This document shows positions 1 through 37,701 of a stretch of 37,701 nucleotides of DNA, piece by piece. Under the pieces are notes generated by a model. It did no database searches. It was not told the origin of the DNA and worked only from the letters and a program-made list of their open reading frames with translations. How positions within the stretch are numbered: the stretch's first letter is position 1; every line of letters begins with the position of its first letter. The position numbers and the translations under genes are program-made. Origin of the DNA: a virus; the IMG/VR virus record IMGVR_UViG_3300028196_000032, positions 1 to 37,701 of that record; one strand, 5' to 3'.

Positions 1-453
1 GATTATATTTTAATAAACGGCGCAGAAATGTTCCATTGTGGAGATGTTTTATTAGATTTTAGTAATAGGGTTAAAGATAATAAATATATAACTTATGCAA
101 CACTTTCACTAACACAAGAACAAACAAATAACCTTTCTATTGAATCTTTATTAAAAACTACTACTGGACATATGTGGTATCAACACAGTGTTAATAATAA
201 TAGAAAATTTCCATTTTGTGCTGGAATGTCTAAAAATGATTTTTTAAAAATAGGTAAATTCGCAGAAGAATTTCAAAACGCTGAAGGATATGCAGATCAA
301 TATTTTATTGATTCTTTAAATCATTACGGAATAGAAATAGAAGAAATAGATTCACCATATACTTTGCATTTATGGCATACAAGGTCAAAAATAAAGATAA
401 CACAAAATAGAAATCTAATATATAATAAATTAAAAAATAATTTAAAAAAATAA
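1..453 (+). CDS. GT-A (family 2-like) glycosyltransferase, 5'-truncated by window edge
   Basis: The reading frame is open from base 1 (reads D-Y-I-L-I-N-G-A-E-M-F-H) and stops at 453, so the gene starts outside the window and the ATG at 28 is internal. What remains is the C-terminal half of a family 2-type glycosyltransferase. The NGAEMFHCGDVL segment matches the usual NaE..H.gDvL pattern. It is followed by WYQHSVNNN, a receptor-side stretch (FCAGMSKNDFLKIGKF), the GYADQYF segment where these enzymes carry a conserved acidic pair, and a terminal HLWH. The nucleotide-sugar-binding N-terminal half is not visible, so donor and acceptor cannot be stated. Two more glycosyltransferases lie 2-4 kb downstream, suggesting glycan decoration of DNA or virion. 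The family call is fairly sure; the role is inference. Confidence 0.75.
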   Translation, partial: DYILINGAEMFHCGDVLLDFSNRVKDNKYITYATLSLTQEQTNNLSIESLLKTTTGHMWYQHSVNNNRKFPFCAGMSKNDFLKIGKFAEEFQNAEGYADQYFIDSLNHYGIEIEEIDSPYTLHLWHTRSKIKITQNRNLIYNKLKNNLKK

Positions 454-479
454 GTAGTAATTATACACTTTATTTCATT

Positions 480-518
480 TTACCCATATATTAATATAAA
501 ATAAAGATATATGGGTAA
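480..518 (+). promoter_or_regulatory. 12-bp inverted repeat enclosing the phoH-like start codon
   Basis: Bases 480-491 (TTACCCATATAT) and 507-518 (ATATATGGGTAA) are perfect reverse complements separated by 15 bases. The ATG at 511-513 lies inside the right arm. In mRNA this would form a stem that hides the start codon, so it could limit translation until melted or bound. No T-run follows, so it is not an intrinsic terminator for the upstream glycosyltransferase. Function is inferred from position only. Confidence 0.55.
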
Positions 519-1260
519 TAGAAGAAAGAACAAACAACTTTCCGAAGAAGAAATAGAAGAAATGGAGTTTTTCCTTAATAGGAATAACATCGAAGAAGAG
601 AAAGTATTTCAAACTATAACTGTACACATTAAGTGTAAAACAGAAAATCAAAAAAAATTAGTCAATTCCATTAAACAGAATGAAATCACTATTTGTAGTG
701 GTTTACCCGGATCTGGTAAAACATTTTTATCATGTGCGGAAGCACTTAAATTAATAAAATCTAGACCTAAGTATAAAAGAATTGTTTTAGTTAAATCTAT
801 AACTGCATTAAAGGGGGAAGAAATTGGGCATTTACCTGGAGATTTAGTAGATAAAATGGCACCGATTATGGAATCATTTACTGATAATATTAGAAAACTA
901 ATAGGAAGAAGTAGAATGGAAAAATTAATAGAGTTAGGTGTCATTGAAATTGTTCCTATCGCATTTGCCAGAGGTAGGAGTATTGACAACTCAATTATAT
1001 TGATTGATGAGGCACAAAACATATCTATGGATAATATAAGAACTTTAATGACTAGAATAGGTGATAATTCCAAAATGGTTATTATGGGTGATGTTAGACA
1101 AAAAGATATTAGAAATAAAAAAGATTCTTCATTAGAAATAGTTTTGGAAAAATTTAAAGATGTAGAAGGTTTTGGTTGTGTAGAACTTAGAAATCCTGAA
1201 GATGTAGTAAGAAACCCAATAATTAAAAAGATAGAAGAAGTATTTGAAAATTTAGAATAA
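511..1260 (+). CDS. phoH: PhoH-like P-loop ATPase
   Basis: This 249-aa protein has the PhoH ATPase core. Walker A is GLPGSGKT at residues 64-71, the family motif LPGDLVDKMAPIMESF is at about 108-123, Walker B is IILIDEAQN at 162-170, and a sensor-like MGDVRQKDI lies at 192-200. PhoH proteins are RNA-linked ATPases, very common in T4-like phages of many hosts, whose precise phage role is unsettled. The first 40 residues are acidic and helical. The start codon lies within a strong inverted repeat (480-518). The stop overlaps the next ATG (TAATG), so it is co-translated with the HAD-like gene. The family call is firm; the process it serves is not evident here. Confidence 0.93.
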   Translation: MGNRRKNKQLSEEEIEEMEFFLNRNNIEEEKVFQTITVHIKCKTENQKKLVNSIKQNEITICSGLPGSGKTFLSCAEALKLIKSRPKYKRIVLVKSITALKGEEIGHLPGDLVDKMAPIMESFTDNIRKLIGRSRMEKLIELGVIEIVPIAFARGRSIDNSIILIDEAQNISMDNIRTLMTRIGDNSKMVIMGDVRQKDIRNKKDSSLEIVLEKFKDVEGFGCVELRNPEDVVRNPIIKKIEEVFENLE

Positions 1261-1901
1261 TGAAAATAGGTATAACAATAGATGGTGTTGTAAGGGATTT
1301 TATAACAAAATTTGAATTAGTATATGATAAATACTATCCTGTTATTGATGAAGAAACGGGTGAAAATATAACAATAGAAAGAGATATAAAAGATTTAGAA
1401 TTATTAAAGTATTTTAACTTTAGTGGTGATACTGTAGAAGAAAAAACTACAGAGTTAAATAAATTTATGTATGTAGATGCTTCTTTAGAAATATTTGGTC
1501 ATGCTGGTGAGATAAAATTAAACTCTGTAGAACACCTAAACCAACTCCACAATATGATAGAAGATATGGGTCATACACCTATTATTATAAGTAAGGAGTT
1601 AAATAATAGTAAACCAGCAACTTTATTCTTTTTATCTAAATTATCCTCTAAAGTTAATACAATTAAATTTGTTAGAGATTATAAGGATAAATGGGGATAT
1701 ATTGACGTATTAATAACTGCGTCTCCAGAAACACTATTATCTAAACCAGATGAAAAGATATCAATCAAAGTAATTAACTCTTATAATAAAGATTGTAACT
1801 CAGATTATACTATAGTTGACTTAAAAGAACTATTAGAGGATAAAAATATGTTAGAGAAAATATTAGGGACAGAAACTATTGAATATGAAGATATAAAGTA
1901 A
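1260..1901 (+). CDS. HAD-like / 5'(3')-deoxyribonucleotidase-like protein with degenerate motifs
   Basis: A 213-aa protein that begins MKIGITIDGVVRDF, the motif I region of HAD phosphatases of the deoxyribonucleotidase type, which normally reads DxDGVxxDF. Here the first, nucleophilic Asp position is Thr6, while Asp8 is kept. A motif II-like Ser occurs in PIIISKE (Ser111). The usual DVLIDD-type motif IV reads DVLITAS at 149-155, so acidic residues are missing there too. The fold assignment is plausible, but the protein may be catalytically dead or a binding protein. Translation is coupled to phoH by a one-base stop/start overlap. Alternatives are an unrelated Rossmann-like fold. Confidence 0.55.
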   Translation: MKIGITIDGVVRDFITKFELVYDKYYPVIDEETGENITIERDIKDLELLKYFNFSGDTVEEKTTELNKFMYVDASLEIFGHAGEIKLNSVEHLNQLHNMIEDMGHTPIIISKELNNSKPATLFFLSKLSSKVNTIKFVRDYKDKWGYIDVLITASPETLLSKPDEKISIKVINSYNKDCNSDYTIVDLKELLEDKNMLEKILGTETIEYEDIK

Positions 1902-1955
1902 ACTTATTATTTACTTATAGGGATAATAAATTAAATTAAAAAAAAATAGATAAAA

Positions 1956-2267
1956 ATGGAAGACATATTATTAAATGTAGGTGGTAAAGAATTTTATTTT
2001 GATATTGATAGATTAGCTGAACAAGTACAGTATGATGTTGATAGTAAATGTGAGGAAGTACCTAATAATGAAGATGTAGACTCATTATCGTCATTGAAAA
2101 TAGATGTGACTAAATACGAGATGTATAGGGACTTAATTGGGACTCTACTTACACATAATGAAGGTGTAGATGATAAATTAGGAATGATGGGTTTAAATCA
2201 ATTACCAATACCATTTAAATTATCTTTTAATACATTACTAATGAAAGGTATAATAAAAGAATTATAA
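1956..2267 (+). CDS. Hypothetical 103-aa acidic protein
   Basis: A small acidic protein I do not recognise, starting MEDILLNVGGKEFYFDID and ending in a hydrophobic helix (FNTLLMKGIIKEL). No signal peptide, transmembrane segment or catalytic motif is evident. It sits in a same-strand run between the HAD-like gene and a glycosyltransferase, with an A-rich leader and no Shine-Dalgarno sequence before its ATG. Codon usage looks like its neighbours, so it is probably a true phage gene. No function can be assigned. Confidence 0.7.
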   Translation: MEDILLNVGGKEFYFDIDRLAEQVQYDVDSKCEEVPNNEDVDSLSSLKIDVTKYEMYRDLIGTLLTHNEGVDDKLGMMGLNQLPIPFKLSFNTLLMKGIIKEL

Positions 2268-2291
2268 TAAAAAAAATTAAAAACAAAAAAA

Positions 2292-3434
2292 ATGAGTGAA
2301 AATCAAAGTACAGTAAAAGACACTATTAAAAAAATAGTTAATAAAGATTTCGGAATCTACTTTTTTACTTTAGATACTAAAGGTAATCCCACTGCAGGTG
2401 TGGCAACTATTTATGAACACGTTAAAATATTAAGAGAATTAGGTTTTAATGCACAAATATTACACGATAAAAATGATTATAGATTAAAAGGTGATGAAGA
2501 AGGTATGGGTATTGCTGATTGGTTAGGTGAAGAATACGCAGAATTACCACACATTTCTATTGAATCCCAACAATTACAAGTTGGACCACAAGATTTTGTT
2601 ATTATACCTGAAGCATTTGCTAGTATAATGAAACAAACAGTGAATTTCCCTTGTAAAAGAATAGTATTTTTACAATCTTATGAATACATCTTTGAGATGT
2701 TAGAGATTGGTGAAAATTGGAACGCTTTTGGTATTAATGAGGTGATAACAACTAATGATAACCTTAAAAAATACGCAGAGTCTGTATTTAGAAATTTAGT
2801 TACTGAAGTTATCCCTATAGGTATTCCAGATTATTTTAAAAATAGTGAAAAACCAAAACTACCAACTGTAGCTATCTCTGCTAGAGATAAGAGAGAAATT
2901 TTAAAAATAGTTAAAGTATTTTTCCAAAAATACCCACATTATAGATTCGTAACATTTAGAGATATGTCTGGTTTACCAAGAAAAGAGTTTGCTAAAAGTT
3001 TATCTGAATCATTTTTAGGTGTATGGGTAGATGAGTTGTCTAGTTTTGGTACATTTCCACTAGAAGCGATGAAGAGTGAAACACCAGTTATTGGTAAGAT
3101 ACCAAGAATGATACCAGAATGGATGGGTGAAACTGATGAAAATGGTGGTTTAAAACTAATTGATAATGGTGTTTGGGTTACAAACCTAAATGCAATTCCT
3201 GATATGGTGGCTACTATGGTTGGTTTATACTTAGAAGATGCGTTACCAGAAAATGTTTTAAATACTATGAAAGAATATGAAAATAAGTATAGTGAAGAAA
3301 ATACTAAACAACATATTAAAGAAGTATATAATAGAATTATTGGTAGAAGGTTAACGGAATTAGGTGTAGTAGACGCTAAAGAAAATGAATCTAAGGAAGT
3401 AGATAATAAAGAAGAAAAAATTACAAAAAATTAA
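2292..3434 (+). CDS. GT-B fold glycosyltransferase (GT4-like)
   Basis: This 380-aa protein has the layout of a GT-B glycosyltransferase. The N-terminal Rossmann half contains a TAGVATIYEHVKILRELGF segment (about 34-52), typical of sugar transferases that gather around a glycine-rich acceptor loop. The C-terminal half contains DELSSFGTFPLEAM at 247-260, the family ExxxFGxxPLEAM donor-binding signature, followed by TPVIG. The tail after residue 345 is Lys/Glu-rich and probably disordered. The leader is A-rich (AAAAACAAAAAAAATG). A GT-A enzyme follows 10 bases later, so the two may act in one glycan pathway, either on modified DNA bases or on a virion protein. Donor and acceptor cannot be read from sequence. 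Confidence 0.82.
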   Translation: MSENQSTVKDTIKKIVNKDFGIYFFTLDTKGNPTAGVATIYEHVKILRELGFNAQILHDKNDYRLKGDEEGMGIADWLGEEYAELPHISIESQQLQVGPQDFVIIPEAFASIMKQTVNFPCKRIVFLQSYEYIFEMLEIGENWNAFGINEVITTNDNLKKYAESVFRNLVTEVIPIGIPDYFKNSEKPKLPTVAISARDKREILKIVKVFFQKYPHYRFVTFRDMSGLPRKEFAKSLSESFLGVWVDELSSFGTFPLEAMKSETPVIGKIPRMIPEWMGETDENGGLKLIDNGVWVTNLNAIPDMVATMVGLYLEDALPENVLNTMKEYENKYSEENTKQHIKEVYNRIIGRRLTELGVVDAKENESKEVDNKEEKITKN

Positions 3435-3444
3435 AAAAAAAATT

Positions 3445-4242
3445 ATGAAGACAGATATTAGTTTAATTATCCCTATCCACAAATTAGATGATAGTGTAAG
3501 TGAGTATTTTACGAAAGCTATAAAAAGTGTTAATGAACAAAAAACACTTCCAGACGAAGTTTTAATTGTACATGCAAAAGACAAAAAATTAAAAGATTTT
3601 TTAAACTCTTTTGAGTATGGTGATATACTACCAAAAACAAAAGTTATTGAAAATGAAACAGGAGATTATGATTTCCAATCACAAATTAATTACGGTGTTG
3701 AAAAATCAACCTCAAAATACTTTTCTTTTTTAGAGTATGATGATATGTTATCACCTATATGGTTTGATAATGTAGTTAAATATAAAAAATCATATCCTGA
3801 TGTAGGAGTTTTCTTACCAATTATTTTTGAATGTAATGAAAAAGAAGAATTCATATCATTTACTAACGAAAATGTGTGGGTACAAAATGTATCTGAAAGA
3901 ATGGGTATGTTGGATCACGAAACACTTCAAAAAATACAGAATTTTAATTTTGATGGAATGGTAGTAAATAAAGAATTGTTCTTAGAACATGGGGGGTTAA
4001 AAAAACATATGAAATTAACTTTTACTTATGAATTTTTACTTAGGTTAAGTCACCTTTCAGTTGATATAATGGTGATACCTAAATTAGGTTATAAACATAT
4101 CAATAATAGGGCTGGTTCATTATTCGAAGAGTATAAAAATACTGTTAATGTATTAGAAAGTAAATTTTGGGTTAATAAAGCAAAAAAAGAATATTTTTTC
4201 ACTGAAGATAGAGAAATAACATATGATGTAGAAACAACTTAA
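3445..4242 (+). CDS. GT-A family 2 glycosyltransferase
   Basis: The 265-aa protein opens with SLIIPIHKLDD and KAIKSVNEQ.LPDEVLIV, the classic family 2 nucleotide-sugar-binding start. An acidic EYDD motif (FLEYDDMLSP) occurs where the metal-binding DxD lies, and VNKELFLEHGG is in the receptor half. It acts in the cytoplasm on an unknown acceptor. It is packed between the GT-B gene (10-base gap) and the sigma factor gene (TAA directly followed by ATG), so these are probably one transcript. Together with the partial gene at the left edge, the window carries three glycosyltransferases. Specificity is unknown. Confidence 0.82.
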   Translation: MKTDISLIIPIHKLDDSVSEYFTKAIKSVNEQKTLPDEVLIVHAKDKKLKDFLNSFEYGDILPKTKVIENETGDYDFQSQINYGVEKSTSKYFSFLEYDDMLSPIWFDNVVKYKKSYPDVGVFLPIIFECNEKEEFISFTNENVWVQNVSERMGMLDHETLQKIQNFNFDGMVVNKELFLEHGGLKKHMKLTFTYEFLLRLSHLSVDIMVIPKLGYKHINNRAGSLFEEYKNTVNVLESKFWVNKAKKEYFFTEDREITYDVETT

Positions 4243-4980
4243 ATGTCCGAAGAAAAAAAACAAAGAGGTAGGAAAAGAACTACTAATCTATATTTCGGAC
4301 CTGAGGAAGAAAAAGCGGTTGTAGAATTTTTAACATGTGAGGACGATCATAAACGTAATCGCATATATAATAATAGTTTACGTGCACCACTAAACAAAAT
4401 GATTGAATCTATTATTAGGAGATATAAACTTTATAGAAAAGATATGGAGTTTGAAGACTTACATGCTGATACGTTGTCATTTTTAGCAATGAAGATGAAT
4501 AAGTTTGAACCTGCAAAAGGAAAAAGAGCATATTCATATTTTGGTACGATTTGTAAAAACTATCTACTGGGACAATTACTTAAGTCCGATAAGAGAATGA
4601 AAACTGACTTATCGTATGATGATGTATATAAGTCTGTAGAAGAGATGGACGATTATCAATATAGTATTGAAGAAGGTGATAAAACCCCATTAGATGAGTT
4701 TATACAAGAAATTTCTGCAAACATAAAAGCGGAAATAGAACACGGTAAATTAAATGAAAATGAATTATCTGTTGGTAATTCATTAATGCAGGTTTTGGAC
4801 AATTGGGAAACTATATTCGAACAAGTAGAGAGCGGTAATAAATATAATAAGAATTTAATATTGGCGTATATTAGAGAATTATCTGGACTATCAACTAAAG
4901 ATATTAGAGTATCTATGAGAAAATTTAAAAAGATTTATTCTGCATTAAAAGGATTTAAAATAGATAAAGGTTTATTATAA
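4243..4980 (+). CDS. gp55-like RNA polymerase sigma factor for late transcription
   Basis: A 245-aa protein with a basic N-terminus (KQRGRKR) and a divergent sigma-70 region 2. It has EFEDLHADTLSFLAMKMNKF (about 69-88), then RAYSYFGTICKNYLLGQLLK (95-114) and KTDLSYDD (120-127), as in T4 gp55 and its relatives. The C-terminal segment ELSGLSTKDIRVSMRKFKKI (about 217-236) could be a helix-turn-helix. T4 gp55 replaces the host sigma on core polymerase and directs it to late promoters with the sliding clamp. A recurrent AT motif upstream of the structural genes in this window is the obvious candidate target. Similarity is at motif level only, but length, region 2 pattern and context agree. Confidence 0.75.
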   Translation: MSEEKKQRGRKRTTNLYFGPEEEKAVVEFLTCEDDHKRNRIYNNSLRAPLNKMIESIIRRYKLYRKDMEFEDLHADTLSFLAMKMNKFEPAKGKRAYSYFGTICKNYLLGQLLKSDKRMKTDLSYDDVYKSVEEMDDYQYSIEEGDKTPLDEFIQEISANIKAEIEHGKLNENELSVGNSLMQVLDNWETIFEQVESGNKYNKNLILAYIRELSGLSTKDIRVSMRKFKKIYSALKGFKIDKGLL

Positions 4981-4993
4981 TTCTTTTTTCCCA

Positions 4994-5001
4994 ATATTTA
5001 T
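4994..5001 (+). promoter_or_regulatory. Late-promoter-like motif ATATTTAT
   Basis: Sense-strand AATATTTATATTAA lies 17 bases before the ATG at 5019. It matches the motif found upstream of most structural units here. It would start transcription of the baseplate/tail run 5019-9002. Confidence 0.5.
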
Positions 5002-5018
5002 ATTAAAACACATAGTCT

Positions 5019-5402
5019 ATGGGAAGACCAAAAAAAACTAAGATAAATTTAGACAAAGGTAGTCTACAAGAATTTATGCAAGAAATTTATAATGATTGTG
5101 TAAATGTTATGAATAGTGCTCGTAAAGAATTAAATGAACGTAAAAGTAGGACTGAGATAGAAGATATTAATGACGAGTCTATGATAGGTAAGGTAAATAA
5201 TGACACATTAAAGATTATTGAAGGTACTATTGATAGGAAACTAGCTTTAGCTAAATTACAAAGTCAAATAGTGGAAACTGATAGTAAAGAAACTTCGGTA
5301 GACTCTAATGAAAATTCCTTAAGTGAGAATGATAAAACCTTATTGAGGGATTTATTTAATGAACAAAAAGATAAAAATAATACTGATTACGATTTAGAAT
5401 AA
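5019..5402 (+). CDS. Hypothetical 127-aa charged protein with AT-hook-like N-terminus
   Basis: I do not recognise this protein. It begins MGRPKKTK, which resembles an AT-hook (GRPKK) minor-groove binder. The rest is highly charged and probably helical (KELNERKSRTEIED; DRKLALAKLQSQIVE), ending in an acidic, likely disordered tail. It is preceded by a late-promoter-like motif and followed seven bases later by the 556-aa structural candidate. A small DNA-binding role, for example in packaging, is possible but unsupported. A short TTCCCA/TGGGAA inverted repeat (4988-4993 and 5020-5025) brackets the start, weakly echoing the phoH leader. Confidence 0.65.
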   Translation: MGRPKKTKINLDKGSLQEFMQEIYNDCVNVMNSARKELNERKSRTEIEDINDESMIGKVNNDTLKIIEGTIDRKLALAKLQSQIVETDSKETSVDSNENSLSENDKTLLRDLFNEQKDKNNTDYDLE

Positions 5403-5408
5403 CTAAAA

Positions 5409-7079
5409 ATGGCAGGACCAGATAAATTAAATAAGATTTGTGATAAAATTGATACTTTAAAAGAACAATTAGACATTAAACAAAAAATAATGGACGAAAT
5501 TAAGAAGTTAAAGGCTCAATGTAATGGTGCTCCACAGTTTACTATAGATGCATCTTTACCGTCTTTAAATATTAATTTTGCAATATTTTATTTTCTTAAA
5601 GATATTTTAGCATTATTAGGTGATTTAAAAATAGATGAATTAAGATCTAGAATTTTAAATTGGTTGGTATCAGTTATTAAACCATTACAGGCAAGATTAT
5701 CTAACTTACTTAAATTAGGTATTAAATCTTGTTACACATGTAAAGTACAACCTAACATAGGTAAGTGGTTATTCCTTACTAATCCTGACACTGGACAATC
5801 TGGTATAGGATTCAATGTTAGAGTTGCGGATATAGATGAAAGATGTCTACTTAATATAAATCCTAATAGTGATATGGGTAAATTAAAGTATGATGATGGG
5901 TTCAACAACTTTTTATGGGATGTTATACAACAAGCACCTAACACAGTTCCTTGGGTACACCCTAAAAATGGTAGAACAATTGCTCATTTTACATTTTTAG
6001 AAAATAACCCAAATGCCTTTACGGCAGGTGCAGCAAATAGTCCTCAAACTTTCAATCCTGAAAATAATATAATTAATATAAAAATTGACGATTATTACCA
6101 TAATAAAACACTAACAGATTTTTCGTTTGAATATATTGATAGTATTTTACCACTATTTGATATTGAGAGGATATTTCCCAATACAATTGATAGTATTTAT
6201 GGTACTATGACTAAAGTGTTGAGGGATAAAAAAGAAATAAGTGATCCATGTATTCAAAAAGAAGCGGAGGCAGATGCTTACATTAATAATCTAATAGAGT
6301 TTGGTATTGATGACAAAGAAGTTGTTATAGATGACTCCTTTTTTGAATTTACACCTAAACAAGTAGTTAACATAAAAAGATCTGTAGATTATAAGAAAAA
6401 AGGAGAAATGGTTTTTACTGACTGTTGTAATAAAAAAACCGCTTCAATTACACCTGAAACTTTAATTGGTTTAGGTGAACAATTAAATGGTGAAACAGAT
6501 AATGGTAAAAAAGTAGAACTTATACAAAATACTATGAGTAGTATACTAACCCAAACTGGTAATAATGTTGCACCTATGGATAGACAAAAAGCAGGTTTCG
6601 AATCACTTTTAAGATTATTAGCTAATATAACTACCGAACTATTTAAGTTAACAAATTCACCAAAAAATAAAATGTTAAATCAGTTAATGCAATATTTAAC
6701 TGAAGGAAAAATAAGTAGTAATCTAAAAGATTATTATAAATCCACAAGTTGTATATGGAGAAATATTATTGGTGAGTTATTAAAAAAACTTCTGTATGAG
6801 TTTATTATACCGTGGATATTAAAAAACTTAAAACCTATTCTTTTATGTGTTTTAGGTAAAATATTAAAAGAAAAATGGGTAAACTACCAATTATCTATAC
6901 AATCATTAATTCCTGGATTTTCTAATTTACCCCCAGAACAAAGAGAGAAAATTATGAATGCTTTAAAAGGAGTTCAGGATAAATATAATAAAGTATCAAA
7001 CTTCACTAATAAACTAAATTTAGGAGAAATTAAATCTTCATTAGGTTTAGAGGGTGAAGGATTAGGAAAATTCTGTTAA
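5409..7079 (+). CDS. Putative virion (baseplate/tail) structural protein, 556 aa
   Basis: A long protein with an N-terminal coiled coil (about residues 3-38), a hydrophobic helix pair (IFYFLKDILALLG and LNWLVSVIKPLQARLSNLL, 59-102) and a CYTC pair at 108-111. A beta-rich middle follows, and a second hydrophobic helical segment near the C-terminus (ELLKKLLYEFIIPWILKNLKPILLC-like) ends in an amphipathic tail. I do not recognise the family. It is tightly packed with 7082 and two genes upstream of the gp5-like baseplate protein, under a late-promoter-like motif. By context it is a tail or baseplate component. The hydrophobic segments could alternatively contact membrane during infection. Confidence 0.55.
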   Translation: MAGPDKLNKICDKIDTLKEQLDIKQKIMDEIKKLKAQCNGAPQFTIDASLPSLNINFAIFYFLKDILALLGDLKIDELRSRILNWLVSVIKPLQARLSNLLKLGIKSCYTCKVQPNIGKWLFLTNPDTGQSGIGFNVRVADIDERCLLNINPNSDMGKLKYDDGFNNFLWDVIQQAPNTVPWVHPKNGRTIAHFTFLENNPNAFTAGAANSPQTFNPENNIINIKIDDYYHNKTLTDFSFEYIDSILPLFDIERIFPNTIDSIYGTMTKVLRDKKEISDPCIQKEAEADAYINNLIEFGIDDKEVVIDDSFFEFTPKQVVNIKRSVDYKKKGEMVFTDCCNKKTASITPETLIGLGEQLNGETDNGKKVELIQNTMSSILTQTGNNVAPMDRQKAGFESLLRLLANITTELFKLTNSPKNKMLNQLMQYLTEGKISSNLKDYYKSTSCIWRNIIGELLKKLLYEFIIPWILKNLKPILLCVLGKILKEKWVNYQLSIQSLIPGFSNLPPEQREKIMNALKGVQDKYNKVSNFTNKLNLGEIKSSLGLEGEGLGKFC

Positions 7080-7081
7080 TT

Positions 7082-7477
7082 ATGAGTATAACATCACTAG
7101 ACACAATATCAAAGTTTTTAAAAGCGATAATGAATCCGCCCACACCATTACCACCAATTAATAAGGCACAAATTACTTTAGGGATGCCTACCAGACCCGG
7201 TTTAAGTACAGAGGGGATGTGGGCGAGGTTAACGGCAAATAAAACTAAAGCGGGTGTACCTGCCGTACCTTCAGAACAAGACTTAGCAATGGAAAAAGAA
7301 AGATTGGCTACTATAGTAGAAACTATATTAACTGATGCCAAAGTAGAAGTTGTGATACCTGAGAATGCTATTGTATGTACTGTGTATGTACCTGGAACGC
7401 CACCTACTCCTATAGGTTTTGCAACAAATGATCAACCATATATAGGACAAGCAAAAGGTGCAGGAATAATTAGGTAA
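7082..7477 (+). CDS. Hypothetical 131-aa Pro/Thr-rich protein, likely structural
   Basis: A small protein rich in Pro, Ala and Thr. It begins with a short amphipathic helix (SLDTISKFLKAIM) and a proline run (NPPTPLPPINK). A central helix (DLAMEKERLATIVETILTDA) precedes a beta-rich end (VCTVYVPGTPPTPIGF). It lies two bases after the 556-aa gene and just upstream of a coiled-coil gene and the gp5-like protein, so a baseplate role is likely by context. No family is recognised. Confidence 0.6.
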   Translation: MSITSLDTISKFLKAIMNPPTPLPPINKAQITLGMPTRPGLSTEGMWARLTANKTKAGVPAVPSEQDLAMEKERLATIVETILTDAKVEVVIPENAIVCTVYVPGTPPTPIGFATNDQPYIGQAKGAGIIR

Positions 7478-7482
7478 GGGAT

Positions 7483-7680
7483 ATGGAAAAAGAAAAAGAA
7501 ATAATAAAATGGAATGATATGTCTAATAGTAAAATTAGTCATGAATTAGAAACTATCAAAGAATATCACAAATCTTTAAAAACGCAAATATCTAAATTGT
7601 TAGATAAAATAGATGAATTAGAAAAAGAATATTTATTAGGTAATACCATTCTAGAAAAAAGAAGTAAAGGAATAAGTTAA
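7483..7680 (+). CDS. Small 65-aa coiled-coil protein
   Basis: A 65-aa, almost fully helical charged protein with heptad-like spacing (LETIKEYHKSLKTQISKLL; KIDELEKEYLL). The stop overlaps the next start (TAATG at 7678-7682), so it is translationally coupled to the gp5-like gene. It may be a small baseplate assembly factor or chaperone, but that is inference from position. An AAGGG lies close before the ATG, an unusual purine patch in a genome with few Shine-Dalgarno sites. Confidence 0.6.
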   Translation: MEKEKEIIKWNDMSNSKISHELETIKEYHKSLKTQISKLLDKIDELEKEYLLGNTILEKRSKGIS

Positions 7681-9002
7681 TGTCAACAGGAAGTGCAACA
7701 TATGAAAAGTTAAATAGAGGTACAATACCAATGATTAGAGTTGGGGAAGTAATGTCAGTAGACGACCCTAAAAAAACTGGAAGAATAAAGGTTAGAATTG
7801 ATGGTATTGATAAATCTGATGTTACAGTAGAATCTCTACCATATTGTGTTTCATTAACCCCTAGATTTTTAAATGTTATGCCAAAAATTGGTGAACTAGT
7901 ATTGGTATTTCAGTATGAATATAAGAAGGGATTAAAATATACTGAATTTTCTAGTCAACGATTTTGGATTGGTCCTGTTATTTCACAATCTAATAAATTA
8001 GGGTATGATCCATTAATTGATGCAAGATCAATAATGACTGGTGGTAAATTTAATGTTCCTGATATAACTCTAAGTAATACAACAGGTGTTTTCCCTAATG
8101 ATGATGATATTGCGTTACAAGGTAGAGGTAATACTGATGTAATTTTAAAAGAAGGACAAATATGGATACGAGCTGGTAAATATATAGAAACAGAAGAACG
8201 AAACCAATTTAATGATAGAGATTTAGGGTATATACAAGTAAAGTATGGGGGTAATGAGTTAGTAAGAACATTAGAGGATAAAGTAATTACTAATTATGTT
8301 TACGATAAGGCAGATACTACAATAGATATTCAAATAGATACAATAAACTCTAATGATCAAATATTAGCTGGTAATCTAACACCTAATGAATATACTCAAA
8401 GTAATAAAACAATTGTTAGGATAATTGTTAAAAAAATAAAAAATAATTCTACCTTATTTGAACAAAACTTTTTAAATCCTGGTTTCCCTACTAGAGAAAG
8501 TGCAATAATTGCCGCAACCGCAGCAATTAAACCTTTCGTTATTGGTAAATGGAAAATTAAGTCAAATTCTGATGAAATTTTAAGAGAATATGGTGGTGAA
8601 CTATCATTAAAAACTAGAGTAGCATTTTTCAAAGGTAATAAAAAGGAAGTTAAAAAAACTATTAAAGTAGTAAAAGTAGAGGCTAATACAGATAAAAGTG
8701 GAAGTGTTATTAATATGGTTGGTAATAAAATTAACTTGATTAGTCATGATGGTCCCCACACATTTGATCTAACTAATCCTGAAGAATTAATTTCTACAGA
8801 AGAACAAAAAAGAATTAATAATGAAGCTCACCCATTAGTATATGGGGATATATTAGTGGAATTTTTAGAATTAGTTAAATCCTATGTTGCAGGTCATATA
8901 CATAATTATCATGGAATGCCAGCAACCGAATTACCAAATAAAATAAATGTATTAAATTTTAATTTAGATAGTATATTAAATAAAAACATTAACAGTAATT
9001 AA
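7680..9002 (+). CDS. gp5-like baseplate hub/spike protein with N-terminal OB-fold, no lysozyme
   Basis: Residues 16-105 fit the gp5 N-terminal OB-fold. They read MIRVGEVMSVDDPKKTGRI then KVRIDGID, LPYCVSLTP, PKIGELVLVF and RFWIGPVI, the layout of central baseplate hub proteins that cap the tail tube and carry the membrane-piercing spike. The middle is beta-rich. The C-terminus has INMVGNKINLISHDG and a His cluster (HIHNYHGMP at 406-414) that could bind metal or form the spike tip. T4 gp5 carries a lysozyme domain between OB-fold and spike; no such domain is seen in this 440-aa version. It is coupled to the small coiled-coil gene upstream. The OB-fold call is good; the tip assignment is inference. 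Confidence 0.75.
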   Translation: MSTGSATYEKLNRGTIPMIRVGEVMSVDDPKKTGRIKVRIDGIDKSDVTVESLPYCVSLTPRFLNVMPKIGELVLVFQYEYKKGLKYTEFSSQRFWIGPVISQSNKLGYDPLIDARSIMTGGKFNVPDITLSNTTGVFPNDDDIALQGRGNTDVILKEGQIWIRAGKYIETEERNQFNDRDLGYIQVKYGGNELVRTLEDKVITNYVYDKADTTIDIQIDTINSNDQILAGNLTPNEYTQSNKTIVRIIVKKIKNNSTLFEQNFLNPGFPTRESAIIAATAAIKPFVIGKWKIKSNSDEILREYGGELSLKTRVAFFKGNKKEVKKTIKVVKVEANTDKSGSVINMVGNKINLISHDGPHTFDLTNPEELISTEEQKRINNEAHPLVYGDILVEFLELVKSYVAGHIHNYHGMPATELPNKINVLNFNLDSILNKNINSN

Positions 9003-9003
9003 G

Positions 9004-9011
9004 ATATTTAT
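9004..9011 (+). promoter_or_regulatory. Late-promoter-like motif ATATTTAT
   Basis: The sense strand reads AGATATTTATTAATAAAAAG, and the core ends 12 bases before the ATG at 9024. It is one of the closest matches to the motif before the terminase, portal and capsid-region genes. Confidence 0.55.
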
Positions 9012-9023
9012 TAATAAAAAGAA

Positions 9024-10499
9024 ATGGTAATAAGAACATATATAGATAAAAATAACACTATCATTAAAAATAGTGATGTTAATACAGGAAGAAATCCTAT
9101 TGCAGAATTATATTATGGGGGTAAAACTGGTGAAACAGATTTTACGAGACATTTATTATATTTTGATATTAATGATTTACAAAATAGGTATAATAATGGT
9201 GAATTAGGTGATTTATCTAAAGTTACACATACATTAAGAATGTGTAATAGTTCTTACTTTGATAGAAACTTACAAGCACAAAAAGCGTTAGATGAAAAAC
9301 AAAGAACTTCTTCTTTCGAATTAATGTTATTTAGAGTTAATCAAGATTGGGATGAGGGAACAGGTTATGACTACCAAAGACTTATCAAATTTGAAGATGA
9401 TAATAATATAACATTTGTCCAAAGTGCTAGTAATTGGTTTCAGTCAGATACTATAACACCATGGGTAAACGATGGTGTTTATTCTGCAGAAACATACTGT
9501 TTTTTTAATGGTGATAGTGGTTCTACTTGTGAAGGATTAAGTGGTTATACTACAATTACACCTTCAGTGACAGGAATAACTATAACCACACAACATTTTG
9601 ATAAAGGTAATGAAAATATTGAGATGGATATGACGGATGAAGTTAATAGTTTAATTACCGGTGGAACAACAAATTATGGTTATGGTATTGCTTTTATTCC
9701 CCCCATAGAAGAAATAATTACTGTACCGGCACAATATGTAGGTTTTTTCACTAGACATACACAAACATACTACCAACCGTTTTTAGATACTGACTACAAT
9801 AACCCAATTAAAGATGATAGAAAAAATTTTTATAAAAATAGAAATAATAAAATTTATTTATATAGTAATGTAGGTGGTGAACCTAAAAATTTAGATTCTA
9901 ACCCTAATGTGACAATATATGATAATGAAGGAACAATATTTTCTTCTATTACTGAAACAACTCAAGTTTCTACGGGCATATATTACGCAGATTTATTTAT
10001 ACCTAATACTGTGGAAAGTGGGGTACTTTATTTTGATGAATGGAGTGATTTAAAAGTGGATGGTATTGATATAGAAAATGTAGAATTATCTTTTGAGGTT
10101 AAATCGGAATCAGAATATTACCAGATAGGTAATAATGATTCTCTTCCTGTAGACTACGCAATGTCACTAAGTGGTGTTAAAAGGGACGAAAGAATTAAAA
10201 GAGGAGACGTAAGAAAAATTTTAGTTTCTGCTCGACTACCTTACACAGTAAATGAAAGTAAAACTATTGATAATTTACAATATAGGGTTTGGGTTACTGA
10301 AGGAAACGCACAAGTAAATGTTATTGATTGGAAAGATGTTAATATGGCATACCTTTCTAATTATTTCTTATTAGATACGTCTTGGATGATACCAAACGAA
10401 TATTACATTGATGTTAAATTAACTTCAAATCAAGAAGTTAAACAGTATACTAATGTGATGAACTTTAATATCGTTAATCAAGTAGACAAATTACACTAA
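9024..10499 (+). CDS. DNRLRE-like beta-sandwich virion protein (candidate tail/adhesin component)
   Basis: This 491-aa protein begins with a beta-rich domain of the DNRLRE type, common in secreted and virion adhesive proteins. The signs are LLYFDINDL (44-52), DWDEGTGYDY (108-117), ASNWFQSD (135-142) and a nearby Trp147, followed by a closing strand run. The second half looks like Ig-like beta modules (NVTIYDNEGTIFSS; RKILVSARLPYTVN; YYIDVKLTSNQEV). No catalytic residues or signal peptide are seen. It has its own late-promoter-like motif and lies beside the baseplate genes, so it is most likely an exposed tail or fibre-associated protein that binds the host or glycans. The fold call is tentative. 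Confidence 0.6.
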   Translation: MVIRTYIDKNNTIIKNSDVNTGRNPIAELYYGGKTGETDFTRHLLYFDINDLQNRYNNGELGDLSKVTHTLRMCNSSYFDRNLQAQKALDEKQRTSSFELMLFRVNQDWDEGTGYDYQRLIKFEDDNNITFVQSASNWFQSDTITPWVNDGVYSAETYCFFNGDSGSTCEGLSGYTTITPSVTGITITTQHFDKGNENIEMDMTDEVNSLITGGTTNYGYGIAFIPPIEEIITVPAQYVGFFTRHTQTYYQPFLDTDYNNPIKDDRKNFYKNRNNKIYLYSNVGGEPKNLDSNPNVTIYDNEGTIFSSITETTQVSTGIYYADLFIPNTVESGVLYFDEWSDLKVDGIDIENVELSFEVKSESEYYQIGNNDSLPVDYAMSLSGVKRDERIKRGDVRKILVSARLPYTVNESKTIDNLQYRVWVTEGNAQVNVIDWKDVNMAYLSNYFLLDTSWMIPNEYYIDVKLTSNQEVKQYTNVMNFNIVNQVDKLH

Positions 10500-10558
10500 T
10501 ATTAGATGTTTTTAGGGGGTATTAATTATAATATAGGTATATAGATATAAGATATAAT

Positions 10559-11458
10559 TTAAGTTGTTCCATCGTTCTTCTTACCAGACCCATAAATAAA
10601 CGTCTTTCCATTAATTGTAGAACGTATTTTTTCTATTAACATTTCTATAAATTTAATAACATTTTCCTTAGATAAAACTTCAGGTAATTTTATGTCCTCA
10701 CTCCATACTATACCTTCATCTTTAAATTCATGCCCAAATTTATATTCACACTTAGCTTTAATATAATTATTAGATTTTTCACCTTCTTCTTTATAATATT
10801 CCAACCTAATTCCTACAGTCATACCCATATTCCTCAATGTATCCCAGTTAGCTGAGTCAATATGTTTTGGTTCTATTATATTTTCTTCACTAGGTTGTAT
10901 ATATAATAAAATACCATTATAAGAAGCCCATACTAACGGTCTTACAGATAATTTTACTTCACTAACTTCTTTAATACCACCCATATAATCTCTATGGTTT
11001 CTAGCGTTTGCGTCACCCTCTTTAATTCCTGGTAATACTTCAGTTTCATTTTGAGTTTTAACTACATATTCTATATTATTAGTTAAATAAAATTGATCTC
11101 TATCATTTTTTTTTGACTCAATATATTCATCTAATATATCCCTAAATACAAAATTCATAAATAAATCACCTCTATTGTTCTTTTTCCTAAGTGATTCATG
11201 ATCCTTAAACAATTTATCACCATTCCAATAATAAGTAGTAGATAAATCATGTGCAACATCATAAGGAGTTTCAAAAAATTCTATTAAGAATGCTGCAGCT
11301 TTCCACCTATCAAAATCCCAAGATTTTTCAATTTCACCTGACCCCATACCAAATTTCTGATGAATAACAGATAACAACTTTTTTTCTTGTGGTGTAAACT
11401 CACTAGTAGTGTCAATTAAAAGTGATTCTAATAATACATGTTTTTTCTTAATAATCAT
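10559..11458 (-). CDS. Hypothetical 299-aa protein downstream of capsid gene, with tag-like N-terminus
   Basis: I do not recognise this protein. Its start, MIIKKKHVLLES, is basic then hydrophobic and ends in an L-x-E-S site resembling prohead-protease cleavage sites in this genome. Then come a helical N-terminal half (KLLSVIHQKFG; AAAFLIEFFET) and a beta-rich C-terminal half (VWASYNGILLYIQP; GMTVGIRLEYY). It has its own late-promoter-like motif (11476-11483) placed just after the capsid terminator. It converges on the DNRLRE-like gene. It may be a head-related or internal protein, but this rests on context and the tag only. Confidence 0.65.
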   Translation of the reverse strand: MIIKKKHVLLESLLIDTTSEFTPQEKKLLSVIHQKFGMGSGEIEKSWDFDRWKAAAFLIEFFETPYDVAHDLSTTYYWNGDKLFKDHESLRKKNNRGDLFMNFVFRDILDEYIESKKNDRDQFYLTNNIEYVVKTQNETEVLPGIKEGDANARNHRDYMGGIKEVSEVKLSVRPLVWASYNGILLYIQPSEENIIEPKHIDSANWDTLRNMGMTVGIRLEYYKEEGEKSNNYIKAKCEYKFGHEFKDEGIVWSEDIKLPEVLSKENVIKFIEMLIEKIRSTINGKTFIYGSGKKNDGTT

Positions 11459-11475
11459 AGTATGCTAATATATTA

Positions 11476-11483
11476 ATAAATAT
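11476..11483 (-). promoter_or_regulatory. Late-promoter-like motif (sense ATATTTAT)
   Basis: The sense strand reads AAGATATTTATTAATATA, and the core is 17 bases before the start at 11458. It is placed immediately downstream of the capsid-gene terminator, so the gene at 10559 has independent late expression. Confidence 0.55.
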
Positions 11484-11493
11484 CTTATAAAAC

Positions 11494-11526
11494 AAAAAAA
11501 AAGGGTAGAAATAAATCCACCCTTTT
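11494..11526 (-). terminator. Intrinsic terminator after the major capsid gene
   Basis: On the minus strand, AAAAGGGT (11526-11519), a 12-base loop and ACCCTTTT (11506-11499) form a perfect 8-bp stem that runs into an unbroken T-tract (to 11494). It lies 26 bases after the capsid stop codon and would end the scaffold-capsid transcript. Confidence 0.85.
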
Positions 11527-11551
11527 AATAATTGTATTATGTTACTAATTC

Positions 11552-13294
11552 TTATCTTAATAAGTTAGTATCAAACGTTACAACTCCATCAATCGTCAAT
11601 GTACCATAGAAACGGTTATTAACCATTTTCTTAGCGTATCTAGTCATGATACCCTTAGTTGGTGCAAAATTGAATGGATTCTGTAAAGTTGGAGTCAATT
11701 GTAATGGTACGTAAGGTGCATAAATGTACCCAGTATCCAATAAAGACTTCCCTTTATGTCCAACAATGATTGAGTTAGCTGGTGCGTAAGGATCTCTATA
11801 TACAGTATATCTTCCTCCTAATGAACCTACTTTCTCAATACCCATATTGTACTGATCTTGCTCTGGTGCTGCGTTAGATACGTGGAAGTATTCTAAATCA
11901 TCAAATATTGCTGATGCTTCAGAAGAAACTACGATAAAGTTAGCGCCACCTCTTAGAGTTGATTTATGGATTTGTGCAGATAATTGGTTAATTCTAGTGA
12001 TTAACGTTTGATTCCACTCTTTTTGAGTGTAAGCGTTAAAACCACCACCATTATTAGCTCTTTTCCATCCGTTGTAATCCCATCTTAATGACCAAGCTGC
12101 ACCAGATCTTAAATCTCTAAGGATTTCCCTGTCGATTTCAGCTGCTACCTGCTCAGATAATAAAGCCGTTAATTCAGCTTCTGCATCAATGTTATGGAAT
12201 GCACTAACGTCTTGTGCTAATTCTGGAGACCAAGTTGCTCTTAATTTTCTTTCAGTTACCGAAACAACTACTTCATCAAGTTCGAAAGAAACTTCTCCCA
12301 TTTCAGTTGCAAATTCTAAAGTTGCATATTGCATCCAAGATGCAGAGAATGATGGTGCAGTTCCACTAACCGCTCCAACATAACCATCGATTGAACCAGC
12401 GGAACAATCAACACAAGCTGGGTGAGTTAAATCAACTGTTAATAATAAACATCCGTCAGGTTGACAAATATCATTATAATCAACAATACCTCTACCATAT
12501 TTCTGTGCAGTTACGTTAAACGGAACTGAAGCACCAGCAGCGATAATTGTTTCACCTGTAGCATCTTTGATGTCTGCAGAAGCAACAACTCTTAAAGAAG
12601 CTAAGAAAGATTCTGTATCCATTTCGTTTCCGTCAGGTCCAGTTAATCTTCCAGCTCCAGCAGTTGTGAATCCAGAAATACACATAGAAAGACTTCTAAG
12701 TGATCCGTCAGCAGCTAATGGTTGGTCAGCAAATGCAGTAACAACAGTTTTACCGTTAGCACTTACAATTGCACCGTAACCTGCAGATACTTGTACTGTA
12801 GCAGTACCTTTAGATGCGTCAAACATACCGTCATTATAGAATACATCATATAATGATTTTTCTAAAAATTCTGATACTGCATTTCCACTACAAGAACTAA
12901 ATACACATTCTGGTAAAGAACCGTTAGTTGCATTACCATTTAATGGATTGTGATTTCTTCCTGTTGTCTTAGGTACAAAGTAGAATAATTTTCCAATTGG
13001 CATGTTCATTGCTTGTACCGATACAATATCGTTAGCCAATAATTTTGAGAATACCCTTCTTACGATAGGGAATACTACAGTTTCGAATGAACCTGATGAC
13101 TGTGCATCAGTAGCTTCTGTTAATAATGCTGAAGCTTGATTTTCGTATAACTGAGCGATGTTCTCTTTTACGTGACCTTTTAAACCTTCTAAGAATCCTA
13201 AAGAATCCCATTTTCCGATGGTTTTAGATCTGATTTGTTTCAAGTGTTCAAGTCCTATATTTCCGACTTCACCTGAATTTAATAAATGTCCCAT
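11552..13294 (-). CDS. 23: Major capsid protein (T4 gp23-like)
   Basis: The 580-aa protein aligns by eye with T4 gp23 at both ends. The N-terminal prosequence has WDSLGFLEGL and ENQASALLTEA; the latter matches the T4 processing site (FLTE-A) and predicts cleavage after Glu60. The shell core shows IVRRVF..L.A.DIVSVQ.MN.P.G, LRATWSPELAQD (351-362), AEAELTALLSEQVAAEIDRE and the closing YIYAPYVPLQLTP...GIMTRYAKK. Residues about 150-325 form an insert with little resemblance to T4 that contains seven cysteines in all with its flank (130, 135, 205, 277, 282, 294, 297). The leader is an A-tract. It follows the scaffold gene without a separate promoter motif and ends at a strong terminator, as expected for the most abundant late protein. 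Confidence 0.97.
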   Translation of the reverse strand: MGHLLNSGEVGNIGLEHLKQIRSKTIGKWDSLGFLEGLKGHVKENIAQLYENQASALLTEATDAQSSGSFETVVFPIVRRVFSKLLANDIVSVQAMNMPIGKLFYFVPKTTGRNHNPLNGNATNGSLPECVFSSCSGNAVSEFLEKSLYDVFYNDGMFDASKGTATVQVSAGYGAIVSANGKTVVTAFADQPLAADGSLRSLSMCISGFTTAGAGRLTGPDGNEMDTESFLASLRVVASADIKDATGETIIAAGASVPFNVTAQKYGRGIVDYNDICQPDGCLLLTVDLTHPACVDCSAGSIDGYVGAVSGTAPSFSASWMQYATLEFATEMGEVSFELDEVVVSVTERKLRATWSPELAQDVSAFHNIDAEAELTALLSEQVAAEIDREILRDLRSGAAWSLRWDYNGWKRANNGGGFNAYTQKEWNQTLITRINQLSAQIHKSTLRGGANFIVVSSEASAIFDDLEYFHVSNAAPEQDQYNMGIEKVGSLGGRYTVYRDPYAPANSIIVGHKGKSLLDTGYIYAPYVPLQLTPTLQNPFNFAPTKGIMTRYAKKMVNNRFYGTLTIDGVVTFDTNLLR

Positions 13295-13332
13295 TTTTTT
13301 TTTGAGTTTTATTTTTTTGTTATTTTTTTATT

Positions 13333-14766
13333 TTATGATAATTTTCTCATCAAATCTTTAATCGCAGTTATTTGTGGATCTACATAAGCAGTAGATTCGT
13401 TCAAATCCGATTTAGAAGACTTAACAGTCTTATTAACTTTATTTTCTACAGATTCTGTAATTGGTGATTTAGTATCTAACTCACTTTTTACTGATTTGTA
13501 GATAGACTTAGATTCTTTGATACTTTCTGCATTGTCAAATCTTTTTAAGATTTCCATCTTTTCTGATTTGGTTGTAGAATGTTCAGTGAATAGTCTATTT
13601 ACGTATGCTAAATTTGTATTAAATAAAGCTACTTCATTTAATTTATTCTTGAATACTTTAAGTGCGCCTTTATACTCTTCGTTTTTAGACTTTAACTCTT
13701 TGTATTCCTTCATAATTTTCGATTCCGATACTTTCTTTACATTTTTAGATGTACGTGGATTTCTAGATTCGTTAGTTGGGTAGTTAGATGGTTTTAAATC
13801 CCTTCTTCTTCTATCCGCTAAAGTTCTTCTAGTCGACTCGTCAACCTCTTCTTCATCTAAGTCAATGATTGTTTCGTCTTCTCCCATGTAATCTTTGAAG
13901 TGTCTATGTCCGTCAACTTCAGGTCCTTCTCCAGATCTTTTTTCAACACCATCAACATTATGTCTTCGGTATTCGTGAGATCCTTGTCCGTACTTGTCAT
14001 CTTCTTCTAACTCTTCACCTTCTTCCATGTAATCTTTAAAGTGTCCGTCAGGTCCTTCTCCAGATCTTTTTTCAACACCATCAACATTATGTCTTCGGTA
14101 TTCGTGAGATCCTTGTCCGTACTTGTCATCTTCTTCAAGTTCGATTTCGTACACTACATCATCGTCTTCGTCCATAGATTTAGAACCACAACCTTCACAA
14201 AGACCATCTTCGTCTTCATCTAAGTCATAACCTTCTTCTACGTCATCAAGTTCGTGTTGTTCTTTAATGTAGTATTCTGCACCGGTTTCGTTATCTGTTA
14301 AGTGGATTCCGTCAGCGTCTTTAACAACTTCAACTTCGTCTTCATCGCTCATTTTCTTAAATACTGCGATTACTTCTTCGTCTGATGCACCAGTTAAATC
14401 TAATTCTTCTTCATCACCCATATCTAATTCAATAGGTAATTCAGCAACATCTAATTCAACTTCTTCATCATCGTCTACCGCTAAAGCGTCAAGATCGATT
14501 TCCAAATCCATTAATTCTGACTCTTCTGAGTCTTCTCCAGCTTCTGCTGGCATTTCTTCCATTTCTTCATCGGACCCTTCCACATTGATATCAAGTTCTT
14601 CAACTTCTTCTTCATCTTCCTCATTTAAAGATGACTCAACAATGTTTTCAATTTCTTCCTTCATATGTGAAGCAAGCATTTCTTTCGTATTGGCTTTTAA
14701 GGCATCCTCTAAAGACTTCGCTTCTAACAAAGCCTCTTCGATGATTGATTTTCTTTTTGTAGCCAT
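13333..14766 (-). CDS. 22: Prohead core scaffold protein (T4 gp22-like)
   Basis: This 477-aa protein sits exactly between protease and capsid genes, where T4 has gene 22. It starts with an amphipathic segment holding protease-like sites (SIIEEALLEAKSLEDA), followed by a very acidic region (about 46-310). A small globular motif lies at 131-169 (EVIAVFKKMSDEDEVEV, then EYYIKE), and a CEGC pair at 190-193. A Lys-rich, coiled-coil C-terminal part (about 335-477) ends TAIKDLMRKLS. Residues 211-247 and 253-294 are near-identical duplicates. Scaffold proteins fill the prohead and are degraded by the gp21-type protease. It is larger than T4 gp22, mainly through the acidic region. Sequence similarity is weak; synteny and composition carry the call. 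Confidence 0.82.
   Translation of the reverse strand: MATKRKSIIEEALLEAKSLEDALKANTKEMLASHMKEEIENIVESSLNEEDEEEVEELDINVEGSDEEMEEMPAEAGEDSEESELMDLEIDLDALAVDDDEEVELDVAELPIELDMGDEEELDLTGASDEEVIAVFKKMSDEDEVEVVKDADGIHLTDNETGAEYYIKEQHELDDVEEGYDLDEDEDGLCEGCGSKSMDEDDDVVYEIELEEDDKYGQGSHEYRRHNVDGVEKRSGEGPDGHFKDYMEEGEELEEDDKYGQGSHEYRRHNVDGVEKRSGEGPEVDGHRHFKDYMGEDETIIDLDEEEVDESTRRTLADRRRRDLKPSNYPTNESRNPRTSKNVKKVSESKIMKEYKELKSKNEEYKGALKVFKNKLNEVALFNTNLAYVNRLFTEHSTTKSEKMEILKRFDNAESIKESKSIYKSVKSELDTKSPITESVENKVNKTVKSSKSDLNESTAYVDPQITAIKDLMRKLS
13884..14136 (-). repeat. Tandem duplication inside the scaffold gene
   Basis: Copy 1 is 13884-14007 and copy 2 is 14025-14136. The 87-base core (13921-14007 and 14050-14136) is identical at every base, including third positions. 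Copy 1 carries a 12-base insertion (adds V-D-G-H-type residues). The unit encodes DDKYGQGSHEYRRHNVDG and the following VEKRSGEGP. Identity at silent sites points to a recent duplication. Confidence 0.92.
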
Positions 14767-14837
14767 TGTAAATTTTTGTTTTTTTTACATTTTGTTATTA
14801 TAATAAAAAATGCAGCAATATAATATGCCATTTTTTT

Positions 14838-14845
14838 ATAAATAT
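14838..14845 (-). promoter_or_regulatory. Late-promoter-like motif upstream of scaffold-capsid
   Basis: The sense strand reads GTATATTTATAAAAAAATGG. It lies 71 bases before the scaffold ATG at 14766, the longest leader of the set, and would drive scaffold and capsid together. Confidence 0.5.
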
Positions 14846-14880
14846 ACAGAAAATGATAAAAGTGTTGATTTATTGTGAAT

Positions 14881-15570
14881 TTAATCCGACAAAAAGTTAT
14901 CTAAAGAATCTAAAAGAATATTTTTATCTTTAGTCTCAGTAGATTCAGACATTTGTTGCTCTCTAGAAGGAGTCTCATTGTATATCCAAGAACCAGGTGT
15001 TGATGGTGATGTCACTACATCCCAACAAATTAATTCAAAATCATCTTGTACGATATTTTTTCCATCTTCTTTTTTTAGTGAACCTACACCTCTGGATGAA
15101 ACACCAATCTTCAAACCTTTCCTTAAAAGATTTGCTACTTGATCACCTTCACAAGAAATAATACCTTGTGTTACAAATCCTGGTGACATAATAATTTCTA
15201 ATTTACCCATTAATACATTACCTTCCCACCACATATCTACAATGTTGTGTGAAATTCTACTTATGGCAACAATTGAGGAGTCAGGATGATCAGCTTCACC
15301 CATTGCTCTTTTTTCGTCAATAAGTATCTTATAACTTTCTGATTCTTTCTTTAGAATAGCTTCAGGATATACCCTACCATTTCTATTCTCTACACCGTAT
15401 TTTTGTAATACTGCATAAACAACCAAAGGATCTTCAATAATTTGTTCACCTTTGGTTAGTTTGTTTATTTCATTAACAAAATGTCTATTATCTTTAGGAG
15501 ATATGTATCCAGCATCATATTCTACTAAGATACCTTTTTTATTTAACTCATTGCTTTTTAAAATTTCCAT
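14881..15570 (-). CDS. 21: Prohead core protease (T4 gp21-like serine protease)
   Basis: A 229-aa protein with the fold signature of phage prohead proteases. The catalytic His lies in GEADHP (His95), and the nucleophile Ser is in GVSSRGVGS (Ser158 or Ser159). The preceding VENRNGRVYPEAIL and following DFELICWDVVTSPS (178-191) are both typical. It matures the prohead by cutting scaffold, capsid and internal proteins after Glu in L/I-x-E sites; the capsid protein here has such a site (LLTE-A). The C-terminal 30 residues are charged and probably disordered. It has its own late-promoter-like motif at 15591-15598. The assignment is firm from motifs and gene order. Confidence 0.95.
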   Translation of the reverse strand: MEILKSNELNKKGILVEYDAGYISPKDNRHFVNEINKLTKGEQIIEDPLVVYAVLQKYGVENRNGRVYPEAILKKESESYKILIDEKRAMGEADHPDSSIVAISRISHNIVDMWWEGNVLMGKLEIIMSPGFVTQGIISCEGDQVANLLRKGLKIGVSSRGVGSLKKEDGKNIVQDDFELICWDVVTSPSTPGSWIYNETPSREQQMSESTETKDKNILLDSLDNFLSD

Positions 15571-15590
15571 AATATAGATATACTTTACAT

Positions 15591-15598
15591 ATAAATAT
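15591..15598 (-). promoter_or_regulatory. Late-promoter-like motif upstream of protease
   Basis: The sense strand reads AGATATATTTATATGTAAAG. The core ends 20 bases before the protease ATG at 15570. Confidence 0.5.
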
Positions 15599-15617
15599 AT
15601 CTTTATTGTAAAAAACT

Positions 15618-16052
15618 TTAGTTTTTAGTTTTATAAAAGGAGAAATGAGTATTAGTATCTAAACAGTCTTCTATTACGTCTTGTATTATTTGTTTAGATG
15701 TGTTAACAATTAATGGATTATTAACCGGTATAGAGTCTTTTTGAAATAGGGTGATCTCACACGACATAAAACTTCTTTTAGTTGGTTTTATACCTGATGA
15801 TCTCATATCTAAGTCAACAATATATTTTCCATTATGAAATTCATCTAAACTGTAAGAATTAATTTTATGTTTAATTTTTGTACGTAGTTTATTTATTATA
15901 TTTTCATAATTTAAATCTATATCGAATTTTTTTAATTGTCCCCAAGCGGAGAGATTAATATATATTGTTTTGGGACTTTTATTATCCACTGTCCCAACCT
16001 TTATTTTATAATTTGGGTTTAAATCTAATTTTAATTCTTTTCCTCTTTTCAT
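15618..16052 (-). CDS. Hypothetical 144-aa protein at the T4 gene 67/68 position
   Basis: A beta-rich, basic protein (KLDLNPNYKIKVGTVDN; KYIVDLDMRSSGIKPTKRS; SCEITLFQKDSIPV) that I do not recognise. In T4 the genes between portal and prohead protease encode small prohead core proteins 67 and 68. This gene and its upstream neighbour hold the equivalent place, so a prohead role is a reasonable guess. It has its own late-promoter-like motif and follows a strong terminator. It could also be a small head-completion factor. Confidence 0.65.
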   Translation of the reverse strand: MKRGKELKLDLNPNYKIKVGTVDNKSPKTIYINLSAWGQLKKFDIDLNYENIINKLRTKIKHKINSYSLDEFHNGKYIVDLDMRSSGIKPTKRSFMSCEITLFQKDSIPVNNPLIVNTSKQIIQDVIEDCLDTNTHFSFYKTKN

Positions 16053-16085
16053 TCATAGTACTTTAATTTTTTATGTTATTGTAGT

Positions 16086-16093
16086 ATAAATAT
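16086..16093 (-). promoter_or_regulatory. Late-promoter-like motif
   Basis: The sense strand reads CCTATATTTATACTACAATA, 33 bases before the ATG at 16052 and just downstream of the 16130-16164 terminator. Confidence 0.5.
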
Positions 16094-16127
16094 AGGGTAT
16101 TTAATACGGTATGTCAAATTAGGTACT

Positions 16128-16164
16128 AAAAAACCCACTATAGTAGCGAACTTTAGTGGGTTTT
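16128..16164 (-). terminator. Intrinsic terminator after the 16215 gene
   Basis: On the minus strand, AAAACCCACTA (16164-16154), a 13-base loop and TAGTGGGTTTT (16140-16130) form a perfect 11-bp stem extended by a T-run to 16128. It separates the portal-side gene from the next promoter. Confidence 0.85.
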
Positions 16165-16214
16165 AAAATGTCCGTAGACAATAACGGTCCTAATCCGTTT
16201 TTCTATAATTTTTT

Positions 16215-16976
16215 TTATTCAGTAACTGAATTTTTTAGGTTATATATATTGTTTATATCTGTGGGGAATGATTCTATATCGAATGATGTCCTCAACAACT
16301 TATCTTTTACTTTTAAAAGTTTATCTTTTAATTCTAAATCACTATTTTCACTTAAACGATTATCAATAGTATCGATACATTCATTTTTTAATGTAGTATA
16401 AGTAACTTCTTTATCGTTATCATTACCACTTAATACGTTCTTAATAATATGTCTTTCTTCTTCAGTTATATTCGCATATCTACTATTGAATTTATTAACT
16501 GCTAATTTAGTGAGAACCGAAGGTGGTACACCTGTAGGTTCGTATTCAGATTCCATAACTATGTCTTCTTTTAACATTCTTTCTTTAAAGAAGTTAATTG
16601 ACTCTTGAATCTTTTCTAAACTATTAGGTGTTTTTGTTGTATTACGTAAGATATTAATGTGAGAATATATTTCCTCATTTTCTTTAATAATTTCTTTACT
16701 ACCTAAAATAGTATTAAGTTTCTTTATACCTTTTGATGGTTTATTATTTTTTAATAGAATAATATTTTCCTTTATATAGTCTTTTGCGTCAGATTCTGAG
16801 GTAAACTTTTTAGTCGTTAAATTTTTATATATAAGATATTCTCTTTTTAAGGTACTATCTTCTTTAAGTACCTTAAGGTATTTTTTAAATAACTTTTTAC
16901 CTGAATCATTCTTAGTTAAAATTGATTCCGATAAAATATTATTAAATGTGTCTTTTATGTATCCAAAATTAGTCAT
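16215..16976 (-). CDS. Hypothetical 253-aa helical protein at the T4 gene 67/68 position, tag-like N-terminus
   Basis: Not recognised by family. It is highly helical and Lys/Glu/Asn-rich. The N-terminus MTNFGYIKDTFNNILSES resembles a capsid-targeting tag, ending in I-L-S-E-S at a likely protease site. Further L/I-x-E sites occur inside. It lies between portal and protease genes, as T4 prohead core genes 67 and 68 do. It has a good late-promoter-like motif 16 bases upstream and a strong terminator downstream, so it is expressed as a single gene. It is a candidate prohead core or internal head protein. Confidence 0.68.
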   Translation of the reverse strand: MTNFGYIKDTFNNILSESILTKNDSGKKLFKKYLKVLKEDSTLKREYLIYKNLTTKKFTSESDAKDYIKENIILLKNNKPSKGIKKLNTILGSKEIIKENEEIYSHINILRNTTKTPNSLEKIQESINFFKERMLKEDIVMESEYEPTGVPPSVLTKLAVNKFNSRYANITEEERHIIKNVLSGNDNDKEVTYTTLKNECIDTIDNRLSENSDLELKDKLLKVKDKLLRTSFDIESFPTDINNIYNLKNSVTE

Positions 16977-16992
16977 ATTCTTTTGTTTATTT

Positions 16993-17000
16993 ATAAATAT
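16993..17000 (-). promoter_or_regulatory. Late-promoter-like motif
   Basis: The sense strand reads TTAATATTTATAAATAAAC, 16 bases before the ATG at 16976. This copy also contains TATAAATA, the T4 late consensus, in the sense orientation. Confidence 0.55.
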
Positions 17001-17018
17001 TAAGTTTTAATAAAAAGT

Positions 17019-18962
17019 TTACTTTTCTTCGTTATCAATAATACTATCTATTTCTTTAGACATTTCATCTATTTTAGAATTAATGGTGTTTACTTCATCG
17101 TCTAAATCTTCCACATTAAAAACTTTTTCATCTTCATCGATACTTTCCATAAGTCTTTTGAAGTACATATTTTGGTATTTTTTAACTTTACCATCAATCA
17201 GATCCTTTCGTTTTTCTTCTAATAAAAGATTTTCTTTTTTATTCGTAGATTCTACTGCTGCTCCTGCTTCTGCTGCTGCTGCATCTCCACCAGCATCAGT
17301 GGCTGCGGCATCTTCCATACCACCAGCTATATCTGCACCGAAGTCTCCTCCTCCGAAGTCATCACCACCAGTGTCTCCTCCCATGTCTCCACCTTCTCCA
17401 CTTTCATCACCTTCAGCACCTAACGGATCACCATATAACGTATCAACCCTATCGAATACACCGGTTTTCTTAATTACAGTAGAAGTTTGTTCCATCTCTG
17501 CACTTGCAGCTTTCTCCATTCTTTGTTGTTCTAAATCACTACGTATTTCTTCTTCTGACATACCAAGTATGTCCCTTTTAGCCCTAGTCATTGAATATGC
17601 ACCAAAACCATTACCTGCATCAGATACTGCGTCTTTATATAGTGTAACCTTTAACTGAGTCTGTTCGATTTTTAACATCTCTGCTTGTGTAGAAGGATTA
17701 TTAAGTGAAAGTGTAAAATTTTCTAATTCATCTTCTAAACCTAAAATATATAAATGAATTATCGCTATTTTATTAAGTTCTTGTATTATTGCTTGTTGTA
17801 CTCTATTAATTGTTCTAGAGAATCGAATATCTTGTAATGCTAAATTTTTACCATCACCCGTTACCTCTTCAAAACCTAAAAATGGTTTTGGAACTCTCAA
17901 AGCAGTAAATAACTTTTTTTGTAAGAACTGAATATCCGCAATTTCTGATAGGTTAGTTGCACCTGGAAGAGTATCAATTGGGCTAGGTGCGTTTTGATCT
18001 CTTACCGGTACGAAATAATCTTGATCTTGTGCCATTTGGTTATAACGAGTATCTATTTGTCCTGTTTGTTGATCAATTACTGGACTTCTTTTAAAGTTAT
18101 CTGCAATTTTATTAACATATGCCGGTACATCTTTCTCATCAATATTACCAACAAATATTTTGAATATTCTTCTTTCTGGTGCTCTGGTTACCCTATAAAT
18201 CAACATTGCATCTTCCGATAACAATAATTGTTTCCATATTCTTCTGGCTTTTTCTAAGATAGATGTCCCATAAGGTAATCTTCTGTCATCCCCTAGTAAT
18301 CTAAAGTGTGCAACTTGCCAAGCATTAAATTCCATATCTTTTTGACCCCAAACAAATTTAACTGGATTAAACTTATCCTCACTAGCTAAACTAGAGTTCT
18401 CACCAAACCCATCATTTTCTTTTCTCGCAATTTCTATATTAGGTAATTGTTTTACACTTTGTATCCCATTTTCACTATCAATAGAAAGATATAAGAAGTT
18501 ATCACCATATTTACAAGTGTTCCTAACCCACATAGGTAAATTGGTGTGTATATCTAATCTATTGAAGAATAAATCTTGTAATATCCTTCTAACCCTTTTA
18601 CTTTCAGAAAATATATTTAATACTTTGCCGTCACCATTAGGTGTAGTAGATTCTTCCATAAATATATCTAAAGCTGCCGCAATCTCAGGAAAAAATTCCA
18701 TCCCTTCGAAATCTGCATAAGAAGCTAACCTAGTAGTTTCATAATATATTGAGTGTTGGTAAATTTCATTATCTACCTTTTTCCATTGATTCGCTAAATA
18801 CGCATCTTGTTGTCTTTTTAACAACTCTTGATTATATTCATCTTTAGATTGTGTCTTTAATAATTCATCATCATTAATAGAATATCTTGATTTATTCTCC
18901 ACCTGTTTTTTTTCGGGTCCAAATAAATCACTTAATTGTTGAAATACTGTTTTTCTTGCCAT
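17019..18962 (-). CDS. 20: Portal protein (T4 gp20-like)
   Basis: A 647-aa portal subunit of the gp20 family. Recognisable stretches are YYETTRLASYADFEGMEF (about 74-91), PEIAAALDIFMEE, the stem/wing region WVRNTCKYGDNFLYLSID, FNAWQVAHFRLLGDDRRLPYG, the long helix TSILEKARRIWKQLLLSEDA, and GDGKNLALQDIRFSRTINRV. Twelve copies form the head vertex through which DNA enters. T4 gp20 is 524 aa; the extra length here is mostly a C-terminal Gly/Asp/Ala-rich linker (about 520-585) followed by a charged helical tail. It has its own late-promoter-like motif, 27 bases before the start, and follows terminase with a 52-base gap. The assignment is firm. Confidence 0.95.
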   Translation of the reverse strand: MARKTVFQQLSDLFGPEKKQVENKSRYSINDDELLKTQSKDEYNQELLKRQQDAYLANQWKKVDNEIYQHSIYYETTRLASYADFEGMEFFPEIAAALDIFMEESTTPNGDGKVLNIFSESKRVRRILQDLFFNRLDIHTNLPMWVRNTCKYGDNFLYLSIDSENGIQSVKQLPNIEIARKENDGFGENSSLASEDKFNPVKFVWGQKDMEFNAWQVAHFRLLGDDRRLPYGTSILEKARRIWKQLLLSEDAMLIYRVTRAPERRIFKIFVGNIDEKDVPAYVNKIADNFKRSPVIDQQTGQIDTRYNQMAQDQDYFVPVRDQNAPSPIDTLPGATNLSEIADIQFLQKKLFTALRVPKPFLGFEEVTGDGKNLALQDIRFSRTINRVQQAIIQELNKIAIIHLYILGLEDELENFTLSLNNPSTQAEMLKIEQTQLKVTLYKDAVSDAGNGFGAYSMTRAKRDILGMSEEEIRSDLEQQRMEKAASAEMEQTSTVIKKTGVFDRVDTLYGDPLGAEGDESGEGGDMGGDTGGDDFGGGDFGADIAGGMEDAAATDAGGDAAAAEAGAAVESTNKKENLLLEEKRKDLIDGKVKKYQNMYFKRLMESIDEDEKVFNVEDLDDEVNTINSKIDEMSKEIDSIIDNEEK

Positions 18963-18989
18963 TTTATTAAATATCTTTTTACTATTATA

Positions 18990-18997
18990 ATAAATAT
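18990..18997 (-). promoter_or_regulatory. Late-promoter-like motif upstream of portal
   Basis: The sense strand reads CTAGATATTTATTATAATAG, 27 bases before the portal ATG at 18962. Confidence 0.5.
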
Positions 18998-19014
18998 CTA
19001 GTAAAAACTAAATA

Positions 19015-20808
19015 TTACTTTATACCAAATAACCAATTATATTCCCCATTATCGCTATTTCCATTACTTTGTTTAGGTTCATAGGTAGGTGTATTACTAT
19101 AAAAAGGGTTAACATGTGTTTGATTAGTCGTACTTTTACTCCCATTATTACTTACCGTAGTCCAACTATCTAACATTGCTCTAGTTTGGTTCTCAATCTG
19201 CTTTAATTTTTTAAATGTTGTTTGTACAACAAATAAAGGCATTGCTAACGCCATAATTATATCATCATGATACCCATCCATATGATCAGGTCTACCATTT
19301 CTATAAACAAAAGTTTTTAATTCAGAAATTAATCTTACTGACCTAATAAGTGTTTTATTCTCTCTAATATGTTCTTCTAAATCACTTACCATTTGTAATC
19401 TACTACTACCCACATTAAAACCTGGTACTTTATCACCTTGTTTATATAGTGTTTTTGCGTATTTTTCACTTAGTTTCCTACTTTTAGGGTCATCATAATG
19501 TAAATGAGTATAACCCATCTCTATTAATTTCATCACTGTAGATACACCCATACCACCGGTAATATCTACTACTGTATAAGCATTATATAAATTACCATAC
19601 TTATAAACTATTTCTGCTAATAAATCCGGTGGTAATTTATATTTAAATTCTGCGACTTGTTCTAAATTTTCAAAATCTAATATAACAATAGTAGAACTAT
19701 CTTTACCATCCCCTCTGGACACATCAACACCCATTATATACTTATGCCCTTCTTCTGGTTCTTTCCATATCCACATAGACTTCTCCATCTCTGCCTTATA
19801 TTTTGGTTCTCTTACATTGTTTTTTTCTTGAAACTCAATATATTCATCATCTATAACATTACCACCTGAAGATACAAAAGACACATCTAATTCTTGTGCT
19901 ATTTGTTTTTTATCTCCATTCATATCTCTACACATCTCAGAATACCAATGAGAAGTAGCCTTCCAACCATCATTGACCATAACATTATAATCTTCTATTC
20001 TAACACTATCTGTTTCATAAGTCTTACCACTATACTCCCACCTTAATATTTCTCTACCAACTGTCTCACACTCTATTAATTCATCTTCACCTCTCACCCA
20101 TTTTAATCCTCTATTATATCTAATATCTTCATGCCATCGCATTTCAATTATATTGAAATTGTTGTCACCTTGTTTAGCACCATCATAAGTTTTATAATAT
20201 AATGCGTCTTGTCCGTTTGGGGTAGATATTAGTGTAACCTTACCACCCGTACCTAACGATGTTAATGCGGCACCAAACACTTCTGCACCATTATCGATAA
20301 AGGCTGCTTCATCCATTATTAAAAATGTTGGCGTATAACCCCTTAATGCATCTTTAGATGTTGCTAGTGCTTTTACTTCACATTGAGTGTCTTTGGTTTT
20401 GATATGTCCTTTAGATTCGATAGATAAGTAAGAATCTTCCTCACCGATACCCCATAACCAATGTGGTATCTGATCTAAGAAATCTTTTATCTTCTTAAGA
20501 AATTCTTGTGCTAGTGTTTGTTTATTCGCTAGTACCAGTACTTTCCATGGATTATTAGGATCACCAAACGCAATTTTTACTGCAATATATGCTGCGGTTG
20601 TAGTTGATACACCTGCCTGTCTAGGTTTGGTTACTATGTTACGATTATTATTTTCGTATGATTTAATTATTTCTTTTTGTTTATGGAATAATTTAAAAGG
20701 TACAAAACCTTTTTGTGTTAAATCATATGTTTTAAGAAATGTCTCTATAGCGTATATAGGATCACCTAAACACTTAGCATAAACTTTTAATTGTTCTCCT
20801 CTATCCAT
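19015..20808 (-). CDS. 17: Terminase large subunit (T4 gp17-like packaging ATPase/nuclease)
   Basis: The 597-aa protein carries both motor and nuclease halves. Adenine-binding FHKQKEII is at 41-48 and variant Walker A KPRQAGVSTT at 61-70. Walker B FLIMDEAAF lies at 162-170 and coupling motif STPNG at 195-199. In the RNase H-like nuclease, acidic residues occur at IMGVDVSRGDG (Asp362), TVVDITGG (Asp414/415 region) and YHDDII (Asp515/516). It docks on the portal and pumps DNA into the prohead. It is preceded by a late-promoter-like motif and directly followed by portal. The small terminase subunit is not recognised in the window. The assignment is very sure. Confidence 0.97.
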   Translation of the reverse strand: MDRGEQLKVYAKCLGDPIYAIETFLKTYDLTQKGFVPFKLFHKQKEIIKSYENNNRNIVTKPRQAGVSTTTAAYIAVKIAFGDPNNPWKVLVLANKQTLAQEFLKKIKDFLDQIPHWLWGIGEEDSYLSIESKGHIKTKDTQCEVKALATSKDALRGYTPTFLIMDEAAFIDNGAEVFGAALTSLGTGGKVTLISTPNGQDALYYKTYDGAKQGDNNFNIIEMRWHEDIRYNRGLKWVRGEDELIECETVGREILRWEYSGKTYETDSVRIEDYNVMVNDGWKATSHWYSEMCRDMNGDKKQIAQELDVSFVSSGGNVIDDEYIEFQEKNNVREPKYKAEMEKSMWIWKEPEEGHKYIMGVDVSRGDGKDSSTIVILDFENLEQVAEFKYKLPPDLLAEIVYKYGNLYNAYTVVDITGGMGVSTVMKLIEMGYTHLHYDDPKSRKLSEKYAKTLYKQGDKVPGFNVGSSRLQMVSDLEEHIRENKTLIRSVRLISELKTFVYRNGRPDHMDGYHDDIIMALAMPLFVVQTTFKKLKQIENQTRAMLDSWTTVSNNGSKSTTNQTHVNPFYSNTPTYEPKQSNGNSDNGEYNWLFGIK

Positions 20809-20823
20809 AAGATAAGTTTACTA

Positions 20824-20831
20824 ATAAATAT
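20824..20831 (-). promoter_or_regulatory. Late-promoter-like motif upstream of terminase
   Basis: The sense strand reads TTGATATTTATTAGTAAAC, 15 bases before the terminase ATG at 20808. Confidence 0.55.
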
Positions 20832-20849
20832 CAAAATGTAAATAAATGG

Positions 20850-21686
20850 TTAAATTGCTACTAAATTACCATTTTTCCACGCCTCATAGTTAGGACCTAA
20901 TTCATATGTAATGGTTCTACCATCCCTAACTTTTTTAACTACACCTGATGCTACTGCAGCCCTAAAGAATGCTGAGTGTTGTCCCGTTGTTCTACCCCTA
21001 GAATTAATATACTTTAAAAAACCTTCTTTTGTCTTTTTCTCTCTATCGGTAATATAATCTATTAGGTCTTGTAACATACCATCTTTCTTTTGGAATGTGA
21101 GTCCTGCGGTTTTAGGGAAAACTTTTAAATTATTCTGTTCTGCAAAATTGTTTGTTATATCTGTTATTAAACTATAAAATCCACGACTTCTTATTTTATC
21201 TTTTAAATTAGACGCCATTTGTATGGCTTTTTTAGGTGGGTAAGTTTTAAAATAAAAATCTAAAACTTTAGGGATGAGAGTTAATATTTCATGTACAGTG
21301 TCTTCTTCCCCAATACTATCATTAAAAAACCATAATATATCATATAACTCAAATAATTTTTGTTGAGGGGGTAAATCAGAATTTACAACATCATCAGTTA
21401 ATTTTGTACCTATTCTACTCATATATCGAATATAAGGTCTAGGATTAAAACCTAAAAATCCTGTTTGCCTTTTTCGATTCAACAACTTATTCCCAATTAA
21501 TGTAACTAACTTATCGTATCTCATAACTTCATCAACACTAAGACCATAAACATTTACAATAATATCAAACGCATCCCCGATATCTTTAGAATTAATTTCA
21601 TCATATACTTTATCAATAAGTCTACTATGGTTAGTATCTTCTGATATAAACTTACGATATTGTTCCTCAGTTAATTTAATCTTCAT
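20850..21686 (-). CDS. Tagged hypothetical protein with C-terminal winged-helix-like domain, 278 aa
   Basis: The protein starts MKIKLTEEQYRKFISED, nearly the same N-terminal tag as the genes at 23321 and 23728, ending in an I-S-E site. The middle is helical. The last 60 residues (EGFLKYINSRGRTTGQHSAF, then ASGVVKKVRDGRTITYELGP) look like a winged helix: a recognition-helix stretch followed by a beta-hairpin and a YELGPNYEAW ending. It may bind DNA or a protein partner. It lies in the tagged-protein operon with a 4-base gap after 21691. Function is unknown; a DNA-bound internal head protein is one possibility. Confidence 0.65.
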   Translation of the reverse strand: MKIKLTEEQYRKFISEDTNHSRLIDKVYDEINSKDIGDAFDIIVNVYGLSVDEVMRYDKLVTLIGNKLLNRKRQTGFLGFNPRPYIRYMSRIGTKLTDDVVNSDLPPQQKLFELYDILWFFNDSIGEEDTVHEILTLIPKVLDFYFKTYPPKKAIQMASNLKDKIRSRGFYSLITDITNNFAEQNNLKVFPKTAGLTFQKKDGMLQDLIDYITDREKKTKEGFLKYINSRGRTTGQHSAFFRAAVASGVVKKVRDGRTITYELGPNYEAWKNGNLVAI

Positions 21687-21690
21687 AATA

Positions 21691-22929
21691 TTACGTACTC
21701 ATTTCTAAATAATTATCTAAACTCTCCTCAAACCACTTTTCCGTTTGATTACTATCAGGATAATAATAATCTAAATTAGGTAAAGATAATAAATCCATTT
21801 CTTCATCTAATGTTTTTTTAAGTGCATCTAAAAAATAAGACTCTTGTTCTTCTGGCCACGCACTTTCAACATCAATGTAGTGTTCTAATACTTTATCTAT
21901 TAATTCTGTCGGTATTGGTACTTTTAAATCGTATCTTACACTATCTCCACGCTTAGTATTTTCTACCCACTCTGGTTTACCATCAAATAAGTCAATGATT
22001 TCTGATTTTCCACTACTAAATATATCGCTTTCTACTAAATCATTTATTGCTCTATCATATGCACTGCTAATATCCCCCCTTAAACCACTAAACTCACTAC
22101 GTTCTAACAAAAATAAAAGAATTTCTTCCCCATCTACTTCTTTATTTTTTATTTGTGATTTTATTTTATCAATAAACACCTTATTTAGTTCTAAGAAATC
22201 ACTATCGGTGTCTACCTCTACACCTATTTCATATAATTCATCATTCATATCATCATCGACCATAATTTTATCAGTATACGCTGGCATAGATTCTATGATA
22301 CTATCCATTGCTTTTGGTGTCATATCTGAGACTATCTCATCCATTGGGGTATCATAATAAGAAAAGAAATCACTATGATCTTCACTAAATACCTGTTCTG
22401 CCAAATCCCTATCCTTAAATAATTCTGCGAACCCATTCCAATCATCAACAGATAATACCATATTAGGGTATAATCCTTCGGTGTCATTAAATGACATATT
22501 ATCATAGTAATTAGTTTTAAGTACTTTTTCATCTTTATATGATGCACCAGTAACAAACTCTTTATTAAACCAACCTAACTTTTTCAATGTACTAAATATA
22601 TTACTATGTTCTCTCCATCTCGCTAAATCTTCTATCTCGAACTCACTAAATATATTACCACTATCTTCCTCATTCCATTTAGAATTAGGGTCTAATGTCC
22701 ATTTTATAAAAAAGTATAAAATTACTTCATAGTCTAACGCAACCATCTCACCAAAACTATGTAAAATATCTGCAACATTATTGTGTTTAAAACCTGTATT
22801 ATCTTGACTATCATTTTCATCTCTCCACATAGGAAAAAACTCCCTATTAAACAGACGATACATCATGTTTTCTATTTTAGGATTATCCTCAATACTTTCG
22901 TTAATTATATGTTGAAAGTTTAAATTCAT
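21691..22929 (-). CDS. Hypothetical acidic 412-aa protein with tag-like N-terminus
   Basis: The N-terminus MNLNFQHIINESIEDN has the hydrophobic helix plus I-N-E-S pattern of candidate prohead-protease sites, in a shorter form than its neighbours. The rest is acidic and mostly helical, with many Asp/Glu/Trp/Tyr residues and no motif I recognise. The start overlaps the stop of the upstream zinc-ribbon gene by ATGA, so the two are translationally coupled. It is a candidate internal or head-associated protein; no enzymatic role is visible. Confidence 0.62.
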   Translation of the reverse strand: MNLNFQHIINESIEDNPKIENMMYRLFNREFFPMWRDENDSQDNTGFKHNNVADILHSFGEMVALDYEVILYFFIKWTLDPNSKWNEEDSGNIFSEFEIEDLARWREHSNIFSTLKKLGWFNKEFVTGASYKDEKVLKTNYYDNMSFNDTEGLYPNMVLSVDDWNGFAELFKDRDLAEQVFSEDHSDFFSYYDTPMDEIVSDMTPKAMDSIIESMPAYTDKIMVDDDMNDELYEIGVEVDTDSDFLELNKVFIDKIKSQIKNKEVDGEEILLFLLERSEFSGLRGDISSAYDRAINDLVESDIFSSGKSEIIDLFDGKPEWVENTKRGDSVRYDLKVPIPTELIDKVLEHYIDVESAWPEEQESYFLDALKKTLDEEMDLLSLPNLDYYYPDSNQTEKWFEESLDNYLEMST

Positions 22930-23321
22930 AATTTTTTAATTCTTACTTTTAAATCTCCATCTCCTTTTATTACCCTATGGTATACTTCTTTGGGGATAAG
23001 TGTTCTTTCAGTTAAAGGTTTAGGTATTTCATTATCTAATTGAATCATCCAATTAGTATCACCAATAGACTCTACTAACCTATCTTCCCTATCTCTATGC
23101 CACACTAATTCTGTATTATCTATATTATTGGTAAATGTTCTAATATGGTATCCCTCTTCCATATATTCAGTAAAAGGGTAATTATTTTCTTTTTTCCATT
23201 CATTAAAAGAAGTAATATCAAAATCACCTTCCTTAGAATCATAACCACATTTATGACATAAAAAAGGATGATCATCCCCCCTTTCAATTTCCCAACTCCA
23301 ATGACAATTATTACACTTCAT
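22926..23321 (-). CDS. Zinc-ribbon protein with C-terminal W-H-R-D domain, 131 aa
   Basis: The N-terminus holds two CxxC knuckles: Cys3/Cys6 in MKCNNCHWSW and Cys22/Cys25 in FLCHKCGYD. This is a compact zinc ribbon of a type I associate with phage proteins. The second part contains HIRTF, ELVWHRDREDRLVE, NWMIQLDNEIPKPL and YHRVIKGDGDLKVRI, probably a small beta-barrel domain (cupin-like at best; not certain). It is the one gene in the tagged block that lacks the basic N-terminal tag. It is coupled on both sides, by TAATG to the upstream gene and by ATGA to the downstream one. Zinc binding is a confident reading; the role is unknown. Confidence 0.68.
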   Translation of the reverse strand: MKCNNCHWSWEIERGDDHPFLCHKCGYDSKEGDFDITSFNEWKKENNYPFTEYMEEGYHIRTFTNNIDNTELVWHRDREDRLVESIGDTNWMIQLDNEIPKPLTERTLIPKEVYHRVIKGDGDLKVRIKKL

Positions 23322-23716
23322 TACTTTGGGTAATTATTAAAAGGGTTACCATATTTATCATGACTTGTGTAATAATCTTCTGTATCATCATAGTCATCAT
23401 CTACAGGAAATTCCTCATCATAGTCATCATCTTCAGTAAATTCCTCTTCACTGTCAGTTTTTTTATTCATAAAGAAATCAAATACACTATCAATATTTGT
23501 TTTAGATTCACTTATCTTATCGTCTGCCCAATCGTGTCCATCCGCTAATGTGGAATCTACCCAATAGGGATTAAAATTTTCCAACATCATATCAATTTGT
23601 CGTCTCATTTGTTTAAGATTACTAAAGAACATATAGTTTTCAGTTTTCCTATCTTCACTGATAGTTCTTTTTACAATTCTCCTTAAATCTTTTTCTGTCA
23701 ATTTTATCTTTTTCAT
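23321..23716 (-). CDS. Tagged small acidic protein, 131 aa
   Basis: I chose the ATG at 23716 rather than the one 21 bases upstream. It follows an A-tract leader, avoids overlap with the 23728 gene, and gives the MKKIKLTEKDLRRIV start that parallels the neighbouring tagged genes. The tag runs to TISED, a candidate protease site. The body has a Met/aromatic helix (MFFSNLKQMRRQIDMM) and then an Asp/Glu/Tyr-rich tail with a duplicated DDDYDEEF-type unit. Without the tag it is an acidic, mostly disordered polypeptide. No function is recognised; it fits a prohead-targeted internal protein. Confidence 0.65.
   Translation of the reverse strand: MKKIKLTEKDLRRIVKRTISEDRKTENYMFFSNLKQMRRQIDMMLENFNPYWVDSTLADGHDWADDKISESKTNIDSVFDFFMNKKTDSEEEFTEDDDYDEEFPVDDDYDDTEDYYTSHDKYGNPFNNYPK
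23385..23444 (-). repeat. Two tandem 30-base repeats in an acidic tail
   Basis: Units 23385-23414 and 23415-23444 differ at 2 of 30 positions and encode two copies of the ten-residue EEF(T/P)(E/V)DDDYD unit. It is in frame and likely arose by slippage. Confidence 0.85.
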
Positions 23717-23727
23717 ATCTTTTTTTT

Positions 23728-25026
23728 TTACCACCATGTTCCACCACCAGATAAACCTAATTTCTTAGCGTACCTTGGAAGTCTACAAGACCAATATCCT
23801 GCCATACATTTATCATTATGTTTACCCTTAGAACAACCATGTCTAGCGTCATAAGCTTTCTTTCTATCTGGTTGTGTAAGTTTAGCTCTTAACCCACCAC
23901 TACCAAATCTAATTTGTTTTACCCCAGATGGGTTTGATTTTGTTTTTTTAACACAACCACTTACATAAACTTTATACGCTTTACCACCAGAAGAACTTCT
24001 TTGTGGTGAACTAGTCTTTACAGTCTTACCTCTAAATTTCGCTTCAGTTAATATCTCATTGTCTTCCATAGGGATATCCAACCAAACCTCTTTACCTTCA
24101 AATATTGCTTTTCTACCAATATCTGTTTTAAGTAATTCTTCATCCTTAAAAGATAAATTAACTTTATTACTATTATGTAATTTTCTTACTTCGTTAATTA
24201 AATTAAAAAAAGATTCACTACCGTATCTATAAATGTTTTCTGATAAAGATATTTGATTATCTAAATGATATCTCAACCCCTCACTTATAATTGTTCTATT
24301 TTCAGTAATCATCATCCTATTAATGTTCACCGATTCATTATTTTTAGATTTTCTTTTTTTTGGTTTGTACCCTTTTACCTTAATTGGGCTAGGAGATTGT
24401 CCTTTACCTGACTTACCGTCATTCTTTTCTTTTTCTCTTTTACGTCTACATGCAGAGTCTTTCTTTTCTTGTGACATATTAGATGCAACACTTTTTGCTC
24501 TACAAACAGGATAACCACCTTTATCAGAATCATCCCTACCACAAGATGGGTGTCCACCACCTTTCTTTTTTCTACATATGTTTACCCAAGGTCCTTGTGG
24601 TTGTTTAGAACCTTTCTTCTTTTTTTTTGTACCGAACCAAGTTGCTAAATCTTCATCTAACCTTTCTACAACTTCTAACTCACCTATTTCGAAAGATTCA
24701 TTTTTTTTACCACTACAATAACTACCACTACATTTTTTGTTACCATCTAAACCTGCAATTGTACCTTTACACACTTGTACTGCATATCCGTTAGCATAAG
24801 CCGATGGGTAAACATCATACTTTGCTTTTGCAGCCCTCTTACCTCTAGCACATAATGTATTCTTCTTTTTCTTAGATTTAGTACTAGTAGATTTACGGTT
24901 TTTTCTTTTTTTCTTTCTACCTTCATCTATCGATTCTTCTTCAGAAAATAAACCAGTAGACTTACCATCAAAACGCATTTCATTCAAAACTTTCTTTAAT
25001 TGTTCTTCAGTTAACTTAATTTTCAT
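23728..25026 (-). CDS. Tagged, highly basic protein with three four-cysteine modules, 432 aa
   Basis: The start MKIKLTEEQLKKVLNE is the prototype of the N-terminal tag in this block. Three modules follow, each with exactly four Cys. Module 1 (about 56-105: C59, C86, C99, C104) contains KYDVYPSAYANGYAVQVCKG. Module 2 (145-193: C151, C162, C175, C193) contains GPWVNICR and GGYPVCRAK. Module 3 (348-415: C358, C398, C407, C414) contains ARHGCS and CMAGYWSCR. I associate these small domains with uncharacterised phage proteins (DUF5872/DUF6321-like); they are not functionally defined. The linkers are Lys/Arg-rich and hold candidate prohead-protease sites, namely SIDE-G, IISE-G and ILTE-A, the last matching the capsid site. 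A DNA-associated internal head protein is the best guess. Confidence 0.72.
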   Translation of the reverse strand: MKIKLTEEQLKKVLNEMRFDGKSTGLFSEEESIDEGRKKKRKNRKSTSTKSKKKKNTLCARGKRAAKAKYDVYPSAYANGYAVQVCKGTIAGLDGNKKCSGSYCSGKKNESFEIGELEVVERLDEDLATWFGTKKKKKGSKQPQGPWVNICRKKKGGGHPSCGRDDSDKGGYPVCRAKSVASNMSQEKKDSACRRKREKEKNDGKSGKGQSPSPIKVKGYKPKKRKSKNNESVNINRMMITENRTIISEGLRYHLDNQISLSENIYRYGSESFFNLINEVRKLHNSNKVNLSFKDEELLKTDIGRKAIFEGKEVWLDIPMEDNEILTEAKFRGKTVKTSSPQRSSSGGKAYKVYVSGCVKKTKSNPSGVKQIRFGSGGLRAKLTQPDRKKAYDARHGCSKGKHNDKCMAGYWSCRLPRYAKKLGLSGGGTWW

Positions 25027-25041
25027 TGTAATAGTTTCTTA

Positions 25042-25049
25042 ATAAATAT
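25042..25049 (-). promoter_or_regulatory. Late-promoter-like motif opening the tagged-protein operon
   Basis: The sense strand reads TTAATATTTATTAAGAAAC, 15 bases before the ATG at 25026 and directly after a terminator. It would drive 23728, 23321, 22926, 21691 and 20850. Confidence 0.55.
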
Positions 25050-25060
25050 TAAGGAAGAGC

Positions 25061-25084
25061 AAAAAAAATCCCACAATGTGGGAT
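25061..25084 (-). terminator. Intrinsic terminator after the 25106 gene
   Basis: On the minus strand, ATCCCAC (25084-25078), a 3-base loop and GTGGGAT (25074-25068) form a 7-bp stem followed by eight T (to 25061). It ends the 30113-25106 operon, 22 bases after the last stop. Confidence 0.88.
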
Positions 25085-25105
25085 ATTAATTTTATTAAAA
25101 TAGTT

Positions 25106-26530
25106 TTAAAGATATTTAGACAACATACCTACAGTATCAAAATCACCCGCATCTAAAGCGTCATCGATAATACTCTGTATTTCACTAGGTGACATTTCAG
25201 AATAATCTACCTCTACATCCACTTCGTCAGAAGGTTCATCTTGTGATGGATTAATACCCGCATCAACCATTAAATCATCTAATCCATCCTCAAAGTTACC
25301 TTCATCACCAATAATTAAATCATCTAATTCCTCATCTTCATCCGCCATATGTAATTCTTTTAAGTGTGCAATTACTTCTTTACATTTTGCACTGTTAGAT
25401 AAAATCTCTTTCATAAAGGTATGAAATTGGTGTGCCGGTAGTTTACTTAATTCATGAAAGAACCATTGTTTTAACTTATAATCATCGTCATCTATACAAG
25501 CAACGAACTTCTCCCACATACCTGGACCTAATCTCATCCCCCATATTTCACCTTCTACCGTATCGGCCCTATCAATAACATATTTTTGTTCTTCAAAATC
25601 TAAATGTCCTTCACCCCAATTGGATGCGGCTAATTCCATAGATCCTTTAATTAGTTCGTGCACTAATAGTGGAAATATCCACGCTTTAGCTTCTACTACT
25701 GGTTCTTCTTCTTCTTCCTCTTGTTCATTACCTTCTTCATCTTTAGGTTTTTCCCATTTAATTTTTTCTACTCCACCTGCTTGACCTCCCATTGCTTGAT
25801 CTGGAATAACCCAGTATTGGAAATCTGCCAATGACATTAATTTACCATATAAACCCATTAAACGAGGATCAATCTTATCTAGTTCATCTGCGACCATATG
25901 AAAAATATAGTGACCTTTTTTCGCTGCACCCTGCATTAAAGCGTTTAAAACATTTCTTTTATCCACTTCTATTTCTAATTCTTCCATTCTTTCAGCACTT
26001 TTAGATTGGAATTCTTCTTCCTCTTCTTCTTCCTCATCATCATTTTCCATGTTAAGTGGTGAACCTGGTGGTAATAATTCTGCATCTAACATATCTTCAG
26101 GAATATCAAATTCTTCACTAACTATATCAACTGCTAATTGTTCTAATGCTTCCTTATGTTGGGTTTCTATTTGAGATACTTCTTGCATTATTCTCATCAT
26201 CTCCATCATCATTTGAGGGTTGATTCTTTCTATACCATGATACCTTTTAACTTTATTAATAATGTCTTTGAAACGTGCACTGGCTAATTTTTCAGAATAG
26301 TTTTGATCTGTTCCGGTTATAGGTAAACCTTTATTTCTACCAAAAGTATGTTCACCACTTCTTAATTTATCTTCTAAACTAGGATTCATTCTTTCGGGAT
26401 GATTTGCATCATATTGGATACCTTCATTAAGTTTTTCAATTCTTTTTAACTCACCTTTTAACATTTGGTGTTCCTTTATTACTTTCTTAGTAATTTTATC
26501 TAAATCTATTTTAATTTTTACCTTTCTCAT
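25106..26530 (-). CDS. Acidic virion-associated candidate with tag-like N-terminus, 474 aa
   Basis: The protein begins with a basic helix (MRKVKIKIDLDKITKKVIKE), then KRIEKLNEGIQYD, where L-N-E-G fits the protease-site pattern. Long acidic tracts follow (about 155-175 and 268-278), then a folded, Trp-containing helical domain (AWIFPLLVHELIKGSMELAA through KWFFHELSKLPAHQFH) and a strongly acidic tail with DDAL/DAGDFDTVGMLSK. I do not recognise a family. It is the last gene of the 30113-25106 unit, before a terminator. The tag and composition suggest a head or internal protein; the C-terminal domain may bind a partner. Confidence 0.62.
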   Translation of the reverse strand: MRKVKIKIDLDKITKKVIKEHQMLKGELKRIEKLNEGIQYDANHPERMNPSLEDKLRSGEHTFGRNKGLPITGTDQNYSEKLASARFKDIINKVKRYHGIERINPQMMMEMMRIMQEVSQIETQHKEALEQLAVDIVSEEFDIPEDMLDAELLPPGSPLNMENDDEEEEEEEEFQSKSAERMEELEIEVDKRNVLNALMQGAAKKGHYIFHMVADELDKIDPRLMGLYGKLMSLADFQYWVIPDQAMGGQAGGVEKIKWEKPKDEEGNEQEEEEEEPVVEAKAWIFPLLVHELIKGSMELAASNWGEGHLDFEEQKYVIDRADTVEGEIWGMRLGPGMWEKFVACIDDDDYKLKQWFFHELSKLPAHQFHTFMKEILSNSAKCKEVIAHLKELHMADEDEELDDLIIGDEGNFEDGLDDLMVDAGINPSQDEPSDEVDVEVDYSEMSPSEIQSIIDDALDAGDFDTVGMLSKYL

Positions 26531-26540
26531 TTCTTTTGTT

Positions 26541-27251
26541 TTATCCTATACTATATAATGAAGTCCACATAACCCAAGCATCTTTTGCCATTTTCTCAAA
26601 CACCCTTTGTACGTTTCTTGTTTCATGATTATTATCAGTATTACTAATTCTCGCCAATGCTCCCCTTATTAATATGTCTCTTACTTCTCTTTTATTATCT
26701 AATAAATAGTTAATGATTTCTATTTTTTCTTCTAATGAATCTAATTCACTTTGATATAAACCAATGTCCTCCCCTTCGTTTTCTATATCATACTCTAATT
26801 CTTCTTTTTGTTGTTCTAAAGACTCTAAATCCATACTTTGCCCATATAACCATCTTTCTAAATCAGACTTAGCCCAATTTAATAATGGATGTGCACCAAA
26901 CATATTAATTAAACCACTTTCTCTAATTTTCTCTAAATACTTAATTAACAACTTAACTTCTGATCCTTGTAGTTCATTAGTAAATCTAGGGAAATCATAT
27001 TTATCTCTTCTTGCTTCACCTAATAAATCAGATTTTCTATACTTTTTATACCCACCCTCTTTTTTGAATTTAATATATTCTACTAAATCTTTTTTTTTCA
27101 TTTTGGGTTTTATATCTTTATTTAAAGGTTTCATTTCTTCATCCATATTTTTAAAACCATCAGTAGCATAATATAATTTTACTTGTTTATCTGTGAAAAC
27201 TCTCCCACTAGGACTAACATTTTTATTTTTACCTACTTTAGTAAATGGCAT
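26541..27251 (-). CDS. Hypothetical 236-aa protein with SPSGR-KQVKLYYAT N-terminal domain
   Basis: The first 35 residues contain KVGKNKNVSPSGRVFTDKQV followed by KLYYATDGF, a small conserved-looking domain I associate with phage proteins of unknown function. A basic stretch then leads to DLLGEARRD, an L-G-E-A site that fits the prohead-protease pattern and would release the N-terminal 80 residues. The rest is helical with a coiled-coil stretch (LESLEQQKEELEYDIENEGE). It sits in a tight operon, with gaps of 4 and 10 bases. No enzyme motifs are seen. It may be a head-targeted protein with an alternative tag. Confidence 0.62.
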   Translation of the reverse strand: MPFTKVGKNKNVSPSGRVFTDKQVKLYYATDGFKNMDEEMKPLNKDIKPKMKKKDLVEYIKFKKEGGYKKYRKSDLLGEARRDKYDFPRFTNELQGSEVKLLIKYLEKIRESGLINMFGAHPLLNWAKSDLERWLYGQSMDLESLEQQKEELEYDIENEGEDIGLYQSELDSLEEKIEIINYLLDNKREVRDILIRGALARISNTDNNHETRNVQRVFEKMAKDAWVMWTSLYSIG

Positions 27252-27255
27252 TTAA

Positions 27256-27714
27256 TTATCTTCTTAAATTCTCTTTTACCATATCTTCGATACTAACTTC
27301 GTATTGTGGATTATCTTTTAAGTTAGGAGATATATAATCAAACATCTTTTGCCCGTATACATCATATAATCTTTTAATTATTTTTTCAGGATTTTTTCTC
27401 ATATACCTTAATACTGACGGTGGAATTTCTTCACTGTACTGTCCAAAAATATCCTCAATTTCCCCTTCTCTTGGAGTTTGTTTATACTTTTTTCTACTAT
27501 ATGTGTCTTTCATTTCGAATTCTTCCGAAATACCATCAACCATATCTTTTTGTACTTGAGCTAATTCTTTTTGAGCTGCCGTTAGTTCTTTTACTGCTAC
27601 AGTTCTATCCTTCATTTCATCAGTAGCTGGTGAATTTTCTGATAATACATTTTCCATTAGTTTTCTTCTAACTGCTCTTTTAATTTCTGATTCGTATATT
27701 TTTACTTTTTTCAT
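27256..27714 (-). CDS. Tagged hypothetical protein, 152 aa
   Basis: The N-terminus KKVKIYESEIKRAVRRKL is the same kind of basic amphipathic helix as in neighbouring genes and runs to ENVLSENS, a candidate L-S-E cleavage site. The middle is a coiled coil (KELTAAQKELAQVQKDM). A small helical domain follows (PPSVLRYMRKNPEKIIKRLY through GQKMFDYISPNL). I do not recognise it. It is packed with 27716 (1-base gap) and 26541 (4-base gap). Confidence 0.63.
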   Translation of the reverse strand: MKKVKIYESEIKRAVRRKLMENVLSENSPATDEMKDRTVAVKELTAAQKELAQVQKDMVDGISEEFEMKDTYSRKKYKQTPREGEIEDIFGQYSEEIPPSVLRYMRKNPEKIIKRLYDVYGQKMFDYISPNLKDNPQYEVSIEDMVKENLRR

Positions 27715-27715
27715 T

Positions 27716-28114
27716 TTATCCGTTTATTAATTCTTTATTATAAGTTAATACCATATCTTTTTCATATAGTTTAGATTCTACTGAGTCTATTTTCTCACCA
27801 AACTCAAAGAATAATCTTTTTTCTGGATATTCATCATATCCTTCTAAGTTTTCCCAAGCCATTGCTATAATACCATCTACGGCATCCCACATAGCAAATG
27901 AATCAGATTCTTGTATGACATCTAATTTTAAATCTCCTGTTAATGAACCAGTTTTTTTTATAAATTTTTCTTCTGGTGACTCAGGATTTCCTGATGCGGG
28001 GTATGCATCCCAACCCTCACCGTCAATATCAGTTATAATATCAGAAAAGAGAAATTCATATATGAAGTTCCCTTTCCAATTTTTCCCAACCTTATTTATA
28101 TAAACTAAGTTCAT
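27716..28114 (-). CDS. Hypothetical 132-aa acidic protein
   Basis: A small acidic protein starting MNLVYINKVGKNWKGNFIYE with alternating beta and loop segments (FLFSDIITDIDGEGWDAYPA; RLFFEFGEKIDSVE). It has no basic tag, Cys or catalytic motif. It is packed between the long acidic gene 28116 and the tagged gene 27256 with one-base gaps, so it is surely co-expressed with them. Function is unknown; a chaperone or regulator for its acidic neighbours is possible but unsupported. Confidence 0.62.
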   Translation of the reverse strand: MNLVYINKVGKNWKGNFIYEFLFSDIITDIDGEGWDAYPASGNPESPEEKFIKKTGSLTGDLKLDVIQESDSFAMWDAVDGIIAMAWENLEGYDEYPEKRLFFEFGEKIDSVESKLYEKDMVLTYNKELING

Positions 28115-28115
28115 C

Positions 28116-29744
28116 TTATCTATACATTCCTTTTCTTTTTATTGATGTTTTTTTTCTTTCAGAAATTGCCTTTGGTTTTGGATCTTTCGCTGGTCTAGGT
28201 ATCTTTTTCCATCTAGGTTTCTTTTTTCCTGGTTTAGTAGTTGGTTCTGCAATTCCTGGTCTAGTAGTTGGTGCTGGTGAATTACCCATTAATGAATCAA
28301 AATCTATTTCTATAAATTCTTCATCATCAAAAGTTGGGTGATCTAAGTCACCATCCATATTACTATCCATATCTAATCTGTTTGGGATTTGATCTCCATC
28401 TCTATCTAAATCACCTGATGCTTGTAAGTAATTTTGTCCTGTTGCAATTGCATCAACTACAGTCATATTTTCTTCGTGTACTACACCTACATCGTCACCC
28501 GCTAATTCTGCCGTATCATTGGTGATATCTAATTCCTCATCTATATATAAATCTTCATCGATATGTAAATCACTTTGTTCTTTAAGAATTTTATTTACAG
28601 AACTATTAATGTTTTTATTTAAAAAGTTTTCCATTAATTGTTTTTTAGAAAACCTTTTAGACTCTTCTACTTTATGTGTTTTACCATCAGAAACAGTTTC
28701 TAAACCCTCAAAATGTTTTTTAAGTATATCACCAAACTCTTTAGTGATTTTATCCATAAATGACTTCTTATCTTTTTTTGAAGCTTTTAACTTTTCTAAC
28801 TTGTCATTAAGCATTTTATCTAAAGATTTTTCAAACGTAGTTTGTTCATTTAACTCATCTTCACCTTCTTCTGCAAATGGATCTTCACCACCTTCTTCTT
28901 CTACATCCATATCGATATCTACTGATTCTTCACCACCTCCTTCTAATTCACCATCTTCTTCGTCTTCACCTTCAATCTTAGCAATGATATCTTCAACATC
29001 TTCATCAGGAATTTCTTCCCAATTAATTGCAGAAATAATAGAATTAATTACATATTTGTCTAATTCCGCATCTGGTTCATCTTTATCTCTTAATAACTGT
29101 CCTATCTTACCAGTTAATTTTTGAATCTTTTTAGTTTCTCCGTCTCCATCATCATCACCTTCTTCTTCTACATCTACATCCATAGATACTTCTTCTTCTT
29201 CCCCACCGAATGGATCTTCTTCCATAGATATTTCTTCTTCATCTGCAACTTCATCTTCTACTGGTGCCGATGCTGGTGCATCTACTTTGATTACCGATTT
29301 TTGATCTTCGATAACCTCCTTTTGTTCTTTTTTAATTACAACACCACTAGCGTTTGCTTCTTTTACTTCTACCGCATCAGACTCAAATAAGTTAGTATTA
29401 CTTTTAACACCAAAAGATTCATTTAACATATCAAACTTTAAATTTAATTGTTTTAATGCTTCAGCATAAGAACCGTACCTTTCAATATTTTTATTTTGTA
29501 AACCACCGATATAATTAAAATCTTCAGCTAAAATATTGCCAGAAGTTTTTTCAGTAGTTTTTATAAAATAACTATGATTTTCTCTTACGATACCATAAAT
29601 TACTCCGTTAGCACCTTTTTTTACATTATCGACTTCAGATGTTGAAGTACTTTCATTTAAGGTACTCATTTTACCCATTAGATCTTTAATTCTATCTAAT
29701 TTGTCTTGACCTTTAATTTTTTTTGGATTTACAAAATTTTTCAT
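28116..29744 (-). CDS. Acidic scaffold-like protein with DxDxDG calcium-type loops, 542 aa
   Basis: Residues 43-110 form a folded segment (GVIYGIVRENHSYFIKTTEK, then DFNYIGGL and SYAEALKQLNLKF) that I associate with phage head proteins of unknown role. It is preceded by a helix ending STLNES and followed by MLNES, both protease-like sites. The central part (about 160-300) is extremely acidic with two EDPF/MDVEEEG repeats. Residues 445-468 contain DLDRDGDQIPNRLDMD and SNMDGDLD, two DxDxDG loops like those of calcium-binding thrombospondin-type or EF-hand-like repeats. The C-terminus is Pro/Lys-rich. It resembles a second scaffold or an internal protein. Leader A-tracts replace a ribosome-binding site. 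Confidence 0.62.
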   Translation of the reverse strand: MKNFVNPKKIKGQDKLDRIKDLMGKMSTLNESTSTSEVDNVKKGANGVIYGIVRENHSYFIKTTEKTSGNILAEDFNYIGGLQNKNIERYGSYAEALKQLNLKFDMLNESFGVKSNTNLFESDAVEVKEANASGVVIKKEQKEVIEDQKSVIKVDAPASAPVEDEVADEEEISMEEDPFGGEEEEVSMDVDVEEEGDDDGDGETKKIQKLTGKIGQLLRDKDEPDAELDKYVINSIISAINWEEIPDEDVEDIIAKIEGEDEEDGELEGGGEESVDIDMDVEEEGGEDPFAEEGEDELNEQTTFEKSLDKMLNDKLEKLKASKKDKKSFMDKITKEFGDILKKHFEGLETVSDGKTHKVEESKRFSKKQLMENFLNKNINSSVNKILKEQSDLHIDEDLYIDEELDITNDTAELAGDDVGVVHEENMTVVDAIATGQNYLQASGDLDRDGDQIPNRLDMDSNMDGDLDHPTFDDEEFIEIDFDSLMGNSPAPTTRPGIAEPTTKPGKKKPRWKKIPRPAKDPKPKAISERKKTSIKRKGMYR

Positions 29745-29765
29745 TTTATTTTTTTTTAATTTTTT

Positions 29766-30113
29766 TTAGCTCTGTATTGGGTTACCAGTTTTGATATCCA
29801 CATATTGGTATGTATCAACTATACCTGTATTATTGTCTAATGGTTCAGTAGTTGATGAAATTAAACCAGTTTTTACTTTTGTTTGTGGAGCAATTGGGTT
29901 ACCCATTAATAAAAAGTCAGTACCACTTAATGTAGTAGTATTTTCTTGTACTACAATATTTAATACTCTTCCAGCAACTAATGTTACACTTGTACCGTTT
30001 ATTACTTGTGCACCACTACTATTAGCAAATACTGCACTATACGCAAAGTTTTCGAAGTCTACATCCGCAGCTGCGTGTATTACTGACACCTCTCCTGTTA
30101 AATATGTTCCCAT
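29766..30113 (-). CDS. Hypothetical 115-aa beta-rich structural candidate
   Basis: A small, nearly Cys-free beta-rich protein (GEVSVIHAAADVDFENFAYS; TSVTLVAGRVLNIVVQENTT; TDFLLMGNPIAPQT) with Ser/Thr/Gly/Asn-rich loops and low charge, quite unlike its acidic and basic neighbours. The composition suits an exposed capsid decoration or tail protein. It is the first gene after a good late-promoter-like motif, so it may be made in large amount. No family is recognised. Confidence 0.6.
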   Translation of the reverse strand: MGTYLTGEVSVIHAAADVDFENFAYSAVFANSSGAQVINGTSVTLVAGRVLNIVVQENTTTLSGTDFLLMGNPIAPQTKVKTGLISSTTEPLDNNTGIVDTYQYVDIKTGNPIQS

Positions 30114-30129
30114 AATTATGTTTTATTTA

Positions 30130-30137
30130 ATAAATAT
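30130..30137 (-). promoter_or_regulatory. Late-promoter-like motif
   Basis: The sense strand reads GTAATATTTATTAAATAAAAC, 16 bases before the ATG at 30113. It would drive the unit 29766 to 25106. Confidence 0.55.
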
Positions 30138-30172
30138 TACAAATTCAATAAAAAACTTAAAATGAGGTATAT

Positions 30173-30964
30173 TTAGTTTCTTATAAATTGTATTGATTCG
30201 TCAAGTGTTAATGATTTATCGTAAGCTAATGTTTCTAACTCACTTAACTTATCTAAAAATTCCATTCTCCTTAAGACTTTAAATGTTATATTTTCATAAG
30301 AATACTCACCCTCTCTGTCTAATCCTGACTGACGCATTCTTTTAATTTTTTCCTTAAGGTTTTTTATTGACCTAATTAATTTATCGTAATCACCACCTTT
30401 ATACATATCAAAAAAATGTTTAATAGTGTCGATTAAACTATTTGATTTATCTTTTACTTTTTTAGTATCTATTTTAAAATCTTCCCTAACTGGTTTCAAA
30501 TTCCACTTATCCCACATTACTGAATAAACACCACTAGCAATGTGTGGTTCATCTTGATCTTGAACATATAATTCCACATCATAACCTTTTACGGTAATGT
30601 TATGTTTTTCATTCCATAAATTTTTTCTTGAGTTAAAATATGAACGTACTAATTCTTCATTCTCATCTACTTCACCGAAGTCTACTAATATATGTAAATC
30701 AACATCAGAAAAACGAGACCAATTATAATTGGCTAAACTACCAGTTAAGATAATATCACTTATTTCCACCCAACCAATATCTAAAGTCTCAAAAAAATCA
30801 TCTGCAATCATTAGTAACCTTTTCCTTACTTCTTTATGCATTTCTTGTTCCCTATCAAATATTTTAGGATTTAAAGTGTCCTTAATTCTAAATGAGGATA
30901 AATCGATATTCTCTTTTTCGATTATATCATTAACTTCTTGTTCTTCTAAATTATTTATGTTCAT
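30173..30964 (-). CDS. Pol-beta-superfamily nucleotidyltransferase, 263 aa
   Basis: The protein carries a minimal nucleotidyltransferase core. ILTGSLANYNW provides the GS motif at 75-76, SDVDLHI provides the metal-binding Asp87 and Asp89, and VELYV provides a third acidic residue (Glu131). The N-terminal 45 residues are a charged helix and the C-terminal 100 residues a Lys-rich helical bundle. Such enzymes transfer nucleotides to proteins, tRNA or small molecules, or act in toxin-antitoxin or defence roles. The substrate cannot be read. A late-promoter-like motif with one mismatch lies 13 bases upstream, placing it in the late set beside structural genes, unusual for a metabolic enzyme. Confidence 0.8.
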   Translation of the reverse strand: MNINNLEEQEVNDIIEKENIDLSSFRIKDTLNPKIFDREQEMHKEVRKRLLMIADDFFETLDIGWVEISDIILTGSLANYNWSRFSDVDLHILVDFGEVDENEELVRSYFNSRKNLWNEKHNITVKGYDVELYVQDQDEPHIASGVYSVMWDKWNLKPVREDFKIDTKKVKDKSNSLIDTIKHFFDMYKGGDYDKLIRSIKNLKEKIKRMRQSGLDREGEYSYENITFKVLRRMEFLDKLSELETLAYDKSLTLDESIQFIRN

Positions 30965-30977
30965 AAGTATTTTTATT

Positions 30978-30985
30978 ATAAATAC
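30978..30985 (-). promoter_or_regulatory. Late-promoter-like motif, one mismatch
   Basis: The sense strand reads GAGTATTTATAATAAAAATAC (core GTATTTAT), 13 bases before the ATG at 30964. Confidence 0.4.
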
Positions 30986-31001
30986 TCAAATATTATGTAA
31001 A

Positions 31002-32099
31002 TTATACTGCAATAGGAACATTTTTCCAATTAGGTTGTGGTTTATAGTTGTCGAATTCAAAATCTTCTACATTATAATCGAATATATTATTTTTTTTATT
31101 AAAAACTAATTCTGGTGACTCTATGGTTGTATCTCTCATAGTAACTTGTTCTTCTGCATATGTTATGTGATTATTATATAAATGAACATCACCTAAATTA
31201 CCAATCAATTCATCAGGAACCATATTAACTTCTTTAGCGATGATTTCAAGTAGTAATCCATAAGATGCTATATTGAATGGTAAACCTAAGAATGTATCTA
31301 CTGAACGTTGATTCCACATTAAAGAGATTGCTCTACGAGGGATATCAATATCATCAAATTCTTGGTGGTCATTCCATGTGTTATCAAAATCATCAGATTT
31401 TTCGGCTAATCTATGTCTTTCATTCAAACTCAACTCTCTTGTATAAACTTGAAATCCATAATGACAAGGTGGAAGTGTCATTTGGTCTAACTCACCAACA
31501 TTCCAAGCGTTAACCATTAATCGTCTACTATCTGGATTTGTTTTAAGTTGTTCTATTAAGTTTTTGATTTGATCTACCCCACCAAAATACGCACCCAACT
31601 TATTTGTTTTAGAGTTCCAATGACCACTTGAAAACTCTCCACCCCAATCTCTCCACTGCTTTCCATAAATCGGACCTAGCTCACCCCACTTTTTAGCAAA
31701 CCCATCATCTGTTTTGATTCTTTCAACAAATTCTTTTTCAGTCAGAATTCTTACTCTATTTTCTTGTACGTCTTCAACATGAACATCGTAATCTGGTTCC
31801 TCTAGGTTACCGGCATACATGGAGTATTTCTTATATGAATTATCATTCCATATATTACACCCATTATCAACTAAATACTTTATGTTTGTATCACCATTTA
31901 AGAACCATAATAATTCAGTTATTATTCCTTTATAATACATTTTTTTTGTAGTTAGGAGAGGGAATCCTTGTTTCATATTATACCTAATCTGATACCCAAA
32001 TAAAGAGAGTGTACCCGTATTAGTCCTATCCTTTTTATTTTTTCCCTCTTTTAAGATTTTTTCTAACAACTCATTATATGTTTTATCTATATACCCCAT
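31002..32099 (-). CDS. thyA: Thymidylate synthase
   Basis: A 365-aa ThyA-type thymidylate synthase that makes dTMP from dUMP with methylene-tetrahydrofolate. Visible are the phosphate-binding DRTNTGTLSLFG (24-35), LLWFLNGDTNI, LGPIYGKQWRDW (141-152), DSRRLMVNAWN (190-200) and the nucleophile in LPPCHYGFQVY (Cys212). FLGLPFNIASYG, GDVHLYNNH and the closing VPIAV follow. It is about 100 residues longer than the E. coli enzyme, through insertions at about 95-130, 155-172 and 223-255. Phage copies boost dTMP supply during replication. Its start overlaps the end of a 55-aa gene, so it belongs to the unit begun by the host-type promoter at 32786. Confidence 0.97.
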   Translation of the reverse strand: MGYIDKTYNELLEKILKEGKNKKDRTNTGTLSLFGYQIRYNMKQGFPLLTTKKMYYKGIITELLWFLNGDTNIKYLVDNGCNIWNDNSYKKYSMYAGNLEEPDYDVHVEDVQENRVRILTEKEFVERIKTDDGFAKKWGELGPIYGKQWRDWGGEFSSGHWNSKTNKLGAYFGGVDQIKNLIEQLKTNPDSRRLMVNAWNVGELDQMTLPPCHYGFQVYTRELSLNERHRLAEKSDDFDNTWNDHQEFDDIDIPRRAISLMWNQRSVDTFLGLPFNIASYGLLLEIIAKEVNMVPDELIGNLGDVHLYNNHITYAEEQVTMRDTTIESPELVFNKKNNIFDYNVEDFEFDNYKPQPNWKNVPIAV

Positions 32100-32254
32100 G
32101 ATCCTATTTTATTAATAATATTATTTTCTAACTTTTTAATTACAGACGTTAGTGATTCTAACTCTTCATACATTTCTTCATTAACTAAAACATAATTTAA
32201 TGACTCTTGTAGGTGATAAAGTTCACCTAACAAATGTTGTTCTTCGACTACCAT
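32087..32254 (-). CDS. Small 55-aa helical protein overlapping thyA
   Basis: A short gene starting directly after the KTSC stop (TAA then ATG). It encodes MVVEEQHLLGELYHLQESLN, a helical middle (VNEEMYEELESLTSVIKKLE) and a GSWGI end. It overlaps the thyA start by 13 bases in another frame. It is acidic and coiled-coil-like. The immediate stop/start junction and the filling of an otherwise empty 155-base gap support it as real, coupled to thyA translation. Function is unknown. Confidence 0.6.
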   Translation of the reverse strand: MVVEEQHLLGELYHLQESLNYVLVNEEMYEELESLTSVIKKLENNIINKIGSWGI

Positions 32255-32548
32255 TTACTCGTTTTTAAAGTTTTGTATTTGTTCTAAAATAGTGGTAACA
32301 TCCACAACACCTTCTATTTTTTCCATTTTATGGTTCTTTATGTGTGTATTTAATACTTTACCCTGACTCTCTGCCTGTTCAAATAGAAGGTAATCACTAT
32401 TTTTAACATCATGATAAAGATATTGTCTACCACCTTTAAATATAATTGCTAATTTATTACTATGAATATTATATTTTGATGCTAGTATATTACTAGAGTT
32501 ATATAAATTCTCAATAGATTCATTTGTTTTGTGTCTGTGTAATAACAT
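32255..32548 (-). CDS. KTSC-domain protein, 97 aa
   Basis: Residues 19-72 match the KTSC domain pattern: SNILASKYNIHSNKLAIIFK, GGRQYLYHDV, then EQAESQGKVLNTHIKN. This is a small beta-rich module common in phages and bacteria, of unsettled role and often suspected of nucleic-acid binding. It has a short basic N-terminus and a helical acidic tail. It sits in an operon with the small gene upstream (4-base gap) and the 55-aa gene downstream. Confidence 0.75.
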   Translation of the reverse strand: MLLHRHKTNESIENLYNSSNILASKYNIHSNKLAIIFKGGRQYLYHDVKNSDYLLFEQAESQGKVLNTHIKNHKMEKIEGVVDVTTILEQIQNFKNE

Positions 32549-32552
32549 AATT

Positions 32553-32780
32553 TTAATTTTTATATAATTTATAACTATCTATAAATTTTAATTCGTAAAT
32601 TTTACTTTTTTCAGATTGTTCTTCGTTGATGTATTCAGTAATAATTAGATAATCTCCTGTAATAACCATTCCACAATCATTATAGTCTACTTTAAAAGTA
32701 TTATTAAAATACTTATCTTTATTATTTTCTTCTTTTACTATTAGAGTAATTTTTTTAAATATAGGTTCACTATTATTCAT
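32553..32780 (-). CDS. Hypothetical 75-aa protein, possibly from a leaderless mRNA
   Basis: I place the start at the ATG at 32780 (MNNSEPIFKKITLIVKEENN), not at the upstream 32819 ATG. The latter would add a low-complexity stretch translated from the promoter itself. The protein is beta-rich and acidic with no recognisable family. A close match to the Bacteroidetes promoter ends five bases before the chosen ATG, so the transcript would have almost no leader. It begins the small-gene/KTSC/thyA operon. Confidence 0.6.
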   Translation of the reverse strand: MNNSEPIFKKITLIVKEENNKDKYFNNTFKVDYNDCGMVITGDYLIITEYINEEQSEKSKIYELKFIDSYKLYKN

Positions 32781-32785
32781 TACAA

Positions 32786-32816
32786 CAAATATAATAATTT
32801 TTTTGTATAAAATCAA
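32786..32816 (-). promoter_or_regulatory. Bacteroidetes-type promoter for the KTSC-thyA operon
   Basis: On the minus strand, TTG (32816-32814), a 20-base spacer and TATATTTG (32793-32786) match the TTG-N20-TAnnTTTG host sigma consensus. It follows the hsp20 terminator region and precedes the gene at 32780. Confidence 0.65.
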
Positions 32817-32823
32817 CAATAAA

Positions 32824-32857
32824 AAAAACCATAATAGATAATACTATTATGGTTTTT
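32824..32857 (-). terminator. Intrinsic terminator after hsp20
   Basis: On the minus strand, AACCATAATA (32854-32845 side), an 8-base loop and TATTATGGTT make a 10-bp stem that extends through A/T pairs into a T8 run. It lies 28 bases after the hsp20 stop. Confidence 0.82.
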
Positions 32858-32884
32858 AGTTAATTGAATAATTATGTTGTTAAA

Positions 32885-33349
32885 TTATGAAATCTCAATA
32901 GTTCTTTCACCTTTATTTACTTTTGTTTTAGTAACTTTAGGTAAATATAAAATAGTTATGCCATTTTCTACCTTAGCATGTACTTCATCTAAAACTACAT
33001 TTTTAGGTAAATTAAAAGATCTAAAAAACCTAGTAGTATGATATTCTTTAGAAATATATTCACCTTTTTCTTTTTTACCTTTTATTGTTCTTTCACCTTT
33101 AATATCTAATTTAGTATCATTTAATGTTACTGTTAAATCTCCTTTAGTGAATCCTGGTGTAGACAATTCATATCTATATGACCATTCGTCTTCATAAACG
33201 TTTGTAGCTGGAGTATTTTCTGAATACTCTCTTCTACTTACGTTATTATAATTTACTTTGGGGAATCTAAATTCTGTTAAAGATCCACCAAATAAATCTT
33301 CATTCATAAACTCTCTTAATAAGTCATTTAAATTTTTGTTGTTCATCAT
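32885..33349 (-). CDS. hsp20: Small heat-shock protein (Hsp20/alpha-crystallin)
   Basis: A 154-aa sHsp. The alpha-crystallin domain spans about 48-137 with YELSTPGFTKGDLTVTLND, LDIKGER, FFRSFNLPKNV and the signature VENGITILYLPK. The C-terminal tail ends TIEIS, the I-x-I motif that links subunits into oligomers. It holds unfolded proteins in a refoldable state in the cytoplasm. Phage sHsps are known from marine T4-like phages and are thought to help protein folding late in infection. It is a single-gene unit between a weak host-type promoter with a palindrome and a strong terminator. The leader is A-rich. Confidence 0.93.
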   Translation of the reverse strand: MMNNKNLNDLLREFMNEDLFGGSLTEFRFPKVNYNNVSRREYSENTPATNVYEDEWSYRYELSTPGFTKGDLTVTLNDTKLDIKGERTIKGKKEKGEYISKEYHTTRFFRSFNLPKNVVLDEVHAKVENGITILYLPKVTKTKVNKGERTIEIS

Positions 33350-33389
33350 TTTGTTTTTTTTTATTTTATTATTATTATTTTATTATAAT

Positions 33390-33429
33390 CAAACTAAGTG
33401 CCATTACTATTATTATGACAATTTGTCAT
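33390..33429 (-). promoter_or_regulatory. Weak host-type promoter and 15-base palindrome upstream of hsp20
   Basis: On the minus strand, TTG (33421-33419), 21 bases and TTAGTTTG (33397-33390) resemble the TAnnTTTG promoter with one mismatch. The -33 element lies inside a perfect 7-1-7 inverted repeat, ATGACAA-T-TTGTCAT (33415-33429), a plausible operator. The repeat touches the methyltransferase stop codon and has no T-run, so it is not a terminator. Confidence 0.45.
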
Positions 33430-34352
33430 CACGGATTATTTATATGTTTACCTTTCACTTTATAGTAATTTACATCAATACCATTTTCTTCTAATTTACC
33501 CTTTGGTATAAAATGTTCACCAGTTTCTAAGAAATAATTCATTCTCTTCCTACCGAAGTTGATGTTGAATTCTACTAAATCTATTCCAATAAAGTTTCTA
33601 TTATGTTTCAAAGACGCAATGCCCGTAGTAGATGATCCAGCAAAAGGGTCTAATATTGTATCACCAACATCACTACCAATTTTAACGAACCATTCTGCTA
33701 ACTCTACACTGAAAGGTGCGGGGTGTAATATACCTGGATTAGTTTCTGCTGCCGCAATTACAACGTTATGAGGTAACGAACCTTTTTTATTTAATTCTTT
33801 CATCTCTGAATTATATACACCATCTCTAGAGTTAATTGTTGTAACTGGTTTCTTAAATCTTTTTTTAGTCACTTCGGAATGTTCTGTTCTACAATTGTCT
33901 GATATAAACTTAGGTTTATTTGAGTTAGAGAAATGGAAAACGTATTCATACCTATCTATTGCTCTATATTTACAATTAGTTGGCATAGAGTTTTTCTTAA
34001 ACCATATATATGGCTTAGCAACTAAATACCAACCTTGTTTTCGCATTTTATATTTTAATTCATCTAATACTGGATGTACAACCCCTTTATCAATCTTATC
34101 GTTTATATTAAGAAAAAAACTACCGTTAGGTTTTAAAACCTTTAAAAATCTTTCTGTAAATTCTAAAAACCAATCAGCGTAATCATCAACATGAATAGAA
34201 CCAATTTCCCCATCATCGTCACCACTATAATTTTTTCTAAATGCAAAGTATGGTGGGGATGTAAAAATAGTATCAACTTTATCACCGTTTTCAATCATTC
34301 CATCTAAAACATTTTTTGTGTTACCTAAGTGTAATTTATATTGACTTTTCAT
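33429..34352 (-). CDS. Orphan beta-class DNA methyltransferase (N4-cytosine or N6-adenine)
   Basis: The 307-aa protein has the beta-class order of motifs. The catalytic motif IV TSPPYF is at 31-36, target-recognition and middle region follow, and the AdoMet-binding DPFAGSSTTG is at 235-244, followed by FIGIDL. The S/T-P-P-Y form is commonest in N4-cytosine enzymes but also occurs in N6-adenine ones, so the product is open. No restriction endonuclease is near, so it is an orphan, probably marking phage DNA against host restriction or altering regulation. A very good host-type promoter lies 22 bases upstream, so early expression is expected. Confidence 0.92.
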   Translation of the reverse strand: MKSQYKLHLGNTKNVLDGMIENGDKVDTIFTSPPYFAFRKNYSGDDDGEIGSIHVDDYADWFLEFTERFLKVLKPNGSFFLNINDKIDKGVVHPVLDELKYKMRKQGWYLVAKPYIWFKKNSMPTNCKYRAIDRYEYVFHFSNSNKPKFISDNCRTEHSEVTKKRFKKPVTTINSRDGVYNSEMKELNKKGSLPHNVVIAAAETNPGILHPAPFSVELAEWFVKIGSDVGDTILDPFAGSSTTGIASLKHNRNFIGIDLVEFNINFGRKRMNYFLETGEHFIPKGKLEENGIDVNYYKVKGKHINNP

Positions 34353-34374
34353 ATATTAATTTTTATATTTAACA

Positions 34375-34406
34375 CAAATATAATGATATTTATTATTAAA
34401 GACAAA
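34375..34406 (-). promoter_or_regulatory. Bacteroidetes-type promoter for the methyltransferase
   Basis: On the minus strand, TTTG (34406-34403), exactly 20 bases and TATATTTG (34382-34375) match the TTTG-N20-TAnnTTTG consensus. The late-promoter-like motif of clpC, on the other strand, lies inside its spacer (34386-34393). Confidence 0.7.
34386..34393 (+). promoter_or_regulatory. Late-promoter-like motif for clpC
   Basis: The sense strand reads ATGATATTTATTATTAAAG, with the core ending 19 bases before the ATG at 34413. It shares its DNA with the spacer of the opposing methyltransferase promoter. Confidence 0.5.
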
Positions 34407-34412
34407 TCAAAT

Positions 34413-36878
34413 ATGAGAAAAGTACAACCAAAAGTTAAAAAAATTATTAATAAATCTATTGAGGAAGCTAGATTATATAATCAAGATGAGATTTCTATAG
34501 AGCATGTAACAATTGCTATGATTAATGATTATGAAAATGACGCAATTAAATATTTAGTTGAGTTGGGTGTGGATGTTGATGACTTACACCAAAAAATAGA
34601 GGTAGTGGTTTTAAAAACAGAAGAATCTAGTAAAATTACTACTTCACTAATACCTATGGCGGAATACACTAAAAAATTAATAAAAGAGGCAGAAATGGAA
34701 TGTGAAAAACTTAAAGAAAATTATTTAGGTACGCCACATATTATGTTATCAATACTAAAAGAAAAAAATAATATAACTAAAATTTTAAAAAAAATGGGAG
34801 TAGATTATAAAGTTTATGATAAAACAGTAAAGAAATATCTTATAGAAGATAGTTTCGAACCTGCTGATGGAGAATCAGAAGATATGTTTAATAAATCACC
34901 TAAGAAAAAAAATAAAAATAGTAGTACACCTATATTAGATAATTTTTCAATAGACGTAACTAAAAAAGCGTCAGAAGGAAAGATTGATCCAGTAATTGGT
35001 AGAGATGACGTTATACAAAGAGTAGCACAAATTCTTTCTAGAAAGAAAAAAAATAATCCTGTATTAATAGGTGATCCGGGTGTAGGTAAAACTACAGTAA
35101 TTGAAGGTTTAGCACTAAAAATTAATGAGGGTGATGCTCCTCGTACATTGTTAGATAAAAGAATTGTTTCTTTAGATTTAACTTCTTTAGTTGCTGGAAC
35201 TAAATATAGAGGTCAATTTGAAGAAAGGATAAAAGGTGTGGTGGACGAACTAATGGACGCGGATGATATCATATTATTTATTGACGAATTACATACCTTA
35301 GTTGGTGCTGGTAACGCATCAGGATCAATGGATGCAGCTAACGTAATGAAGCCAGCTTTATCTAGGGGTGATTTACAGATTATAGGGGCAACTACATTAG
35401 ATGAATTCAGAGAACACATTGAAAAGGATGGTGCATTAACAAGAAGATTTCAACAAGTAGTTATTGATCCACCTTCAATAGATGAAACTATTGAGATTTT
35501 AGAAAAAATAAAAGGTTCTTACGAAAAATACCATAAAGTTACTTATTTAGAGGATACTGTTATACAATGTGTTAAATTAGCTGACAGGTATGTAACAGAT
35601 AGAGAGTTTCCTGATAAAGCCATTGATATTATGGATGAAGTTGGTGCTAGATCGCAAGTGAATGCAAAACCACCTAAAGTAATTAATGATTTAGAACAAG
35701 AGATTGTAGATATTAAAGACGAAAAAAACAGAGTGGTTAGGAGTCAAAAATATGAAGAAGCCGCTAAACTTAGAGATAAAGAAAGACAGGTAACTGAAAA
35801 ATTAGAGGTAGAAAAAGATGTATGGAGGAATAACTTAGATAAAAAGAGAACAGTTATTAGTCCAGAAGATGTAAGTGAAGTAGTTGCATCGATGACAGGT
35901 ATCCCATTAAAAAGATTATCTAACGATGAAGGTAAGAGATTATTAGATATGGAAAAGGTAATGAAAGGTTCTGTAATTGGGCAAGATGATGCAGTGGTTA
36001 AAATTGCTAAATCACTTAGAAGGAATAGGGTAGGTATTAGAAACCCTAAGAAACCCATAGGTTCATTTATGTTTTTAGGTCCAACAGGAACAGGAAAAAC
36101 TCACTTAGCAAAAAGATTAGCCAAATATATGTTTGGTGATGAGGATTCATTAATAAGAGTAGATATGTCGGAATATCAAGAGAAACACGCAGTTTCTAGA
36201 ATGGTGGGAGCACCTCCGGGATATGTAGGACATGAAGAAGGTGGACAACTAACTGAAAAAGTAAGAAGAAAACCATATTCTATTATTTTATTTGATGAGA
36301 TTGAGAAGGCACATAAGGATGTATATAATATGTTGTTACAATTATTAGATGATGGACAACTAACTGATAGTTTAGGTAGAAAAGTAAATTTTAAAAATTG
36401 TATGGTTATAATGACATCAAACATAGGTATTAAAAAATTACAAGATTTTGGTACAGGTGTAGGATTCAATACTAAATCTTTATCTGACAATAAAGAAGCG
36501 TATAGAGCACAAATTTTAAATAAAGAGTTAAAGAAACACTTTCCACCAGAATTTTTAAACAGATTAGATGATGTAGTTATATTCAATCCACTAAAAGAAG
36601 ATGAAATTGCACAAATAGTGGAATTAGAAATCGTAAAGATTGTTGGTAGAATTGAAGAATTAGGTTTTAATTTAAAAATACATAAATCTGCAAAAAAATT
36701 CTTATGTGAAACTGGATATGATGAAGAATATGGTGCAAGACCATTAAACAGAGCAATACAAAAATATGTAGAGGATCCAATTTCAGAAGAAATATTAAAA
36801 GATAATATTAAACAAGGACAAACTATTAGTATTTCTTATAGTAAAGTAAAAGAAAAAATAGAAGTTAAGGTAGGTTAG
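34413..36878 (+). CDS. clpC: ClpC-type AAA+ protein unfoldase
   Basis: I place the start at 34413 ([20 protein letters not shown]), not the upstream 34341 ATG. That longer form would begin inside the methyltransferase gene and be translated through both promoters. The 821-aa protein has a two-repeat Clp N domain (1-150) and an AAA+ D1 with GDPGVGKT (220-227) and ILFIDE (287-292). A short UVR-type middle segment ([13 protein letters not shown]) and an AAA+ D2 with GPTGTGKT (556-563) and FDEIEKAH (627-634) follow. The loop GTGVGFN (681-687) resembles the VGF ClpP-docking loop of bacterial ClpC. So it could feed substrates to the host ClpP protease; no ClpP gene is in the window. It carries a late-promoter-like motif. 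Confidence 0.93.
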
Positions 36879-36888
36879 TAGTATTTTA

Positions 36889-36920
36889 TTTGGTAGATTA
36901 AAATATTTTTCTTATATTTG
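36889..36920 (+). promoter_or_regulatory. Bacteroidetes-type promoter for the CAP gene
   Basis: TTTG (36889-36892), 20 bases and TATATTTG (36913-36920) match the host consensus. The ATG at 36936 follows 15 bases later. No terminator separates it from clpC. Confidence 0.7.
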
Positions 36921-36935
36921 TATAAATCAAACAAT

Positions 36936-37664
36936 ATGAAAAAGTTAATCACATTATTATTAGTATTAGTAAGTTTAAGTAGTTATACACAAAATGATAC
37001 CATTGAACAAGATTTGGATGAGTGGGAAGATAGTTTTAATTCTTCCCTATTATTCGATTTGGATGAGTTTGCATATGACGTATCTAAGATTCAATACGAT
37101 AAAGATAGTTTAGAGTATTATTTTATAGTACATTTAGAAAACTATTTAGATAGTGTTTTTCCTAAACATAAAAATATCACTTTACAAAGACTTCCAGTAT
37201 TAGATAGTTGTGCTAAACACCATACCACATATCTAACTCAAATGGTTAATAGTGATAATCCCGATAAAACTTTTTTAATTACTCACAGTGAGTCTTATGA
37301 AACAATAGGGTTTAAATATGTTGGTAATGATACCATTATAGAAGATGATTATGATAGATATAGATATTATAGAGACAAAATGGGTTTTGAGGAGGTGCAG
37401 TCGGATGGTAGTTCCCTACATTTTAATGGTGAAATTTTACACGTTAATAATGTAGGATTAATTACTGATTATCATTATGGGGTTTCACACTCAGACGTAT
37501 CAGAAGAAATATTAATTGGATTTTTAAATTCTCCACCCCATAAAACCGCATTACATATACATAATAATGTGTTTGTGGGTATATCTATTCTTTATAGGGG
37601 TACATCTATGGTTTGTGTTGTATACACTATGAATAGGTACGTAGAACCTAATTGGAGAAATTAA
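36936..37664 (+). CDS. Secreted CAP-superfamily protein, 242 aa
   Basis: I chose the ATG at 36936 over an in-frame TTG at 36918, because it gives a clean signal peptide (MKKLITLLLVLVSLSSYTQ) and follows the promoter; the TTG overlaps the -7 element. The mature protein has a CAP/SCP-like domain. It includes an LDSCAKHHTTYLTQM helix, His117 in THSES, Glu166 in NGEILHV, and the closing FLNSPPHKTALHIHNNVFVG signature (His202), the usual His/Glu cavity residues. It is exported to the periplasm or outside the cell. CAP proteins are diverse binding proteins; the target is unknown. Its host-like promoter and secretion signal suggest a cargo gene acting on the infected host surface or on competitors. 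Confidence 0.78.
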   Translation: MKKLITLLLVLVSLSSYTQNDTIEQDLDEWEDSFNSSLLFDLDEFAYDVSKIQYDKDSLEYYFIVHLENYLDSVFPKHKNITLQRLPVLDSCAKHHTTYLTQMVNSDNPDKTFLITHSESYETIGFKYVGNDTIIEDDYDRYRYYRDKMGFEEVQSDGSSLHFNGEILHVNNVGLITDYHYGVSHSDVSEEILIGFLNSPPHKTALHIHNNVFVGISILYRGTSMVCVVYTMNRYVEPNWRN

Positions 37665-37701
37665 GTTCCGAATTTACTACCAAAACTAAAAAAACTATGT
37701 T

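Follow-up and report, generated by a model that had tools for sequence, protein, structure and literature searches.

A shared N-terminal tag on unrelated proteins of phages from seas and lakes, most likely for packing and delivery with the phage DNA

Introduction

Why should a run of neighbouring phage genes, whose products are otherwise unrelated, begin with much the same short stretch of residues? The question is raised by a viral DNA of 37,701 nt (IMG/VR record IMGVR_UViG_3300028196_000032, positions 1 to 37,701; hereafter the window), in which a co-directional cluster on the minus strand (20850..29744), directly upstream of terL, holds most of the genes that carry such an N-terminal tag. 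Intergenic gaps within the cluster measure -4 to 79 bp, and 41 bp separate it from terL. A sequence-only reading of this DNA had proposed that the tagged proteins are loaded into the prohead, trimmed by a gp21-type protease and ejected into the host. L/I-X-E is the cleavage motif of T4 gp21, and capsid-targeting sequences (CTSs) are 10-19 residues long (PMC9026906). Literature searches on capsid targeting in marine phages turned up mainly work on T4, SPN3US and P1; a full-text search of the literature did not find the letters of the tag, and an earlier description elsewhere is possible.

Results

Tagged genes and head genes of the window

All genes and motifs named in the sequence-only reading were located in the window. 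The tag of gene 20850 (278 aa) is MKIKLTEEQYRKFISE-D (21639..21686, minus strand, as are all features listed here; the hyphen after the Glu marks the candidate cleavage position). In gene 23321, MKKIKLTEKDLRRIVKRTISE-D (23654..23716) precedes the body YMFFSNLKQMRRQID; translation probably starts at M8 of the listed open reading frame, where most relatives begin. Gene 23728 (432 aa) has MKIKLTEEQLKKVLNE-M (24979..25026) followed by basic Cys-containing modules, and gene 27256 (152 aa) has a divergent form, MKKVKIYESEIKRAVRRKLMENVLSE-N (27637..27714). Gene 25106 (474 aa) had been grouped with these four, and a propeptide-like N-terminus is indeed present, MRKVKIKIDLDKITKKVIKE...KLNE-G (26423..26530), but its sequence departs from the LTExxL core. 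The shorter forms reported alongside, ending in INES, LNES, ILSES and LLES, are all present as well: MNLNFQHIINE-S in gene 21691 (22897..22929), LNE-S within the N-terminus (29652..29744) of the acidic, 542 aa product of gene 28116, MTNFGYIKDTFNNILSE-S in gene 16215 (16926..16976) and MIIKKKHVLLE-S in gene 10559 (11426..11458). The internal LGE-A of gene 26541 is likewise there but carries little weight; many relatives of this gene have a tag-like start instead, for example MKKRDIIKGLINE.

The head genes are encoded on the same strand. The gp21-type prohead protease (Peptidase S77; 14881..15570) matches phrog_207 (E 5e-43) and T4 gp21 in PDB entry 5jbl (E 4e-17), and its catalytic His and Ser, in GEADHP and GVSSRGVGSL, align with GELNHP and GVSSRGLGSL of T4. 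It is precisely at these two residues that the 5jbl chain (GELNAP, GVASRG) and the sequence of the T4 genome differ, as would be expected of catalytic mutants. Profile, PDB match and catalytic residues together bear out the matching protease proposed for this position. The major capsid protein (gp23; 11552..13294; phrog_138, E 9e-66) has the LLTE-A site previously reported, a candidate cleavage site seen in the sequence at LLTE60-A61 that would close a propeptide encoded at 13115-13294; LL(T/N)E-(A/S) is kept in most relatives. An acidic scaffold candidate (13333..14766), placed at the gp22 position by gene order and sequence, contains several hydrophobic-x-E sites (IIEE, LLEA, IVES) and had no family match in the profile search; it is the likely partner of the tag. 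A gp20-type portal protein (17019..18962; phrog_213, E 3.5e-61) and the terminase large subunit (19015..20808; phrog_2, E 3e-47) complete the set. Gene 16215 lies between portal and protease, where the T4 gene order has gp67/gp68.

Recurrence of the tag on unrelated bodies

The tag has the consensus MKxIKLTESxLxRIVKRxIxE, a basic amphipathic helix in which the TE of the core is near-invariant. It is about 12-36 residues long (median 21), with a mean net charge of +2.3 and an amphipathic moment of 0.49, against 0.29 for shuffled sequences. A profile built solely from the five window tags reached at least 10 bits with 41 of 882 N-termini, 0 of 4204 internal segments and 1 of 8820 shuffled N-termini, and with none of 975 N-termini from random viral contigs. 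In a held-out test on eight related genomes, with every homologue of the window proteins taken out and a cut-off of 8 bits, 51 of 1178 N-termini matched versus 3 of 4889 internal segments (p = 3e-33), and these matches comprised 35 distinct bodies. Altogether, about 138 clusters of unrelated bodies bear the tag, at 5-24 per genome fragment and dispersed genome-wide. Recurrence on unrelated proteins, for which the sequence-only reading had proposed a profile search, is borne out, and so is its statement that the bodies are unrelated. The tag had been described as a feature of neighbours at 20850-29744, which holds in the window, but the tagged genes of relatives spread beyond that region; the extent of the tag had been understated, since it is found across the genome and again in many environmental phages of the same kin. 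Within 257 Gb of prokaryote genomes, the strict tag pattern occurred in one MAG only. When two consensus tags were compared by tblastn with 50,697 phage records, no match came back, a result made uninformative by short queries and low-complexity filtering.

Might the tag be a functionless leftover, either inherited from a common ancestor or copied as the 5′ end of a gene? Tags mostly share codons a little more often than expected, which would fit such an origin, but the agreement stays close to expectation (for example, 0.58 versus 0.49), the bodies are unrelated, and the L-x-E end survives insertions and deletions; this explanation is highly improbable. With codon agreement near expectation, tag similarity is kept at the protein level. 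The codon test leads us to reject recent copying of tag DNA as the main cause.

The terminal L-x-E site

[LIVMF]-x-E closes the tag in 127 of 136 families versus 62 expected (z = 13), and a hydrophobic residue directly before the Glu, with no spacer, is underrepresented (z = -6). The main positions of the Glu are +10/11, +15 and +19, which are one-helical-turn steps. Across the tag families P3 is L, I or V, and P1′ is most often S, then Q, then N. The terminal Glu is conserved despite varying flanking tag sequence, and the hydrophobic-x-E arrangement is retained when the site moves by one residue. In relatives of gene 25106, for example, conservation of the Glu at 36 reaches at least 90% behind a variable and gapped segment, and the conserved body (IxYDxxHPERM) starts right after the site. 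Close relatives keep HIIxE in gene 21691 and L(T/N)ES in gene 28116, those of gene 16215 conserve [ILV]xE-(S/A) with a variable x, and the homologues shown for gene 10559 have (L/I)LE(S/A). After the tag Glu, a wider choice of residues occurs than at the capsid site of the window, with its Ala/Ser; this counts against a T4-like capsid-targeting role.

A basic amphipathic helix might also take proteins to the inner membrane and stay uncleaved, a role that the positive charge and clear amphipathic moment would fit. Membrane targeting is nevertheless improbable, as it leaves unexplained the near-invariant TE, the hydrophobic-x-E end with its conservation, and the link to the S77 protease.

Link between the tag and the S77 protease

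S77 is encoded on 27 of the 70 tag-bearing contigs tested. Among the other 43, neither TerL nor the gp20 portal is present on the 11 long contigs, and only one of the 32 shorter ones encodes TerL and stops about 2.6 kb past that gene. Wherever a head module can be recognised on a tag contig, S77 is there too, bar the one contig that ends soon after terL. The sequence-only reading had named a tag equally frequent in phages without a gp21-type protease as a refuting outcome; these 70 contigs did not show it. In a small control of random contigs, S77 was present in five of seven with TerL and absent from two of seven; support for the association therefore comes chiefly from the lack of counter-examples and from four S77-free phages. 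Module 1 of gene 23728 is tagged in S77 phages (the window; Flavobacterium phage immuto, VGKVNKAYIENIIKEILSE) and is stand-alone and untagged in P-SCSP2 and HTVC023P, two complete phages that lack S77; likewise, the S77-free phages Kolga and CRP-738 have module 3 untagged. On this evidence, the tag is restricted to phages with an S77 protease.

Bodies behind the tag

Gene 20850 encodes a helical body whose C-terminal domain is winged-helix-like. In its AlphaFold model, confidence is low for the tag (blocks 50 and 58) and about 90 for the body, against which the tag is poorly packed; Foldseek aligned winged-helix chains over ~70 residues (prob 0.9-1.0), at E-values that are not significant. The predicted structure of 25106 (mean pLDDT 77) had no fold match, and neither 25106 nor 16215 had a relative in the phage collection. 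The modules of 23728 belong to phrog_27331 and phrog_23735. In relatives the body of 23321 occurs behind several different tags, and that of 27256 in some cases behind canonical LTESDLNRIVK tags. Tagged cargo in related phages includes several murein hydrolases, among them lysozymes with LysM or SH3 domains. Other tagged cargo (Nudix, thioredoxin, HAD) could work in the cell without packaging, a point against the capsid-targeting reading.

Murein hydrolases might suggest a tail- or baseplate-targeting signal, since the lysozyme that T4 uses for entry sits on its tail (gp5) and relatives of the window have tagged lysozymes. However, the genes at 4243-10499 on the plus strand, which only their position marks as tail-like, are untagged, and the tag ends in the motif of a head protease; we regard tail targeting as very improbable. 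Alternatively, the tagged proteins may be targeted to the prohead as assembly or core components that are consumed or degraded there, and not as ejected effectors. The 16215 and 28116 families are conserved and located among head genes, the 25106 body lies near head genes in most relatives, and T4 core proteins are likewise cleaved at L/I-x-E (PMC9026906). Many tagged bodies, however, are enzymes or occur in a single genome, and lysozymes with LysM or SH3 domains are unlike core proteins. Such a role is rather unlikely for the tagged set; it is likely true of some members, not all.

Discussion

The tag is very probably a lineage-specific capsid-targeting propeptide that works like those of T4, serving a large, exchangeable cargo with several murein hydrolases. 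While the prohead is assembled, the helical tag would dock unrelated proteins to its scaffold core, and the phage's own S77 protease would cut after the terminal [L/I/V]-x-E, leaving the mature proteins free inside the head. They would remain packed with the DNA and enter the host along with it, as an exchangeable cargo. Packaging and trimming are well-supported but unproven predictions; scaffold docking, cleavage, presence in virions and ejection are what we infer from the sequences. Prohead loading, trimming and ejection, as first proposed, are supported at this level, with residence inside virions, cutting and host entry as expected fates.

The T4 proteins IPI, IPII, IPIII and Alt, cut by gp21, likewise join a short N-terminal [L/I]-x-E propeptide to unrelated bodies, with S77 in the same genome. 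T4 ipII and ipIII start with MKTYQEFIAE-A, and gp23 has FLTE-A. Between MKTYQEFIAE and the tag MKIKLTESQLKRIIKE, only MK and I-x-E are in common, and we therefore class the tag as CTS-like in its working, not as a proven homologue. It is also longer (median 21, versus 10-19), the residue after the Glu is varied, unlike in T4 internal proteins, and a genome fragment with as many as 24 tagged genes is unusual beside the handful in T4. The lack of further shared letters with the T4 tag and the high number of tagged genes count against the reading. In phiKZ and SPN3US, the proteases gp175 and gp245, respectively, likewise remove head-protein propeptides after x-x-E as the head matures, many head proteins are ejected, and P1′ in SPN3US prefers Ser, as do the tags here. 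There are differences: the phiKZ motif is S/A-x-E, many propeptides exceed 100 residues, those of SPN3US are N-terminal on eight substrates only, and the portions consulted of that literature describe no short tag common to many proteins. Two phages with S77, Methylophilales phage Melnitz (Kyanoviridae) and immuto, show repeated I-x-E/L-x-E starts on unrelated proteins (MQGFKTFLSE-A, MKKFSEIIE-A, MKKSQLRQIIKE; read by eye, with no statistics), in letters that differ from those of the window tag.

For these large T4-like phages of seas and lakes, packing into the virus head and delivery with the DNA is the most likely use of the tag. We lean towards a broader proposal, that a lineage of large environmental T4-like phages uses a general protein-delivery code in which a cleavable tag makes many genes virion-carried, host-injected effectors. 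The exchangeable payload may then well amount to 5-24 or more proteins per genome, murein hydrolases included, far above the few of T4. If this is right, many hypothetical proteins of environmental phages would be virion cargo predictable from their first 20-25 residues, and the tag would provide a sequence rule for picking out candidate anti-defence proteins and injected effectors, as well as a ready-made means of loading proteins into large phage heads. Capsid targeting, for which T4 has been the main object of study, would then also seem to be widespread and diversified.

A shared N-terminal tag on unrelated proteins

The 37.7 kb window is a contig of a T4-like myovirus whose minus strand carries genes for terminase (phrog_2), gp20 portal (phrog_213), gp21 protease (phrog_207) and gp23 capsid protein (phrog_138). 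Comparison with the T4 record shows that the portal, protease and capsid genes are in T4-like order. The window's gp21 shares 40-43% identity with the proteases of Microcystis phage Mel-JY01 and Flavobacterium phage immuto. Freshwater phages of related appearance, with a matching complement of head genes, have been assigned to Bacteroidetes (PMC9723584). Immediately upstream of the terminase gene are the tagged genes, which run in its direction with gaps of -4 to 79 bp and are therefore probably expressed together with the head genes. An Hsp20 chaperone and a ClpB/ClpA-like AAA protein are also encoded in the window (32885-33349; 34383-36878).

The sequence-only reading proposed that neighbouring proteins, among them those encoded at 20850, 23321, 23728, 25106 and 27256, share an N-terminal tag and nothing else. 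In the window plus eight related sequences, a profile built solely from these five N-termini scored 10 bits or higher on 41 of 882 N-termini, none of 4204 internal segments and 1 of 8820 shuffled N-termini. When homologues of all five proteins were removed from eight related genomes, a threshold of 8 bits recovered 51 N-termini against three internal segments (p = 3e-33), and the N-termini fall into 35 distinct body clusters. Both results bear out the shared tag; an iterated profile found none among 975 N-termini of random viral contigs at 10 bits. Relatives and pattern-matched contigs together yielded 482 proteins with the tag, whose bodies, unrelated as proposed, form 138 clusters; this count varies with the threshold used for clustering, and a few proteins with the lowest scores may be false members. 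Genome fragments of 56-198 kb carry 5-24 tagged genes each, scattered across the genome beyond the head-gene neighbourhood. The strict pattern occurs in at least 120 stretches of viral contigs, whereas 257 Gb of prokaryote genomes gave only three contigs (L419, L420 and L421). All three come from a MAG with the label Alphaproteobacteria (UBA3650) and are probably binned phage DNA.

A candidate cleavage site ends the tag

The tag consensus is MK(K/I)I(K/R)LTES(Q/D)Lx(R/K)IV(K)..IxE. The Thr, together with the Asp, Gln or Glu that follows three residues later, resembles a helix cap, the segment is amphipathic by computation, and AlphaFold predicts for the 20850 protein a short, low-confidence helix at the tag, ahead of a well-folded body. 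The informative part is the end, a hydrophobic residue, any residue and Glu (h-x-E), found in 127 of 136 families against 62 expected from shuffles, with hydrophobic residues depleted immediately before the Glu. Counted from the core Leu, this Glu lies mainly at +10/11, +15 or +19, in steps of one helical turn, and is followed most commonly by Ser, then by Gln, Asn, Glu, Asp and Gly.

Retention of the Glu, or of h-x-E, within families argues for a putative protease site at the tag end. In the 25106 family the stretch ahead of the body is variable and gapped, yet conservation of Glu 36 reaches 90% or more, with forms such as LNE/G, LTE/A, IVE/A and LRE/A, and the conserved body starts directly after it. 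The site is shifted by one residue in some members of the 20850 family, with h-x-E retained. The family of 16215, which has a shorter tag, shows [ILV]xE with variable x and then Ser or Ala, and the capsid protein has LL(T/N)E followed by Ala or Ser.

Association with a gp21-type protease

L/I-X-E is the published motif of T4 gp21, and capsid-targeting sequences are described as N-terminal propeptides of 10-19 residues (PMC9026906). In the T4 record, ipII and ipIII start with MKTYQEFIAE/A, and gp23 contains FLTE/A. The window protease (14881-15570) matches T4 gp21 at both catalytic residues, which confirms the expected gp21-type (S77) enzyme.

S77 was found in 18 of the 29 tag contigs that reach about 94 kb or more; the other 11 had neither gp20 portal nor terminase and are thus fragments that lack the head module. 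Among 41 shorter tag contigs, nine have S77 above the cut-off, and only one of the remaining 32 (G059), all tested for terminase, encodes that enzyme, about 2.6 kb from the contig end. An equal occurrence of the tag in phages without such a protease had been named as evidence against packaging; none of these 29 and 41 contigs was found to have a complete head module lacking S77.

One of the shorter tag contigs without a clear S77 has a weak match, below the cut-off (G063:C1:3472-3891, E 1.7e-4), within a 930-aa open frame. In contig G009 (L118:13490-15301) an intein (Pfam Intein_splicing 1e-9, LAGLIDADG_3 1e-7) interrupts the gp21-type protease just ahead of the catalytic His (GE/C...HN/CDHP), and that at G041:C1:125480-127138 looks similarly split.

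Relation to T4 capsid targeting

On the evidence available, the tag probably functions like the T4 capsid-targeting sequence. The two have only MK and I-x-E in common, so the tag counts as a new variant, without homology being demonstrated. We consider targeting plus cleavage of the tagged proteins likely. By analogy with T4 and giant phages, at least some of the cargo would probably be ejected; some tagged proteins may instead be core components consumed in the prohead. T4 gp2, the DNA end protector (L430:14062-14886), starts with MAIFQIINES, close to the 21691 start MNLNFQHIINES (22897-22929), a likeness that may be chance.

Behind its tag, the 23728 protein has several basic modules. Short, free-standing versions of at least one of these are encoded by each of four complete phage genomes without S77 (P-SCSP2, HTVC023P, Kolga and CRP-738), and they start almost directly at the module (small basic homologues at L427:2492-3470 in P-SCSP2 and L428:2492-3520 in HTVC023P). 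In the T7-like P-SCSP2 they lie between the scaffold and capsid genes, which suggests that they serve the head in that phage as well. The S77-bearing phage immuto instead has VGKVNKAYIENIIKEILSE ahead of the first module. In a small sample read by eye, several unrelated proteins of immuto and of Methylophilales phage Melnitz begin with an MK-type stretch that ends in I-x-E or L-x-E. Those of Melnitz include MKNFKNHIAE/E and the T4-like starts MQGFKTFLSE/A and MKKFSEIIE/A (L429:12203-21701; one of the proteins with such starts is nucleotidyltransferase-like by eye). Capsid targeting thus probably extends to Kyanoviridae.

Tagged cargo

Among 97 tagged representatives, most have no assigned function. 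Pfam, with which NCBIfam concurs, identified phage lysozymes, a tail-lysozyme-type domain combined with SH3, domains of the LysM, peptidoglycan-binding and cell-wall-hydrolase types, and also Nudix, thioredoxin and HAD; PHROGs added a DNA methyltransferase. Untagged proteins of one relative include thymidylate synthase, IMPDH, a sigma factor, RNA ligase, portal, gp23 and S77. T4 IPI acts against a restriction enzyme (PMC9026906), and other cargo could likewise act early in the host. Independent tagged murein hydrolases (L117:9566-10117, L408:10640-11494, L172:1229-2152 and L109:15405-16244) are candidate entry enzymes packed in the head and, if delivered along with the DNA, would aid entry.
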